In this document: one piece after another, positions 1 through 64,000 of the stretch
Position numbering within the stretch: the stretch's first letter is position 1
Layout of the letters: each line of letters starts with the position of its first letter
Source of the DNA: an uncultured Collinsella sp.
GTDB lineage: Bacteria > Actinomycetota > Coriobacteriia > Coriobacteriales > Coriobacteriaceae
Length of the DNA stretch: 64,000 bases
Reading direction: 5' to 3'
Assembly: GCA_947642445.1 (NCBI GenBank)
Contig: CANRSF010000011.1
Location: 1 to 64,000, forward strand
Translations under genes and position numbers: made by a program
The notes under the pieces: model-generated
The model's database searches: none
Told to the model about the DNA's origin: nothing
What the model saw: only the letters and a program-made list of their open reading frames with translations

Positions 1-492
<492 letters not shown>

Positions 493-494
493 TC

Positions 495-1337
495 ATGTCC
501 GCCCGTAAAGCTCGCACGGAGGCGGCCGCCGCTGGCGCCGCCCCCGTTGACTCTGAGGAGAAGGACGTGAAGATTCCCGTAGAGGCCGTTGACGATACCG
601 AGGCCAACGAGGCCCCGGCCGCCGAGGCTGCCGAGAACCAGGTAGAGGATTCCAACAAGGAGGCGACGATGACCGAGGACGAGATGGTGGAAGCCGCTAT
701 CCGCGCCGGTGAGGAAGCCGCCGACAACGACTTTAAGCTCAAGTTCGAGCAGGCTCAGAAAGAGCTTGCCGACGTGCGCAATGAGCTCGATGCTGCGGCA
801 GAGGCTCAGAAGGCCGCCGAGGACAAGGCAAAGGACGCCACCGAGCGTACCGCCCGTCTGCAGGCCGACTGGGAGAACTTCCGTCGCCGCACCGCCAATG
901 AGCGTATCGCCGAGCGCGAGCGCGCGACCGAGAAGCTTGTCACCGCGCTGTTGCCGGTGATTGACGATATCGAGCGCGCGATTGACCATGCCCGCAGCCA
1001 AGAGCTTTCCGACGACTTTAAGCAGTTCGTCGATGGCGTCGATGCGGTGCATGCCAAGCTGCTTGATGTGTTTGCGCACGAGGGCGTTGAGCCCATCGAC
1101 CCCAAGGGCGAGGCGTTCGATCCGCTCGAGCACCAGGCTGTGGGTCGCGTCGAGGACGCATCGCAGTACGACGAGACCGTCAACGACGTGTACCAGAAGG
1201 GCTACCGCATGGCGGATCGCATCCTGCGTTCCGCGATGGTGACGGTGACCTACGGTGGCGAGAAGCGCCCCGCACCGGAGCCCGAAGCGGCGCCCGAGGA
1301 TGCTGCGGCCGATACGGCCGAGAGCACCGAGGAGTAA
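495..1337 (+). CDS. grpE: Nucleotide exchange factor GrpE
   Basis: 280 codons from ATG 495. GrpE releases ADP from DnaK. Residues 1-75 are Ala/Glu-rich low complexity; 80-120 are a long coiled coil; the conserved core follows (RLQADWENFRRRT, LLPVIDDIERAI, then a beta domain with FDPLEHQAVGR and GYRMADRILRSAMVTV). The tail is again acidic. The start is uncertain. ATG 495 sits just after dnaK's stop with only a weak upstream GAGGA. A strong AAGGAGG at 657-663 lies 5 nt before an in-frame ATG at 669, which would give 222 aa, nearer the usual GrpE length; both starts may be used. A strong terminator follows the stop at once. Confidence 0.95.
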   Translation: MSARKARTEAAAAGAAPVDSEEKDVKIPVEAVDDTEANEAPAAEAAENQVEDSNKEATMTEDEMVEAAIRAGEEAADNDFKLKFEQAQKELADVRNELDAAAEAQKAAEDKAKDATERTARLQADWENFRRRTANERIAERERATEKLVTALLPVIDDIERAIDHARSQELSDDFKQFVDGVDAVHAKLLDVFAHEGVEPIDPKGEAFDPLEHQAVGRVEDASQYDETVNDVYQKGYRMADRILRSAMVTVTYGGEKRPAPEPEAAPEDAAADTAESTEE

Positions 1338-1344
1338 TTGAGAA

Positions 1345-1375
1345 GGGCCCCGGGGCAACACCCGGGGCCCTTTCT
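1345..1375 (+). terminator. Rho-independent terminator after grpE
   Basis: Perfect 10-bp stem (1345-1354 with 1361-1370, GGGCCCCGGG/CCCGGGGCCC), 6-nt loop, then TTTCT. It separates dnaK-grpE from dnaJ-hspR, so the downstream pair needs readthrough or its own promoter. Confidence 0.85.
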
Positions 1376-1401
1376 GGCCTAGTGCCATATGAAAGCATGA
1401 G

Positions 1402-1422
1402 CCGCCGCCCGCTGGGCGGCGG
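1402..1422 (+). promoter_or_regulatory. GC hairpin in the dnaJ leader, just before the ribosome binding site
   Basis: CCGCCGCCC (1402-1410), loop GCT, GGGCGGCGG (1414-1422): a perfect 9-bp hairpin with no T-tract, 7 nt upstream of the dnaJ Shine-Dalgarno AGGAGAGG (1430-1437). Similar compact hairpins precede several other genes here; a role in mRNA stability is inferred. Confidence 0.5.
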
Positions 1423-1444
1423 ATGAAACAGGAGAGGAGCTACG

Positions 1445-2410
1445 ATGGCTGCAGGCAAAACCTTCTATGACATCCTGGGCGTATCCAAGAGCGCCTCCGA
1501 CAAAGAGATCAAGAGCGCGTTTCGCAAGCTCGCGCAAAAATATCACCCCGATGCCGGCGGCGACGAGGCCAAGTTCAAGGAGATCAGCGAGGCCTACGAG
1601 ACGCTTTCGGACGAGAAGAAGCGCAAAGAGTACGACCAGATGCTCATGTTTGGCGGCATGCCGGGCGCAGGCGGCGCGTATGGCGGCGGCTACGGTGCCG
1701 GCGCGGGCGCCAGCGGCTGGGGCGACATCTTCGACAGCATCTTTAGCGGCAACGGCGCCTGGGGCAGCGATTGGGGCTCGGGCTTTGCCGGGGCCGCGGG
1801 CGCTGCCGGTGCGGGCGCGGGCCGCAACCGCGCGCGCAAGGGCGGCGACCTGTCGCTGACTGTCGACGTAACTGCCGAGGACGCGTTCCGCGGTGTGACG
1901 CACAAGGTCACCTATCGCATTCCCTCGACAGGCGAGCAGCAGACCATCACGGTCTCGGTGCCCGCGGGCGCGGTCGACGGCGGCAAGCTGCGCTACAAGC
2001 GTCGCGGCGAGTATGGCGTTGCGGGTGGCGAGCGCGGCGACCTGGTCGTGACCACGCATGTGGAGGAGCATCCGCTGTTTAAGCGTAAAGGTGCCGACGT
2101 GACCATGGAGGTACCGGTCTCGGTCTACGAGGCGGCGCTCGGCTGCACGGTGGACGTGCCGACGCCCGGCGGTGCGACGGTTCGTCTGAAGGTGCCCGCG
2201 GGTACCCAGACGGGCAAGAAGTTCCGCTTTAAGGAAATGGGGGCGCCCGACGTTAAGCACCGTGGCCGTACGGGCGCGCTGCTCGTCGAGATCAAGGTGC
2301 AGGTCCCCACGAACCTATCCGATGACGAGCGCGATGCCATGACCAAGCTGCGCGAGGTCGACACGCGCGATTATCGCGAGAAGGTCAACCGTTACAAGGC
2401 GACGTACTAG
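1445..2410 (+). CDS. J-domain co-chaperone without zinc finger (type B DnaJ / CbpA-like)
   Basis: 321 aa; start set by AGGAGAGGAGC ending 4 nt before ATG. J domain at residues 5-70 with the essential HPD (KYHPDAGG), then a Gly/Ala/Ser-rich linker (about 75-135), then two C-terminal beta-sandwich substrate domains (about 138-310). The CxxCxGxG repeats of classical DnaJ are entirely absent, so this is a class B (CbpA/DnaJ2-type) co-chaperone that stimulates DnaK ATP hydrolysis and delivers clients. It sits in the position of dnaJ in actinobacterial dnaK-grpE-dnaJ-hspR operons, but after a terminator. Whether a zinc-finger DnaJ exists elsewhere in the genome cannot be seen. hspR follows after 72 nt. 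Confidence 0.93.
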
Positions 2411-2482
2411 GGCGGTCGTGGCGCACACCCGCGCCCGCGGGCTTATGATGGACGATAACGAGACGGAAAGGGGTCAGGTAGC

Positions 2483-2899
2483 ATGGCCGAGGACAATAGG
2501 AATAAACCGCTGTACATGATCAGCGTGGCGGCCGAGTTGACCGGCATGCATCCGCAGACTCTGCGCGTCTACGAGTCCAAGGGCCTGGTGAACCCCCAGC
2601 GCTCGGGCGGCAACACGCGTCTGTATTCGCGTGCCGATATCGAGCGCCTGGAGCTCATCAACCAGCTGACTGACGAGGGCATCAACCTTGCCGGCGTGGT
2701 GCGCATCCTCGATATGAAGGAGCGTGCCGAGGAGCGCGAGCGCGAGAACGAAAAACTCCGCGCACGCGTGCGCCAGCTCGAGGACGAGCTGCACGAGTAC
2801 AAGATGCAGAAGAAGATCACCGCCCTGGCCCCGCGCGACGGCTCGGTCAACCCCGAGCAAGTCATGCGCAAGCTGCTAGGTACGGGTAGCGACCTATAG
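2483..2899 (+). CDS. hspR: MerR-family heat-shock repressor HspR
   Basis: 138 aa. The N-terminal MerR winged helix (residues 8-75) reads YMISVAAELTGMHPQTLRVYESKGLVNPQRSGGNTRLYS in two adjoining stretches, diagnostic of HspR. It is followed by a charged dimerising coiled coil (ERAEERERENEKLRARVRQL) and a short tail. HspR represses dnaK and clpB operons through HAIR operators (CTTGAGT-N7-ACTCAAG) with DnaK as co-repressor; that is family knowledge. It lies 72 nt after dnaJ with AAAGGGG as ribosome site, so is probably co-transcribed with it. I looked for a HAIR site upstream of clpB and dnaJ in this window and found no convincing match. Confidence 0.93.
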   Translation: MAEDNRNKPLYMISVAAELTGMHPQTLRVYESKGLVNPQRSGGNTRLYSRADIERLELINQLTDEGINLAGVVRILDMKERAEERERENEKLRARVRQLEDELHEYKMQKKITALAPRDGSVNPEQVMRKLLGTGSDL

Positions 2900-2914
2900 C
2901 TCCGCCGACGCTGC

Positions 2915-3048
2915 CGGGCACTCATTGGGGACAGACTTAAATGAGTGCCCGCAGAATGAGAGTGGATAATCTCCCGTTTTTGGCCTGTTTGCAGGCTCAA
3001 AGTGGGAGATTATCCACTCTCGTCATTTCGGCGTCTAAGTCTGCCCCC
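2915..3048. repeat. Nested palindromic repeat (REPIN-like) after hspR
   Basis: Perfect 12-bp inverted repeat CGGGCACTCATT (2915-2926) / AATGAGTGCCCG (2940-2951) around a GGGGACAGACTTA loop. A second perfect 18-bp stem, GAGAGTGGATAATCTCCC at about 2958-2975, pairs with a copy at about 3003-3020. The GGGGACAGACTTA block recurs inverted as TAAGTCTGCCCCC at 3036-3048. The whole forms a nested palindrome with GGGGAC-type ends like other repeats in the window. No ORF. Confidence 0.7.
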
Positions 3049-3186
3049 GGCATCCAACTCGTTCTTTGCTTTACTGAGATAAAGTGAACGTGCAGATTCG
3101 TAACCCACTCGCAACCGTTCTATGGCACGATATTGAACGAATGTATGCTATGCGCCCAAATCGTTTTGGGCAGAGTGGGAGACAGT

Positions 3187-5487
3187 ATGGTCAAGCTGTA
3201 CGAGGACGGCATCTACCTGCGCGGCGGCAGCGAGGTTGTGCCTGCGGCCGAGGCTGCCGAGCGCGGTATTACGCAGACGCCCGAGGATGCCAAGCGCGGC
3301 ACCATCGCGTATTCGATCCTCCAGGCACACAATACGTCCGGAGATCCCGAGGCACTCAAGATTCGCTTCGACGCCATGGCGAGCCACGACATCACCTTTG
3401 TCGGCATCATCCAGACGGCGCGCGCCTCGGGCATGGAGCAGTTCCCGCTGCCTTACGTGCTCACCAACTGCCATAATTCGCTGTGCGCCGTGGGCGGCAC
3501 CATCAACGAGGACGACCACGTCTTTGGCCTCTCGGCCGCCAAGAAGTACGGTGGCATCTTCGTTCCGCCGCATATCGCCGTTATCCACTCCTTTATGCGT
3601 GAGAACTTCGCGGGCTGCGGCAAGATGATCCTGGGTTCCGACTCGCACACCCGCTACGGCGCTCTGGGCACTATGGCCGTGGGCGAGGGCGGCGGCGAGC
3701 TGGCAAAGCAACTGCTGCGCGACACCTACGACGTCGCCTATCCCGGCGTCGTCGCCATCTACCTCACGGGAGCCCCGCGCCCCGGCGTCGGCCCGCACGA
3801 TGTGGCGCTCGCCATCATCCGCGCTGTCTTTGCCAAGGGCTACGTCAAGAACAAGGTCATGGAGTTTGTGGGCCCCGGCATCGCGAGCATGACGACCGAC
3901 TACCGCAACGGCGTCGACGTCATGACCACCGAGACCACCTGTCTGTCGAGCATCTGGGCCACCGACGAGGACACGCACGCATTCCTAGCCATGCACGGCC
4001 GCGGCGACGACTACCGTGAGCTCAAGCCTGCCGATGTTGCCTACTACGACGGCTGCGTCGAGGTCGATCTGTCGAGCATCAAGCCCATGATTGCGCTGCC
4101 GTTCCATCCTTCCAACGGCTTTGAGATTGACGAGCTCAACGAGAACCTCGAGGACATCCTTCACGAGGTGGAGCTCGAGGCCGCTAAGATCGGCGAGGGC
4201 AAGACGCACTTTAGCCTGCTCGACAAGATCGTCGACGGCAAGCTGCACGTGCAGCAGGGCGTTATCGCCGGCTGCTCGGGCGGCAACTACGACTCCGTGG
4301 TCCAGGCTGCCCGCGTGCTCAAGGGCGCCAACACCGGCTGCGGCGAGTTCTCGCTGTCGGTCTATCCCACGAGCCAGCCCGTGGCACTCGAGCTTACACG
4401 CCGCGGCTACATCTACGACCTTATGGAGGCCGGCGCGATTGTTCGCACGGCATTCTGCGGCCCGTGCTTCGGTGCCGGCGACACGCCTGCCAACAACGGC
4501 CTTTCGATCCGCCACACCACGCGCAACTTCCCCAACCGCGAGGGCTCCAAGCCGGGCAATGGCCAGCTGAGCGCCGTGGCTCTGATGGACGCCCGCTCCA
4601 TTGCAGCGACGGCTGCCAACGGCGGCGTGCTCGCCCCGGCGACCGACCTGCCCGAGGACACTTGGGACGAGGCCTGCGAGTACACCTTCGACGATGCTCC
4701 CTACAAGAAGCGCGTGTACTGGGGCTTTGGCAAGGCCGAGCCTGCAGACGAGCTGGTCGAGGGCCCCAATATCAAGCCGTGGCCTGCGATGGAGCCACTC
4801 GGCGACGACATCCTGCTCAAGGTGTGCTCCAAGATTATGGATCCCGTCACCACGACCGACGAGCTCATTCCTTCGGGCGAGACGAGCTCCTTCCGCTCCA
4901 ACCCGCTGGGTCTGGCCGAGTTTACGCTGAGCCGTCGCGATCCGGCCTACGTGGGCCGCTCCAAGGAGGTCGACGCTGTGGAGAAGCGTCGCGTTGCCGG
5001 CGAGTCCGCGGGTGACCTGTCGGTGCTCGATGTCGAGCTTGCCGGTGTGTTTGAGGCGCTGACCGGTGCGGGCGTCGCGGCAGATGCCAAGGCGACCGAG
5101 TACGGCTCCATGATTTACGCCAAGAAGCCCGGCGACGGCAGCGCCCGCGAGCAGGCGGCGAGCTGCCAGCGCGTAATTGGCGGTCTGGCTAACATCGTCC
5201 ACGAGTACGCCACCAAGCGCTATCGATCCAACGTGATGAACTGGGGCATGGTGCCCTTCCAGATGGAGGCCGAGCCCAACTTTGAGGTGGACGACTACGT
5301 CTTTGTGCCGGGTATCCGTGCCGCGCTCGATGGCGACCTGAAGGACATCGCCGCCTACGTGGTGCGCGCCGATGGTGCGGTCGAGCAGATTGAGCTCTAC
5401 ATTGCCGATATGACGGCAGAGGAGCGTGCCATCGTCAAGGCCGGCTGCCTGATCAACTACAACAAGTTCAAGGCCGCTGCCGAGTAA
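3187..5487 (+). CDS. Aconitase-family hydratase (YbhJ-like)
   Basis: 766 aa from ATG 3187 ([14 protein letters not shown]), chosen because GGGAG (3178-3182) precedes it; an in-frame upstream ATG (3133) lacks a ribosome site. The aconitase fold is clear: N-terminal domains with [11 protein letters not shown] and [22 protein letters not shown]; iron-sulfur cysteine regions [12 protein letters not shown] and [17 protein letters not shown]; then [11 protein letters not shown]; and a C-terminal swivel domain. It resembles the uncharacterised YbhJ-like hydratases more than AcnA/AcnB, so the substrate is unknown; citrate/isocitrate or another 2-hydroxyacid is possible. Monocistronic: a small CCCAAA-TCGT-TTTGGG hairpin (3155-3170) lies in the leader and a terminator follows at 5625. 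Oxygen-labile [4Fe-4S] chemistry suits an anaerobe. Confidence 0.85.
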
Positions 5488-5504
5488 CTCTGCTGTACGC
5501 CCCT

Positions 5505-5564
5505 GCCACACCTTTCCCTCGTGCTCACGCGCTTCGCGAGGGTCGCCCGAGGGAAAGGTGTGGC
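5505..5564. repeat. 17-bp inverted repeat with structured centre
   Basis: Perfect inverted repeat 5505-5521 / 5548-5564 (GCCACACCTTTCCCTCG and complement); the 26-nt centre contains a further GCGcttCGC mini-stem. No T-tract, so not an ordinary terminator. Looks like a palindromic intergenic repeat. Confidence 0.6.
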
Positions 5565-5624
5565 CGGGGCTACCGCGATGTTCTCGTTGGGTCTTGAGGG
5601 ACGCCAAAAATAGACTTGCTTGAT

Positions 5625-5655
5625 GCCGCCTCTGCTATCGGGGCGGCTTCTTTTT
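5625..5655 (+). terminator. Terminator downstream of the hydratase gene
   Basis: GCCGCCTC (5625-5632) pairs with GGGGCGGC (5640-5647, one G-T pair), 7-nt loop, followed by TTCTTTTTG. It lies 138 nt after the hydratase stop, beyond the 17-bp palindrome. Confidence 0.7.
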
Positions 5656-5662
5656 GTCGAAA

Positions 5663-5697
5663 ACCACCACAAAGGGGACAGGCACCTTTGTGGTGGT
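5663..5697. repeat. CCACCACAAAGG palindrome, copy 1
   Basis: ACCACCACAAAGG (5663-5675), loop GGACAGGCA, CCTTTGTGGTGGT (5685-5697): a perfect 13-bp stem. Two more copies lie at 6530 and 7334 with the loop inverted (TGCCTGTCC), so this copy is in the opposite orientation. Confidence 0.8.
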
Positions 5698-5750
5698 GGG
5701 GACGAGCTCGATGTTGTTGTGATCGTTGAGCGGCATGTTAATGGGCGTCC

Positions 5751-6419
5751 CTACAGGATTTCATCCAAGCCGGGAGTCTTGGTTGTTTTGGGGATGCCGA
5801 GTTTGGATGACGCGAAATCGTCAACATTGTCCTTAATTCCGTCTTTGGTGTAGACAGTGACTATATAGGTGCTGTGCCCAAATTCGCTCTTGTCGCGTAT
5901 CGCCCAGGCCTGCCAGTAGGCAGCTCCGCCTCGCTCTCTGATTTTTCCAATGCGGCGGAGTTCTGTTCGCTTTAATTTCTGGTCGCTGTCGACGGTTCGG
6001 CCGACCTCATCGGTGAGCCCGCACTGTTCAAGCAGTTTGTCGAGGACTTGGTTCATGTGACGCTCATCGGTGTTTGGAGCATAGTCGTAAGTGAGGGTGA
6101 TGGAGGCAAGGGGTCGGTCATCGATCAGATAGTTCATCGCTTGAGGTTCAAGGTTGAAGTAGGGAGAACGTCCATCGACCTGACCGAGCAGCGGCAGCTT
6201 TGACCGCCAAAGCCCGGTGGGAATTGCGTCTTCGTAGAACACACCACGGCAGATAAAAGAGAGCGAGGTGGCACGCGAGCTGGCGTCGACCATTCCGCAT
6301 AAATCGAAGGGCGAGGTGATACCAAGGGAAAAGGGCGTGATGACGATAAGGAAGAGCATCACGATGGGTATGGCGAGAATGGCGATGACGTTGCGACCGG
6401 TGGAATGAGGCGGCTTCAT
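5751..6419 (-). CDS. Membrane-anchored protein of unknown function
   Basis: 222 aa; ATG at 6419 chosen because GAGGAG sits 6 nt upstream; a start six codons earlier would lack this. One N-terminal hydrophobic helix (residues about 9-32, IAILAIPIVMLFLIVITPF) anchors an extracytoplasmic domain of about 185 residues with no recognised motif. It contains two early cysteines (FDLCGM, SFICRG) and a mixed alpha/beta middle. The gene uses more A/T-ending codons than the chaperone genes, suggesting an accessory gene. It is convergent with the hydratase and bracketed by inverted copies of the CCACCACAAAGG palindrome. Function unknown. Confidence 0.7.
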   Translation of the reverse strand: MKPPHSTGRNVIAILAIPIVMLFLIVITPFSLGITSPFDLCGMVDASSRATSLSFICRGVFYEDAIPTGLWRSKLPLLGQVDGRSPYFNLEPQAMNYLIDDRPLASITLTYDYAPNTDERHMNQVLDKLLEQCGLTDEVGRTVDSDQKLKRTELRRIGKIRERGGAAYWQAWAIRDKSEFGHSTYIVTVYTKDGIKDNVDDFASSKLGIPKTTKTPGLDEIL

Positions 6420-6529
6420 ATGCGCTCCTCGAGACAAAGATCTGTTGAGGATAGGCAGAAATGGATATGTTCAGAGAGCAATTCAAGTTTAATCTCATTG
6501 CGCGAGATGGTCGACCGTTAGCGTCGAAA

Positions 6530-6564
6530 ACCACCACAAAGGTGCCTGTCCCCTTTGTGGTGGT
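6530..6564. repeat. CCACCACAAAGG palindrome, copy 2
   Basis: ACCACCACAAAGG (6530-6542), loop TGCCTGTCC, CCTTTGTGGTGGT (6552-6564). Inverted relative to copy 1; lies between two divergent unknown genes. Confidence 0.8.
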
Positions 6565-6653
6565 GAGGAGCGCGCGGCTTCTTTTGGTAATAGTGTTAGC
6601 TGGCGGTATCATTAGTGCAGGTGGCGAAGGTTTGCATTGTGGGGTGTTTTGCC

Positions 6654-7325
6654 GTGAGCCGTTCTGCCCGTATTGGATTGATTGTCTTGGCGCTTGCGAT
6701 CGCTGTGGTTGGCGCGGGCGCTGTCGGTATGGCATTTCTACCTGCTGCGGTGACGGAGCCGGTGGTCAAGCCTGTGACTCAATCTGTCGAACTTCTGACC
6801 GGCGACGACAAGCCCGAGACCATTACCGTTGATTTTGATGAGCAGCCGGCTGTGCTGGGTATTAGCAATTATCCGCGTATTCAGCTTGGGGCCATGCGCT
6901 ATACCACGGATACAAGCCTGATCGATAGGGCGTCCGAGCTACTCAAGGGCAAAACATTTAAGCGTTGGTACGGATATGCGTCCTATCGGGCAAAAGCGAA
7001 CGACATGGTTGGCGGATGCCACTCGTCCATCGAGCTGGACACTGCAAACGGCGCAAAGTTATGTGATGTCTCGTACGATCCGGGCTACGAGGGCAATGAG
7101 GGTCCGGGCGTCTACATCATGGACGGCGATGTCGCCTATGTCATGGAGGGCGACCAGACCGAGCTCAACGATTTTATGGGTCAGTGTATCCAAGATGCCT
7201 ATAAACAGACCTGCTTGCCTGACCCGCAGACTGCACGCGATAGTGGGTCTGCCCGTACATGGCTGTTCGAGGATGAGATGCCCTGGACCGTCGAATCGGG
7301 AAGTGCGGGTTCGGCGAAGGAGTAG
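6654..7325 (+). CDS. Secreted or membrane-anchored protein of unknown function
   Basis: 223 aa from GTG 6654, chosen because GGGGTG lies 7 nt upstream and the product then begins with a typical short positive N-region (MSRSAR); in-frame GTGs at 6615 and 6639 are alternatives. One N-terminal hydrophobic segment (residues about 6-28, IGLIVLALAIAVVGAGAVGM) is followed by an acidic extracytoplasmic domain containing three cysteines (GGCHSS, KLCDVS, QTCLPD). No family recognised and no clear similarity to the neighbouring 222-aa protein. The gene is flanked by two same-orientation copies of the CCACCACAAAGG palindrome, 6530 and 7334, the second starting 8 nt after the stop. Confidence 0.65.
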   Translation: MSRSARIGLIVLALAIAVVGAGAVGMAFLPAAVTEPVVKPVTQSVELLTGDDKPETITVDFDEQPAVLGISNYPRIQLGAMRYTTDTSLIDRASELLKGKTFKRWYGYASYRAKANDMVGGCHSSIELDTANGAKLCDVSYDPGYEGNEGPGVYIMDGDVAYVMEGDQTELNDFMGQCIQDAYKQTCLPDPQTARDSGSARTWLFEDEMPWTVESGSAGSAKE

Positions 7326-7333
7326 AGACCGCG

Positions 7334-7368
7334 ACCACCACAAAGGTGCCTGTCCTCTTTGTGGTGGT
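7334..7368. repeat. CCACCACAAAGG palindrome, copy 3
   Basis: ACCACCACAAAGG (7334-7346), loop TGCCTGTCC, then TCTTTGTGGTGGT (7356-7368), with one arm change. Same orientation as copy 2. Confidence 0.8.
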
Positions 7369-7377
7369 TTTCGGTCT

Positions 7378-7595
7378 GTCTCGATTTGTAACATCTTGGC
7401 CGCTAAAAGTGGGCCTGGTGTTACAGATTTAGATTTTCGATTCGGGTGTCTTCTGTTCGTCTCGATTTGTAACAGATAGAGCTCTATTTGCCGACTAGTT
7501 GTTACAGATTGAGACAAACGGGCGCCGCTGAACAATTCGTCTCGATCTGTAACATCTAGGATCAAAAATGGCTGCTAGATGTTACAGATCGAGAC
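7378..7595. repeat. Tandem array of three 57-bp palindromic elements (GTCTCGATYTGTAACA arms)
   Basis: Elements at 7378-7434, 7459-7515 and 7539-7595 are each exactly 57 bp: a 16-bp left arm GTCTCGATYTGTAACA, a 25-bp core, and a 16-bp right arm TGTTACAGATYGAGAC (degenerate in the first element). The cores differ almost completely between copies; the third extends the stem with TCTAG/CTAGA. Spacers of 24 and 23 bp give starts 81 and 80 bp apart. No ORF and no transposase nearby. Confidence 0.85.
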
Positions 7596-7660
7596 GGTAG
7601 CGCGCCTGGGCAGCGGCGGGCTGACATCTCAGTACCCTATCCGTAATTCACTCAGAAAAT

Positions 7661-7692
7661 CTTATATATAGAGACTTAGATTTGTGTATAAG
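7661..7692. promoter_or_regulatory. Inverted repeat upstream of clpB (possible operator)
   Basis: CTTATATA (7661-7668) and TGTATAAG (7685-7692) form an 8-bp inverted repeat with one mismatch in an A/T-rich stretch 80 nt before clpB. It does not match the HspR HAIR consensus. Further down, GCCGCCC-CGTA-GGGCGGC (about 7734-7751) forms a leader hairpin just before the ribosome site GAGGTGATT. Confidence 0.4.
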
Positions 7693-7772
7693 ATCGCGTA
7701 AAGCTGGCAACAATACTTCTCGAACAACGTGAAGCCGCCCCGTAGGGCGGCCGCCCCAAGAGAGGTGATTCC

Positions 7773-10400
<2,628 letters not shown>

Positions 10401-10444
10401 ATTTTGGGCCGGCTTTAAAACCGCCCATCATCGCAAAACGCCAA

Positions 10445-10479
10445 GGGCGGCGGATCCGATTGGGTCCGCCGCCCTTTTT
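10445..10479 (+). terminator. Rho-independent terminator after clpB
   Basis: Perfect 10-bp stem GGGCGGCGGA (10445-10454) / TCCGCCGCCC (10465-10474), 10-nt loop, then TTTTT. Confidence 0.92.
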
Positions 10480-10529
10480 CGTGCGACAATCGATGGTGTT
10501 GAACGGATGCGATGCAAGGAGATGCGCAG

Positions 10530-10724
10530 ATGACAGACAAGAACAAGACGAACACGTCGGCGACCGATGCCGCACCCGCCGCACCCAAGTCTGCGCCTAA
10601 GCCGGCACCCAAGCCGCGCGACCCCTATATCCGCGCCGAGAACGAGGACGACGACGGCTACGATCCCTACAGCGATCGCCGCCCCGAGCGCGAGCCCCTC
10701 TTCGAAGCCGACCCCTGGCGCTAA
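10530..10724 (+). CDS. Small Ala/Pro-rich acidic protein, unknown
   Basis: 64 aa (MTDKNKTNTSATDAAPAAPK...). AAGGAG (10516-10521) lies 8 nt before ATG 10530; an upstream in-frame ATG at 10512 overlaps that ribosome site and is unlikely. The first half is Ala/Pro/Lys-rich and disordered; the second half is charged (YIRAENEDDDGYDPYSDRRPE). No membrane segment, no cysteine, no recognised domain. An AAGTAGCT/AGCTACTT inverted repeat with TGTTTT (about 10723-10761) overlaps the stop and may terminate it. G/C-ending codons resemble the core genes. Confidence 0.6.
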   Translation: MTDKNKTNTSATDAAPAAPKSAPKPAPKPRDPYIRAENEDDDGYDPYSDRRPEREPLFEADPWR

Positions 10725-10863
10725 GTAGCTCATTTGGGACGGGGCTTTTTTAGCTACTTTGTTTTCGGCTAGAGGCGTTCATGCCTGCCCCCCTCGGCCG
10801 CTCGATATCCTCCGGGAGGGGCCACTAATAGAAAACTTGCTTATCCATTAATCAAGATACGCA

Positions 10864-10925
10864 CAATCTTGCTCTCCTGCTAATCAAGAATCGTTATAAT
10901 CTTGATTAGCAGGAGAGCAAGATTG
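10864..10925. promoter_or_regulatory. 26-bp perfect inverted repeat around a TATAAT box, before the ATPase gene
   Basis: Left arm 10864-10889 and right arm 10900-10925 are perfect complements over 26 bp, separated by 10 nt that include most of a TATAAT (10895-10900). The right arm ends where the ribosome site GGAG starts and 7 nt before the ATG at 10933. A partial extra copy of the TAATCAAGAT part lies at about 10847-10856. The position over promoter and translation start suggests an operator or RNA hairpin controlling the ATPase. Confidence 0.75.
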
Positions 10926-10932
10926 GAGAATT

Positions 10933-12285
10933 ATGGCATTCAACGACTTGGTGGCTCAAAAAATAAAGGACTTTGAGCAACAGGGGATTCCGCAGGTCTT
11001 TGAGCGCGACCTTGATCTGGGCAACCCGCAGGAGCCAAAGCGCGACAACATCGTATATGTGATTGTGGGCGCCCGTCGTTGTGGAAAGACGTATCGCCTG
11101 TATCAGGAGATGCGGCGGCTTCAGGGCCAAGGCGTCGAGCTTGACCGGATGCTATATTTCAATTTTGAGGATGAGCGCTTGCGTCCGTATGAGCCATCGC
11201 TACTAGCGGACGTGCTCGATACATTCTATGCACTATATCCTGCTGCTCGAGGCGAGGGCGCCTACCTTTTCTTTGACGAGATCCAGGAAATACCCGAATG
11301 GGGTGCGTTTCTGCGACGCGTGGTCGATACGGAGAAGGCGACCGTTTACGTGACGGGATCTTCTTCTAAGATGCTGTCCTCAGAACTTAAGAGCGAGTTC
11401 AGGGGCCGTTCTCTTGTGCGAGAGCTTTTTCCGTTGAGTTTTTCGGAATACGTCCGATATAAGACGGGGAGCGTTCCTGAGTCGAACGCGCCCTTCTCCT
11501 CAAGCGCTGCAGCGTTGCTCCGACACCATCTGGTCGGATATCTCGAGCGAGGGGGATTCATCGCGACACTTGAGCAGACGCCCGCAGACGCGATTCAGCT
11601 GCTACAGGAATATGCGTCGCGAACGGTCGCTATGGACGTTGTGGAGCGTTACGACGTCAAGAGCCCTCGTTTGGCCTCACTGTTTCTGACGCGGTGTATG
11701 GCATCTTCGGGACGAGAGCTGTCGGTGAACAAGGTGTACAACGAGTTCAAGAGCAGGCAGATACCCGTCAGTCGTAATTCGCTCAGCGACTTACTTGAGT
11801 ATTACGAGGACGCCTACCTGCTGTTTTCTGTGCCGGAGTTTACGCGTTCACTTGCAAATAATACGCGGTCTGCGTCTAAAGTCTACGCTGTCGATCCTGC
11901 GATGTTTGGAGCATTCTCTCCCGCATCGGCATTGGACCAGGGCCAGAGGCTCGAGACTGCGGTGTTCAATGCGCTCAGAAGAAGGACTCCTGCGGTGCGG
12001 GTCGGTTCGGTCTGCCGCCTACTGGTCAAGGAGAAGAATAAAAGCCATGAGGTTGACTTTGTGGCTGGGGATGCACTTCTCATGCAGGCTTATAGCCTGA
12101 CTCAGGTGAGTGTGGATATGGCAAGCGAGAAAACGCGCGAACGCGAAATTGCAGCCCTCGATGCCTCGATGGCCCAGTTTGATCTTGGCGAGTCGGTAAT
12201 CGTTACTATGGATGAACAGGCCGATATTCCATGTGAACACGGTGTGGTACACGCTGTGCCCGCATGGAAGTGGCTCCTTGCCTAA
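10933..12285 (+). CDS. AAA_14 / DUF4143-type ATPase
   Basis: 450 aa. N-terminal P-loop domain with GARRCGKT (about 37-44) and Walker B-like YLFFDEIQEIPEWG (about 112-125); the sensor region VYVTGSSSKML is typical of this family. The C-terminal half (about 225-420) is DUF4143-like and ends with LETAVFNALRR and EVDFVAGD. These are remnants of a PD-(D/E)xK-like site, but the expected E-x-K is replaced by QVS, so nuclease activity is doubtful. Family members are common, poorly characterised accessory ATPases. The gene is solitary, with mixed codon use, and is preceded by the 26-bp inverted repeat. A second, diverged member lies at 53427-54788 on the other strand. Confidence 0.85.
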   Translation: MAFNDLVAQKIKDFEQQGIPQVFERDLDLGNPQEPKRDNIVYVIVGARRCGKTYRLYQEMRRLQGQGVELDRMLYFNFEDERLRPYEPSLLADVLDTFYALYPAARGEGAYLFFDEIQEIPEWGAFLRRVVDTEKATVYVTGSSSKMLSSELKSEFRGRSLVRELFPLSFSEYVRYKTGSVPESNAPFSSSAAALLRHHLVGYLERGGFIATLEQTPADAIQLLQEYASRTVAMDVVERYDVKSPRLASLFLTRCMASSGRELSVNKVYNEFKSRQIPVSRNSLSDLLEYYEDAYLLFSVPEFTRSLANNTRSASKVYAVDPAMFGAFSPASALDQGQRLETAVFNALRRRTPAVRVGSVCRLLVKEKNKSHEVDFVAGDALLMQAYSLTQVSVDMASEKTREREIAALDASMAQFDLGESVIVTMDEQADIPCEHGVVHAVPAWKWLLA

Positions 12286-12301
12286 TCATCTACGGATCTG
12301 T

Positions 12302-12326
12302 GGGGCCAGGACCTCCTGGCCCCTTC
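12302..12326 (+). terminator. Probable terminator between convergent genes
   Basis: GGGGCCAG (12302-12309) and CTGGCCCC (12316-12323) with inner GACCTC; followed by TTCAT. Strong stem, weak T-tract; lies between the convergent ATPase and surface-protein genes. Confidence 0.5.
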
Positions 12327-12358
12327 ATCACGGTTGGGGAGTACCATGATGCGCCCGG

Positions 12359-13861
12359 CTAGTCCTGGGCCTTGATGCTCGGCAGCAGAATCTGGGCGAT
12401 GTAGTCGCATTCGAGCTTGGTGGCAGCGTCGGCCTTGCCGTCTTTGCCGACCAGCACGCTCTTGATCTGGCTGTAGGTGTAGCGGTTGCCGGTCGTAAGC
12501 TCGACAAGCTCAATGGCTGTGTCCATGGGATAGGTCGACACGGGGTTCTGCGTGCGCCCGTTGATGGTCTGGGGCACCACGTACGGATAGACGGGGCCGC
12601 TGGCGTAGACGGTATAACCGTTGCCTAGATTGGCCGCACCCAAAACCGTATCGCCCTCATCGGGCGTAAAGCTCTCGCCCTCGCGCACCGCGACGAGCGT
12701 CACAATCGGCGTATCGCTGTCGCCGGCAAGATAGATGCATAGCGTGCTGCCATTTTGCCAAGTCTCGACCTTGCCGTACCATTCGACGGGGATATCGAGC
12801 TGGTAGAGGTCGGTTGCCTTGTGACGGGCGTCGGCATCACGGGCTGCCTGTGCCTTTTGCGCGCTCACGGCATTGACGGCGGCGTCGCGCCGCGCGGTTG
12901 CCGCCTGCTGGAGCACCTTGGCGGTGGCGGCGGAGCTCGCGCCGCCTTCCTCGGCATACTTGGCGGCGGCGTCGATCTGGTCGTTGGTTACCGTGTCGGC
13001 CGAAGGCACCTTGAGTTTAAAGGCAGCCTGGGCACTTAAATCCTGTCCATCGCTCTTAACGGTGACCTGCGTCTTGGTGGTCGGGACGGTATAGATGGTG
13101 CCGTCGGCCGCGATGGGGGAGGCAGCGATGGAGAGCGTGTAATCGCCGGGCAGCAGTTTGATGCCGCGGCCGTGCTCGTCAACGTAGAGCGTTTCGCTCA
13201 CAGAAGAGCCGTCGGAGTCCTGGCCACTCACCTGCACGGGGATCTTTGAGCCGGTGGAGCAGTCGAGTCCCGCGGCATGTACGCCAATTTGCACCGACAT
13301 CATGGTATGGGCGTTTGCGGCAACTACGGCGGCCTGCTCTTGCTGGTATCCGTTCCAAGCCGCATAGCCCGCGCCGCCGGCGACGAGCGCGACGGCCACG
13401 ACACCGGCGACCATCAGATTGCGGCGCTTGGGCGACATCTTACGATGACGAACCTCGGCTTCGTGTGCCGAGGGAGCGGACGGCAGGGGAATATCTCCCA
13501 TGGCGATGGTCTCGTCGACGACTGGCGCAGAGCCCAAGCCGGGGAGCTCGCGGGTGAGCGAATCTTCGGCCGGCAAGCTGTCGAGCAAGATGGTTTCCTC
13601 GCTCGTGTCGGATTCGGGCTGGTCGTCGGCCTCGCATTCGGATTCCTCGTGCCCCGCCTCATCTTCGGTGGGCGCGGCGCCATCGTCTTTTGCATCCCGA
13701 TCATCGGGCTGCGCCTCGATTTCCGGCTCATCCTGCACATCAACGCTCGAATCGTCAAACGCAATCTCGGCCAGCGCGATCTGGTCTAGGCTCTCCAGGG
13801 CCTCGGCACACGCTTCTGCATCTTGGGCCGCGTCCTCTTGGCCCGTCGTCTCATCTTTCAT
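12359..13861 (-). CDS. Membrane-anchored protein with acidic cytoplasmic tail, unknown
   Basis: 500 aa; GGGGGA precedes ATG 13861. Residues 1-140 are strongly acidic and disordered. One transmembrane helix (about 148-172, NLMVAGVVAVALVAGGAGYAAW) follows a basic stop-transfer (SPKRRN), giving N-in/C-out topology. The outside part begins with a beta-rich domain (about 185-285, with LPGDYTLSIAASP, reminiscent of PEGA/carrier-type beta repeats but not assigned), then an Ala-rich helical stretch (about 290-345) and a C-terminal domain (about 350-495). No catalytic motif seen. The acidic tail carries several Thr/Ser in Glu/Asp context and could be a kinase substrate; that is speculation given the kinases in the window. 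Solitary gene. Confidence 0.8.
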   Translation of the reverse strand: MKDETTGQEDAAQDAEACAEALESLDQIALAEIAFDDSSVDVQDEPEIEAQPDDRDAKDDGAAPTEDEAGHEESECEADDQPESDTSEETILLDSLPAEDSLTRELPGLGSAPVVDETIAMGDIPLPSAPSAHEAEVRHRKMSPKRRNLMVAGVVAVALVAGGAGYAAWNGYQQEQAAVVAANAHTMMSVQIGVHAAGLDCSTGSKIPVQVSGQDSDGSSVSETLYVDEHGRGIKLLPGDYTLSIAASPIAADGTIYTVPTTKTQVTVKSDGQDLSAQAAFKLKVPSADTVTNDQIDAAAKYAEEGGASSAATAKVLQQAATARRDAAVNAVSAQKAQAARDADARHKATDLYQLDIPVEWYGKVETWQNGSTLCIYLAGDSDTPIVTLVAVREGESFTPDEGDTVLGAANLGNGYTVYASGPVYPYVVPQTINGRTQNPVSTYPMDTAIELVELTTGNRYTYSQIKSVLVGKDGKADAATKLECDYIAQILLPSIKAQD

Positions 13862-13991
13862 ATATCCCCCAAGCTCAATATCGGGACAACAATGTACCCA
13901 AAATTGGGGTCACATAGAGCTGTCAGGCGGTTGGAAATATGAATTTATCTGTGAGAGAGGTTTTGCATATGTGCGTGAATGCGCACAACAA

Positions 13992-14031
13992 CAAAAAGCC
14001 CCGGAAAGCGGGTGAATCGCTTTCCGGGGCT
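13992..14031 (-). terminator. Terminator of the DUF5692-like gene (minus strand)
   Basis: Perfect 14-bp stem AGCCCCGGAAAGCG (13997-14010) / CGCTTTCCGGGGCT (14018-14031), 7-nt loop; on the minus strand it is followed by TTTTTG. Confidence 0.92.
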
Positions 14032-14098
14032 GCACATGACGCGCGATTGCGGCGTCGACTAAGTTTGCCTACATCCAAATGTGGACGGAATAAACATG

Positions 14099-15106
14099 TT
14101 ACTCGGCGTGGGCGTAATCAACCTTGGCGCGGCGGGCGGTGGCCTTCTCCCAATCGCTGGTGCCCTCAAAGACATCCTGCTTGTAGGGGTTGCGGCCGAG
14201 CTTCTTGGCACGGTAGGCGACGTAGATAATCGCGGCGATGTTGGCGATCAGCGCGGCGACCGAGACCGCGGTGGCGGCGGCGGGGTCGAGCGTGGAGTGC
14301 GTCACAAAGATGGACTCTTCCTGGAAGTACGGGAACACCTGGGCAAACATGCACCAAATGGCCAGCGTAAAGGCACGGTTCTGGATCCAGCCGCCCTTGT
14401 TCCAGATAAAGGCGGCGACGGTGGGCGCCAGCAGCAGTGCAAAGCCGCAGAACCAGGAGTGGGTGGGCAGGCAGTTGTAGGTGTAGCAGAAGTTCCAGAT
14501 GTCGTAGGCGATGATGTAGACCCAGGTCATGTCGGGCCACAGCATGTCGGTCTTGTCCTCGGAGGCGTAGACGCTCCACCAACCGGTCATGCAGAAGATG
14601 TTGATGATACCGGCGATGCCGTTGAACACGTTGTTCCAGCCGGCAAGCTGCGTAGCACCTTCGGAGGTGACCCAAGTGGACTGGCCCAGGACAAAGAAGT
14701 GATAGGCGCTCTCAAAGTCGGACACGACGGCGATCATGATGTTGATGGCGACGATCACAAACGGCCACGCGCGGAACCAGTGTGCCTTGCCGATCTTGCC
14801 CCACTGATACTTAATGGCGATGAAGCCCCAGCAACCGGCCAACGCCGCGTAGACCTTGGCGTAGTGGAACCAGCTGTTCTGGTACACATGGGTGGGGTTG
14901 GTGAGCGCCCACTCGGCACCCTGTGAGACGCCAATGGCGATGGCGACGCAGTAGATAGTCATGGCCAGCGGAGCCACGCCAAAGATGATGGCCGCGCCCA
15001 GCTTGGTGCGCCTGCCGACCTCGTTGAGCACGATGAGGCCAATAAAGACCATGGCCCAGCCGGCCCAGTGGATAAGGGTATTGCTACCCCAAACATCGAA
15101 CAGCAT
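14099..15106 (-). CDS. Polytopic membrane protein (DUF5692-like)
   Basis: 335 aa; AAAGGAGAGCAGC immediately precedes ATG 15106. About nine hydrophobic helices span the protein from residue 10 to 305, with many Trp/Tyr/His residues (FHYAKVYAALAGCWGF, YNCLPTHSWFCGFALL), then a basic cytoplasmic tail (AKKLGRNPYKQD). I recall this layout as the DUF5692 family found in gut Coriobacteriia, but could not verify it; substrate and role are unknown. It lies 63 nt downstream of, and on the same strand as, the tetR gene, so the two likely form an operon reading away from the flavin oxidoreductase. A shared TetR-controlled function, perhaps handling a small molecule, is plausible. Confidence 0.75.
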   Translation of the reverse strand: MLFDVWGSNTLIHWAGWAMVFIGLIVLNEVGRRTKLGAAIIFGVAPLAMTIYCVAIAIGVSQGAEWALTNPTHVYQNSWFHYAKVYAALAGCWGFIAIKYQWGKIGKAHWFRAWPFVIVAINIMIAVVSDFESAYHFFVLGQSTWVTSEGATQLAGWNNVFNGIAGIINIFCMTGWWSVYASEDKTDMLWPDMTWVYIIAYDIWNFCYTYNCLPTHSWFCGFALLLAPTVAAFIWNKGGWIQNRAFTLAIWCMFAQVFPYFQEESIFVTHSTLDPAAATAVSVAALIANIAAIIYVAYRAKKLGRNPYKQDVFEGTSDWEKATARRAKVDYAHAE

Positions 15107-15169
15107 GCTGCTCTCCTTTCACAAGCCCGCGGCCCCTCTTCTGATCGCGGGCAGTTTGGCCAAATGTCG

Positions 15170-15832
15170 TCAGTTCTGGGGCTTGCGCTCCGGATACTTG
15201 GCGGTATAGCCCTCGATATGGAGCGTCGAGGCGATGATTTCCTTGACCGTCTCGTCGGGCACATCGGGGTGCGTGCGGATATACATCAACAACCCCATGA
15301 TGAGGGTGTAGAACGTCTCGTAGACATGGTCGATGCGTAGCTCGTGATGGGCGACAAAATCCACCACGGTGGTATCGCAGATATACTGCGCCACGCGCTG
15401 AACCACGTTGTGCAGAAAGCCGCCGTAGAGCGCGCCGCTGCTTGAGGTGAGCGTACTCGGCAGTTCGTGGCCGCTGGCGACCAGACGCTTAAAGAGCGGG
15501 GCGACGGTGTCGAGCGCGCCTTCGATGTCGCCAACCGTGCGGCTAGCGTTCCAGTGCTCGAGCTCGGAGATAAAACCGTCGATCGCCTCGTCCATAACGG
15601 CGGTGACGGCGGCGTCCATATCGGCAAAGTAGTGGTAGAACAGTGAGCGCGTGCAGCCAGCCCGCTTGGTCACGGCCGATACCGAAAGATGGGACACACC
15701 AAGCTCGGAGCTTACGGTGCGCACGGCATCGAGGATCTCGCGACGGCGTTCGTCGCCCGTCAGGCGCTTTGTCGCACTATCGGATGCGGGGACGGCGTCG
15801 ACCACAGAGGTATCTGCTGTGTTGCTGCCCAT
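15170..15832 (-). CDS. TetR-family transcriptional regulator
   Basis: 220 aa. The N-terminal HTH (residues about 26-72) reads RREILDAVRTVSSELGVSHLSVSAVTKRAG in two stretches, then TRSLFYHYFADMDAAV, a standard TetR DNA-binding signature. The rest is an all-helical ligand/dimer domain without a recognisable ligand class. It is divergent from the oxidoreductase gene at 16022, and the 189-bp interval contains two copies of TTGAC-N5-GTCAA (15891-15905, 15914-15928), good operator candidates. It probably represses both its own operon (with the DUF5692-like membrane protein) and the divergent oxidoreductase in response to an unknown ligand. Confidence 0.93.
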   Translation of the reverse strand: MGSNTADTSVVDAVPASDSATKRLTGDERRREILDAVRTVSSELGVSHLSVSAVTKRAGCTRSLFYHYFADMDAAVTAVMDEAIDGFISELEHWNASRTVGDIEGALDTVAPLFKRLVASGHELPSTLTSSSGALYGGFLHNVVQRVAQYICDTTVVDFVAHHELRIDHVYETFYTLIMGLLMYIRTHPDVPDETVKEIIASTLHIEGYTAKYPERKPQN

Positions 15833-15890
15833 GTTTTGCCGCCTTTCATCCTCTTTTGCTTGATCGTTCGCCTAACAGTCTTGAATATTG

Positions 15891-15928
15891 TTGACGGTTC
15901 GTCAATACTGTTTTTGACACAATGTCAA
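15891..15928. promoter_or_regulatory. Two TetR-type operator candidates (TTGAC-N5-GTCAA)
   Basis: TTGACGGTTCGTCAA (15891-15905) and TTGACACAATGTCAA (15914-15928): identical 5-bp half-sites with 5-nt spacers, centres 23 bp apart (about two helical turns), in the tetR-oxidoreductase divergent promoter region. Confidence 0.75.
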
Positions 15929-16021
15929 CAATGGCGGGTGAACGGCATGGGGGCATGCCCGGCCTGCAAAAAAAGAGGGGTGCCGCGGCCTCGCCGGGCT
16001 GTGGCAAGAGAAGGGACAACC

Positions 16022-18799
16022 ATGATTCTCAACGGACCGGGAATTAGCTACACCGAGCCCGACATCGGTTCGGAGTTCGTGCCGCCGCTGCCGGAGCATC
16101 CGCGCGAGGCAATCGTCAAGCTGTGCGAGCGCTGCACCAACCGTCTGCTGCATCGCGACGAGCTGCTGGGCTACGAGTACTGGTCGTTTGCCGAGGCCGC
16201 AACCGACGAGCAGGCCGAAGTGCTCTGCAAGATGAAGATGCGCCGTCCCTATACGCTGCCCGAGATGGTCAAGCTCGCCGGCATGCCCGAGGCCGATATC
16301 GAGAAGATGCTCGATGACATGAGCTACACGGGTCTGCTCGAGTACAACTGGGAAAACCCCGAGCGCGCCAAGCAGTGGGTGCTGCCCATGCTGGTGCCGG
16401 GTTCTGCCGAGTTCCTCAACATGCGCGTGAGCCAGCTCGAGGAACACCCGGTCTATGCTAAGTTCTTTGAGCAGGCGTCCAAGGGACCGCTGTCCAAGGC
16501 CACGCCGATGGTGCCGCCTGGCGGTGCCGGCATCGGCATGCATGTCATTCCGGTCGAGAAGGCCATCGATGCCGCGAGCACCTCGGTGCCGATCGAGCAT
16601 ATCGAGCATTGGCTCGACAAATACGAGGGTAAGTATGCCGCCAGCACTTGCAGCTGCCGCGCGAGCCGTCGCGTGATGGGAGAGGGCTGCGCCGACGACC
16701 CGGCCGATTGGTGCATCGCCGTGGGCGATATGGCCGACTACGTGGTCGAGACCGACCGCGGCCATTATGTGACGCGCGAGGAGGTCTACGACATCCTGCG
16801 CCAGGCCGAGGACAACGGCTTTGTGCACCAGATCACCAACATCGACGGTGAGAACAAAATCTTCGCCATCTGCAACTGCAACGTCAACGTGTGCTACGCC
16901 CTGCGCACTTCGCAGCTGTTCAACACGCCCAACCTGTCGCGCTCAGCCTATGTCGCCAAGGTCGAGAAGGACAAGTGCGTGGCCTGCGGTCGCTGCGTTG
17001 AGGTGTGTCCGGCCGGCGCCGCCAAACTGGGCCAGAAGCTCTGCAGCAAAAAGGCCGGCGGCCGCGTGCCCGAGTATCCGCGCCAGGAGCTGCCCGATGC
17101 CACCAAGTGGGATCACACCAAGTGGTCGCCCAACTACCGCAACGACAACCGCATCGAGGCGCACGAGTCTGGCACTGCGCCCTGCAAGACGGCTTGTCCC
17201 GCTCACGTTGCCGTTCAGGGCTACTTAAAGCTTGCGGCGCAGGGCCGCTACGACGAGGCCCTGGCGCTCATCAAGCGCGAGAACCCGCTGCCCGCTATCT
17301 GCGGCCGTGTGTGCAACCGCCGCTGCGAGGATGCCTGCACCCGCGGCCGTGTGGACGCCGCCGTGGCTATCGACGAGGTCAAGAAGTTTATCGCCCAGCG
17401 CGATCTTGATGCCGCGACCCGCTATGTCCCGCCCGTGGTGACGCCGACACGCGCTGGCGGCTTCGATCAGAAGATCGCCATCATCGGTGCCGGCCCGGCC
17501 GGTCTGTCCTGCGCCTTCTATCTGGCCGAGAAGGGCTACAAGCCCGTCGTGTTCGAGAAGAACGAGCGCCCGGGCGGCATGCTCACCTACGGTATTCCCA
17601 GCTTTAAGCTGGAGAAGGACGTTATCGAGGCAGAGGTCGAGATCATTCGCCTGATGGGCGCCGAGTTCCGCTATGGCGTGGAGGTCGGTCGCGATGTGAT
17701 GCTCGACGAGCTGCGCGCGCAGGGCTTTAAGGCCTTTTATGTTGCCATCGGCTGCCAGGGCGGCCGCCTCGCCGGTATTCCGGGCGAGGCGGCCGAGGAC
17801 GTGACCGTGGCCGTCGACTTTTTGCGCGAGGTCAACAGTGGCAAGATCGACGCGCTGCCCGGCCGCACCATCGTGGTGGGCGGCGGCAACGTGGCCATCG
17901 ACGTCGCGCGCAACGCCTGCCGTCTGGGTTCCGAGCACGTTGAGATGTTCTGCCTGGAGAGTGAGGCCCAGATGCCCGCCAGCGAGGAGGAGCGTCGCGA
18001 GGCCATCGAGGACGGCGCGCACATCAGCTGCGGTTGGGGCCCCAAGGAGGTTCACCTGGACGAGGCCGGTCATGTGCGCGGCATCACCTTCAAGCGCTGC
18101 ACGCGTGTCTTTGACGACGAGGGCCGTTTTGCGCCCGAGTACGACGAGAACGACCTGCGTCGTGTCGATGCCGACCGCGTGGTCATGTCCATCGGCCAGT
18201 CCATTGTGTGGGGCAACCTGCTGGCTGGCTCCAAGGTGGAGCTTGGCCGCGGTCAGGGTGCCCTTGCCGATCCTCAGACCTACCAGACCGCCGAGCCAGA
18301 CATCTTTGTGGGCGGCGACGTCTACACCGGCCCCAGCTTTGCCATCGACGCCATCGCCGCCGGTCATGAGGCCGCGGTGTCCATCCATCGCTTTGTGCAG
18401 CCGGGCTCCACGCTCACCATCGGCCGCAACCAGCGCCGCTACACCGCGCTCGACCGCGACGACGTTGTGCTCGAGAGCTACGACAACGCGAGCCGCGAGG
18501 TTGCGCATGTGGACCGCGAACGCGAGAAGGCCGCGCCGTTTAGCGAGTACGTCGAGACCTTTACCGAGGAACAGGTGCGCGCCGAGACCGCTCGCTGCCT
18601 GGGCTGCGGCGCCTCGATCGTCGACCCCAACAAGTGTATCGGCTGCGGTCTGTGCACCACCAAGTGCGCGTTCGACGCCATCCATCTGGATCGCGACCGC
18701 CCCGAGTGCTCAACGATGGTCAAATACGAGCAAAAGCTCCCCAGCCTCGGCAAGTACGCTTTGAAGCGCGCGATCAAAATCAAATTTGGGAAGAAATAA
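16022..18799 (+). CDS. Multidomain iron-sulfur flavoprotein oxidoreductase (GltD-like core)
   Basis: 925 aa from ATG 16022, preceded by GAAGGGAC; upstream in-frame codons run through the operators and are not coding. Layout: an N-terminal region of about 310 aa with a winged-helix-like segment (LPEMVKLAGMPEADIEKML) and scattered cysteines (STCSCRAS, ICNCNVNVC); a 4Fe-4S motif CVACGRCVEVCP (about 319-330); a GltD-type cysteine domain (CKTACPAH, CGRVCNRRCEDAC); an FAD site IIGAGPAGLSC (about 485-496); an NAD(P) site VVGGGNVAIDVA (about 617-628); and C-terminal ferredoxin cysteines CIGCGLCTTKCAF. It probably moves electrons between NAD(P)H, flavin and ferredoxin-like centres or a partner; the substrate is unknown. 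Likely controlled by the divergent TetR; hypA follows. Confidence 0.88.
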   Translation: MILNGPGISYTEPDIGSEFVPPLPEHPREAIVKLCERCTNRLLHRDELLGYEYWSFAEAATDEQAEVLCKMKMRRPYTLPEMVKLAGMPEADIEKMLDDMSYTGLLEYNWENPERAKQWVLPMLVPGSAEFLNMRVSQLEEHPVYAKFFEQASKGPLSKATPMVPPGGAGIGMHVIPVEKAIDAASTSVPIEHIEHWLDKYEGKYAASTCSCRASRRVMGEGCADDPADWCIAVGDMADYVVETDRGHYVTREEVYDILRQAEDNGFVHQITNIDGENKIFAICNCNVNVCYALRTSQLFNTPNLSRSAYVAKVEKDKCVACGRCVEVCPAGAAKLGQKLCSKKAGGRVPEYPRQELPDATKWDHTKWSPNYRNDNRIEAHESGTAPCKTACPAHVAVQGYLKLAAQGRYDEALALIKRENPLPAICGRVCNRRCEDACTRGRVDAAVAIDEVKKFIAQRDLDAATRYVPPVVTPTRAGGFDQKIAIIGAGPAGLSCAFYLAEKGYKPVVFEKNERPGGMLTYGIPSFKLEKDVIEAEVEIIRLMGAEFRYGVEVGRDVMLDELRAQGFKAFYVAIGCQGGRLAGIPGEAAEDVTVAVDFLREVNSGKIDALPGRTIVVGGGNVAIDVARNACRLGSEHVEMFCLESEAQMPASEEERREAIEDGAHISCGWGPKEVHLDEAGHVRGITFKRCTRVFDDEGRFAPEYDENDLRRVDADRVVMSIGQSIVWGNLLAGSKVELGRGQGALADPQTYQTAEPDIFVGGDVYTGPSFAIDAIAAGHEAAVSIHRFVQPGSTLTIGRNQRRYTALDRDDVVLESYDNASREVAHVDREREKAAPFSEYVETFTEEQVRAETARCLGCGASIVDPNKCIGCGLCTTKCAFDAIHLDRDRPECSTMVKYEQKLPSLGKYALKRAIKIKFGKK

Positions 18800-18883
18800 A
18801 AAACGCAACAAACAAGAGAACGGCGCAGAGAACGGTTGGACAGCGAGCGAGTCCCAGGCGTGGCGAGGTGCCTTGAAAGAGGA

Positions 18884-18980
18884 GGGCATAGGGCTTTTGC
18901 CCATGCCCGACGATTGAAAGGCAGATCGTCCGTCTGGGGCTCGCGCAGCGTCAAGTCGACCGCCGTTCGGTAGAACGGCG
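18884..18980 (+). promoter_or_regulatory. Structured leader before hypA
   Basis: Two hairpins: GGGCATAGGGC-TTTT-GCCCATGCCC (about 18884-18909, one bulged A) and the perfect 8-bp CGCCGTTC-GGTA-GAACGGCG (18961-18980), which abuts the hypA ribosome site GAAGGAA. No T-tract. No riboswitch class recognised. Confidence 0.45.
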
Positions 18981-18993
18981 GAAGGAATTAAAA

Positions 18994-19422
18994 GTGCACG
19001 AGCTCGGGATTGTTTATCACATCATTCGTGATGTCGAGAATGTGGCGCGCGCCAATGGCGTGAGTCGCGTTTCGAGCGTGACGCTGCTCCTGGGCGAGGT
19101 CTCGGGCGTCGTTCCCGATCTGCTGCTTGATGCTTGGCGCTGGGCGGCAGATAAAAAGCCTATCACGCAGGGCGCGGAGCTTATTGTGGAGCCTGTCGAG
19201 GCCGTGACGCATTGCGAGGCGTGCGGCTGCGACTACGCGACGGTCGAGCACGGCAAGACCTGCCCCCATTGCGGTAGCGGCGAGACCTATCTGCTGCAGG
19301 GCCAGGAGGTCATGATCAAGCAGATCGAGACCCCCGACGAGGACCCGACAGACGCTGCCCCCGACGGCCTATCCGATGCCCCCGATGCCGTCGACGCCGC
19401 CAACCCCCTCCACATCGCCTAA
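18994..19422 (+). CDS. hypA: Hydrogenase nickel-incorporation protein HypA
   Basis: 142 aa from GTG 18994 with GGAAGGAA 9 nt upstream. It starts MHELGIVYHII: His2 is the conserved nickel ligand and MHE is the family hallmark. The zinc site is CEACGC...CPHC (about residues 72-93), followed by a HypA-typical beta segment and an added acidic Asp/Pro/Ala tail of about 30 residues. HypA delivers nickel to [NiFe]-hydrogenase with HypB. Here it stands alone, without hypB or hydrogenase subunits in the window, downstream of the iron-sulfur flavoprotein and behind a hairpin-rich leader. It may serve a hydrogenase or other nickel enzyme encoded elsewhere. Confidence 0.9.
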   Translation: MHELGIVYHIIRDVENVARANGVSRVSSVTLLLGEVSGVVPDLLLDAWRWAADKKPITQGAELIVEPVEAVTHCEACGCDYATVEHGKTCPHCGSGETYLLQGQEVMIKQIETPDEDPTDAAPDGLSDAPDAVDAANPLHIA

Positions 19423-19423
19423 C

Positions 19424-19507
19424 TTAGTCGTTGGGGACGTTCTTAAACGACTAGTCGAAAAAGAACGTCCCCAATGACTAGCCATTTAAGAACGTCCCCA
19501 ATAACTA
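19424..19507. repeat. TTGGGGACGTTCTT repeat cluster (REPIN-like)
   Basis: TTGGGGACGTTCTT at 19431-19444 and two inverted copies AAGAACGTCCCCAA at 19461-19474 and 19488-19501, interleaved with GACTAG-type sequence. Related copies lie at 23103 and 56551. Confidence 0.8.
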
Positions 19508-19549
19508 CTTTGCTAGAGCATATCGCTCGCCATTAGTCAAGGCATAGCT

Positions 19550-19778
19550 GTTTAAACGAAATAGCCTCAGTCTCAGCACGTTTGCATCTGTTTAAAAGCG
19601 GTAATAATGACAGCATGCGCATATCCGTCGTGTAAGTATTGGTTGGGTATCAGTTATCAGCGGCAGATCAGCCAATGATGCCGGAATGTAATCAACTTGT
19701 AACAAATTAAGACGTTTAAACAAATAATGCTACCTTTTGCAGTTTTTCAAACAATTCTGCTGTATTTGCAGCTATACT
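19550..19778 (+). promoter_or_regulatory. PTS operon upstream region with three GTTTAAAC-like sites
   Basis: GTTTAAAC at 19550-19557, GTTTAAAA at 19590-19597 and GTTTAAAC at 19714-19721 in an A/T-rich 300-bp gene-free region. TATACT (19773-19778) is the best -10 candidate, without a clear -35. The palindromes may bind the operon's regulator; this is inference. Confidence 0.4.
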
Positions 19779-19825
19779 CCATAACTGTCGTGTAGGAATT
19801 ACGTAGACAAAAAGGAGGTTATGTG

Positions 19826-20815
19826 ATGGTAAGTATTGTTCTTGCTAGCCATGGTGACTTGGCGGCTGGAATCAAGCAGACGGGCTCGATGGTCTTTGGC
19901 GATCAGCCGTCTGTAGCCGTGGTCTCGCTCGAGCCGAGCATGGGCCCCGACGACTTCCGAGCCAAGGTCGAGGAAGCAGTCGCTTCCTTCGAGGACCAGG
20001 AGCAGGTGCTCTTCCTCGTTGATCTGTGGGGCGGCACGCCCTTCAACCAGATCAGCGGTCTCATCGAGGGCCATGATTCCTGGGCTATCGTCACCGGTGT
20101 CAACCTGCCTATGCTCATCGAGGCATATTCGCAGCGCTTTGACGCAAAGAACACTGCACATGCGATCGCAAAACATCTCGTGACTGAGGCTAAGGCCGGC
20201 GTGCGCGTCAAGCCCGAGTCTCTGGAGCCCGAGGAGAAGAAGCCGGCTGCGGCCGCCGCTGCTCCTGCGGGTGCCATTCCTCCGGGAACGGTGATCGGCG
20301 ACGGGCACATCAAGATCGCCCACGTCCGTATCGACACGCGTCTGCTGCATGGTCAGGTGGCCACCACGTGGACCAAGCAGATCAACCCCAACCGCATCAT
20401 CGTGGTCTCCGACGGCGTTGCTCACGACGAGCTCCGCAAGACCATGATCGAGCAGGCTGCCCCTCCGGGAGTCCACGCCAACGTCGTGCCCATCAAGAAG
20501 ATGGCCGAGGTCGTCAAGGACACGCGCTTTGGCGACACCAAGGCGATGCTGCTCTTCGAGAACCCGCAGGATCTGCTCAGGGCCATCGAGGCCGGCGTCG
20601 ACATCAAGGAAGCCAACATCGGTTCCATGGCCCACTCCAAGGGCAAGGTCGTCGTCACTAACGCCGTCGCCATGGGCGATGACGACGTCAAGACCATCGA
20701 GGCTCTCAAGGCCAAGGGCGTCAAGTTCGAGGTCCGCAAGGTTCCTTCGGATTCCTCCGAGGATCTCGACGCCATGTTGAAGAAAGCTAAGGCCGAACTG
20801 GCCGCTCAAGCATAG
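19826..20815 (+). CDS. PTS mannose-family enzyme IIAB component
   Basis: 329 aa; AAAGGAGG (19811-19818) is best spaced for ATG 19826 rather than the GTG three nt earlier. IIA domain at residues 1-125, with the phosphorylated histidine in VLASHGDLA (about His9). An Ala/Pro/Glu-rich linker follows (about 132-155), then the IIB domain with its active histidine in RIDTRLLHGQVATTW. It passes phosphate from HPr to incoming sugar through the IIC/IID membrane subunits encoded next. Mannose-family systems carry mannose, glucose, amino sugars or sorbose; the sugar cannot be decided from sequence alone. First gene of a tight operon with IIC, IID and probably DUF956. Confidence 0.93.
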   Translation: MVSIVLASHGDLAAGIKQTGSMVFGDQPSVAVVSLEPSMGPDDFRAKVEEAVASFEDQEQVLFLVDLWGGTPFNQISGLIEGHDSWAIVTGVNLPMLIEAYSQRFDAKNTAHAIAKHLVTEAKAGVRVKPESLEPEEKKPAAAAAAPAGAIPPGTVIGDGHIKIAHVRIDTRLLHGQVATTWTKQINPNRIIVVSDGVAHDELRKTMIEQAAPPGVHANVVPIKKMAEVVKDTRFGDTKAMLLFENPQDLLRAIEAGVDIKEANIGSMAHSKGKVVVTNAVAMGDDDVKTIEALKAKGVKFEVRKVPSDSSEDLDAMLKKAKAELAAQA

Positions 20816-20833
20816 TAAAGGAGGGTCCGATAC

Positions 20834-21652
20834 ATGTCTGCAATCACTATTCTGCTTGTTGCGATTGTCGCGTTGCTTGCCGGTATGGAAGGCATTCTGG
20901 ATGAGTTCCAGTTCCATCAGCCGCTCGTGGCATGCACGCTTATCGGTCTCGTAACCGGTCACCTTCAGGAGGGCATCCTCCTGGGCGGTTCGCTCCAGAT
21001 GATGGCCCTTGGCTGGGCTAACGTCGGCGCCGCCGTCGCGCCTGACGCCGCTCTGGCCTCGGTCGCTTCTTCGATCATCATGGTGCTCGCCCTCAACGGT
21101 GGCGCCACTGATTCGGCCAAGGCCGTTACCGCCGCTATCGCCGTCGCCGTCCCGCTGTCGGTCGCTGGCCTGTTCCTGACCATGATCTGCCGTACCCTGG
21201 CTACCGCTATGGTTCACGGCATGGACGCCTGCGCCGAGAAGGGCGACTTCGCCGGCATCGAGCGTTGGCAGTACGCCGGCATCCTCATGCAGGGTGTTCG
21301 TATCGCCATCCCGGCAGTACTTCTGTGCATCATCCCGGCCGAGGCCGTTACCAACGCGCTTAACGCTATGCCCGATTGGCTGTCCGGCGGCATGGCTGTC
21401 GGCGGCGGCATGGTCGCTTCCGTCGGTTACGCCATGGTCATCAACATGATGGCCACCAAGGAGACCTGGCCGTTCTTCATCCTCGGCTTTGTCCTTGCTG
21501 CCATCCCTCAGCTCACGCTGATCGCCCTTGGCCTCATCGGTATCTCCCTTGCCCTCATCTACCTTGGCCTTAAGGATCTGGCCAAGCAGGGTGGCGGCAT
21601 GGGCGGTGGCTCCGGTGACCCGCTCGGCGACATTCTGAACGATTACGAGTAG
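20834..21652 (+). CDS. PTS mannose-family enzyme IIC component
   Basis: 272 aa, 18 nt after IIAB, with AAAGGAGG before ATG. Seven or eight hydrophobic helices. The N-terminal EFQFHQPLVACTLIGLVTGHLQ and the ILLGGSLQMMALGWANVGAAVAPDAALA stretch (20834-based residues about 45-75) are strongly conserved in ManY-type IIC proteins. Together with IID it forms the sugar-translocating channel. The Gly-rich C-terminus (GGGMGGGSGDPLGD) is cytoplasmic. Confidence 0.93.
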   Translation: MSAITILLVAIVALLAGMEGILDEFQFHQPLVACTLIGLVTGHLQEGILLGGSLQMMALGWANVGAAVAPDAALASVASSIIMVLALNGGATDSAKAVTAAIAVAVPLSVAGLFLTMICRTLATAMVHGMDACAEKGDFAGIERWQYAGILMQGVRIAIPAVLLCIIPAEAVTNALNAMPDWLSGGMAVGGGMVASVGYAMVINMMATKETWPFFILGFVLAAIPQLTLIALGLIGISLALIYLGLKDLAKQGGGMGGGSGDPLGDILNDYE

Positions 21653-21668
21653 GAGGGGAGTGATACAT

Positions 21669-22589
21669 ATGGCAGAGAACAAGATTCAGCTCACCAAGGC
21701 TGACCGTAAGAAGGTTTGCTTCCGTCATCAGTTCCTTCAGGGCTCGTGGAACTACGAGCGTATGCAGAACGGCGGCTGGTGCTTCGCAATGATCCCTGCG
21801 ATCAAGAAGCTCTACACCAGCAAGGATGACCAGATTGCCGCTCTTAAGCGCCACCTGGAGTTCTATAACACCCACCCCTATGTTTCCGCCCCCGTCATTG
21901 GCGTTACCCTCGCCCTCGAGGAGGAGCGCGCCAACGGTGCTCCGATTGACGACGTCGCCATTCAGGGCGTCAAGGTCGGTATGATGGGCCCGCTCGCCGG
22001 CGTCGGCGACCCCGCCTTCTGGTTCACCCTTCGCCCGATTCTGGGCGCACTGGGCGCTTCCCTGGCCCTGTCCGGCAGCATCGCCGGTCCGCTGCTGTTC
22101 TTCTTCGCGTGGAACATCATCCGTTACGCCTTCCTGTGGTACACGCAGGAGTTTGGCTACAAGGTCGGCTCCTCCATTGCCAAGGACCTCTCCGGCGGTC
22201 TGATGGGCAAGGTCACCGAGGGTGCTTCCATCCTGGGTATGTTCATCATCGGCGCCCTGGTCGAGCGCTGGGTGTCCATCTCCTTCACTCCGGTCGTCTC
22301 CAAGGTCACGCAGTCCGCTGGCGCCTATATCGACTGGGCCAACCTGCCCGCCGGTTCTGAGGGCATCAAGCAGGCATTGACGATGTACAGCTCTGTCGGT
22401 GCCAACGCACTCGACCCGGTGAAGGTCACCACGCTTCAGGCCAACCTCGATCAGCTCATCCCCGGCCTTGCCGCCGTGTGCCTGACCCTTCTGGTCTGCA
22501 AGCTCCTCAAGAAGAAGGTCAGCCCGATCGTCATCATCCTGGCTCTCTTCGCCGTCGGCATCATCGGTCGCGTCTGCGGCTTCATGTAA
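21669..22589 (+). CDS. PTS mannose-family enzyme IID component
   Basis: 306 aa from ATG 21669, with AGGAGGGG in the preceding intergenic bases; a GTG at 21660 lies too close to that site. It begins with the family signature of a soluble N-terminal part (LTKADRKKVCFRHQFLQGSW, NGGWCFAMIPAIKKLY), then GVKVGMMGPLAGVGDPAFWF and C-terminal membrane helices. It partners IIC in the membrane. A hairpin with a T-rich tail follows at 22647, so the downstream DUF956 gene may be expressed at a lower level. Confidence 0.93.
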   Translation: MAENKIQLTKADRKKVCFRHQFLQGSWNYERMQNGGWCFAMIPAIKKLYTSKDDQIAALKRHLEFYNTHPYVSAPVIGVTLALEEERANGAPIDDVAIQGVKVGMMGPLAGVGDPAFWFTLRPILGALGASLALSGSIAGPLLFFFAWNIIRYAFLWYTQEFGYKVGSSIAKDLSGGLMGKVTEGASILGMFIIGALVERWVSISFTPVVSKVTQSAGAYIDWANLPAGSEGIKQALTMYSSVGANALDPVKVTTLQANLDQLIPGLAAVCLTLLVCKLLKKKVSPIVIILALFAVGIIGRVCGFM

Positions 22590-22646
22590 GCACGCTTCGG
22601 CTTAAGACCGAGAGTTGCTAGGCAAGGGCTTTTGAGCCATTGAAAC

Positions 22647-22693
22647 GGACCGCACCCGGTGGGTACACTGGATGCGGTCCGATTGTTTTATTT
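22647..22693 (+). terminator. Terminator or attenuator between PTS IID and DUF956
   Basis: Perfect 8-bp stem GGACCGCA (22647-22654) / TGCGGTCC (22673-22680), 18-nt loop, then GATTGTTTTATTT. The DUF956 ribosome site follows at once. Confidence 0.7.
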
Positions 22694-22709
22694 GGAGGGC
22701 GAGGCGCGC

Positions 22710-23108
22710 ATGGCGCAATCACAGAACAGCACGGTCGATCTGGCAACGCCGGCAACCTGCCTGATGGGGCTTACCAGTCACGGTAACGTGATGGTGGGCA
22801 ATAAGGCGTTTGAGTACTATAACGAGCGTAATCCCGAGGATTATATCCAAATCCCGTGGGACGAGGTCGACTATATTGCCGCCGAGGTTTTGCGCGGCAC
22901 CAAGAAGATTACGCGTTTTGCCATCTTCACCAAGGACAACGGCCACTTTACGTTTTCGACGCGCGACGATAAAGAGACGCTTCGCGCGGTCCGTAAGTAC
23001 GTCGACGAGGATAAGCTCGTGCGTTCGCCCGACTTTATCGATGTGACGGCCAAGGGCGCCAAGAGCATCCCCTCCGTCATCAAAAGCCTCTTCCATAAAG
23101 GCGACTAG
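22710..23108 (+). CDS. DUF956 family protein (ManO-like)
   Basis: 132 aa from ATG 22710, set by GGAGGGCGAGG just upstream; an in-frame GTG at 22659 lies inside the preceding hairpin. The small soluble protein contains LMGLTSHGNVMVGNKAFEYY and IPWDEVDYIAAEVL, recalled as DUF956, a family regularly found at the end of mannose-PTS operons and thought to modulate PTS function or expression. Position right after IID supports this. Its TAG stop lies within the GACTAG arm of the repeat element that follows. Confidence 0.85.
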   Translation: MAQSQNSTVDLATPATCLMGLTSHGNVMVGNKAFEYYNERNPEDYIQIPWDEVDYIAAEVLRGTKKITRFAIFTKDNGHFTFSTRDDKETLRAVRKYVDEDKLVRSPDFIDVTAKGAKSIPSVIKSLFHKGD

Positions 23109-23162
23109 TCGCCTGGGACGTTCTTAAACGACTAGTCATTAAAGAACGTCGCAGACGACTAT
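23103..23162. repeat. GGGACGTTCTTAAACGACTAG repeat, copy overlapping the DUF956 stop
   Basis: GACTAG and TGGGACGTTCTT (about 23114-23125), inverted AAGAACGTC (about 23142-23150) and terminal GACGACTA. A divergent member of the family at 19424 and 56551; the first arm provides the stop codon of the upstream gene. Confidence 0.7.
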
Positions 23163-23222
23163 CTCGAAGAGTGGCTATGCGCTGCATGGTAGTGGCGCAA
23201 ATCTGCTACACTAGTACAACAT

Positions 23223-23298
23223 GCCTCCGTAGCTCAGGGGATAGAGCACCGCTCTCCTAAAGCGGGTGTCGACGGTTCGAATCCGCCCGGGGGCACCA
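23223..23298 (+). tRNA. tRNA-Arg (anticodon CCT)
   Basis: 76 nt with encoded CCA. Acceptor stem GCCTCCG (23223-23229) pairs with CGGGGGC (23288-23294, one T-G). D arm AGCTCAGGGGATAGAGC. Anticodon stem CCGCT/AGCGG encloses CTCCTAA, giving anticodon CCT (reads AGG, Arg). Variable loop GTGTC. T arm GACGG-TTCGAAT-CCGCC carries one A-C mismatch. A terminator hairpin follows. Confidence 0.95.
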
Positions 23299-23308
23299 GA
23301 GGAATATC

Positions 23309-23341
23309 GAGCCCGGTACCGCTACGGTGCCGGGCTCTTCT
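23309..23341 (+). terminator. Terminator of tRNA-Arg
   Basis: GAGCCCGGTACC (23309-23320) / GGTGCCGGGCTC (23326-23337), one T-G pair, loop GCTAC, then TTCT. Confidence 0.8.
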
Positions 23342-23403
23342 GGTCTAAGGGCAGGATTCGGACCGTCGACACCCGCGTCACTCATTTCCCCGCGGGGGGA
23401 GTT

Positions 23404-23469
23404 TTCGAATCCGCCCGGGGGCACCAGAGATTTGCCGAGCCCGGTACCGCTACGGTGCTGGGCTCTTCT
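23404..23469 (+). repeat. Duplicated tRNA-Arg 3' end plus terminator
   Basis: 26 bp at 23404-23429 are identical to the tRNA 3' end and its flank (23276-23301). The following hairpin (23437-23465) repeats the tRNA terminator with one change; both parts are shifted by exactly 128 bp. Between the copies, 23354-23376 is an inverted copy (one mismatch in 23) of tRNA positions 23262-23284. The second copy lacks a 5' half, so it is not a functional tRNA. Confidence 0.85.
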
Positions 23470-23483
23470 GATTCATGCCATGT

Positions 23484-23524
23484 CAAAAATGAAGCGCCCG
23501 CTTGCTGGGGAAGCAAGCGGGCGC
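23484..23524 (-). terminator. Terminator of the PASTA kinase operon (minus strand)
   Basis: Perfect 13-bp stem GCGCCCGCTTGCT (23494-23506) / AGCAAGCGGGCGC (23512-23524), 5-nt loop; on the minus strand followed by TTCATTTTTG. Confidence 0.9.
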
Positions 23525-23577
23525 CTGTGAGCGAATATGTTTGCGGCGAGAGCCGAAATGAGCGGTGGGGGGGCGAC

Positions 23578-25545
23578 TTAGTTGGTCGTACCGGAATCGC
23601 CGCCCGTGCCCGTGCCCGAACCCGAACCCGAACCCGAGCCAGAAAGTGCAACCGTCAGCGTAATCGTGCTGTCGGTGGACTGCTTGCCGGTGGGGGAGAC
23701 GCCCGTAACGGTGGCATCCTCGTTACCGCTCACGGGATTGCCGTTCTGGTCACAGAAGCCAATGTTATAGAAACCGGCGTTGTTGAGCGCGGTAACGGCG
23801 GCGGAAATGCTCTTGCCGTATAGGTTGCCCGGGACGGAGGCCTTGCCGGACTTCTTGGCAATGACGACGGTAATCGTGGCGCCGGGCTTCTGCTTGCCGC
23901 TGGGGTTCCAGCTGATCACGGTGCCCTCGGTAACCGAGTCGTTCTCCTGGTAGCTCACGTCGACGCCAAAGCCTGCCATATCGAGGGCGTTGCGCGCCTG
24001 GGCCTCGGTCATGTCGGTCAGGTCGGGGACGGACGTGGTATCCGGGCCGCTCGAGACCTTATACGAGATGGTCGTGCCCTTCTCGACTTCCTTACCGGCT
24101 TCGGTGCCCTGCTCAAAGACCTGGCCCTCATCGGCCTCGTTGGCCTCCTCGGAGGCGTTGCCCTTCAGGCCAACGCTTGCCAGCGCGGCTTCTGCCTGGT
24201 CCTTGGTCAGGCCGACAAGCCGGGGAACCTCAACCTTCTCGGAGGGCTTGGGGCCCTTGGAGATCACCAGGTTCACCTTGGTGCCCTTGGCCTTCTTGGT
24301 GTGGCCGTTGGGCGTTTGCTCGGCGACCTTGCCTTCGTCGACATCGTCGTTGTAGCTTTGGTCGATGGTGCCGACCTCGAGGCCGGCTTCCTTGATCAGC
24401 TCGACGGCAGTCTGCTGGTCCTTGCCCAGCACGTCGGGCACGGGGACCTGCTCGCCGCCAAAGAGCCCAGTAGCAAAGGCCACAACGATGCCGATGACGG
24501 CAACAGCTGCCACCACAGCGGCGATGATCTTGTTCTTGTTGGATTTGGGCTTTTCGACCTCGTAGGAGCCGGTGGAGCCCGAAACCGAGCTACGGGCGGT
24601 ATTCTGGCCGCTCACGCCCGAGACGGGACGCACCATGGCGCGCGTCTGATCGGAAAGCTCGCGAGTCTTGGTGGCGCCCAGCTCGCCGGGGGCACCGATG
24701 ATGCGCGTGGGCTCCGAGATGTTGACGGCACGGCCCGACAGGTAGCTGTTGAGCACCTGACGAAGCTCTTCGGCGGTCTGGAAGCGGTTTGCCGGGTCCT
24801 TCTCCATGCACTTGAGGATGATGCGCTCAAGGTCGGCGTCGACACCGGAGTTGATCTGGCTCGGTGGAATAGGCAGCTCGTTGACCTGCTTGAGTGCGAC
24901 CGAGATAGCGTCGTCACCGTCAAAGGGAACGCGGCCGGTGGCGCACTCATACATCACGACGCCCAGCGAGTAGATATCCGAGGTGGGGCCGAGGTCCTGA
25001 CCACGGGTCTGCTCGGGGCTGACGTAGTGGGCGGTTCCCAGCACGTTGTTGTCTTGCGTGAGGTGGCTGTTCTTGGCGCGCGCGATGCCAAAGTCCATCA
25101 CCTTGATGTTGCCGTCGGGCAGCACCATGATGTTCTGCGGCTTAATGTCGCGGTGGATGATCTCATGCTTGTGAGCGACCGAAAGCGCGGAGCTGATCTG
25201 CGAGCCGATCTGGGCGACCTTCTTGGGGTCGAGGGCGCCGTGGCTCTTGATGCCGCTCTTAAGGTCGGTACCGCGCAGGTACTCCATGACGATGTAATAG
25301 GTGTCGCCGTCCTTGCCCCAATCGTAGACGCCCACGATATAGGGGGAGGAGAGACCGGCTGCTGCCTGGGCCTCCTGCTTAAAGCGTGCGGCGAAGGTTG
25401 CGTCGCCAGCATACTGCGGCAGCATGATCTTAACGGCAACCGTGCGGTCGAGGACCTGGTCCTGTGCACGGTAGACGGTCGCCATGCCGCCTGTCCCCAC
25501 CTTATCCTTGAGGAGGTATCTTCCCCCGAGGACCCTCTGTTCCAT
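23578..25545 (-). CDS. Ser/Thr protein kinase with PASTA repeats (PknB-like)
   Basis: 655 aa from ATG 25545; AGGAG in the five preceding codons is the ribosome site, so the ATG at 25560 is rejected. Kinase domain (about 7-270): GTGGMATVYRA, catalytic lysine in VAVKIM, HRDIKPQN, DFG and SPEQ. A juxtamembrane linker follows, then one transmembrane helix (about 345-365, IIAAVVAAVAVIGIVVAF), four extracellular PASTA domains that bind peptidoglycan fragments in this family, and a Ser/Gly/Thr tail (SGSGSGSGTGTGG). It senses cell-wall state and phosphorylates division and wall-growth proteins. Last gene of the minus-strand operon, 132 nt after the RodA-PBP gene, so it may also have its own promoter. 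Confidence 0.95.
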   Translation of the reverse strand: MEQRVLGGRYLLKDKVGTGGMATVYRAQDQVLDRTVAVKIMLPQYAGDATFAARFKQEAQAAAGLSSPYIVGVYDWGKDGDTYYIVMEYLRGTDLKSGIKSHGALDPKKVAQIGSQISSALSVAHKHEIIHRDIKPQNIMVLPDGNIKVMDFGIARAKNSHLTQDNNVLGTAHYVSPEQTRGQDLGPTSDIYSLGVVMYECATGRVPFDGDDAISVALKQVNELPIPPSQINSGVDADLERIILKCMEKDPANRFQTAEELRQVLNSYLSGRAVNISEPTRIIGAPGELGATKTRELSDQTRAMVRPVSGVSGQNTARSSVSGSTGSYEVEKPKSNKNKIIAAVVAAVAVIGIVVAFATGLFGGEQVPVPDVLGKDQQTAVELIKEAGLEVGTIDQSYNDDVDEGKVAEQTPNGHTKKAKGTKVNLVISKGPKPSEKVEVPRLVGLTKDQAEAALASVGLKGNASEEANEADEGQVFEQGTEAGKEVEKGTTISYKVSSGPDTTSVPDLTDMTEAQARNALDMAGFGVDVSYQENDSVTEGTVISWNPSGKQKPGATITVVIAKKSGKASVPGNLYGKSISAAVTALNNAGFYNIGFCDQNGNPVSGNEDATVTGVSPTGKQSTDSTITLTVALSGSGSGSGSGTGTGGDSGTTN

Positions 25546-25677
25546 TCCTGCTCCTAACATAACTATTCGCTCAACGATGTGTGTAGTACCTACGATGTGG
25601 CCGCTGGGGCCGTGTGGCGCGTTGCCGCTAACTCTTCGGCCGCGGCGCGCCTCGGGTGTCCGATTCGATCATGGGCA

Positions 25678-28548
25678 TCACGCTCCCTGTGCGGCGAGCG
25701 CCGCGGTCAGGACGATGCCGGCAATCTTGGCCGCCTTGACGTCGTGTTTGTCGTAATCCTCCAAGGCCACCGAGATGGCGACCGTGGGTGAATCGTAAGG
25801 TGCAAAGCCAACGAACATCGAGTTGACGTTGGTGCCGCCGGTCTCGGCCGAGCCGGTCTTGCCGGCGACCTTGACGCCGGGGACCTGGGCATCGGTGCCG
25901 GTACCGGACTGGACGACGGCGAGCATGGCCTGCTTGACCTGGTCGGCCGTGGCGGAGCTGACGGCCTGACCCAGCGAGCGGGACTGCGTGGTCTTGACCA
26001 CGGTTCCGTCCGGGGCGAGTACCTGGGCTACAAAGTATGGGTCCATGACCACGCCGCTGTTAGCGATGGCGGCGGCAATCACGGCGTTTTGCATGACGGT
26101 GGTCTGCGGGCCGGGCGTGTGGTCCATGCCGACAGGCTGGCCGGCGCCGGCCCAGGCGGTCTCCCACTCGGTCATGAGCGACGGGTCGGCCATGATGGAG
26201 GCCGCGGAGGTCAGGTCCTGGCCGAGCTTTTGGCCGTAGCCAAAGGCGTTGGCAAACTGCACGAGCGTGTTTGCGCCAACTTCGTTTGCCACCTGGCCAA
26301 AGACGACGTTGGAGGACACGGCAAAGGCCTGCTGCAGGCTGATGGTGCCGTAGCTCTCGTTGGCATAGTTGGTGACCGGTGCGTTGCCGATGTCCATGGA
26401 GCCGGGCGCCTGGTAGGTGCTGGTAAGGCTGGCGGTACCGGTCTCGAGTGCCGCGGAAAGCGTAACGACCTTAAACGTTGAGCCCGGCGTGTACAGCGCG
26501 TCCATGGCGCGATTGTACATGGAGCCGTCCTCGCCGCCGCCCGTCTGCAGCAGGGCATCGATGTTGGTGTTGTCGTAGGTGGGCGAGCTGGCACATGCGA
26601 GCACCGCGCCGGTACGCGGGTCGATGACCACTACAGCGCCCTTAAAGCCCTTGAGCGCCTGCTCGGCCGCCGTCTGGATACGCGAGTCAATGGTGAGCTT
26701 GGCGGTGTTGCCCGGCTGGGTCTGGCCCGCGAGCGACGCGATGGCGTTGTTCCAGCTGGAGTAATCCTTGGAGCCGGTGAGCGTGTCGTTCATGACACTC
26801 TCGATGGCGGTGGTGCCATACTGCTGGCTCACGTAGCCAACCACGTGCGCTGCCAGGTTGCCGTTGGGGTAGGAGCGTACGTAGGTGCCGTCCTCCTGCT
26901 GCAGCGACTCGGCCAGCGTCACGCCGTCGGACGTGATGATGGAACCGCGCTGGATGTACTTGGAGCGGGCGATAGTGTGGTTGTTGGTCGGCATATCCTG
27001 ATAGTCCTTGGCCTTGATGACCTGGACATAGGTGAGGTTGCCGATAAGGATGGCGAACAGCGCCGTAAAGGCGAGCACCGCACGGGTTAGACGGTTGGCG
27101 AGCGCAACGCGGCCGAGCACACCGGATTCAGGCGTGTCGAGCAGGCGACGGCGCATGCGCGAGCCGACGGAATGGCTGCCGCTGCCGTAGGAAGACGAGG
27201 TGGCAAAGCGCGTGCCCGTCGGGGCGGCGGCAGATGCGACCTGATCATCGGTGATGGCGGCCATAGTGCCGGTGCCGGTAAGCTCGGCCTCGCGTCCGGT
27301 CGCTTCGTCACCGGCGCGCAGCAGGAGCGCGACGATGATAAAGCTTGCCAGCAGCGAGGAACCGCCCTGGCTCATAAAGGGTAGGGTGACGCCGGTCAGC
27401 GGGATCAGGCGGGTAACGCCGCCCACGATTAAAAAGGCCTGGAAGCTGATGGCGGCCGTAAGGCCCGTGGCGCTAAAGGCGGCGAGGTCGGATTTAGCGC
27501 GGGCAGCCGTGGTGAGGCCACGCACGGCAAAGAGCATAAACAGGATGAGCACGGCGCCGCCGCCCAAAAGGCCCATCTCCTCGCCGATGGCCGAGAAGAT
27601 AAAGTCGGACTCGACGACAGGGATGTTGTTGGCCATGCCGTTGCCGATACCAACACCGACCAGACCGCCATCGGCAAGCGAGAAGAGCGACTGGACGATC
27701 TGGTAGCCCTGGCCCTGGGCGTCCTTAAACGGATCGACCCAAACCTGGAAACGCACCTGAACGTGAGACAGGAACTTGTAGGCGCCCACGGCTCCAACGG
27801 CTAAGAGCGCAAGGCCGATAACGACATACGAGAATCGTCCCGTGGCAACGTAGAGCATCAGCAAGAAGATGGTGTAGAACAGCACGGCCGAACCCAGATC
27901 GCGTTCGAAGACGACGACGAGCAGGCACACACCCCACACGGCAAACAGCGGCAGCAGCAGTCGCAGGCGAGGGATCTTAAGACCTAAGATCTTGCGGTTG
28001 GAGATGGAGAGCAGCTCGCGGTTCTCGGCCAGGTACCCGGCCAGGAACAGCACGATAAAGACCTTGGCGAACTCGCCGGGCTGGATGGTAAAGCCCGCGA
28101 TGCGAATCCACAGCTTGGAGCCCGAGATCGTGGTGCCGATAAAGATAGGCAGCATCAACAGAATGATGCCGATAATGCCAAAGGTGTACTTGTAGCGCAT
28201 GACTACGTCGAGGTTCTTAACCAACGCGAGCGTTCCCACCATCAGGGCCACCGAGACAAACAGGATGATGAGCTGTGAGATGGCGAGAGCGGGGGCGAGA
28301 CGCGTCACGAACGTGATACCGATGCCCGAAAGCACAAAGACAATGGGCAGGATGGCGGGGTCGGCACCGGGCGCCAAGATGCGCACGGCAATGTGGGCCG
28401 CGGCAAAGGCGGCAAAGAGGCCGATCGGTACGGCGAGCGTCTCAAAGGAGATGGCAGCGCCCGCGGTGAGGACGTACATCGCATACAGCAGGATGACGGG
28501 GAACGCCGAGGCGATGAGCAAGAGCAGCTCGGTGTTGCGGCGACTCAT
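25678..28548 (-). CDS. RodA/FtsW glycosyltransferase fused to a penicillin-binding transpeptidase
   Basis: 956 aa from ATG 28548 (AAAGGGAG 8 nt upstream; the GTG three codons earlier abuts it). Residues 1-430 form a SEDS protein: ten or so helices with QPGEFAKVFIVLFLAGYL, ERDLGSAVLFY and GGVTRLIPLTGVTLPFMSQGG in adjoining stretches. A 60-aa linker (about 430-490) leads to one transmembrane helix (AVLAFTALFAILIGNLTYV) and a class B PBP-type domain with active serine STFK (690-693), SSN (745-747) and KTG (897-899). In most bacteria RodA/FtsW and PBP2/FtsI are separate, interacting proteins; here both are in one chain, so polymerisation and crosslinking are physically coupled. It replaces the rodA-pbpA pair of actinobacterial pknAB loci. 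Confidence 0.95.
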   Translation of the reverse strand: MSRRNTELLLLIASAFPVILLYAMYVLTAGAAISFETLAVPIGLFAAFAAAHIAVRILAPGADPAILPIVFVLSGIGITFVTRLAPALAISQLIILFVSVALMVGTLALVKNLDVVMRYKYTFGIIGIILLMLPIFIGTTISGSKLWIRIAGFTIQPGEFAKVFIVLFLAGYLAENRELLSISNRKILGLKIPRLRLLLPLFAVWGVCLLVVVFERDLGSAVLFYTIFLLMLYVATGRFSYVVIGLALLAVGAVGAYKFLSHVQVRFQVWVDPFKDAQGQGYQIVQSLFSLADGGLVGVGIGNGMANNIPVVESDFIFSAIGEEMGLLGGGAVLILFMLFAVRGLTTAARAKSDLAAFSATGLTAAISFQAFLIVGGVTRLIPLTGVTLPFMSQGGSSLLASFIIVALLLRAGDEATGREAELTGTGTMAAITDDQVASAAAPTGTRFATSSSYGSGSHSVGSRMRRRLLDTPESGVLGRVALANRLTRAVLAFTALFAILIGNLTYVQVIKAKDYQDMPTNNHTIARSKYIQRGSIITSDGVTLAESLQQEDGTYVRSYPNGNLAAHVVGYVSQQYGTTAIESVMNDTLTGSKDYSSWNNAIASLAGQTQPGNTAKLTIDSRIQTAAEQALKGFKGAVVVIDPRTGAVLACASSPTYDNTNIDALLQTGGGEDGSMYNRAMDALYTPGSTFKVVTLSAALETGTASLTSTYQAPGSMDIGNAPVTNYANESYGTISLQQAFAVSSNVVFGQVANEVGANTLVQFANAFGYGQKLGQDLTSAASIMADPSLMTEWETAWAGAGQPVGMDHTPGPQTTVMQNAVIAAAIANSGVVMDPYFVAQVLAPDGTVVKTTQSRSLGQAVSSATADQVKQAMLAVVQSGTGTDAQVPGVKVAGKTGSAETGGTNVNSMFVGFAPYDSPTVAISVALEDYDKHDVKAAKIAGIVLTAALAAQGA

Positions 28549-28564
28549 AAGCGGCACTCCCTTT

Positions 28565-30364
28565 CTAGTTCTTTTCGGAGGCTTCGGCCTCGGCGGACTG
28601 TTCGGCGGTTTTCTCGGAATCTGATTCGGAGGTCGATCCCTGGTCGGTGTTGTCGCGAATCGTTTGCGCGTCGATCACCTGGCGGGTCTGCTCCTCGTCG
28701 ATCTGGTGGCGGTACTTGGATATCGTGTCCTGCGCATCGTCGACACTTGTTTGCGGAATGCCCGCCTTGAGGCGGTTTTGCGTGTCTTCGGGCAGGTCGG
28801 ACAGCTTGATACTGGTTTCGCTTTCGAGCCAGTGGAGCTTGAGTCCGAGCGGCTTGCCGGGCAGGCCGCGCCAGACGGCGACATTGCCCTGGTAGGTACC
28901 CAGGTAGTACGAGCCGGTGACACCCGTGTAGGCCCAGATGGCAGCCGCCAGCACCAAGACGAGACCTAAGACGACGCCGATGGTGACGTTGCGGCGACGC
29001 ACGCGTTGCGCCTCGCGCATAACGCCATCGTCAACCAGGTCAACGACTACTACGGTCACGTTGTCGTGGCCGCCGGCGGCAAGCGCCGCGTCCACTAGGT
29101 TGTCGACGCAGATTTGCGCGGTTGAGGACTGCGTGGCGATGTTCTCGATATCGCTATCGGGAATCATGCTCGAAAGGCCGTCGGAGCACAGGATCAGGCG
29201 GTCGCCTTCCTCGATATGCAGAGTGAAGTGGTCGGCATACATGGCGGGGTCCGAGCCCAGCGCACGGGTGATGACCGAGCGGTTGGGGTGGACGCGAGCC
29301 TCGTCTGCCGTAATCTCACCGGCGTCCACGAGCTCCTCCACGTAGGAGTGGTCGCGGGTCACGCGGATGAGCGTGCCCTCGTGGAGCAGGTAGGCGCGAG
29401 AGTCACCCACGTGGGCGATGGCGAGCGTGTCGTTTTCGATATAGGCGCAAGTGGCTGTGCAGCCCATGCCGGGCTTGCCCAGGCCGTTCAGGGCCGCCTC
29501 GATTACGGCGGCGTTGGCTGCCTCGACGGCTGCGGCCAGGCGTGCTGCGTCGGCGGACTGCGGGGCCGTCTTGGCAATAGTCTCGACGGCAATGGAAGAG
29601 GCTACCTCGCCGGCGGCGTGACCGCCCATGCCGTCGCATACGCAAAAGAGCGGCGACTGCACCAGGTAGGAATCCTCATTGTGCGGGCGTACGCAGCCAA
29701 CGTCAGAGCGGGCGCCCCACATGAGTTGCGTGGTGGTGCCGGCATCATAGGTCGAGTCGGTCTCGATGCGCTCCTCGGTCAGGGGCTCAAAGCTCATGGT
29801 CGAGCCGGGGTCTTTGAGCTTGGTCTCAACGGCGGCAACGTCGATCTCGGCTGTGTCACCGGGAGAGACGGTGTCGGTCTCGGCGTTTGATTCGGAATCG
29901 CCGGTGTCCGGGGAGCCGGGCTCCTCGGGCGCGCGGGCGGTCGACTCGTCGTCTTGCGGGCTGACGTCTATAGGCTCGGGCGCCGGCGTAGACGCGGGCG
30001 CAACCTCGGATGCCGGGGCTATGGGAAACGCCGGCGCGGCGGGCTCGGGTGCCGCAAACACCGCAGCGCTCTCGTTGATTGCCGCGGCGACGGGCTCTGC
30101 AAAGTGAGCCGGCGCCGGGGTTGCTTCGGGCGCTGTGGGCTGTTCCGCAGCATGTGCGCCGATGGGCGCCGCTACGGCATCCTCTTCGTCCTCGTTATCG
30201 GCGAGATCCGAAATATCATGCGTTACATGCGAAAGAGGCAGGGAGAACACGGTGTCCTCGGGTTCCACGGGTGCGGAGCCCGCCGGAGCGGCGTGGGCCG
30301 GCGCAGCTGTGGCGGCAGCCGGTGCCTCGGTCATAGTTGCGGACTTGTTCTCCTCGTCGATCAT
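28565..30364 (-). CDS. PP2C-type Ser/Thr phosphatase
   Basis: 599 aa. The ATG overlaps the FhaB-like stop (ATGA), implying translational coupling. Residues 1-210 are a long Ala/Pro/Glu-rich disordered extension, unusual for this family. The catalytic PP2C domain (about 215-455) has RPHNEDSY, CDGMGGHAAGEVAS, HVGDSRAYL, TRALG and GGHDNVTVVVV, covering the metal-binding aspartates. A transmembrane helix follows (about 472-495, VTIGVVLGLVLVLAAAIWAYTG) with a roughly 100-aa outside tail, acidic at the end. It should remove phosphates placed by the kinases of this operon (PstP role in mycobacteria). RodA-PBP follows 16 nt on. Confidence 0.94.
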   Translation of the reverse strand: MIDEENKSATMTEAPAAATAAPAHAAPAGSAPVEPEDTVFSLPLSHVTHDISDLADNEDEEDAVAAPIGAHAAEQPTAPEATPAPAHFAEPVAAAINESAAVFAAPEPAAPAFPIAPASEVAPASTPAPEPIDVSPQDDESTARAPEEPGSPDTGDSESNAETDTVSPGDTAEIDVAAVETKLKDPGSTMSFEPLTEERIETDSTYDAGTTTQLMWGARSDVGCVRPHNEDSYLVQSPLFCVCDGMGGHAAGEVASSIAVETIAKTAPQSADAARLAAAVEAANAAVIEAALNGLGKPGMGCTATCAYIENDTLAIAHVGDSRAYLLHEGTLIRVTRDHSYVEELVDAGEITADEARVHPNRSVITRALGSDPAMYADHFTLHIEEGDRLILCSDGLSSMIPDSDIENIATQSSTAQICVDNLVDAALAAGGHDNVTVVVVDLVDDGVMREAQRVRRRNVTIGVVLGLVLVLAAAIWAYTGVTGSYYLGTYQGNVAVWRGLPGKPLGLKLHWLESETSIKLSDLPEDTQNRLKAGIPQTSVDDAQDTISKYRHQIDEEQTRQVIDAQTIRDNTDQGSTSESDSEKTAEQSAEAEASEKN

Positions 30365-30777
30365 CGACGGTTCACCTTCATGACCACGTCGCCAATCTGG
30401 ACTTCGTCGCCCTCACGCAGCGTCGCGGGCTCCACGAGCTGGCGGCCGTTGACGAGCGTGCCGTTAAGCGAGTTGAGGTCCTCGATGATGAGCGCCGGGC
30501 CCTGCAGCGAAAAGCGCGCATGCGAGGCCGAGACGAACGGTTCGTTGATGCAGATGTCCGAAGATGGCGAGCGACCGACGATGACGGGGCCGAGCATGTC
30601 TACGTGGATGCCACGGATGCCGCGCGGGCCCTTGTCCACATCGATCGTCCAGATAGCCGAGTCGCGGCGCTGTCCGCGCACAAGTCCCACGCCGGTCTTC
30701 ATGACGGCGAACAGGAAGATATAGAGCAGGGCGACCAGGACGATGCGGCCTGCAAAAAGGACGATATCGATGTTCAT
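30361..30777 (-). CDS. FHA-domain protein with N-terminal membrane helix (FhaB-like)
   Basis: 138 aa. An N-terminal transmembrane segment (about 4-26, IVLFAGRIVLVALLYIFLFAV) precedes a cytoplasmic FHA domain (about 60-135) with VIVGRSPSSDICI, SASHARF and LNSLNGTLVNGR, the phospho-threonine-binding residues. This is the layout of actinobacterial FhaB/FipA, which docks phosphorylated envelope proteins near the division or elongation machinery. It lies 6 nt after the FhaA-like gene and overlaps the phosphatase start by 4 nt. Confidence 0.93.
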   Translation of the reverse strand: MNIDIVLFAGRIVLVALLYIFLFAVMKTGVGLVRGQRRDSAIWTIDVDKGPRGIRGIHVDMLGPVIVGRSPSSDICINEPFVSASHARFSLQGPALIIEDLNSLNGTLVNGRQLVEPATLREGDEVQIGDVVMKVNRR

Positions 30778-30783
30778 AAGCGA

Positions 30784-31797
30784 CTATCCCCTAAATTCAA
30801 AGGTGCTCAGGCCAAACGTCAGCAGATCGCCGTTGCGCAGCGGGCAGCGCGTAATGCGGCGGTTGTTGACGAGCGTGCCGTTGGTGGAATTGAGGTCCTC
30901 GATCGACCAATCCGAGCCCGTAAAGGTGAGCTGGGCGTGGCGGCGCGACACGTTGGGGTCGCGCAGGGCAATATCGGAAACCGAGCGCTCGCGACCGATA
31001 GTCACCTGTGCGGAGGTGATGCTATGGCTCTCGCCGCTCACGACGTCGACGAGCTGGGCGAGCGGGCGCTGCGGGGCGCGAGTGCTCGCCATGTTGGAGG
31101 CGATGCCGGCTGCGGCGCCTAGGCCCACGGCGGCACCGGTCGCGGCGGCTCCGCCCATGCCGGCAAGCGCGTCGCGCGAGACGGTCTGCGGCACCGGGAT
31201 GGGTGCTGCGGCGGGGTCGGGGACGCTAGGCGCGAAGGGGTCTGCCACGGCAAGCGGGTCGGGAGCGGCGGCGCGAGGCGTCGGCTGCTGCTGGGGCATG
31301 GCGGCGGGGCGCTGCTGCTGCGGGGCAGCAAACTGCTGCTGGCCGGCGCGCGGGGCGCTGGCGGCACGGCTTGCCGCGGAGTTGTTTTGGCCCAGACCGT
31401 TTTGATAGGCGCGCTCTTCTTCGTACAGGCGGCCGAGCGTGGGGGCATCGACGTTCTCGGCAAAGACCGAGAACTTGCCGGCGCGCAGCTGCGGATCGAT
31501 CATAAAGCGCACGAGGGGCTCGCCGACAAAGACATAGCGGCGCTTTTCGGCCTGCGCCTTCACAAACTCGCGGACCTCGCGCGAAAGCTCGGGGTAGAAC
31601 GGGGCGAGCATGGGATCGTCGTCGGCGGCGATCAGGATGGTATAGAGTGCCGGCGCCGTGTTGACGCCGTTGATCACCAGAGTCTGATCCTCCATGTCGC
31701 GAGCGGCCTGCTTGGCAAGCTTCTTAAAGGAGAACGGGGCACGGGTGGCACCGAAGATGCCGGCCACGTGGTCCTCGAAGATGTTCAGGAAGTTCAC
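30784..31797 (-). CDS. FhaA-like protein (DUF3662 plus FHA domain)
   Basis: 337 aa from GTG 31797, which overlaps the upstream kinase stop (GTGA); GGAGAGTG lies about 8 nt before. The N-terminal DUF3662 domain (about 1-115) has FEDHVAGIFGATRAPFSF and VFVGEPLVRF. A Gln/Ala/Pro-rich linker (about 130-235) leads to a C-terminal FHA domain (about 250-335) with VTIGRERSVSDIAL, VSRRHAQL and LNSTNGTLVNNR. In mycobacteria FhaA recruits phosphorylated regulators of peptidoglycan synthesis. Second gene of the operon. Confidence 0.94.
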   Translation of the reverse strand: MNFLNIFEDHVAGIFGATRAPFSFKKLAKQAARDMEDQTLVINGVNTAPALYTILIAADDDPMLAPFYPELSREVREFVKAQAEKRRYVFVGEPLVRFMIDPQLRAGKFSVFAENVDAPTLGRLYEEERAYQNGLGQNNSAASRAASAPRAGQQQFAAPQQQRPAAMPQQQPTPRAAAPDPLAVADPFAPSVPDPAAAPIPVPQTVSRDALAGMGGAAATGAAVGLGAAAGIASNMASTRAPQRPLAQLVDVVSGESHSITSAQVTIGRERSVSDIALRDPNVSRRHAQLTFTGSDWSIEDLNSTNGTLVNNRRITRCPLRNGDLLTFGLSTFEFRG

Positions 31798-33647
31798 GAA
31801 AGATCACTCTCCGTATAGGTTCTTTGGTATCCGAGCAAATATAGGCATATCCCAACGATTATAGAGGATAGGGTTCCCGCAACCGCCGCCTTGGCGACGA
31901 CCGCGGCTGCAAGGCTGGCAATTTCCATATGGTGTGCAAGACAGGACGCCGCTGCGCAGCCGATGCCGGCGACAGCGATGGCGGCGATTACGGCAAGGTT
32001 TGAGCCCTGATCGGCACGCTTGGCATGGGCGTTGAGCAGCGCAGATGACGCCGCGGCAGTTGCCGCTACCAGCACAAAGGCAGCCCAAAGGAGTGGGTCT
32101 CCCAGCGCTGCGGCAACGTTACCGAGCCCCAGCACGCCTCCGGCTGAAAGCGCGACCGTGGCCAGACGGGCAAAAAGTGCGCCCATGCCCGTTGCCGCGG
32201 CGGCGCTTGCCGGGCCGAGCCAAAATGACGCGACGCCGGCGGTGACCCCAGCTGCCAGGAAGGTATTGCCGGTCAGACAGCCAAGCGCGAGTGCACAGGT
32301 GAGTGCGGCGCTCGCGGCAGCCTCGGTGCGACCCCAGGCGATCCACCAACCGGACATGGCGGCGGCAAAGATCACCGCGACGGGCAACATCGACAGGACG
32401 CCCTGTGCCTGCATGGTGGCGTTTGCCATGAGCACCAAAAAGCCCACAGCCGAGATGGCCGAGCCAATCTGGGGGGCCAGGCCGGCCGCCGCTCCGATCG
32501 CGATAGCCGCAATGACCAGGCCGGGAAGCGCCGCGACGCCGGCCGTCTGCATCAGCAAAAAGCTAAAGGCGCCGCACGTTAGCGCCGAGATAGCGTGCAT
32601 GGCGTAGTCGCGCGCATGGCTCCAGCGCGTGCCTGCCCAGCCGAGTGCGGGGTCGACCTCGATGACGTCGTCCTCGTAGTGCGACGGCTCGATATCGTCG
32701 AGCTCCTGCTCGTCATCCGAAAGTTCGCCAACCATTTGCTCCAGGCTGCGACGGCCTTCGCGCACGCTGCCCAGACCGGCAAGGAGCTGGTCGCAAAATG
32801 CCTCGATGCTGTTGGGGCGGTCCTGCGGCATGGGGGAGAGCGCGCTCATGAGCGCGGCCTCGGCTCCCGGGGGAAAGTGTGGTATCAGCTCGCTGGGATA
32901 GGTGGCGCCGCCGATGATGCGGCCGAGCGAGTCGGCGGGCGTGGCCGCCATAAAAGGAGCGCTGCCGCACAGGCCCTCGTAGATCACACAGGCGAGGGCA
33001 AAGACATCGGCGCGCTCGTCGACCGTGCCGGTCTCGATATCGAGCTGCTCGGGCGGCATGTAGCCGATGGTGCCGCCGCGTGAGCCGCCAAAGCCACCGG
33101 CGGACGACAGCCGCGCCATGCCAAAGTCGGTGAGCTTTACATTGCCCGAGTGGTCGATGAGCACGTTGGCGGGCTTAATGTCCAGGTGGAGTACGCCATT
33201 GCTATGGGCGAAGGTGAGCGCCTGGCCCAGGGCATCGGCAATGGCCGCGGCCTCGTCAAAGGTGAGCGAGTGGCCGTCCACGCGATGCAAAAACTCGGCC
33301 AGCGACATACCGTCGACATACTCCATAACCAGGTAGGCATAGGCGGTGTCATGCGTAAAGTCGATGACCTGCACGATATTGGGATGTTGAAGCATGGCGG
33401 CAGTGTGCGCCTCGCGCAGGACATCCATGATGTCGCTGGCGGGCATGCCGGCGCCGTTGATAAGGGGGATGCGCTTAATGGCGACGCGGCGGCGCAGGTG
33501 CGTGTCGCGGCAAATCTCGATGGAGCCAAAACCGCCGGTCGCAAGTGTCTCGAGCGGCTGGTACCGCTTGAGCAGCTCGCGAGAGCTGGTGCCCTCCAAA
33601 GGAACGTCCGGCGAGAACCGGGCGGTATGTTGCGAGAAAAGCGGCAT
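31794..33647 (-). CDS. Ser/Thr protein kinase with polytopic membrane C-terminus
   Basis: 617 aa from ATG 33647 with CGAGGG 6 nt upstream; a TTG two codons earlier is unlikely. Kinase domain about 30-290: LATGGFGSIEICR (divergent Gly loop), lysine in VAIKRI, catalytic loop HLDIKPANV, TDFG, and MPPEQL. The usual HRD arginine is leucine, so it is a non-RD kinase, but the catalytic Asp, Lys and DFG are present. An acidic linker (DDEQELDDIEPSHYEDD) leads to about nine C-terminal membrane helices without PASTA repeats. First gene of the six-gene operon and likely partner of the FHA proteins. Palindromic repeats occupy its upstream region. Confidence 0.92.
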   Translation of the reverse strand: MPLFSQHTARFSPDVPLEGTSSRELLKRYQPLETLATGGFGSIEICRDTHLRRRVAIKRIPLINGAGMPASDIMDVLREAHTAAMLQHPNIVQVIDFTHDTAYAYLVMEYVDGMSLAEFLHRVDGHSLTFDEAAAIADALGQALTFAHSNGVLHLDIKPANVLIDHSGNVKLTDFGMARLSSAGGFGGSRGGTIGYMPPEQLDIETGTVDERADVFALACVIYEGLCGSAPFMAATPADSLGRIIGGATYPSELIPHFPPGAEAALMSALSPMPQDRPNSIEAFCDQLLAGLGSVREGRRSLEQMVGELSDDEQELDDIEPSHYEDDVIEVDPALGWAGTRWSHARDYAMHAISALTCGAFSFLLMQTAGVAALPGLVIAAIAIGAAAGLAPQIGSAISAVGFLVLMANATMQAQGVLSMLPVAVIFAAAMSGWWIAWGRTEAAASAALTCALALGCLTGNTFLAAGVTAGVASFWLGPASAAAATGMGALFARLATVALSAGGVLGLGNVAAALGDPLLWAAFVLVAATAAASSALLNAHAKRADQGSNLAVIAAIAVAGIGCAAASCLAHHMEIASLAAAVVAKAAVAGTLSSIIVGICLYLLGYQRTYTESDLS

Positions 33648-33806
33648 GGCCAACCCTCGTGCGTTTAAAGTTCGTTTGCGAGTGGCGGGCGTGGGGCCGA
33701 GCCATTCGCGGTGGCATAGATGCTGCTAGTGTAGCACGCTCGGGCAGATGGCGAGGATAGCGGGATGCGAGGTGGCCCGATCGATTCGGCCCGTTTCGGC
33801 TCGTTT

Positions 33807-33944
33807 GGAAAGCGCATCTCAGTTTTCAGCCAAATTATGGGATGCGCTTTCCAAATGGGGTGGGCTGCGGAAACTGCATCCCAGAATATTGCCCTGGAAC
33901 GGGATGCGCTTTCCGAACCGGCGTCCAAAAGGAAACCGCATCCC
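33807..33944. repeat. Array of five alternating GGGATGCGCTTTCC half-palindromes
   Basis: GGAAAGCGCATCTC (33807-33820), GGGATGCGCTTTCC (33839-33852), GGAAACTGCATCCC (33869-33882), GGGATGCGCTTTCC (33901-33914) and GGAAACCGCATCCC (33931-33944): 14-bp units alternating in direction, 16-19 nt apart. It fills most of the gene-free 33648-34086 stretch between the divergent kinase and LuxR-type genes. Confidence 0.85.
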
Positions 33945-34061
33945 GCTTTGATGTGGGGACTGCGAACAAAAGCCGGACCGTGATCTGGCGCGGATTGGAG
34001 TTCGCCTGAATCATTGATGCTGGCTGGTGTGAGAACAGAGATAAACGAGCGGCTCGAGCGA

Positions 34062-34067
34062 TATAAT
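34062..34067 (+). promoter_or_regulatory. -10 box of the double-HTH regulator gene
   Basis: TATAAT at 34062-34067, 20 nt before ATG 34087. It overlaps an in-frame ATG at 34066, arguing against that start. No convincing -35. Confidence 0.55.
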
Positions 34068-34086
34068 GACACGCTATGGAGGCCGT

Positions 34087-36222
34087 ATGCTCTTTTCCCG
34101 CCGTTCTGCTACATTTGCCTGCGCCATTGCGCTTGTCGTAATGGCGGTCACCCCTTATCACCGGTTTTCATCTTCAATCGGCCTAGCGTCAGGTGCAATG
34201 ACCTGGCTCGTTATCCTGGGCGCATGCCTCGCGGCGTTTGTTCATGGTGCTGCGCTATGCAAGGGGGGAATGAGAAGGCCGAGGCATCTCGGTGCCATCG
34301 GTGTTTTCCTTGGTGTTATTGCAACGGTTCCCGAATGGGCCGACCTGGCTTTCTATGCTCGCGGAGACTCTATTCCAATCGTGTTTGCACCGATTTGGTT
34401 GTTACATGGCGTTTCGTGTGTCTCGTGCTTTGTTGGGTCGCTGCTTCTCTCATATGTTATTTGGGGCACGGCGGACTCTCCTTTGACGCAGAGGTCGACA
34501 CGGACTGACGAAAGGGAAACTCGTCACCCGCAGGACGAGATTTTTACAGAAACAATAGCCGTCATGTCTTGCCTGCTGTTTTGCTGTCGAGTTTCATGGA
34601 GAGTCGTTCCCGAGCCATGGGGGATGCCCCCTGTAACGGCCGCGTCAATTGGCCTTGCGCTTTTAATTCCGTTGGTCTATCTCGCATTGACTGTGGCCCC
34701 GCCGTTTTGCCGCCCTCGTGCCTTTGGCCATGGGCGGCGCGACGTGTTTGCCTGTTCTGTGCTCGTAGCAGTTCCTATTGGTCTTATTCCGGCTGTTGAG
34801 GCGGCATACTTCGCAAGCGATGCCGTGGTCATTGCATTGCTGGCGATGGGGTCCGTTATCGCTGCTGCCTTCGTATGCATGTTGCTAAGGGGGAAACGGG
34901 ACAACAATTCGGATATCGCCTGTGCGTCCGACACATTCGATGCGGGGGTGTTTTCCCCTGCCCTCTCGCCTAGAGAAGAGCAGTTTGTTCGACTGCTGCT
35001 CAAAGGGAAAACGCCGGCGGAAATTGCCAAGGAGACGGATACGAAGCCATCGACGGTGAGAACAACGCTTCACCGAGCATACGGGAAGGCGTCGGTTGCG
35101 GGCTCACGCGAGCTCGTGGCGCTGTTTGCGGGTGAGGGCGATACTGTAGGGCATGAGCTACCGCAGCGGCATGCTGATGATATAGTGGCATCAGCTCGAA
35201 CGCGCCGGCTGTTTCGATACCTGCTCACATTATTCTTTATCCTCCTTGCGGCGGGGCCCTTGGTAATGGCGGATAGCGATTGGGGGTCCGGTGTTTCGCG
35301 GGCTGTCGCCTTTTCCCTCTTAAGCTACGCATTGGGTCTCGGACTGCTTCTGTCGCTACGCTACGCGGGTGGAAAAGCGAATCGTGGCGCTGCGCTGGAT
35401 AGAGCGGGTGAAGCGATTTGGCTCGGAAGCCCGTACGTATGGGCGGTGCTATCTGCTGTGGAATGGTCTTTTATCTATATCGCGGCATTGATGTGCATAC
35501 GCGTTCCGTTGATGGCTGTGCCGGTCCTGTTTTGCGGCGTGGCGTCTACGGCTTCGCTCGCTGTTGGGCTGCGTCCGTTTAAGGTGCATGCCCATGCTCG
35601 GGCTATCGTGCCGTTGGTGTCAATGGGCATGGTTGCCTTAATCTATGCGGTCGCTAGGGGGCGAATCCATGGACTTGCGGTGCTGACGGGGGTGCTGCTC
35701 ACATATATAGTGATGCGAAGCTGTCCGCAGCGCAAAATGCTTGGGATATGGATGCTTTGCTTCGGGGCGACGGCTCCTGTTTGGGCTGTCTTGCTCAATA
35801 TGGTGCAGGATCTGACGGTTTTCGAGCCGTTGTTCCTCGCGTCGTTGTTGGGGCAAAGTTCGGCTGTCAATGTCGTCGTGGCAACGGTGATTGTTTGCTG
35901 GTCTGTGCCCATGTTCGTTACGCACATCGCGCTCGCCCGCTCGGTTGAGGACGAGAAGGCCGTCTTGGAGTACCGGGCGAACGGGTCCACCGAAACGGCC
36001 CGCGTGCGCCAGCTGGCCCTGCTTACGTCGCGCTCCCTTTCTGATGTTCAGTCGCAAATTTTGCTGATGACGGCAGAGGGAGCAACGACAAAGGCCATTG
36101 CGGAGGATGTCGGTTACGCTGCATCTACGGTGCAAGCGCTGCGGTCTGCATCTTACCGCCAGTTGAAGATCAAGAATAAGGCGGAGCTAATTTTATTGTT
36201 ATCGCAGGTAAATAACGTGTAA
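34087..36222 (+). CDS. Membrane transcriptional regulator with two LuxR-type HTH domains
   Basis: 711 aa from ATG 34087 (GGAGG at 34078-34082, 4 nt spacing). Two similar halves: about eight hydrophobic helices (residues 7-266) followed by HTH-1 (293-347, LSPREEQFVRLLLKGKTPAE then IAKETDTKPSTVRTTLH); then about seven further helices (370-630) followed by HTH-2 (651-711, LSDVQSQILLMTAEGATTKA then IAEDVGYAASTVQALR). HTH-1 is canonical; HTH-2 is divergent but keeps the turn and the STV recognition start. Membrane LuxR regulators with one HTH are common in Coriobacteriia; two in a chain suggests fusion or tandem duplication. Codons are A/T-richer than the flanks. Directly upstream of the secreted-protein/ABC genes, which it probably controls. 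Confidence 0.88.
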   Translation: MLFSRRSATFACAIALVVMAVTPYHRFSSSIGLASGAMTWLVILGACLAAFVHGAALCKGGMRRPRHLGAIGVFLGVIATVPEWADLAFYARGDSIPIVFAPIWLLHGVSCVSCFVGSLLLSYVIWGTADSPLTQRSTRTDERETRHPQDEIFTETIAVMSCLLFCCRVSWRVVPEPWGMPPVTAASIGLALLIPLVYLALTVAPPFCRPRAFGHGRRDVFACSVLVAVPIGLIPAVEAAYFASDAVVIALLAMGSVIAAAFVCMLLRGKRDNNSDIACASDTFDAGVFSPALSPREEQFVRLLLKGKTPAEIAKETDTKPSTVRTTLHRAYGKASVAGSRELVALFAGEGDTVGHELPQRHADDIVASARTRRLFRYLLTLFFILLAAGPLVMADSDWGSGVSRAVAFSLLSYALGLGLLLSLRYAGGKANRGAALDRAGEAIWLGSPYVWAVLSAVEWSFIYIAALMCIRVPLMAVPVLFCGVASTASLAVGLRPFKVHAHARAIVPLVSMGMVALIYAVARGRIHGLAVLTGVLLTYIVMRSCPQRKMLGIWMLCFGATAPVWAVLLNMVQDLTVFEPLFLASLLGQSSAVNVVVATVIVCWSVPMFVTHIALARSVEDEKAVLEYRANGSTETARVRQLALLTSRSLSDVQSQILLMTAEGATTKAIAEDVGYAASTVQALRSASYRQLKIKNKAELILLLSQVNNV

Positions 36223-36258
36223 ACGCCTGAGCAATCAACTCAATAGCGGGTGTTTACA
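36218..36258. promoter_or_regulatory. TGTAAAC...GTTTACA inverted repeat before the secreted-protein gene
   Basis: TGTAAAC (36218-36224, overlapping the regulator's TAA) and GTTTACA (36252-36258), flanked by GCC/GGGT. It sits about 75 nt before the secreted-protein start: a candidate operator for the membrane regulator. A GCGTCGACGC palindrome lies further down. Confidence 0.4.
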
Positions 36259-36331
36259 GACATCTTTCTCTATTCATGCGAAGGTTGCCGTGCGTCGACG
36301 CATTGTTAACCGCTTTTGATTGGAGAAGGCC

Positions 36332-36844
36332 ATGATTAAGCCAAGGAGCGCTATTGCTCGAATCGGAGTCGGCTTGGTGATTGCAGCTGGTCTGTCCCTA
36401 GGGGTTCCCGCTGCATCGTTTGCACAAGAGGAGTTTGACACCTCTCAGGTTTCCAGCATTACTCAAAACGCCGATACGGGAATTACGACCTGTACGAACA
36501 ATGCCGATAAGGCATTTAGTTTTCAATGTGCCGGGACGAGTGCAACTGGCTACCGTCAAAAGGATGATTCCTCATCGCTCTATCTGGATATCCAGGGCCA
36601 TACGGGAAATCCGCTTCGGTTATATACAGACGGTGCGTATAACACAAGCGGTAGCGGCAGCATGAATTGTACTCAGGGAACGTATCGTTCGAATCACAAG
36701 GGACAGTGGGAAATGTATAACCTCGTCCGTGAGAACGGGCGATCTGCGGCGCGACTGACTGCATGGGCGGAGTCTGGCTACGGCACTGTTATTGGCGTAT
36801 GGAGCCCCGACTGCGTCGGGCATTTCCACAAGCTTCCCGCATAG
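36332..36844 (+). CDS. Secreted protein of about 14 kDa after processing, unknown
   Basis: 170 aa from ATG 36332 (GGAGAAGG just upstream; the in-frame TTG 36320 overlaps it). A clear signal peptide: MIKPRSAIARIG, hydrophobic VGLVIAAGLSLGVPAAS, predicted cut after ASFA before QEEFD. The mature part of about 135 aa is polar, Gly/Ser/Thr/Tyr-rich, with four cysteines (TTCTN, FQCAG, MNCTQ, SPDCVG) that may form two disulfides, and ends HFHKLPA. The layout (small exported protein, dedicated ABC genes, adjacent regulator) recalls bacteriocin-type or surface-peptide systems, but I recognise no family and see no leader with a double-glycine site; export would be Sec-dependent. Confidence 0.75.
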   Translation: MIKPRSAIARIGVGLVIAAGLSLGVPAASFAQEEFDTSQVSSITQNADTGITTCTNNADKAFSFQCAGTSATGYRQKDDSSSLYLDIQGHTGNPLRLYTDGAYNTSGSGSMNCTQGTYRSNHKGQWEMYNLVRENGRSAARLTAWAESGYGTVIGVWSPDCVGHFHKLPA

Positions 36845-36858
36845 TTGTTTGAAATGGC

Positions 36859-36892
36859 TCCCTTCCGGCTTTCTGGGTCGGAAGGGGGAGGA
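36859..36892 (+). promoter_or_regulatory. Hairpin adjoining the first permease ribosome site
   Basis: CTCCCTTCCG (about 36858-36867) pairs with CGGAAGGGGGAG (about 36879-36890, one extra G). The right arm runs into the GGGGGAGGAGG ribosome site, so folding could limit permease translation relative to the secreted protein. Confidence 0.45.
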
Positions 36893-36898
36893 GGACGT

Positions 36899-37780
36899 AT
36901 GAACCAAAAGCTCGCAAGATACGAACTGTCGAAAACGATTAGACGTCCAGCTTTTATCCTTGCTCTCTTGATTGCGGTCGCAGTTGCAATAGCTGCCGCG
37001 CTGGAGCCGTGGGCAAATTTGGAAAAAGAGCGCCACAACCTTCTTTCTTTTGGTTACGGCGTTGGCGTGCAAGCCGAAAATTATCTCGGTCAAACACGTG
37101 AAAGCAGCTTCGGTAACTGGATTGTTGTGAGCGCGAACGCGCCACTGTCTGCGTCGGTGTTTTTCTATGCACTGCCCCTGCTTGCAATGTTGGCTGGATC
37201 TTGGTCGTGTCTCTTTGAGCGTTTGAGTGGTTATGACATGCAGATATGCACGCGCGTTTCCAGAAAGGCGTACGTGAACGTAAAGATGCTGTCTGCTTTC
37301 CTCTCCGCGTTTACAGTGACTGCCATTCCTCTGCTCGTCAATTTCCTGATCGTCTCGATGCTTTTTCCTGCGTATCTTCCTCGGGTCGATGAGTCGACTT
37401 ACGTAGGACTTTACCTGCATAGCTACTTCTCCGGTCTATTTTATTCGCATCCTTTGTCATATGTGCTCGCATACACGCTGTTCGATGCTGTCACGCTCGG
37501 GACTTTATCCATGGCTGTAACTGGCTTCTCAATTTTGTTTCGTAGCAGAATCAAAGCGATAATTGTCCCGTATCTGCTAATGGTTGCGTGGCATTTTGCA
37601 AATGGCTGGATCTTCGGCGTAATGGCTTGTGTGGGGTTTAACTGCAATATCCTCAACAGCATCAGGTCGGAATCGCTGAATAACTGGCCAGACATTCGAG
37701 CCGGTTTTGCGGAAATCATATTATTGACCCTTGCTTCGTTGGCTTTTTCTGGGGCGTGGAAAAGACGCGAGGTGGTCTGA
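36899..37780 (+). CDS. ABC transporter permease subunit 1
   Basis: 293 aa from ATG 36899 set by GGGGGAGGAGG; an earlier TTG is rejected. It has an N-terminal basic segment and a first helix (PAFILALLIAVAVAIAAAL). A long extracytoplasmic loop follows (residues about 40-80), then five further helices (SASVFFYALPLLAMLAGSW, TVTAIPLLVNFLIVSMLF and others), ending with a cytoplasmic basic tail (WKRREVV). This matches ABC-2-type permeases of peptide or antimicrobial export and immunity systems. Its stop overlaps the next permease start (TGATG). Confidence 0.78.
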   Translation: MNQKLARYELSKTIRRPAFILALLIAVAVAIAAALEPWANLEKERHNLLSFGYGVGVQAENYLGQTRESSFGNWIVVSANAPLSASVFFYALPLLAMLAGSWSCLFERLSGYDMQICTRVSRKAYVNVKMLSAFLSAFTVTAIPLLVNFLIVSMLFPAYLPRVDESTYVGLYLHSYFSGLFYSHPLSYVLAYTLFDAVTLGTLSMAVTGFSILFRSRIKAIIVPYLLMVAWHFANGWIFGVMACVGFNCNILNSIRSESLNNWPDIRAGFAEIILLTLASLAFSGAWKRREVV

Positions 37781-38616
37781 TGCTGTTTAGGCTGGTCGCC
37801 GCGGACCTGAGGACCGTTTTGAAGAAGAACATCATCACTTTTATTGCAATTGCGGCAGTGACCGTTGCGAACTTGGTGTACGCCTACGGATTGTCTTCTG
37901 TGTATGGGGTTAGAACGGATACCTTGGGGTTTGCGGATAATCTTGCGCTCGTGTTTGCCGGATCTGCTCCGTTTGAGCCTAGGCCCGGGGTCATGTTTGT
38001 GCCTCCGCTAGGATGGCTATTTCTCATTCTGCTTATTCTCTATACAACACTCGACTATCCGACCGAATCGTTGCACGGGTTTGGTTTGCAAGCGCTTGTT
38101 CGATGCCGGGCAAGAACCCTTTGGTGGGTCTCGCGTTTTATCTTGGTGGCGGCAGTAACGGCATTTTCACTGCTCGTGGTGGTTTGCTCTGTTGTGATTT
38201 GGAGCTTGGTGGTGAGCTCCTCGTTCAGCGCGGTCATTCATGGTGAGTCGCTTCAACTGGCTAATTTGGCGCCGTGGTTTCTCAAAGCTGCCGAGGCAGA
38301 TGCGCTGCCGTTTTTCATAGGTCTCTTATTTGCTTTTGAGGCGCTTGCGTTTGCGCAGGCAGCGGTTGGGTTTGTGCTTGGGTCGTCAGTCTCGTTTGTG
38401 GTTTTAATGAGCTACCTGATCTGCTCGGCATATGCACGACATTGGGCGCTATTGGGTAACGCCTTGATGCTGTTGCGCTGGGGTGGAATTGTCAAAGAGG
38501 GAATCGCGGCGGGCTCGAGTGTCTTGTCATCAATTGGGCTTATGTCGTTATGCCTATCGTTGGGTGGACTGTGGTTTCGAAGGGCCGACCTTATAGAAAA
38601 GGGGGACAAGATATGA
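37780..38616 (+). CDS. ABC transporter permease subunit 2
   Basis: 278 aa from ATG 37780, overlapping the previous stop by 1 nt; GAGGTGG provides the ribosome site. Six hydrophobic helices (NIITFIAIAAVTVANLVYAY, GWLFLILLILYTTLDY and others) with a short cytoplasmic start MLFRLVAADLRTVLKKN, again ABC-2-like. It is not closely similar to permease 1, so the transporter is probably a heteromer of two permeases and the ATPase encoded next. Ends in ATGA overlap with that ATPase gene. Confidence 0.78.
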   Translation: MLFRLVAADLRTVLKKNIITFIAIAAVTVANLVYAYGLSSVYGVRTDTLGFADNLALVFAGSAPFEPRPGVMFVPPLGWLFLILLILYTTLDYPTESLHGFGLQALVRCRARTLWWVSRFILVAAVTAFSLLVVVCSVVIWSLVVSSSFSAVIHGESLQLANLAPWFLKAAEADALPFFIGLLFAFEALAFAQAAVGFVLGSSVSFVVLMSYLICSAYARHWALLGNALMLLRWGGIVKEGIAAGSSVLSSIGLMSLCLSLGGLWFRRADLIEKGDKI

Positions 38617-39257
38617 GTGTGATCGTAAGGGGCGTATCGAAGCGCATGGGTAAAAACGATGTCCTGCGCAACGTGTCCATCGAGGTTGACCCTGGGACTG
38701 TGGTCGGGCTTCAGGGGATAAACGGTTCGGGTAAGACCATGCTCATGCGAGCGGTTTGCGGGTTGATCAAGCCTACCGAAGGCGAAATCTCTATCGATGG
38801 CCAAAGGCTTGGGGCGGACATCTCGTTCCCGCCGAGTCTGGGGATGTTGATCGAGGCGCCTTCCTTTTTGGGATATCTGTCTGGCTACGACAATCTGAAG
38901 CTCATCGCTCAGATCAAGGGCGTTGCCACCCCCGAGGACATTCGCTCTGCCCTGCGGCTCGTGGGGCTCGATGCAGACGAAAAAAAGAAGTTCCGAGCAT
39001 ACTCGCTTGGGATGAAGCAGCGTCTGGGGATAGCTGCGGCAATTATGGAGAAGCCGAAGCTGCTTGTTCTCGATGAGCCAACGAATGCCCTCGACGAAGC
39101 GGGCGTTGAAATGCTCAAGCGCGTTGTGGCGATGGCGGCATCAACGGGTCGTGAGGTCCTTCTGTCCAGCCATGACGGAGAGGTGCTCGAGGAACTGGCC
39201 GATCGGGTTTACTGCATGCGCGACGGTGCCGTTGTGAAAGTTCGGGAAAGGTCGTGA
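38613..39257 (+). CDS. ABC transporter ATP-binding protein
   Basis: 214 aa; ATG 38613 overlaps the permease stop (ATGA), with AGGGGGA upstream. Complete ABC nucleotide-binding domain: Walker A INGSGKTMLMRAV, signature YSLGMKQRLGIAAAI, Walker B LLVLDEPTNALDEAG, and switch His in LLSSHDGE. Length and sequence fit the short lantibiotic-immunity/bacitracin-type exporters (LanF/BcrA-like) rather than importers; no substrate-binding protein is encoded nearby. Drives the two permeases of this cassette. Confidence 0.92.
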   Translation: MSVIVRGVSKRMGKNDVLRNVSIEVDPGTVVGLQGINGSGKTMLMRAVCGLIKPTEGEISIDGQRLGADISFPPSLGMLIEAPSFLGYLSGYDNLKLIAQIKGVATPEDIRSALRLVGLDADEKKKFRAYSLGMKQRLGIAAAIMEKPKLLVLDEPTNALDEAGVEMLKRVVAMAASTGREVLLSSHDGEVLEELADRVYCMRDGAVVKVRERS

Positions 39258-39922
39258 GCGCGATGAAGAAGACCCTGTGGACGAGAAGATCGGCGCTCGC
39301 GCTTTTTTGCTGTGCTGCTGCCGGCCTTGCGGGCATGAGGGTGAGCGTCGTTAACGGGAACCGGACGGTCATTCCTGAGAAATATTACGCGGAGGGCGAA
39401 TGGCTCTCGATGGATGGAGCGTTTCTGGGGTCGAAGGATGTGGTGACTGATGGGTATTCGTTTTGCATAGACGGGGCAGAGTTGCTCACGCCGCGCGAGT
39501 ATCTCAAACGAGCACATGACGATTATTCAAAATATGGCACCGTGGATACGAAAACGAGACTGAAGGATGCCGACATCACGTGCGTTATCGCCGTAAAGAT
39601 GCGTGTCAGAAATAGGGATAATATCGACGGTGGAATCAAAGCGTATGTTTGGCATCTGGTTCCGGAGTCTGCGCCAAACTATGATTTTGTAGTCAATACC
39701 GATCTGATAACGCAAGCCATGCCGGTCCTTGGCGGCTCTGCTGCGTTTGCCGTGGAGGTTGGGGCAGAAAACGAGTTGCTCGTCCCATTTATGATGCAGA
39801 ACACCAACGACTATTTCGAAGGTTACGAGACCGTCCGTTTTGAGAAAGCATTTCCCGGGACTTACACGATGAAGATGACCGATCTGCCGGAGCGGAGGCT
39901 CTTAAGGTTTGAAGTGAAATAG
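39254..39922 (+). CDS. Exported or membrane-tethered protein of unknown function
   Basis: 222 aa. GTG 39254 overlaps the ATPase stop (GTGA); an ATG at 39263 is an alternative. The N-terminus MSAMKKTLWTRRSALALFCC looks like a signal peptide (basic stretch, then ALALFCCAAAGLAGM), without a good lipobox. The rest is a soluble beta-rich domain (WLSMDGAFLGSKDVVTDGYS, ITCVIAVKMRVRN, FPGTYTMKMTDLPERR) that I cannot assign; similar-sized accessory proteins occur beside ABC-2 exporters. Last gene of the cassette, followed by a strong hairpin. Confidence 0.7.
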   Translation: MSAMKKTLWTRRSALALFCCAAAGLAGMRVSVVNGNRTVIPEKYYAEGEWLSMDGAFLGSKDVVTDGYSFCIDGAELLTPREYLKRAHDDYSKYGTVDTKTRLKDADITCVIAVKMRVRNRDNIDGGIKAYVWHLVPESAPNYDFVVNTDLITQAMPVLGGSAAFAVEVGAENELLVPFMMQNTNDYFEGYETVRFEKAFPGTYTMKMTDLPERRLLRFEVK

Positions 39923-39959
39923 CTCGAGAGCAAGGCAAAACGGGTCCATTGGCGGTACG

Positions 39960-39999
39960 CGCGCCCGATTCCAGGCGCCCCGGCCCGGAATCGGGCGCG
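39960..39999. terminator. Strong hairpin between convergent genes
   Basis: Perfect 13-bp inverted repeat CGCGCCCGATTCC (39960-39972) / GGAATCGGGCGCG (39987-39999). No T-tract on either strand, so termination is inferred only from its position between convergent genes. Confidence 0.5.
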
Positions 40000-40027
40000 G
40001 GACGAGGCGCCTTCGGTGTCGGCCGGC

Positions 40028-40744
40028 CTACCGCTTCTTCTTGCTCTTCTTCTGCTTGCGCTGCTTGCCCTTGGTCTCCTGGGGCTTGTCGCCCTGTTTT
40101 GCTTCGGCAGCGGCCTTTTCTGCCTTCATCTTCTTGCGTTTGGTCTCGATGCGGAGTTTTTTGTTGATGCGCGCCTTAAGGAAGGGACCGAACTGCTCGG
40201 CATCGCCGCGGACAAAGGTGTCCTTAGGGATCGTCACGCCCTGGTCGGCGAACATGGCCACAAAGATGCGCTCGCCGTCGAGCACGTGGTCGAGCTTTTC
40301 AAACGGGAAGAACTGCGACTTGCCGCTCGTGCCCCAAACCATCAGGCCGTCCTCGTTGGCGGCGACGCGGCGATAGCGGCCACCCATGGACTCGTCTGCC
40401 TCGACGGCATCGATAAAGTCGCGCGCGAGCGTATGGTGCAGATTTTTGCTCCACCAGGCCAAAAAGGCGCCGAACACGATCAGCACGACGCCGAACTTGA
40501 TCCAGCTGCCGCCGGCCACCAGCATGCCGATGCCGATGAGCGCGGCAATTGCCGCGGCGACATACAGCGAGCCGCGACGCCTGGGCGAGGCGACCAGGCG
40601 GGCGAAGTCGGTGACGAGGTCGTTTTCGTATTGGTACTCGTTGAGGTACAGGATGCCGTCGTCGGCTGCGGCCTGCTCCTCGAGCGCGACCTCGACCTGG
40701 TCGGCTGCTTCGGAGGGAACGAGGTTGCTCTCTGCGTCTGCCAT
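40028..40744 (-). CDS. YcxB-like membrane protein with lysine-rich tail
   Basis: 238 aa; AGGAG precedes ATG 40744. Acidic N-terminus, two adjacent transmembrane helices (about 62-100, SLYVAAAIAALIGIGMLVAG and FGVVLIVFGAFLAWW), then a soluble domain (ANEDGLMVWGTSGKSQFFPF, HVLDGERIFVAMF) like the YcxB family, and a tail of about 45 residues that is nearly all Lys/Ala/Gln/Arg. Function unknown. It is divergent from dnaX, with 116 nt between the starts. Confidence 0.8.
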   Translation of the reverse strand: MADAESNLVPSEAADQVEVALEEQAAADDGILYLNEYQYENDLVTDFARLVASPRRRGSLYVAAAIAALIGIGMLVAGGSWIKFGVVLIVFGAFLAWWSKNLHHTLARDFIDAVEADESMGGRYRRVAANEDGLMVWGTSGKSQFFPFEKLDHVLDGERIFVAMFADQGVTIPKDTFVRGDAEQFGPFLKARINKKLRIETKRKKMKAEKAAAEAKQGDKPQETKGKQRKQKKSKKKR

Positions 40745-40860
40745 GCTCTTTGGACTCCTATCGCGGCGGGCTCGCCGTACGGGTTATTATGGAATGCAGT
40801 ATGCCGTGCGACCGCATGGCCGCCGCGGCAACAAGACTCAGTATACCCGGGGGAGCACCC

Positions 40861-43341
40861 ATGGAATCGTTGTACCGAAAGTATCGCCCGCTCACCTTTG
40901 ACTCCGTGGTGGGCCAGCAGCATATCGTCTCGACGCTCGAGCACGCCATCACCGAGGGGCGCCTGTCCCACGCCTACCTGTTCTGCGGACCGCGCGGCAC
41001 GGGCAAGACCACCATGGCGCGCATTCTGGCCAAGGCGCTGCTGTGCCGCAATGCCGAGGCGGCGCGCGCCGAGGGTGCAAGCGGCTGCATGCCCGACGGT
41101 ACTTGCGAGGAGTGCGAGCTCATTGCCGAGGGTAACCACCCCGATGTCTACGAGCTCGATGCCGCCTCCCGCACGGGCGTGGACAATGTGCGCGAGGAAA
41201 TCATCAACTCCGTCAACTTTGCCCCGGTGCGCGGCAAGTACAAGATCTATATCATCGACGAGGTCCACATGCTCACGACGGCGGCGTTCAACGCGCTGCT
41301 CAAGACGCTCGAGGAGCCGCCGGCACACGTGATCTTTGTGCTGTGCACCACCGACCCGCAAAAGATTCTGGAGACCATCCTCTCGCGCTGCCAGCGTTTC
41401 GATTTCCATCGCATCGGCAACGAGGATATCGAGCGTCGCCTGGCATACGTGTGCGAGCAGGAGGGCTTCGATTACGACGATGAGGCGCTGGCTATCGTGG
41501 CGCGCCATGCCAAGGGCGGTATGCGCGACGCGTTGTCCACGCTGGAGCAGCTGAGCGTCTTTGGCAACGGTTCTGTGCATGCGGACGACGCCCGCTCGCT
41601 TTTAGGCGAGGTTTCGGACCAGATTCTGGGCGAGTTTTCCCGCGCCATTGCCGATCGCGATGTTGCCGAGCTCTATGGACTGATCCGTGCGCAGGTCGAG
41701 GAAGGAAACGACCTGCTGGAGCTGACGCGCGACCTGGTGGCGCATGTGCGTGACGTGTACGTTGCCTGCGTTGCCGGTGCCCGTGCCGAGCTGTTTGAGG
41801 GCGGCTCCGAGCAGGCCGAGGCGCTTGCTGCCGAGGCCGCTGTCTTTGGCGAGCATCCTGCCGACCGCCTGGCCCGTGTGCTGACGGTGCTCGACGATGC
41901 CGCACTGGAGATGAGGGGCGCGAGCGACGTGCGCCTGGTGCTCGAGATCGCCTGCACGCGCCTGGCACGTCCCGAGGCCGATTTAACGATTGAGGCATTG
42001 GCCGAGCGCGTGGCCCGCTTGGAGGCCATGGTTGCCAACGGCGCCGTGCCGGCGAGCGTGGCTGCTGCTCAGGCCGCCGCGCCTGCAGCATCCGTACCCG
42101 CTGCTGCCCAACAGCCGACGCTAATTTCGGGCGCTCGTGCTGCCGCTCCGGCGGCATCCGCTGCCCCCGCTGCTACGTCCGCGCGCCAGGGCGGTATGCC
42201 TTGGGACCGTGGTGCTGCTGTTCCGGCTGCCCAGCCTGCGTCCCGTTCTGCGTCCGTGTCAGCTTCCAAGCCTGCAGCGCCTGCACCTCAGCCTGCGCCG
42301 ACTCCGACGCCTCAGCCCGTTGCGGCTCCCGCGCCTGCCACCGCTCCGGCACCTAAGCCCCAGTCCAACAATGCCGCCCAGGTTGCCGCCGCCGGTACTG
42401 CCGAGACGCCCGCGGTCGAGGATGCCGGAGAGCTGCAGCGCAAATGGGCCGAGGTTGTCGAGCGTGTCAAGGCGCGTCAGGCTTCCTACGCGGGGCTTTT
42501 GCTCAATGCCCGCGCCACGGCTGACGACGGCTCCAGGCTCACGGTCTCGTTCCCCGCGGGCTCGACCTTTGCCATCAAGATGCTTGGACGCGCCGACACG
42601 CAGTCGGTGGTCCTGCCGACAGTCAGTGCGGTCTTCGGTCGTCGTACCGTCGACTATGTCCTGGATGGGGGTGGCACGCCGGCTCCTCAACATGAGGAGC
42701 ATTCTCCATCTGCACGGGCTGCGGTATCTGCGGACCCGCAACCCGTGTCCTCGGCGGCCCCTGCATCCTCGAGCGCCAGCGCGACGCAGCCAAAAGCAGC
42801 ACCGATAGCGGCGCCGACCCCGTCGGCGCCTAAGCCCGTCATGGCCAAACCGGCTGCTCCGACACCCGCGCCCAAGCCTGCCTCGCCCGCGCCCAAGTCG
42901 TCTGACCTGGGCAAAGCCCCCTGGCTGCGCTCCGACAACCCCGCCGGCGCTCCTGCCACGGGCAAGCTCCCGACCGAGCCCGCGCCCCGAGCGCCCGAGC
43001 GCGCGTCCGCTCCCAAGGCTCAGCCCGCCGCGCCGTCTGCGCCATGGGAATCCGAGCAGGTTCCCTACGACGATGCCATGGTTGGCGGTTTTGTTGCCGA
43101 TGCTGGTGGGGACGATCTGCCTCCGTTCGACGTGCCGGGTGCGGCGTCCGCGCCCAAGTCCGCTGCAACTGCCCCCAAAGAGGAGGACGCTCCTGCAGCT
43201 CCCTGGGAGTCCAACTCCGGTGCGGGCGGCCCCTTCGGCCATCAGGGTGCAGCCCCGAGCATCCCGCAGACCGAGGACGAGGCCAAAGCCCTCATCCGCA
43301 GCGTCTTCGGCCAGTCCACCATCTTCAAGCCGGTGGAGTAG
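40861..43341 (+). CDS. dnaX: DNA polymerase III subunit gamma/tau
   Basis: 826 aa from ATG 40861 (MESLYRKYRPLTFDSVVGQQ, the standard DnaX start), preceded by GGGGGAGCACCC. AAA+ clamp-loader domain about 1-365: Walker A GPRGTGKTT (43-51), zinc module with CEECELI and upstream cysteines, Walker B IYIIDEVHML, sensor LCTTDPQKI. Domain III follows. The long C-terminal part (about 395-826) is mostly Ala/Pro-rich with one structured segment (GELQRKWAEVVERVKARQAS); this is tau-like in length but low complexity. It loads the beta clamp at replication forks. A short gamma form by frameshift was not identified. An unrelated minus-strand gene follows before ybaB-recR. Confidence 0.96.
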   Translation: MESLYRKYRPLTFDSVVGQQHIVSTLEHAITEGRLSHAYLFCGPRGTGKTTMARILAKALLCRNAEAARAEGASGCMPDGTCEECELIAEGNHPDVYELDAASRTGVDNVREEIINSVNFAPVRGKYKIYIIDEVHMLTTAAFNALLKTLEEPPAHVIFVLCTTDPQKILETILSRCQRFDFHRIGNEDIERRLAYVCEQEGFDYDDEALAIVARHAKGGMRDALSTLEQLSVFGNGSVHADDARSLLGEVSDQILGEFSRAIADRDVAELYGLIRAQVEEGNDLLELTRDLVAHVRDVYVACVAGARAELFEGGSEQAEALAAEAAVFGEHPADRLARVLTVLDDAALEMRGASDVRLVLEIACTRLARPEADLTIEALAERVARLEAMVANGAVPASVAAAQAAAPAASVPAAAQQPTLISGARAAAPAASAAPAATSARQGGMPWDRGAAVPAAQPASRSASVSASKPAAPAPQPAPTPTPQPVAAPAPATAPAPKPQSNNAAQVAAAGTAETPAVEDAGELQRKWAEVVERVKARQASYAGLLLNARATADDGSRLTVSFPAGSTFAIKMLGRADTQSVVLPTVSAVFGRRTVDYVLDGGGTPAPQHEEHSPSARAAVSADPQPVSSAAPASSSASATQPKAAPIAAPTPSAPKPVMAKPAAPTPAPKPASPAPKSSDLGKAPWLRSDNPAGAPATGKLPTEPAPRAPERASAPKAQPAAPSAPWESEQVPYDDAMVGGFVADAGGDDLPPFDVPGAASAPKSAATAPKEEDAPAAPWESNSGAGGPFGHQGAAPSIPQTEDEAKALIRSVFGQSTIFKPVE

Positions 43342-43362
43342 CTGCGCAGGCGGGTATACTGC

Positions 43363-43836
43363 TCAAGAAGAGAACCCCTTGCCCGGGCGCATCTGTATTT
43401 CGGACATGTGCAACGTGGTGCCGCGTATATCGCATTCGAGCAGACAGGCGCGTGACGGTCGGCCTAGGATGCTGAGGTCGATACGATACGTCGCATGGCT
43501 GTCCGTGTACTCGACTTGCTCGGCGTTGACGGTTGCTCCGATTGTAAATAAAGAGCCCAGTTCGGCATCGACAATCTTGGAGTCCTTTATCTTGACCTTG
43601 AACTCTTGGTAGAGGGACGGGCTGTTGTAGTAAATGGTTCGGGTTCCGTCGGTGCATTCATCGGTCGTCTCCCATTTGACGACGGGCTGGTCCGAGCTGG
43701 CTATCAGCAGTTCTGCTCCAAAAGCTATGGCATGGGTGATGATAACCAGTAATACCCAGACGACAAAGAGATAGAGAACCACATATGCAACGGGGTGTTT
43801 TGAGCGGATGTTTTGGAGTACGGCTGGGACATTCAC
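43363..43836 (-). CDS. Small membrane protein of unknown function inserted between dnaX and ybaB
   Basis: 157 aa from GTG 43836 with GGAGGTG 7 nt upstream. One transmembrane helix near the N-terminus (about 16-42, VAYVVLYLFVVWVLLVIITHAI), then an extracytoplasmic domain of about 115 residues with three cysteines (DECTDG, ACLLECDI) and no recognised motif. It lies antisense between dnaX and ybaB-recR, genes usually adjacent in an operon, and its codon use is more A/T-rich. This suggests an acquired insertion. Confidence 0.7.
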   Translation of the reverse strand: MNVPAVLQNIRSKHPVAYVVLYLFVVWVLLVIITHAIAFGAELLIASSDQPVVKWETTDECTDGTRTIYYNSPSLYQEFKVKIKDSKIVDAELGSLFTIGATVNAEQVEYTDSHATYRIDLSILGRPSRACLLECDIRGTTLHMSEIQMRPGKGFSS

Positions 43837-43989
43837 GAGGGCACCTCCAAATCGTCATCTATGACAATCAAATTATACCCAGCCGCCATGCGTGCCGCCT
43901 CGAGCAGCGGCTCGGCATTTTGCCATGTAGCCTTGTAGCCCTACGCATAAACTGCCTGGTTCCAGCTCTGCTAGATGTAGCTTGAGATA

Positions 43990-44024
43990 ATTATGCAACC
44001 TTGCATAATTCGACCTTGCATAAT
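43990..44024. repeat. ATTATGCAA palindrome plus third half-site
   Basis: ATTATGCAA (43990-43998), CC, TTGCATAAT (44001-44009), and a further CCTTGCATAAT ending at 44024. It lies in the 350-bp gene-free stretch 43837-44185, which otherwise shows only low-complexity sequence and a TACGAT (44105-44110) that may be the ybaB -10. Operator-like, but the target gene is unclear. Confidence 0.45.
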
Positions 44025-44185
44025 CTTGGGCGTGCGTCACGCTCAAGGACATGTATATCGACTGAGGTAGCGTGACCACCCCGCTCGCTTGCCCCGCGCC
44101 GTGGTACGATTTTTGAGTTTGAAAGTCCCGTCGCGCTCCGGCTGCCCTTGCAGCTTGTCGCGCGGCCGCACGTAAAGGAGCCATC

Positions 44186-44506
44186 ATGGCCGGTATGAAC
44201 ATGCAGCAAATGATGAAGCAGGCTCGCAAGATGCAGGAGCAGCTTGCCGCCGCGCAGGAGAACCTTAAGTCCCAGACCGTTGACGCCTCTGCCGGCGGCG
44301 GCATGGTCAAGGTGACCGTTAACGGCGAGATGGAGCTCGTCAACCTCACTATTGACCCCGATGCCCTCGATCCCGAGGACGTCGATATGCTGCAGGACAT
44401 GATCATGGCTGCCGTCAACGAGGCCGTCCGCGGCGTCAACGAGCTCGCCAACAAGCAGATGGGCGCCATCACCGGCGGCCTCAACATCCCGGGCATGCCG
44501 TTCTAA
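44186..44506 (+). CDS. YbaB/EbfC-family nucleoid-associated protein
   Basis: 106 aa, the normal size; AAAGGAGCCATC precedes ATG. Contains [20 protein letters not shown], a helix typical of the family, then [19 protein letters not shown] and a C-terminal helix pair ending GLNIPGMPF. Members bind DNA as tweezer-shaped dimers and are almost always encoded between dnaX and recR. recR follows after 13 nt. Confidence 0.95.
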
Positions 44507-44519
44507 GACGCGCATATAT

Positions 44520-45116
44520 ATGAGTGCCAACCATAGTCTGCAAAAATTGCTCGATGAGCTGGGCCGTCTGCCGGGCATTGGTCCCAAGTCGGCCCAGCGC
44601 ATCGCCTATTACCTGCTCGAGGCCGATGCCGAGGAGGCGCGCCGCCTGGCCGAGGCCATCCTGGAGGTTAAGCAGGAGGTCCACTTTTGCAGCCGCTGCT
44701 TTAACTACGCCACGGCCGACGAGTGCTCCATCTGCCAGGATTCGATGCGCGATACCACTCGCATTTGCGTGGTGGGCGAGCCGCGCGATGTCCAGGCGAT
44801 CGAGCGCACGGGCAGCTACCACGGTCTCTACCACGTATTGGGCGGCGTGATCAGTCCCATGGACAAGATCGGCCCCGAGCAGCTGCACATTCGCGAGCTG
44901 CTGGCACGCTTGGGCCACGAGGACATCCACGAGGTCATCATCGCCACCAACCCCAATATTGAGGGCGAGACCACGGCGAGCTACCTGGCCCGCACTATCA
45001 AGCCGCTGGGCGTTGAGGTATCGCGTCTGGCGAGCGGCCTTCCCGTGGGCGGCGACCTGGAGTATGCCGACGAGCTTACGCTTGGGCGCGCCATCGAGGC
45101 CCGTCGCACGATTTAG
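44520..45116 (+). CDS. recR: Recombination mediator RecR
   Basis: 198 aa, full length. N-terminal helix-hairpin-helix [20 protein letters not shown]; zinc finger with [16 protein letters not shown] (about 57-72); Toprim domain with [10 protein letters not shown] and [16 protein letters not shown]-terminal [19 protein letters not shown]. It loads RecA with RecF/RecO at gaps. No clear Shine-Dalgarno before ATG 44520, consistent with coupling to ybaB 13 nt upstream. The next unit starts from its own promoter after 150 nt. Confidence 0.96.
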
Positions 45117-45267
45117 GTGGCGAACCTGCTCCTGCCGTATGTCTTCATCGCGACGCACGGGGTAGCCATAATTTCCCGTGCGACTGTAAGTTTGTTGTGC
45201 AACAAAGATACTTTGCATCCGCTTATCGCATGGATGCTTCCATTCGCATCCTTAATTTGCTCATTCG

Positions 45268-45346
45268 TTGCGCAACCTTTTGGGTTCGCTGATACACTCA
45301 AATATGGATTCGAATGAATGCGCCGCTCCCGAGCGGCGTGTTTTTG
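45268..45346 (+). promoter_or_regulatory. Promoter and leader terminator-like hairpin before the kinase module
   Basis: TTGCGC (45268-45273), 17-nt spacer, GATACA (45291-45296). About 25 nt downstream comes a perfect hairpin CGCCGCTC-CC-GAGCGGCG (45321-45338) with TGTTTTTG, then the ribosome site GGAGGAG. It could be an attenuator, or the recR terminator. Confidence 0.5.
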
Positions 45347-45360
45347 TTGGAGGAGAACGC

Positions 45361-46266
45361 ATGCGGCCCGGTGGCACTCAGACAAAGCGCGGCGCCGCGG
45401 TGCGCATGCGACGCCGACTGGGCTTGGCGCCTCGGGCGTACGCGCTGCTGTCGTGCTCGCTGGTGCTGGTCATAGCTGGCGTTTCTGCCTATGGCATGAC
45501 CGTGCCGTCCATGATGCAGGCACATGCCGCACGCGAACCGCGCGTGGGGCATGAGGTCAAAAGTGACCTGGGGACCACGACTGGATATGCTTGGGCAAGT
45601 GTGGTCGCGCATATTGTGTTTGGCACCGGCGACGCGGACGGCGCCGAGGCCCCGGACAACGAAGTCACGCTTGCCAATGGCAAAACCATCGTGCTCACCA
45701 ACACCAAGATCATCGATCGGTTGTCCAACAATAGCGTGGCGGCAACGGTGAATAAGGTCGAGCAGCAGAAGGAGCAGGACGCCCAGCAGTCCGGAAAGCC
45801 CGGTAGCTCGGATACTTCTGGCTCCGGCTCGGATTCGTCGAGTTCGGGCGGTGGCTCTGGGTCGGGTTCCTCTGCCGGAGGGTCTGGAAACGGCGGCTCG
45901 ACGGGCGGCAACACTGACAACGATGCAAACTCCGGTGGCCTTTCCGCTGCTGAGGAAGAGAGCATTCACAGCTGGCTTGTGACCAAGTACAACATGCTCG
46001 ACGGCTATGTTTCTCGTGCCAATGACGTGGTCTCGACCTATAACTCTACGGGAGATCCCAGGCCGTGCGACAGCCTGGTCGGGGAGATGTTTGTCATTCG
46101 AGCCGAGTTCGGTCGTCAGACATTCTCGCCCCGGTCAAAGTGGTATCAGCAGTATGCCAATCTGTGGGGCTGTTACACCAACCTATGTCAATGGGTCGGC
46201 CATTACGGCGATGATGACGTCGCGCTCGGTAACTTCAACAATAACGTGGCGGCGCTTGCCCTATGA
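45361..46266 (+). CDS. Secreted/anchored Ser-Gly-rich linker protein, unknown
   Basis: 301 aa from ATG 45361 with GGAGGAG; an upstream in-frame start lies before the promoter hairpin. Basic N-terminus, one hydrophobic segment (about 31-53, AYALLSCSLVLVIAGVSAYGM), a soluble part (about 55-150), a long Ser/Gly/Asp linker (about 155-215, SGSGSDSSSSGGGSGSGSSA), and a C-terminal helical domain with two cysteines (WGCYTNLCQWVGHYG). Such linkers are typical of proteins reaching into or across the wall. Its stop overlaps the kinase start (ATGATGA), so it belongs to the kinase/FHA module and could be a sensor or substrate. No family recognised. Confidence 0.78.
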   Translation: MRPGGTQTKRGAAVRMRRRLGLAPRAYALLSCSLVLVIAGVSAYGMTVPSMMQAHAAREPRVGHEVKSDLGTTTGYAWASVVAHIVFGTGDADGAEAPDNEVTLANGKTIVLTNTKIIDRLSNNSVAATVNKVEQQKEQDAQQSGKPGSSDTSGSGSDSSSSGGGSGSGSSAGGSGNGGSTGGNTDNDANSGGLSAAEEESIHSWLVTKYNMLDGYVSRANDVVSTYNSTGDPRPCDSLVGEMFVIRAEFGRQTFSPRSKWYQQYANLWGCYTNLCQWVGHYGDDDVALGNFNNNVAALAL

Positions 46267-48107
46267 TGACCGATCTTGCATCCACCACACCACAATCGCT
46301 CGGTCGCGATCCCATGGTCGGCCTGCGCCTGGCGCGTGTCGACGGGTTTGAGCCGGCCATTGCGCTCGGTCAGGACGAACTGCCTGCCTATCTGCGTCGT
46401 TTTACGATACTGTTTGCCGACGATGCCATCATGCGCCGTGGCGGTATCGGCCGCGTGACGCGTGCCGTCAACGCCCAAGGCGAGGCCGTGGCACTCAAGC
46501 AGCTCATCTTGCCAACGTGCGATGAGTTTGACGATGCCGCCGCCCATGAGGCGCTGGTCGCCAAGTTCAAAGCGGCGTTTCGCGAGGAATACGAATGCCA
46601 TCGCGCCCTTTCGGGCCTTAAGGGCTTTCCCCGCCTCTATGGCTGGGGCGAGGTCGACGGTGTGCCTGCAATTGTCATGGAATGGGTCGAGGGCGAGACG
46701 CTCGCCCGCTTGCGCTCGCGCTTTGCCGTGGACGATGCCGGCCGCCTATCGCCGCTTGTGGCGGCGCGTCTGGGTCGCGACCTGTTCGATCTGCTCTGCC
46801 GTATGAGCCTGGTGGGCGAGGGCTTTGTCCATCGCGATATCTCGCCCGCTAATATTATGGTGCGTACGGCGCGTCTACCGCTTGACCGGCAGCTTGCCGA
46901 GGGCACCTTTGACCTGTGCCTGATCGACTTTGGCTCGTCGCTGGCGCTCGATCCTGCGTCGGCCGTGGCCGGTACCGGCGGCAAGGCGTCGTTTACGGAG
47001 CGCTATGCCACGCTGCGTCGCGCGACGGTTGCCTATGCCCCGCCCGAGATGCTCACCGACGATATTCCCGACCTGCGCGCTTTGCGTATGTCGCCGGCGA
47101 TCGACGTCTATGCCGCAGCAAGCACGGTTTACGAGCTCATTGCCGGCGCCGCGCCATACGAAGCCGCGCCGAGCACTTCGGGCACCTCGGGTTCGCGCAA
47201 AAAGACGCGCGACATCGCCAGCCCCTACCGTCTCAAGATGGACACGCTGCCCGACTATCCCATTGGTGCCCATGCGCCCGGTTGCGATTTGACTCAGCTG
47301 CTTCGTCGTGAGCCCGATGTGGCGCTCGCTGCGGCCGAGCAGGCCCAGCAGCTGGGGCTTGAGCCGGATTCCGAGGAGCTACGCGATGCGCTGGCGTTTG
47401 TCGATGCCCAGCTGTTCGACGTGGTGATGGCCTGTCTGTCCAGCCATCAAAAAGATCGTCCCGAGCCGGCGGCGGTCGAGGCGGCGCTCTCGGCGTTTTG
47501 TGACCACTATGCGCAAAATGTCGGTCGTTCGCTCCGCGGCGAGCCGCTCACGCCGTGCCCCATGGATGCGTCTGGCCGCGCGGTTCGTCGCGCGCTGATG
47601 GTCGGCGCGGCGGTCGTCTGTGGCGTGGTTTGGGCTGTGGTCGTGGTTTCGGCCGCGCTGCTGGCGTCGGGCGCTCGCGTGACGGCGACTTTGGGATCGC
47701 TCGTGTGGTCTGGGTCGATACCGGGTATTATTGCCGCACTGGCGTTGGCGCTGCCAGGCATAGCCGGCGTTGTCGCGGGGGCACTTGCGCGCAATCGGCG
47801 CTCGGGCTTCCTGCAGGGTGTGCTTGCGCTTTCTGCCTGCGAGGTTCCGGTGCTGGTTGTGGCTGCATGTAGCGTATTTTCCCAACGCGCCGTGATGGGC
47901 GGCCTTGTTGCCGCTCTGGTTGCAACCTATACGCTTACGTGGTTTTTGCTTGCGATGGGCTTTGCCTTTGAACTTCCCGTTTCGGCACCGCGACGCACAA
48001 AAGTCCAGATGGCGACTCCGCTTGCCGGTGGAGCCGCAGCTGCCCGTACTTTTGGCGGACCTGTCGAAGTATCGTCCGATTCTATTTCTACGACCAAGGA
48101 GGCCTAG
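46263..48107 (+). CDS. Ser/Thr protein kinase with C-terminal membrane helices
   Basis: 614 aa; the ATG overlaps the previous stop (a second ATG at 46266 is equally possible). Kinase domain from about 45: RRGGIGRVTRAVN, lysine in VALKQL, VMEWVEGETL, HRDISPANIM, LIDFGSS, YAPPEML. The DFG and HRD motifs are intact, while the fold is expanded by inserts (a Ser/Thr-rich stretch APSTSGTSGSRKK and an extra Ala-rich segment) before the C-lobe ends. Four or more helices follow (about 440-575) and a short cytoplasmic tail. The third Ser/Thr kinase in the window; partner of the FHA protein encoded 3 nt downstream. Confidence 0.9.
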   Translation: MMTDLASTTPQSLGRDPMVGLRLARVDGFEPAIALGQDELPAYLRRFTILFADDAIMRRGGIGRVTRAVNAQGEAVALKQLILPTCDEFDDAAAHEALVAKFKAAFREEYECHRALSGLKGFPRLYGWGEVDGVPAIVMEWVEGETLARLRSRFAVDDAGRLSPLVAARLGRDLFDLLCRMSLVGEGFVHRDISPANIMVRTARLPLDRQLAEGTFDLCLIDFGSSLALDPASAVAGTGGKASFTERYATLRRATVAYAPPEMLTDDIPDLRALRMSPAIDVYAAASTVYELIAGAAPYEAAPSTSGTSGSRKKTRDIASPYRLKMDTLPDYPIGAHAPGCDLTQLLRREPDVALAAAEQAQQLGLEPDSEELRDALAFVDAQLFDVVMACLSSHQKDRPEPAAVEAALSAFCDHYAQNVGRSLRGEPLTPCPMDASGRAVRRALMVGAAVVCGVVWAVVVVSAALLASGARVTATLGSLVWSGSIPGIIAALALALPGIAGVVAGALARNRRSGFLQGVLALSACEVPVLVVAACSVFSQRAVMGGLVAALVATYTLTWFLLAMGFAFELPVSAPRRTKVQMATPLAGGAAAARTFGGPVEVSSDSISTTKEA

Positions 48108-48110
48108 GTC

Positions 48111-49049
48111 ATGGCATCTCAAGTTGAGCTCACCCCATGCGGGGCCATGTTTGACATCTTTAAGCGCGCGGCGCATCTGAGCCATATCGAGCTGTGCGGC
48201 TTGGTGCTTTCGTCCCGTCCGCTCGCCGACGGCCGCAGCCCGCAGAGCCGGGCCGCCGATCGCTCTTGGGTTTCCCGCTTTATCGTTCGCGCGCCGGTCG
48301 GCACGCTTCAGCAGCGCTACTTTGCCGAATACGGTACCTCGGCTGCGCGTATTATGTCGCAACTGGCCCTGCGCCAGCGAAATCCCATGGACTCCACGGC
48401 TGTGATCAATATGGTGTGCGGTCCTGCAGGTGAACTGATGGTACGCGCGCTCGAAGAGTGCCGCCAGGACACGAATCTCTATCGCAACGCGCTCGATCGC
48501 CTGTCCCAGGCGGCGGAACTCATGCCCGCCGAGCGCGCCGAGGCCGTGCTGGTGCTGTTTGTCGCCGTCGGTTGTTCGGCGGATGTGCGGTCCTCGGTGA
48601 ACTATGCCATCGACTACGCGCACGCGACCTGTGGCGGAGGCACCTCCACGCCGCGTTCGCTTGGCATGTCGATGACCGCAGGCGAGCGCGACCCCGCCCC
48701 GGCGCACCCTTTGGGCTTGCTGCGCGTGCAAAACAGTTTTGTCGTGAGCGCCCCGCGCTGGATTCAGCCGAGTGAGCAGGGTGTTGAGATTGGCGCGCTG
48801 GCCACTGGTGAGGGCGATATTACCGACGTCGGCGACGATGTCTCGGCCCGCCATGCCCATATCTGGTGCGATGCTCAAAATATCTGGCACGTCGAGGACT
48901 TGTCGTCTACCAACGGAACCGTGGTGGTAAACGGGGCCACGCGCGTCTGCATTCAGGTCGAGCCCGGCCGTTCCGCCCAACTCAATCCCGGCGACGAGCT
49001 CAAGCTCGGCGAATCCACTACCTACGCCATCCTCTTCGGTGCCCTCTAG
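48111..49049 (+). CDS. FHA-domain protein
   Basis: 312 aa, 3 nt after the kinase, with AAGGAGG before ATG. Residues 1-200 are helical and not recognised (ALRQRNPMDSTAVINMVCGP, PAERAEAVLVLFVAVGC). The C-terminal FHA domain (about 215-310) has SARHAHIW, LSSTNGTVVVNG and LNPGDELKLGEST. The Arg of the usual GR loop is not obvious (the equivalent stretch reads VEIGALATGEG), so phospho-peptide affinity may be altered. Presumed reader of the adjacent kinase's phosphorylation. Last gene of the module. Confidence 0.88.
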   Translation: MASQVELTPCGAMFDIFKRAAHLSHIELCGLVLSSRPLADGRSPQSRAADRSWVSRFIVRAPVGTLQQRYFAEYGTSAARIMSQLALRQRNPMDSTAVINMVCGPAGELMVRALEECRQDTNLYRNALDRLSQAAELMPAERAEAVLVLFVAVGCSADVRSSVNYAIDYAHATCGGGTSTPRSLGMSMTAGERDPAPAHPLGLLRVQNSFVVSAPRWIQPSEQGVEIGALATGEGDITDVGDDVSARHAHIWCDAQNIWHVEDLSSTNGTVVVNGATRVCIQVEPGRSAQLNPGDELKLGESTTYAILFGAL

Positions 49050-49164
49050 CCAGTCCCGCCAAATGGTCCCTCCGTCCCCAAGTGATCATTTTGCTCCCGG
49101 CAGTCACCCGAGGTAAACCTTTACCGCCCGCCTATATTTGCCGAAATTACACTTGACGGCGGGG

Positions 49165-49451
49165 TACAATAAACCCGCATGCGGATTTCCGTTGCGGGCG
49201 CTTCCCATCGCCGGGGCGTGCCCGGGAGCATCCGGCATGCGGCCTTTGCGGCGCTCGGTCATGTGCAAGACGGGCGGTCGGGTCTGTGGGGCGCATCAGT
49301 TGCCCCTCGCCTCGGCATGTCTTCTCTCCACGCCACGTACCTGCTGCTGAGCCTGCCTGCCAGATGATTGGAAGCAACAGCGTAAATCCCATCACGCCAA
49401 CATCCCGGCGATCGCCGGGGCCTGTATACCTATATGAGAGGAGAGGGGTAT
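49165..49451 (+). promoter_or_regulatory. nifJ promoter candidate and long leader
   Basis: TACAAT (49165-49170) is a plausible -10; a leader of about 280 nt follows. It contains GC-rich inverted repeats, including the 16-bp palindrome CCCGGCGATCGCCGGG (49404-49419). GTATACC (49424-49430) pairs with GGTATA (49447-49452) around the ribosome site. No gene seen in 49050-49451 and no known RNA class recognised. Confidence 0.4.
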
Positions 49452-52991
<3,540 letters not shown>

Positions 52992-53001
52992 GTCTCCCAC
53001 C

Positions 53002-53126
53002 GCAGGATCTGAGGGCTGACCTTCGCGGACGTCCTCGGACATGAAAGAACCCCCGCTGCGCACTACGTGCGGCGGGGGTTCTTTCGTCCTGCGGAGTGTC
53101 CGCGAAGGTCAGCCCTCAGATCCTGC
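53002..53126. repeat. 29-bp perfect inverted repeat enclosing the nifJ terminator
   Basis: 53002-53030 and 53098-53126 are perfect inverted copies over 29 bp, starting 10 nt after the nifJ stop. The 67-bp centre contains the terminator hairpin. GTCCTCGGA follows the left arm and is repeated directly beyond the right arm (about 53136-53144). Confidence 0.85.
53043..53085 (+). terminator. nifJ terminator (bidirectional form)
   Basis: GAAAGAACCCCCGC (53043-53056) / GCGGGGGTTCTTTC (53072-53085), perfect 14-bp stem with 15-nt loop; the A/T flanks within the stem make it bidirectional. Confidence 0.88.
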
Positions 53127-53193
53127 TACGACTACGTCCTCGGATTGTGGGGCTGAATGAAGGACGTGGCTGTGGGGGTGCCTTGTCCCGGTC

Positions 53194-53420
53194 GCTGTTT
53201 CGCGGCGTGGCCGCGAAACCACGCGCCACTTTGGGCATGGAGGGCTAGCTGATTGTGGCCTTCTGCTGCCCCAGTGCTGTTTCGCGCTTTGCGCGAAACA
53301 TCGCAGCACTTTGGGCATAGTGGGGGAGTTGGTTGTCGCTGCCTTCTATCCCCTTGCTGTTTCGCGCCTTTGGCGCGAAAGGCGCAGTACTTTGGGCGTG
53401 GGGGCTGGCTTGCGGACTCA
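53194..53420. repeat. Three tandem 80-82-bp repeats, each with a GCTGTTTCGCG hairpin
   Basis: Units start at 53194, 53276 and 53356. Each begins GCTGTTTCGCG, folds as TTTCGCG(GC/C/CC)...complement...CGCGAAA with loop gtg or ttt, then has a conserved ACTTTGGGC about 12 nt further on. The inner stem bases differ between units but stay paired (compensatory changes). The last unit stops just before the 3' end of the ATPase gene (minus strand). Confidence 0.8.
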
Positions 53421-53426
53421 GATGAC

Positions 53427-54788
53427 CTAGAGAGATATGGGTGCAAACGAGAAATCGTTGTTGGGGTCGTCCTTTTCCATAAACTCATCGAGACAGAATG
53501 TCATATAGATTGGAACGTAAAGGATCTTGCCCTCTTTGCAAAGGTTTTCGTGGCTCAGCACAACGGCCTCGGGAATTTTGTACTCGCCCACACTCATCAA
53601 ACGGTCGAGGGCTGCATGTGCTCGAACTTTCTTGCCCGATTTGACTTCGATTGGGACAACATGCCCGCGGGCACCTTCGATTACAAAGTCGACTTCACCG
53701 ACCTCACGCGTTTGGTAGTACCACGTATCTGCTCCGAGGGCAACGAGTTCCTGTGCGACCACGTTCTCATAGAGGCCGCCGAGGTTGGGGGTTTTCATGT
53801 CAAGGTAGACGGCGCGTGCCGTGCTGCCGGGATACCGCGATGCGAGCATACCTGTATCGGACTCGTATAGTTTAAAGGCCGTCGTTTTCTCCGTCCTCTT
53901 GAGAGGGCTTCGTGCCTCCGTCACCTGGGGGACCATCAATCCAACGCCTGCGTTCACCAGCCATAGGAAATCCTGCTCGTATTTTTGAAGACGAGCTCCC
54001 TCGCCTAGAGACGAGACGATAAAGCGATGGGACTCCGCCTCAAGCTGAACGGGAATTTGCTCGAAAATGGAGCGAACGTTAAACGCTCGAGTCGATGCAT
54101 ATTTAGAGATATCGCTTTTGTACTGATCGACTAGCTGAATTTGAAGCTCACGCGTTCTCACGAGCGAATAGCCCGAATCGATATAGTTCTGAACGACCTC
54201 CGGCATGCCGCCGCAAACGATATAGGCTCTAAAGTTTTTGAGCATCGCCTCATGAATATAGTTTTCGACGGGACGTCTCTCGACAAGGCGGCTGCGAATA
54301 TCTGCAAGCACATTTTCGCTGACGCTGTTTGCCCAACAAAACTCTTCAAAATCCATCGGCCGCATAACAATGTGCTCGACATACCCTACCGGAAAAGAAG
54401 AGATCCCCTTAAACTCAGTCCCAAGCATAGACCCCGAGAAGACATAGCTAAAGCGTCCGTCCTCGACCAGCGCCTTCATAAGTGTAACGATCTGCGGATA
54501 CTCCTGAATCTCATCGACGAAGATAAGCGTGTCTCCTTCAACAAGCGGTGCATCCGCAAGAAGGGCCACACGGTTGATGAAGTCAATGGAGTTCTTAGCG
54601 CCAACAAGTACGTCTCTTGCCTCGGCATCAAGTAGCAGATTGACCTCATAATACGAAGCGTAGTTGCTCTTTCCAAACGCGCGAATCGCATAGCTCTTGC
54701 CAATCTGACGCGCACCGGTAACAAGCAGGGCCTTATGGGAGTTATTCTTCCAGCTCAAAAGCCTATCAGTGACCTTGCGGCGTAGCAT
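53427..54788 (-). CDS. AAA_14 / DUF4143-type ATPase with intact nuclease-like motif
   Basis: 453 aa; GAGGTG lies 7 nt before ATG 54788. P-loop domain with VTGARQIGKSYAIRAFG (Walker A about 22-30), Walker B TLIFVDEIQEYPQIV, and FSGSMLGTEF. DUF4143 C-terminal half (about 200-400): VCGGMPEVVQNYIDSG, then LGGLYENVVAQEL, EVDFVIEG and PIEVKSGKK, the E...D...ExK pattern of PD-(D/E)xK nuclease-like folds. That pattern is complete here, unlike in the paralogue at 10933-12285. Biological role unknown; such genes are common mobile accessory genes in gut bacteria. Codon use is A/T-richer than in neighbouring nifJ. Repeats lie on both sides. Confidence 0.88.
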   Translation of the reverse strand: MLRRKVTDRLLSWKNNSHKALLVTGARQIGKSYAIRAFGKSNYASYYEVNLLLDAEARDVLVGAKNSIDFINRVALLADAPLVEGDTLIFVDEIQEYPQIVTLMKALVEDGRFSYVFSGSMLGTEFKGISSFPVGYVEHIVMRPMDFEEFCWANSVSENVLADIRSRLVERRPVENYIHEAMLKNFRAYIVCGGMPEVVQNYIDSGYSLVRTRELQIQLVDQYKSDISKYASTRAFNVRSIFEQIPVQLEAESHRFIVSSLGEGARLQKYEQDFLWLVNAGVGLMVPQVTEARSPLKRTEKTTAFKLYESDTGMLASRYPGSTARAVYLDMKTPNLGGLYENVVAQELVALGADTWYYQTREVGEVDFVIEGARGHVVPIEVKSGKKVRAHAALDRLMSVGEYKIPEAVVLSHENLCKEGKILYVPIYMTFCLDEFMEKDDPNNDFSFAPISL

Positions 54789-54803
54789 TAAAACACCTCA
54801 TTG

Positions 54804-54889
54804 ACAAAAATTGGCAAATAGATTTGCCCCTAATCATACAAAAATTGACAAATAGATTTGCCCCTAATCATACAAAAATTGGCAAATAG
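54804..54889. repeat. 34-bp direct repeats in the ATPase promoter region
   Basis: Two full copies (54804-54837, 54838-54871; one mismatch) and an 18-bp partial third (54872-54889). Each copy contains the near-palindrome GGCAAATAGATTTGCC (G/A change in copy 2). They end 16 nt before the ATPase start and would cover its promoter. Confidence 0.85.
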
Positions 54890-54897
54890 CAAAGCTC

Positions 54898-55116
54898 ACT
54901 TAGGCCTCAAAGCCAGCGAGCCAGCACGGTACTTTGCGAAAAGGCTGGCGGCGCCGTTGTTGAGGGTGGCCAGGTTGGCAGTGGCGCCGTTAGCGTTCTC
55001 GGCTGCTTGGGCGCGCAGGAGCGAAAGGGCGTCGGCAGCGTTCATGCAGAAGCCGACGGTAAAGTTCCATACTGCGAACTCGCAGTCGCTTGCCGCGGGG
55101 TGAAGCGCGATCGGCT
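54898..55116 (-). pseudogene. Degenerate coding fragment, unrecognised
   Basis: An open minus-strand frame of 72 codons ends TGA (54898-54900) and is blocked upstream by TAG. It has G/C-ending codons and a protein-like composition (...FTVGFCMNAADALSLLRAQA, then AENANGATANLATLNNGAAS, ending LALRPK). There is no start codon near its beginning and no ribosome site before the internal ATG at 55047. It looks like the 3' remnant of a lost core-type gene. Family not recognised. Confidence 0.35.
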
Positions 55117-55119
55117 ATC

Positions 55120-55480
55120 CCTTATGTTGGATGAAAAGCCCCATGTTTTTGCAGGGGTGCATACTCGTCAAATTAATGTATAGAATCGCGTATAGTGCGA
55201 GTAAGATATTGCGCTGTCCGTTTTGTGTTTAGCAAAGATATAGTTTGCATAATCTGGTCTAATCCCTGCTCTATTTAAATAAAGTTGCACGTAAATGGCG
55301 TAGATATGCCTGAACTGGGCTTCTTTACGCTGAGCGGGTAAAATCGACCGTTCGCCGCTTAGGTATTTTCAAAATGAATAAAATGAGCGATAAAGAGAAT
55401 ATAAACCTTAATAAACTCGCGTATCGCACGGACGCGGGTTATTAATGGGTTGTAGGCCTTTTACAGAAAGGATTCCAGCA
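55120..55480. other. Gene-free A/T-rich region upstream of carbamate kinase
   Basis: No ORF on either strand. It is A/T-rich with possible promoter elements (TATAGT near 55193, TTTGCATAATCT near 55250) and a weak stem around CTCGCG/CGCGGG (55418-55437) just before the arcC leader. Probably holds the arcC promoter; no specific regulator site recognised. Confidence 0.4.
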
Positions 55481-56443
55481 ATGTCTAAGCCTCTTGGCAA
55501 GCCCGATCGTATTGTCGTCGCCCTCGGCGGCAACGCCCTCGGCAACAACCCCGTCGAGCAGATCGAGGCCGTGAGCAACACCGCCCACGCTCTCCTTGGT
55601 CTTATCGAGCAGGGCAACGAGATCATTATCACCCACGGCAACGGCCCGCAGGTCGGCATGATCCAGAACGCCTTCGCCGCTGCCCACGATGCCATCGGTA
55701 CCCCCGAGATGCCGCTGCCCGAGTGCGGCGCCATGTCCCAGGGCTACATCGGCTACCACCTGCAGCAGGGCATCGGCCGCGAGATGCACAAGCGCTATAA
55801 GCGTTGGCACGCCGCCACCGTCGTCACCCAGATCGAGTGCGATCCCGACGATCCCGCGTTCAAGAATCCGACCAAGCCGATCGGCCCCTTCTACACCGAG
55901 GAGCAGGCCAAGGAGTTCATGGCCGAGGATCCCTCCAAGGTCTTCGTCGAGGATTCCGGCCGCGGCTGGCGTCGCGTCGTCGCTTCCCCCGATCCCAAGA
56001 AGATCGTCGAGGCTGACTCCATCCTCAACCTGCTCGACAACGAGTTCATCGTCATCGCCTGCGGTGGCGGCGGCATCCCCGTCGTCCGCGACTACGAGAA
56101 CAAGGGCTGCTACAAGGGCGTTCCCGCCGTCATCGACAAGGACCTGGGCGGCGAGCTGCTGGCCGAGGACTGCGATGCCGACGTCCTGTTCCTGCTGACC
56201 GCCGTCGAGCACGTCGCCATCAACTTCGGCAAGCCCAACCAGGAGGAGCTCGAGGACCTTACCGCCGACGAGGCCGAGCGCCTGGCCGACGAGGGCCAGT
56301 TCGGCAAGGGCTCCATGGAGCCCAAGGTCCGCGCTGCCATCAAGTTCGCCCGTTCCCGCAAGGGCCGCACCTGCATCATCGGCGCCCTGGACAAGGCCGC
56401 CGAGACCATGGCCGGCCTCTCCGGCACCCGCATCCACGAGTAG
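55481..56443 (+). CDS. arcC: Carbamate kinase
   Basis: 320 aa from ATG 55481 with AGAAAGGA upstream; an in-frame ATG 36 nt earlier lacks a site. It starts RIVVALGGNALGNNP and has HGNGPQVGMI, the family's carbamate-binding region, then GRGWRRVVASPDPK, CGGGGIPVV, IDKDLGGELLAEDCDADVLF in adjoining parts, and a C-terminal FARSRKGRTCIIG. It makes ATP from carbamoyl phosphate and ADP (or the reverse). No arcA, arcB or other carbamoyl-phosphate-forming enzyme is in the window, so the feeding pathway (arginine, agmatine, purine/ureide) is unknown. A terminator follows. Confidence 0.96.
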   Translation: MSKPLGKPDRIVVALGGNALGNNPVEQIEAVSNTAHALLGLIEQGNEIIITHGNGPQVGMIQNAFAAAHDAIGTPEMPLPECGAMSQGYIGYHLQQGIGREMHKRYKRWHAATVVTQIECDPDDPAFKNPTKPIGPFYTEEQAKEFMAEDPSKVFVEDSGRGWRRVVASPDPKKIVEADSILNLLDNEFIVIACGGGGIPVVRDYENKGCYKGVPAVIDKDLGGELLAEDCDADVLFLLTAVEHVAINFGKPNQEELEDLTADEAERLADEGQFGKGSMEPKVRAAIKFARSRKGRTCIIGALDKAAETMAGLSGTRIHE

Positions 56444-56508
56444 CCTCTACTCTGTTGCCTCTCCCGTGGGCGCCAGGCAAAGCGCCCACAAACTAGCCTC
56501 TCTTCATG

Positions 56509-56541
56509 AGCCCCGCAGTCCGCTCCGACTACGGGGCTTTT
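56509..56541 (+). terminator. Terminator of arcC
   Basis: AGCCCCG-C-AGTC (56509-56520) / GACT-A-CGGGGCT (56527-56538), one internal mismatch, then TTTG. An additional GTGGGCGC/GCGCCCAC hairpin lies at 56466-56489. Confidence 0.8.
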
Positions 56542-56550
56542 GCTATTCAC

Positions 56551-56582
56551 CTAGTCATTGGGGACATTCTTAAACGACTAGT
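56551..56582. repeat. CTAGTC-GGGGACATTCTTAAAC-GACTAG repeat overlapping the C39 gene stop
   Basis: CTAGTC (56551-56556) and GACTAG (56576-56581) flank GGGGACATTCTTAAAC. A single unit of the family at 19424 and 23103. The CTAGT end supplies the TAG stop of the minus-strand peptidase gene (56578-56580). Confidence 0.75.
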
Positions 56583-57579
56583 AGTAGGCCCACATGGCTT
56601 CGACTTCGTTAAGGACCTCTACGACGCCCCAGCGACGGGCGCTGCGGCTGGCCGAGTTGGGGTCGTAGACGCCAATCTGGTTGGCATCGTCGATGCCGTA
56701 GAGCACGATGTAGTGGCCTACGTTGGTAAACGTATCGGGGCGCACTGCGGCGATAACGGGCGCACCCGCGCGAAGTGCTTGGGTAATCGATTCGCGATCG
56801 TTATAGAGCTGTGTTCCGTTGAGTCCCAGCTGCCACGGACCGCCTGTCATAAACGACCACTCGGTGGCACCAGTGGGGGCGTAGTTGCCGGCTTCGGCCA
56901 GTGTGCATATATCGACCGGCGTCTTATCGGTGTGGCCGGTCTTAAAGATATAGACCATGGTGAGGCAAGTGGGGCCGCAAGCGTTTTCGCGAATAGTGCC
57001 ACCGGCATAGGGCAGCTCCGACCATGCGGGGTCAATTTGGTAGATGTGGGGCATGGTGCCAGCCTGCCATTGCGAGCGTGGGGCCGAGAACGCAAAGGAG
57101 TAACCGGGCGCGACGGGAGCTTTAAGCAGCTTGTCCTCGGCAGTGGGCTCAAGACCGGCTGATCCGTGGGAGATACAGGATCCCAAAAGCACAAAGACGA
57201 GGCAGGCGGCAATGGAGCAAAGCGCAAGGCGTAGGCGGCGGGCCGGAAGCACGTGGCTTGTGGTATGCGACGCGGGGTGAGGGGCGGAATTGCCGCGATC
57301 GCGTTGAGGTCGCGAAAAGGAGCGTTTAACGTAGTAGTCGGTCTTACGGCGATCGTAGCGGCGCGGCTGCGATATGTCGGTCTGACGTTGGCGTGTGCTC
57401 GTACTCACGCGGTCTGACTGTTGCACGGTACGGCTTTGTTGCCGAGAAGAAGCCCCGGGCTGCTCTTGGGGGCGCTGCTGGTTGCCGTTGTCGGAGGTGC
57501 TTCTGGGCGTTGGCGTGGTGCGGCCGGCAAGGCGCACGCTTTGTGGCCGTTGGTCGCCGTCATTGTATCCGTATGCCAT
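56578..57579 (-). CDS. Membrane-anchored C39-like cysteine peptidase
   Basis: 333 aa from ATG 57579 (AAGGTG 5 nt upstream; the GTG three codons earlier overlaps that site). Residues 1-105 are a Gln/Arg/Ser-rich cytoplasmic tail; a transmembrane helix follows (about 113-133, LALCSIAACLVFVLLGSC). The extracytoplasmic domain (about 165-333) is a papain-like C39-type fold with catalytic Cys in ENACGPTCLTMVY, His in NVGHYIVLYG and Asp in GVYDPNS. There is no ABC transporter domain, so it is not a bacteriocin-export peptidase. Proteolysis or wall-peptide cleavage outside the cell is likely, substrate unknown. Monocistronic, convergent with arcC. Confidence 0.85.
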   Translation of the reverse strand: MAYGYNDGDQRPQSVRLAGRTTPTPRSTSDNGNQQRPQEQPGASSRQQSRTVQQSDRVSTSTRQRQTDISQPRRYDRRKTDYYVKRSFSRPQRDRGNSAPHPASHTTSHVLPARRLRLALCSIAACLVFVLLGSCISHGSAGLEPTAEDKLLKAPVAPGYSFAFSAPRSQWQAGTMPHIYQIDPAWSELPYAGGTIRENACGPTCLTMVYIFKTGHTDKTPVDICTLAEAGNYAPTGATEWSFMTGGPWQLGLNGTQLYNDRESITQALRAGAPVIAAVRPDTFTNVGHYIVLYGIDDANQIGVYDPNSASRSARRWGVVEVLNEVEAMWAYY

Positions 57580-57935
57580 TCGAATCACCTTGCCTCGTGT
57601 GTAACTTGTCTATCCTACATAAAAAGATGCGCGACACATGGGTATGTGCGCCAAAAGCTTGACAAATGGTATGAACGTTGCCGCGCCGCGCGCCAAGCGT
57701 CACGGCAACAGGTATTCAAAAGCAGACAAGATGAAAGCGTCCAAGACGAATGACGTCTCCCGCCGTTCGTCCCAAAAACGGTGCCGCTCGTTTTGCAGTT
57801 CTGCCTTCGGTCGAGCCACAAGCGGCGCTGCTGTGCCAAGGCCGTATTGTAAAGCCACGAAATAAAAGCGCGCGGCAAAACAGACCGCGCAAGGGGTGAC
57901 GCCAAAGAGGCGTCAATAAGGAAAGGAGGGGAACA
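57580..57935. other. Divergent promoter region of peptidase and permease genes
   Basis: About 350 bp without a supported gene. A TTGACA (57659-57664) has no good -10 partner. The permease leader contains two hairpins: GCGCGG/CCGCGC (57870-57890) and TGACGCC-AAAGA-GGCGTCA (57897-57915), the latter 6 nt before the ribosome site AAAGGAGG. Several short basic ORFs here look non-coding. Confidence 0.4.
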
Positions 57936-59387
57936 ATGGCGGACAAGAACGCAGAAGTTGCAGTCGAAGGTAACGGCGGCATGAAGAAAACGCTTTCGCT
58001 CTGGAACTTCTTCACCATCGGTTTCGGTGCCATCATCGGTACCGGTTGGGTTCTGCAGGTCGGCGACTGGATGGTCGTGGGCGGCGGTCCCGTTCCCGCT
58101 ATGATCGCATTCCTCTTGGGTGCAATCTTCCTCGTGCCCGTCGGAGCTGTTTTCGGTGAGCTCACGGCTGCTATCCCCATCTCGGGCGGCATCGTCGAGT
58201 ATGTCGATCGTAGCTTTGGCCGTACGATGAGCTACATCACCGGCTGGCTCCTGGCCCTGGGCAACGGCATCCTGTGCCCGTGGGAGGCCATCGCCATCTC
58301 GACCCTTGTGTCCGAGATGTTCGGCAGCCTGCCCGGCCTTGAGTGGCTGCGCGCCGTCAAGCTCTACACCATCCTGGGCGCCGACGTTTACCTGTTCCCG
58401 ACGCTGATCGCGCTCGGCTTTGCAACCTACGTCATCTTCCTCAACTTCCGCGGTGCCAGCTCGGCCGCCAAGCTGCAGGCCTTCCTGACCAAGGCCCTGC
58501 TCTGCGGCATGCTGCTCGCCATGGGCGTCTCGCTGTTCACCGGCTCGCCGGACAACGCCATGCCCGTGTTCTCCCAGGTCACCGGTGCTGGTGGCGGCAA
58601 GCCCGCTACCGAGGGCACCAGCCTGTTCGCCGGTATCGTTTCGGTCCTGGTTCTGACCCCGTTCTTCTACGCCGGCTTCGACACCATTCCTCAGCAGGCT
58701 GAGGAAGCAGCCGAGGGCCTCAACTGGAACAAGTTCGGTAAGATCATCTCCTTGGCCCTGCTGGCCGCCGGCGGCTTCTACATGGTCTGCATCTACTCGT
58801 TCGGCACCATTCTCGACTGGCATGAGTTTGTTAAGAGCCCGGTTCCCGCGCTTGCCTGCCTCAAGGGTATCAACATGCTCCTGTACCTGGCCATGCTCGT
58901 CATCGCCACGCTTGGACCCATGGGTCCGATGAACTCCTTCTACGGCGCCACGAGCCGCATCATGCTCGCCATGGGCCGCAAGGGCCAGCTGCCCGAGAAG
59001 TTCGCCGAGGTCGATCCCAAGTCCGGCGCTCCCAAGCTCGCCTGCGCCGTTCTGGGCGTCATCACCGTCATCGGTCCGTTCCTGGGCAAGAACATGCTCA
59101 TCCCTCTGACCAACGTGTCGGCTCTCGCCTTCATCTTCTCCTGCGGCATGGTCGCCCTCGCTTGCCTGCGCATGCGCTTCACCGAGCCCGACCTGCCTCG
59201 TCCCTACGAGGTGCCCGGCGGCAAGTTTGGCATCAGCCTCGCTGTCGCTGCCTGCGCCGTCATCATTGGCCTGCTCGTGGTCCCGTTCTCTCCCGCCTCC
59301 CTCAACATGGTGGAGTGGAGCATCGTGATCGGCTGGCTGGCCGTTGGCCTGGCCCTCATGGCCTTCACCAATTCCCGCAAAAAATAA
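57936..59387 (+). CDS. APC-family amino-acid permease
   Basis: 483 aa; GGAAAGGAGGGG precedes ATG. About twelve hydrophobic helices, with the APC signature near helix 1 (FFTIGFGAIIGTGWVLQVGD) and the conserved GELTAAIPISGGIVEYVDR. Further motifs include QQAEEAAEGL and LGPMGPMNSFYGATSRIMLA. It should import an amino acid or amine by proton symport or exchange; substrate not decidable. The amidohydrolase gene follows after 131 nt with a hairpin in between, suggesting a shared pathway for a transported peptide-like or ureide compound. Confidence 0.92.
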   Translation: MADKNAEVAVEGNGGMKKTLSLWNFFTIGFGAIIGTGWVLQVGDWMVVGGGPVPAMIAFLLGAIFLVPVGAVFGELTAAIPISGGIVEYVDRSFGRTMSYITGWLLALGNGILCPWEAIAISTLVSEMFGSLPGLEWLRAVKLYTILGADVYLFPTLIALGFATYVIFLNFRGASSAAKLQAFLTKALLCGMLLAMGVSLFTGSPDNAMPVFSQVTGAGGGKPATEGTSLFAGIVSVLVLTPFFYAGFDTIPQQAEEAAEGLNWNKFGKIISLALLAAGGFYMVCIYSFGTILDWHEFVKSPVPALACLKGINMLLYLAMLVIATLGPMGPMNSFYGATSRIMLAMGRKGQLPEKFAEVDPKSGAPKLACAVLGVITVIGPFLGKNMLIPLTNVSALAFIFSCGMVALACLRMRFTEPDLPRPYEVPGGKFGISLAVAACAVIIGLLVVPFSPASLNMVEWSIVIGWLAVGLALMAFTNSRKK

Positions 59388-59407
59388 CGCCTAGCCGGGG
59401 CGGATCG

Positions 59408-59436
59408 GGTGCGCGGACCCCTCTCTTCCGCGCACC
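59408..59436 (+). terminator. Hairpin between permease and amidohydrolase genes
   Basis: Perfect 10-bp stem GGTGCGCGGA (59408-59417) / TCCGCGCACC (59427-59436), 9-nt loop, no T-tract; may be a processing or partial termination site. Confidence 0.4.
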
Positions 59437-59518
59437 GAACCCGGCACCACTTGGGTAGCTTTGTGAGGCCATAACCCAACATGGCCTCGCCCACTATATG
59501 GATCCATAAGGAGGAACC

Positions 59519-60796
59519 ATGTCCACTAAGTACGCAATCGTTGGCGGCAAGCTCATCGACGGTACCGGTGCCGAGCCGGTCGAGAACTCCCTCGTTCTCG
59601 TCGACGACAACGGCAAGATCGAGTATGCCGGTGCTATGCAGGACCTTCCCGAGGGCGTTGAGGTCATCGACGCCGCCGGCAAGACCGTCCTTCCCGGCCT
59701 GATCGACACCCACCTGCACTTCTCGGGCAACCTGACCGACGATGACACCGACTGGGTCATGCAGCCGCTCCTCGAGAAGCAGGCCGTCGCCGTCAAGCAG
59801 GCCTACGACTGCCTCACCCACGGCCTCACCACCGTCTGCGAGATCGGCCGCTTTGGTATCCAGATTCGCGACTGCATCGACAAGGGCGTCTTCAAGGGCC
59901 CGCGCGTTCTGGCCACTGGTCTTGGCTTCTGCCGCGTTGCCGGTCACGGTGACTCCCACCACTGCACCCAGGAGCTCAACAAGGAATCCCATCCCTGGGG
60001 CGACCAGGTCGATGGTCCTTGGGATCTGCGCAAGGCCGTCCGTCGTCGCCTGCGCGAGAACCCCGATGCCATCAAGATCTGGGCTACCGGTGGCGGCATC
60101 TGGCGTTGGGATTCCGGTCGCGACCAGCACTATTGCTCCGAGGAGATCCAGGCCGTGGTCGAAGAGGCAAAGATGGTCGGCATCCCCGTGTGGAGTCACT
60201 GCTACAACAACCACGCCGCCGCCTACGACTCCGTTCGCTTTGGCTGCGAGCAGCTGATTCACGGCTTCGATATCGATGAGCGCACCATGGACCTCATGGC
60301 CGAGCAGGGCACCTTCTTCACCCCGACGATCGCCTTCCTGCCCACCTGGTACGCCACCTATCCGCCCGTCTACGTCCCCGAGCTGCACGACAAGTACGAG
60401 GGCACCCTGGTCGAGAAGGAGCTGCAGCGCAACTACGACTGCCTGCGCGAGGCCAAGAAGCGCGGCGTCGTCATGACGATCGGCTCCGACTCCTTCTCCT
60501 TCGTCACCCCGTACGGCACCTGCTCCATCGAGGAGATGTACGAGTTCGTCGACAAGATCGGCTTCACTCCGGTCGAGACCATCACCTGCGCCACCCTCAA
60601 CGGTGCCAAGATGTGCCACATCGAGGACGAGACTGGTTCCATCGAGGCCGGCAAGTGCGCCGACCTGCTGGTTGTCAACGGTGACGTCGCCGCCGACATC
60701 CACGTGCTCAACACCGACAACATGGACGTCATCATGAAGGATGGCTGGATCGTCGAGGCTGGCACTTTTGGTGAGGCTAACAAATACAGCGCCTAA
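59519..60796 (+). CDS. Metal-dependent amidohydrolase
   Basis: 425 aa; AAGGAGGAACC precedes ATG. Imidazolonepropionase/Xaa-Pro-dipeptidase-like amidohydrolase: N-terminal beta domain (IVGGKLIDGTGAEPVENS), metal motif PGLIDTHLHF (HxH), lysine in AIKIWATGGG (bridging residue), His in WSHCYNNHAA and LIHGFDID, Asp in GSDSFSF, and C-terminal GSIEAGKCADLLVVNGDV. It hydrolyses a C-N bond in a cyclic amide or dipeptide; the exact substrate cannot be read. Follows the APC permease and is closed by a terminator, so the pair probably takes up and degrades one compound. Confidence 0.9.
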   Translation: MSTKYAIVGGKLIDGTGAEPVENSLVLVDDNGKIEYAGAMQDLPEGVEVIDAAGKTVLPGLIDTHLHFSGNLTDDDTDWVMQPLLEKQAVAVKQAYDCLTHGLTTVCEIGRFGIQIRDCIDKGVFKGPRVLATGLGFCRVAGHGDSHHCTQELNKESHPWGDQVDGPWDLRKAVRRRLRENPDAIKIWATGGGIWRWDSGRDQHYCSEEIQAVVEEAKMVGIPVWSHCYNNHAAAYDSVRFGCEQLIHGFDIDERTMDLMAEQGTFFTPTIAFLPTWYATYPPVYVPELHDKYEGTLVEKELQRNYDCLREAKKRGVVMTIGSDSFSFVTPYGTCSIEEMYEFVDKIGFTPVETITCATLNGAKMCHIEDETGSIEAGKCADLLVVNGDVAADIHVLNTDNMDVIMKDGWIVEAGTFGEANKYSA

Positions 60797-60854
60797 GATA
60801 CCGTTTGTCGATGGCTTGATGTAAAACACAGTTTTTGATTGCATAATGCAATGG

Positions 60855-60880
60855 AGAGGGTCGCTTGCGGCCCTCTTTAT
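60855..60880 (+). terminator. Terminator of the amidohydrolase unit
   Basis: AGAGGG-T-CGC (60855-60864) pairs with GCG-G-CCCTCT (60867-60876, one T-G), then TTAT. Confidence 0.75.
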
Positions 60881-60907
60881 TGCTATGGGTGCTAAGGACA
60901 AGAGGGG

Positions 60908-62299
60908 ATGACGGTGGATTTAAACAGGCTGATTCTGGGCAAGAGCTACAACTCTACCAAGGTCTTTCGTACGGCCCAGCATGTGGTTCAGGCCATCCTG
61001 CTCGGTATTGTCGTTCCGGCGCTTATCCTGCTGCTTATCTGGGATTTAACCGATAATCCCAATCCCGTTCCGGGCGTTGTCGTTATTGCCGGTCTGGTCA
61101 TGCTGTGCTTCTTTTTCTCGTATGTCTTTGTGGTCCCCGACGACCTCACATCGAGCGCAACCGACCGTACGCTCGCCATCGCATCAAAAATATTCGCCTA
61201 CACGTCGCGCGGCCTTACGCCCGAAGCGGCCCTGGGCGCCTCTAAAATTATCCTGTCCGAGACCATCGCCTCTGCCATCTGCTTTACCGATGGCAAACAG
61301 GTGTTGGCAAGCTGGGGCGAGGACTCGGCAAAGTGCCCTGCCGGCACCCCGGTTGTGCTCAAGACCACGCTCAACGTGATCGAGTCCGGCGAGCAGAGTG
61401 TATTTTCGCGCGACGCCTCCAATGAGACGGGCGGCTATTTTCCCCGCCTGCGCGCCGGCATTGTCGCGCCGCTTACCGTGCGCGGGCATTGTGTGGGTAC
61501 GCTCGAGCTGTACTATCCCCGCCTGAGCAGCATCGATATGCGCCAGACGGCGTTGGCCTCGGGTTTTGCCGATCTCATCTCCACGCAGCTCGCCAGCTTT
61601 GAGCTCGAGCGCCAGGACGAGCTCACAGCCCGCGTGGAGCTGCGCGCCCTGCAGTCGCAGGTCGACCCGCATTTTCTATTCAATACCATTAGCACGATTG
61701 TGTCGCTCGTTCGAACCGAGCCCGACAAGGCACGATCGCTGCTGATCGACTTCTCCAACTACTATCGTCAGACGCTTTCTGACTCCGATACACTCACCAC
61801 GCTCGAGCACGAGGTGGAACAGGGCACCCGTTATATCAATCTTATGCAGGCCCGGTATGGTGATGGCCGTCTGCGCGTTTCGGTCGACATCGACTTTGAG
61901 GTGCGCGACAGCCTGGTGCCGCCGTTTATCTTGCAGCCGCTGCTCGAAAACTGCATCAAGCATGCGCAGCGCGAGACCGAGCCGCTTTCTATTCGTGTTA
62001 GGGCTTTTGAGACCGATGACGGCTTGGAGATCATCGTCGAAGATGACGGCATCGGTATGAGCGAAGAAGTCTGCGCGCATCTGTTTGAGCAGCATCGCCG
62101 AGAGGAGCCCGAGAGCATTACCGCCGACGGATCCATCAAGCGAGGTTGCGGCCTGGCGCTCTTCAACGTGCTTCAGCGCATCCATTTCTTTTACGGAGAA
62201 GATTCCGGCATGCGCGTGAAGTCCCAGGAAGGCGTGGGAACACAGGTCATCGTTGAATTGAACGGCGAGCCGCATGAACCGGCGCCGTTGACGGTGTAG
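60908..62299 (+). CDS. LytS/YehU-type sensor histidine kinase
   Basis: 463 aa; AGAGGGG before ATG. Two N-terminal membrane helices (about 24-45 and 55-76), then a GAF-like sensor domain (about 85-230, ICFTDGKQVLASWG, VAPLTVRGHCVGTLELYY). The His-kinase region has LQSQVDPHFLFNTISTIV (phospho-acceptor His about 261), and the ATPase part has PPFILQPLLENCIKHA and VEDDGIGM. This is the HisKA_7TM-less LytS/NatK group that pairs with LytTR regulators. Only two helices replace the usual multi-helix receptor. The response regulator gene follows after 37 nt. Confidence 0.93.
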   Translation: MTVDLNRLILGKSYNSTKVFRTAQHVVQAILLGIVVPALILLLIWDLTDNPNPVPGVVVIAGLVMLCFFFSYVFVVPDDLTSSATDRTLAIASKIFAYTSRGLTPEAALGASKIILSETIASAICFTDGKQVLASWGEDSAKCPAGTPVVLKTTLNVIESGEQSVFSRDASNETGGYFPRLRAGIVAPLTVRGHCVGTLELYYPRLSSIDMRQTALASGFADLISTQLASFELERQDELTARVELRALQSQVDPHFLFNTISTIVSLVRTEPDKARSLLIDFSNYYRQTLSDSDTLTTLEHEVEQGTRYINLMQARYGDGRLRVSVDIDFEVRDSLVPPFILQPLLENCIKHAQRETEPLSIRVRAFETDDGLEIIVEDDGIGMSEEVCAHLFEQHRREEPESITADGSIKRGCGLALFNVLQRIHFFYGEDSGMRVKSQEGVGTQVIVELNGEPHEPAPLTV

Positions 62300-62336
62300 C
62301 ACGCGGTTGGATTGAGAAAAAAGAGGGGAAGCACAT

Positions 62337-63071
62337 ATGTCCGAAGGCTGGAACATCTTGGTGGTTGATGACGAGCCTCCAATTAGGGCTGAGCTACGCT
62401 ATCTGTTGGAAAAGGATGCACGTGTGGGACAGATTGCCGAGGCGGGCAATGTCACCGAGGCCGTGGAGTCGATTCTGTCGAACAAGCCCGACGTGCTGTT
62501 TTTGGATATCACGATGCCCGGCCGCTCGGGAATCGAGCTTGCCGAGACGCTGCAGAACCTAAAAACGCCGCCGGTCGTGGTGTTTGTGACGGCATTTGCC
62601 GAGTATGCGGCCGATGCCTATAACCTTGATGCGGTCGACTATGTCGTCAAGCCGGTCGAGGACGCACGCCTGTCAAAGGCACTCGACAAGATCGAAGCAG
62701 CCTTGGGTGTCCGTCGTGTTATCCACGCTCCGCGCCAGCCTTTGCGTCTGACGGTGGACCGCGGGGGCAAAAAGGTGTTCATTCCCGCCGCAGACGTCTG
62801 CTACTTTGAGGCGCGCGCCGATTTTTGCAACGCCATCTGCGCCGAGGGAACCTACCTGATCAATGAGTCGATCTCTTCGCTCGAGCGTCGCTTGGGCTCC
62901 GAGGGCTTTATTCGCGTTCATCGCAGCTATCTGGTCAATTTGGAAGACGTGCACAATGTTGAGATTGGCTCCACGGGGTTGATGGAGCTCAGGCTCGACC
63001 GCGTGAGCTCGACGGTGCCGGTGTCCCGTCGTCGTGCCGCCGAGGTCAAGTCGCACCTGGGGCTTGCGTAA
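62337..63071 (+). CDS. LytTR-family response regulator
   Basis: 244 aa; AGAGGGGAAGC before ATG. Receiver domain (about 5-120) with NILVVDDEPP, phosphorylated Asp in VLFLDITMPG, VTAFAEYA and VKPVED. LytTR DNA-binding domain (about 140-240) with RLTVDRGGKKVFIPAADVCY, FIRVHRSYLVNL and VPVSRRRAAEVK. Partner of the histidine kinase. LytTR regulators bind paired direct repeats and often control wall, carbon-acid uptake or amino-acid genes; the adjacent permease/amidohydrolase genes are possible targets. Confidence 0.94.
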   Translation: MSEGWNILVVDDEPPIRAELRYLLEKDARVGQIAEAGNVTEAVESILSNKPDVLFLDITMPGRSGIELAETLQNLKTPPVVVFVTAFAEYAADAYNLDAVDYVVKPVEDARLSKALDKIEAALGVRRVIHAPRQPLRLTVDRGGKKVFIPAADVCYFEARADFCNAICAEGTYLINESISSLERRLGSEGFIRVHRSYLVNLEDVHNVEIGSTGLMELRLDRVSSTVPVSRRRAAEVKSHLGLA

Positions 63072-63163
63072 GAGGCTTGCGTGTCGTCGTTTACCATCGC
63101 AGGTTTGGTATGGGCGCGCGGTGGGCATAATGGGTGGCATCGAATGAAATCGAAAGGATCATT

Positions 63164-64000
63164 ATGCCCGCGCTTATCACCCATCATCTGTTTGGCGAGG
63201 AAAGCATCGACCGTCTTCCGCAGGGCGTCATCACGTCCGATGAAGAGCGCATTGCCTTTATCTTGGGCAACCAAGGCCCCGACCCGTTTTTCTTTCACAT
63301 TCTGACACCGCGTGTTTCCGACTGCACGCTGCTGGCGCAGGTCATGCATCGGTCGCGCATGTCTCGCCAGTTCGCGTGCCTGCGCGATGGCGTGTCGCAT
63401 CTGCTGCCGCGCGACGCCAGCTTGGGTCGTGCCTTTGCGCTGGGCCTGCTGTCTCATTACGTGCTCGACCGCAACGCTCACCCCTTTGTCTATGAGCAAC
63501 AGTTTGGCATCGTGGAGTCCGATTCAGAGCTTGAGGATTCGAGCAGTCAGGTCCATGCCGTGATCGAGAGCGACCTGGATGTACTGATGCTGCAGCTTAA
63601 ACGCGATGGCGCTACGGTTGACGATTACCCGCCGGCGGGCGAGATCGTCACCACCGATCGCATCAATCGCGTGGCCGGCGTGCTGATGAGCTATGTTGCC
63701 GGACGCGTGTACGGCATTGACATTCCGGCGGGGGAGTACGGTGCTGCCGTTGCCAATATGCAGCGACTTTACCGCGCGATTGAGCCGGCCGGCTCCGTAA
63801 AGACGCGCGCGATCTCGCTGGTTGAGGGCTTGGTGCACGACTACTCGCTGCTCGACGGCCTTGCCCATCGCGTGACGACGGAGCTGCCCGAGCGCACCGG
63901 TAACCTGGGCCATCTGACATGGAAGAATCCCTTTACCGACGAGGTCTCGACCGAGAACTTCCCCGAGGTCTTTGACCGCGCGCTGCTCGATTACGAGTGC
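63164..64000 (+). CDS. Zinc-dependent phospholipase C-like protein (5' part, runs off the window)
   Basis: Open for 279 codons from ATG 63164 (AAAGG 7 nt upstream) to the window end, no stop. Starts MPALITHHLFGEESIDRLPQ; contains GNQGPDPFFFHIL, LLSHYVLDRNAHPFVYEQ and further conserved His/Asp, matching the zinc-dependent phospholipase C/S1-P1-type family often annotated in Firmicutes and Actinobacteria. No signal peptide, so probably cytosolic and of unknown substrate. A CATAAT (63126-63131) may be its -10 box. Confidence 0.85.
   Translation, partial: MPALITHHLFGEESIDRLPQGVITSDEERIAFILGNQGPDPFFFHILTPRVSDCTLLAQVMHRSRMSRQFACLRDGVSHLLPRDASLGRAFALGLLSHYVLDRNAHPFVYEQQFGIVESDSELEDSSSQVHAVIESDLDVLMLQLKRDGATVDDYPPAGEIVTTDRINRVAGVLMSYVAGRVYGIDIPAGEYGAAVANMQRLYRAIEPAGSVKTRAISLVEGLVHDYSLLDGLAHRVTTELPERTGNLGHLTWKNPFTDEVSTENFPEVFDRALLDYEC

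Follow-up and report, generated by a model that had tools for sequence, protein, structure and literature searches.

The window, the 64,000-nt stretch of Collinsella DNA analysed here (positions, also written with the prefix w, refer to it), carries a complete inserted cassette of 6.2 kb at 33773–40022 (no strand assigned; boundaries ± ~25 nt). An empty-site comparison, in which the two cassette ends were compared solely for this purpose, found a clean empty site in 20 congeneric genomes, with w33772 joined to ~w40023–40045. From 5′ to 3′, the insertion contains R, S, M1, M2, A and E, all on the forward strand, and no further genes. The initial annotation had recognized a discrete unit, and its six genes all lie where it placed them; its limits of 34087 and 39922 fall slightly short of the true unit. 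It had also described five genes as overlapping or nearly abutting. TGATG, ATGA and GTGA junctions indeed connect M1 to M2, M2 to A and A to E, respectively, but S and M1 are separated by a gap of 54 nt.

One C. aerofaciens strain has a near-identical cassette at another location, and the 30-kb C. aerofaciens plasmid NZ_CP084005.1 carries a further one; similarity to the plasmid copy and to that of the sister strain G030 ends at w39927. The empty sites, the second location and the plasmid copy show that the cassette is mobile, confirming the suspected acquisition by transfer. The A/T-rich shift in codon use reported earlier is real as well, with GC3 values of 0.53–0.67 in the cassette genes versus 0.75–0.84 in the flanking genes. 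The gene order S-(E0)-M1-M2-A-E was found repeatedly in Coriobacteriia, in tens of genomes and with variable secreted proteins, as had been anticipated; hence, the arrangement is not due to chance. A scan of genome contigs gave matches solely from Collinsella/Coriobacteriaceae, and plasmid and phage records yielded no cassette from Bacillota. The region 33807–33944 (no strand assigned) holds a REP-like cluster of inverted repeats with 5 sites of GGGATGCGnTTTCC, which is dispersed over the genome (26 sites with ≤1 mismatch, compared with 1 for the reversed control pattern). Rfam had no match in the cassette region, and sites in a sigma-70 promoter scan of the region were rarer than in shuffles.

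S (36332–36844) encodes a 170-residue protein, a candidate antibacterial effector of ~14 kDa in its secreted form. The signal-peptide-like N-terminus is hydrophobic and ends in ASFA-Q; the Sec-type signal was read from this hydrophobic stretch and cleavage was inferred without a dedicated predictor. The four cysteines highlighted in the initial annotation are present, but they are not conserved across the family and we rejected them as a defining trait of S. Conservation is instead seen in a WSPD signature (residues 157–160, at 36800–36811): in an alignment of 29 divergent S proteins, SPD is invariant and the tryptophan nearly so. The weak match of window S to PF10916 (DUF2712) scored 15.0 bits against a gathering cut-off of 22, and 5 of 15 S members matched this family, with a best E value of 1e-3. 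S matches no named bacteriocin family, and only in this sense does the earlier statement that no known precursor is present hold; S itself is the likely effector. We know of no S homologue with known antibacterial activity, which we counted against an effector-immunity function.

AF2 predicted a beta-sandwich for the mature part of S (pLDDT ~98), a rigid fold of 110 residues. Sequence searches gave no known structure for S, and Foldseek with the S model returned nothing at E ≤ 1e-3; its list was topped by nucleoplasmin chains, which we read as generic jelly-roll similarity. In a structural second look, XepA ranked first with its N-terminal domain (Z 8.1, rmsd 3.3, 97 residues, 6% identity), a borderline result with the next entry at Z 7.1. 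XepA is a lytic protein of the PBSX prophage with a C2-like sandwich that is reported to be cytotoxic (PMC6834076) and, unlike S, is a two-domain protein of a phage lysis cassette; a Z of about 8 may reflect merely a common sandwich arrangement. S also resembles the carbohydrate-binding modules CBM6/29/32 (Z 6–7), which would fit binding to the wall or to glycans instead of an effector role. We counted the top rank of XepA for an effector-immunity function, and its borderline score together with the carbohydrate-binding-module matches against it.

The gap between S and M1 contains a strong, attenuator-like hairpin with a GC-rich stem of 14 bp (36858–36888; forward strand, −24.2 kcal/mol, z −2.6), whose 3′ arm overlaps the Shine-Dalgarno region of M1. 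In many relatives, S is likewise followed by a hairpin at this position, though its sequence is unrelated: a perfect stem of ≥8 bp follows S in 10 of 27 cassettes, compared with 0.6% of random windows from the same cassettes. Because the hairpin follows S, a single transcript across 36.3–39.9 kb is doubtful.

The next three genes encode an ABC transporter. Sequence comparison and hydrophobicity identified M1 (36899–37780) as an ABC-2-type permease with six TM segments; M2 (37780–38616) is a second six-TM permease, DUF2705-like, and A (38613–39257) is the ATPase. LanF (TIGR03740) was the best of 201 models for A and its closest NCBIfam model, with 179 bits against a cut-off of 309.75. M1 and M2, of ~280 residues each, do not match the named LanE/LanG models. 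The LanFEG/LanI immunity systems combine an ATPase, two six-TM permeases and an extracytoplasmic anchored protein (review PMC8538875). The cassette has the same set of components, including two ABC-2 permeases, but differs in the score of A and in the permease models, and no lanthipeptide precursor or LanB/C/M modification gene was found within the 6.2-kb insertion. That LanF, a lantibiotic-protection ATPase, is the best family for A was counted in favour of an effector-immunity unit; its score well under the cut-off was counted against.

E (39263–39922, or from an alternative GTG start at 39254) encodes a beta-sandwich protein that had been called an exported partner. It lies at the position given, but the TM helix that precedes the sandwich in the AF2 model (residues 4–32) is predicted to be retained, so that E would be membrane-anchored. 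Window E matches DUF5028 (PF16431) with E=1.7e-4 and 22.3 bits, against a gathering cut-off of 29.9; the family is matched by 15 of 22 E relatives, seven of them above the cut-off, and the plasmid copy's E, 99.5% identical to window E, is annotated as DUF5028. E resembles the Gram-positive envelope lipoproteins YjhA, YxkC and YcdA, whose role has no description; a sequence match of E to a known structure was spurious. Most relatives encode a second anchored protein, E0, which is absent from the window clade. This absence was seen solely by comparison with relatives and was not visible to the initial annotation. Across relatives, S, E0, M2 and E match DUF2712, DUF5027, DUF2705 and DUF5028, respectively, with the window proteins themselves under the curated cut-offs. 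Bacillus subtilis carries DUF2712 and DUF2705, and a literature search by the four family names found no paper and no described function.

A double-HTH membrane regulator had been proposed upstream of these genes, and R (34087–36222) has two stretches matching the LuxR-type HTH PF00196 (residues ~292–345 and 650–704) and ~16 hydrophobic segments in a KD scan. DadR, HcdR and CadR of Coriobacteriia are LuxR regulators with 10–12 TM segments that respond to small molecules and, like R, span the membrane and adjoin their target operon (PMC9734109). Their layout of many N-terminal TM segments and a single C-terminal HTH differs from that of R, which has more hydrophobic segments and, besides the C-terminal LuxR HTH, a second one in mid-protein, giving two tandem domains. 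Of 47 loci, 33 have a double-HTH protein close to the cassette; none was detected in the fetched region of the intact cassettes L060, L061, L066, L071, L124 and L125. The presence next to S of a regulator with large membrane domains would suit a signalling pair, with S as an extracellular signal protein that E, E0 and the ABC proteins take up or clear and R reading the result. We consider this very improbable given the six cassettes without a detected regulator and the predicted structure of S, a rigid sandwich and no short peptide.

S is lost or exchanged among relatives. All 32 intact S genes adjoin ABC genes, while 14 of 46 ABC-E cassettes have no intact S (11 absent, 3 decayed), a count that partly reflects how cassettes were found, many via E, and that includes several near-identical sister copies, which we counted against an effector-immunity unit. 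Compared with L055, which is 95% identical, L057 has S deleted exactly from the start codon, and E0 takes over that ATG. The remaining genes E0, M1, M2, A and E of L057 are intact and under purifying selection in the absence of S (dN/dS of 0.12, 0.24, 0.21, 0.02 and 0.21, respectively). These data bear on a possible role of S that involves no killing: S would be a secreted protein of the surface or a glycan binder, and the ABC proteins with E and E0 would export a ligand or a lipid-linked component by which S is modified, anchored or folded. The sandwich of S, its invariable neighbourhood with ABC genes and the lipoprotein-like E would agree with such surface assembly, but helpers of S would be expected to decay with it, whereas 14 cassettes retain ABC genes and E, under purifying selection in the one case examined. 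The patchy, plasmid-borne occurrence would also be unusual for a structural surface protein, and overall we regard this explanation as unlikely.

In G030, a block comprising S and M1 (36351–37800, forward strand) was exchanged by recombination, as seen from the identity profile and from dS between the window and G030, which is 1.50 for S and 1.46 for M1 versus 0.11–0.32 for R, M2, A and E. Given this joint exchange, M1 may hold much of the specificity for S. Over all cassettes, pairwise distances did not show stronger coevolution of S with M1 than with M2 (r 0.59 versus 0.71, 153 pairs), so that the specificity of M1 rests on a single block swap. Alternatively, the transporter with E and E0 could protect against antimicrobials of other organisms, with R sensing the antimicrobial and S as a co-secreted decoy or sensor. 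A resistance module of this kind would be in line with the LanF-like A, with a regulator of the type through which Coriobacteriia respond to small molecules (PMC9734109) and with the many cassettes that do without S. It leaves the S-M1 swap and the frequent expression-limiting hairpin unexplained and does not predict the restriction of S to loci with ABC genes; we therefore judge it improbable.

The loss of S, the S-M1 swap and the hairpin after S speak for a bacteriocin-type effector with its own immunity rather than for secretion or signalling, and the cassette is somewhat more likely than not to be a mobile effector-immunity unit of this type. Mobility, one-sided co-occurrence, the precise deletion in L057, the S-M1 swap, the hairpin, the high-confidence AF2 model of S and the comparable absence of the peptide in some streptococcin B strains were counted for this reading. 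R, a tandem of two units each with 8 TM segments and a LuxR HTH, would sense a signal and switch on the operon, and S would leave the cell through the Sec pathway as a folded beta-sandwich of ~11–14 kDa. S, whose antibacterial activity we infer, could target the envelope of Gram-positive neighbours, probably related ones, and the hairpin would lower downstream expression and leave S in excess over the immunity genes. Protection of the producer would come from the LanFEG-like transporter M1-M2-A, which may clear the membrane face of S or the product of S. E, joined by E0 in the majority of relatives, would be a LanI-like extracytoplasmic partner. Strains without S would retain the remainder as immunity alone. 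The initial annotation had suggested an undescribed secretion, signalling or immunity system; immunity to a self-made effector is favoured by the loss and swap patterns. Secretion of S by the ABC transporter is disfavoured, since S carries a Sec-type signal of its own and the ABC genes are retained in cassettes that lack S.

Among known systems, lactococcin-972-type loci such as pneumococcal streptococcin B (scbABC) share with the cassette a Sec-secreted beta-sandwich encoded ahead of membrane-protein and ATPase genes of immunity or transport, an upstream regulator, and strains that have lost the peptide and retain the immunity genes (PMC11796350); streptococcin-type loci function in the way modelled here. 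The cassette differs in its two ~280-residue permeases instead of one large protein, the additional E and E0, and the WSPD signature. S has a Sec-type signal and a predicted compact beta-sandwich, as lactococcin-972 does, but we rejected membership in that family: hhalign against three genuine members gave a probability of 0.4% (E 0.15), and Pfam and NCBIfam searches with 15 and 29 S members gave no match to PF09683/TIGR01653. The large bacteriocin-associated membrane protein TIGR01654 had no match either, two six-TM permeases being present instead. We set aside the TMcin class, in which the locus encodes a metalloprotease along with a peptide of which one half is TM (PMC12328743). Anti-phage defence was rejected because PADLOC matched generic ATPase and HTH parts only. 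A phage origin was also rejected: in PHROGs, S, M2 and E had no match and M1 had a weak one without assigned function (E 0.015), and scans of IMG/VR and phage records found no S homologues.

A literature search on Collinsella and related gut Actinobacteria found no description of a comparable effector-immunity system. At roughly even chances, the folded, Sec-secreted WSPD proteins form a new antibacterial class that occurs widely in Coriobacteriia, human gut species among them. Immunity would then combine a LanFEG-like ABC transporter with one or two Ig-like membrane-anchored proteins, control would lie with tandem-duplicated membrane LuxR regulators, and spread would be by plasmid and by insertion into chromosomes. 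Little seems to be known about how these bacteria compete. Should S be antibacterial, the cassette would be a testable model of strain competition in the gut, with natural S-plus, S-minus and S-swapped versions at hand for experiments, and would give a joint function to the four Pfam families DUF2712, DUF2705, DUF5027 and DUF5028. Even if S is no toxin, the locus represents an envelope system that is mobile, recurs among relatives and has an unusual regulator, a membrane protein with two HTH domains.

The cassette comprises six consecutive plus-strand genes on contig 11 of the 2.02-Mb genome G000, encoding the regulator R (34087-36222), the Sec-type secreted protein S (36332-36844), the six-TM permeases M1 (36899-37780) and M2 (37780-38616), the ABC ATPase A (38613-39257) and the membrane-anchored protein E (39254 or 39263, two alternative starts, to 39922). 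It is flanked on the left by a minus-strand Ser/Thr kinase gene (31794-33653) and on the right by a small minus-strand gene before dnaX. The initial annotation described the genes downstream of R as overlapping or nearly abutting, which holds except for S and M1, 54 nt apart. Near-identical copies are present in records named Collinsella. The cassette is a discrete insertion. The site is empty in 20 congeneric genomes, where the kinase side abuts the dnaX side with a few tens of bases between them, a joint corresponding to window positions 33772 to ∼40023-40045. Collinsella aerofaciens D40t1 (G030) has an empty site and carries the cassette at another location; the chromosomal site of genome G024 is also empty, and its cassette resides on NZ_CP084005.1, a 29,994-bp circular plasmid of C. 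aerofaciens NBRC 114504, with R running across the start of the record. Homology to both copies ends at 39927, five bases past the E stop codon. The GC3 of the cassette genes (0.53-0.67) is below that of the neighbours (0.75-0.84), and no integrase or transposase was found within the cassette. Inverted GGGATGCGnTTTCC repeats at its left end (33807-33944) are genome-dispersed and REP-like, with 26 genome copies, 13 per strand, frequently in pairs ∼30 bases apart. At 6904-7517 and 18787-22065, the plasmid (locus L082) also encodes a DUF1778 protein and its neighbour, a possible toxin-antitoxin pair, as well as a very large CAP-domain protein.

We searched for S and E in 150 relatives and thereafter in ∼298 Coriobacteriia, resulting in matches in 28 and 32 genomes, respectively. 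Reading 47 loci with family profiles revealed the standard order R-S-E0-M1-M2-A-E. The additional member, E0, is another anchored protein and a relative of E (hhalign probability 97%, E 2.4e-11). The usual place of E0 is between S and M1; in L060 and L061 it is 3' of E, and the window's cassette and those of its closest relatives have lost it. Within a spread of 346 Actinomycetota genomes, E is restricted to Coriobacteriales. The nearest Pfam families, mostly under curated cut-offs, are DUF2712 (S), DUF5027 (E0), DUF2705 (M2) and DUF5028 (E), and a literature search found no paper naming any of them. Members of DUF2712 and DUF2705 occur in Bacillus subtilis, which makes the existence of a Bacillota version likely. 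Some genomes contain several divergent copies: three in G098 (L060, L061, L062) and at least three in G068 (including L070 and L071). A tandem pair of M2-type permeases replaces the single one in L073, L127, L128, L129, L136 and L138, and L127 has two S genes, one on each side of E0. Several extra E0-like proteins are encoded upstream of S-less cassettes (L070: 4002-6116 and 16013-17948, minus strand), one of them with two E0-like domains in tandem.

In R, the ∼16 hydrophobic segments form two groups of eight, and a LuxR-type HTH comes after each group. A protein carrying two HTHs of this type is encoded at 33 of the 47 loci. Single-HTH LuxR activators with 10-12 TM segments have been described in Coriobacteriia (PMC9734109), and R looks like a tandem variant of this kind. 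It evolves faster than the other cassette genes (dN/dS 0.35-0.42). The AF2 model of S contains a well-ordered sandwich (residues ∼60 to 170, pLDDT ∼98), and a G-x-W-S-P-D motif close to the end is nearly invariant. Foldseek gave no match to this model at E ≤ 1e-3; a VIA second look returned the XepA N-terminal domain as top hit (Z 8.1, rmsd 3.3, 97 aligned), followed by CBMs, PirA and YomS (Z 6-7). XepA, encoded in a prophage lytic cassette, has a cytotoxicity ascribed to membrane action (PMC6834076), and the modelled likeness may hint at the function of S. E is predicted to have a TM helix at its N terminus as well as a sandwich nearest to the Gram-positive envelope proteins YjhA (Z 9.0), YxkC, CD0957 and YcdA.

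The ABC genes adjoin S in all 32 intact-S cases. Conversely, 14 of the 46 ABC-E cassettes are missing an intact S; among those counted are close sister copies, and the numbers also depend on the way in which cassettes were identified. S is absent from 11 (L057, L059, L065, L068, L070 twice, L072, the second copy of L133, L137, L138 and L139) and frameshifted or fragmentary in three (L056, L064, L073). The clearest case is L057, which is 95% identical to L055 across 13 kb apart from a 620-bp deletion. This begins at the S start codon and reaches into the initial codons of E0, which in L057 uses the old S start as its own. All five remaining genes are still open, with dN/dS of 0.12 (E0), 0.24 (M1), 0.21 (M2), 0.02 (A) and 0.21 (E). 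Once S is gone, an exporter or helper of S would be expected to decay and an immunity system to stay; hence, one-sided loss argues for S as effector and the remaining genes as immunity. In G030, a divergent block starts within the S signal sequence and ends with M1 (dS 1.50 for S, 1.46 for M1). R, M2, A and E differ little from their counterparts in the window (dS 0.11-0.32), showing that S and M1 were transferred as a pair. This single swap event suggests that M1 could be the specificity partner of S; by distance correlations M1 is no better a partner than M2. A GC-rich hairpin lies directly past the S stop codon (36858-36888; -24.2 kcal/mol, z -2.6), and relatives have hairpins of unrelated sequence at the same place. 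A perfect stem of at least 8 bp follows S in 10 of 27 cases, compared with 0.6% of random, mostly coding windows from the same cassettes.

Loci of the lactococcin-972/streptococcin B type offer the nearest working model; in these, a Sec-secreted sandwich bacteriocin is accompanied by immunity genes that peptide-less strains retain (PMC11796350). The cassette likewise encodes a predicted Sec-type secreted sandwich protein, and S-less copies keep the putative immunity genes, but these differ from those of the model. By sequence, S does not belong to the lactococcin-972 family. The transporter layout resembles LanFEG, and the best family match of A is LanF, the lantibiotic-protection ATPase, yet it scores under the LanF cut-off, and lanthipeptide genes are absent. 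Overall, the one-sided loss of S, the S-M1 swap, the hairpin after S and the LanF-closest ATPase suggest that the cassette is an effector (S) and immunity (ABC transporter, E/E0) system with a candidate antibacterial role.
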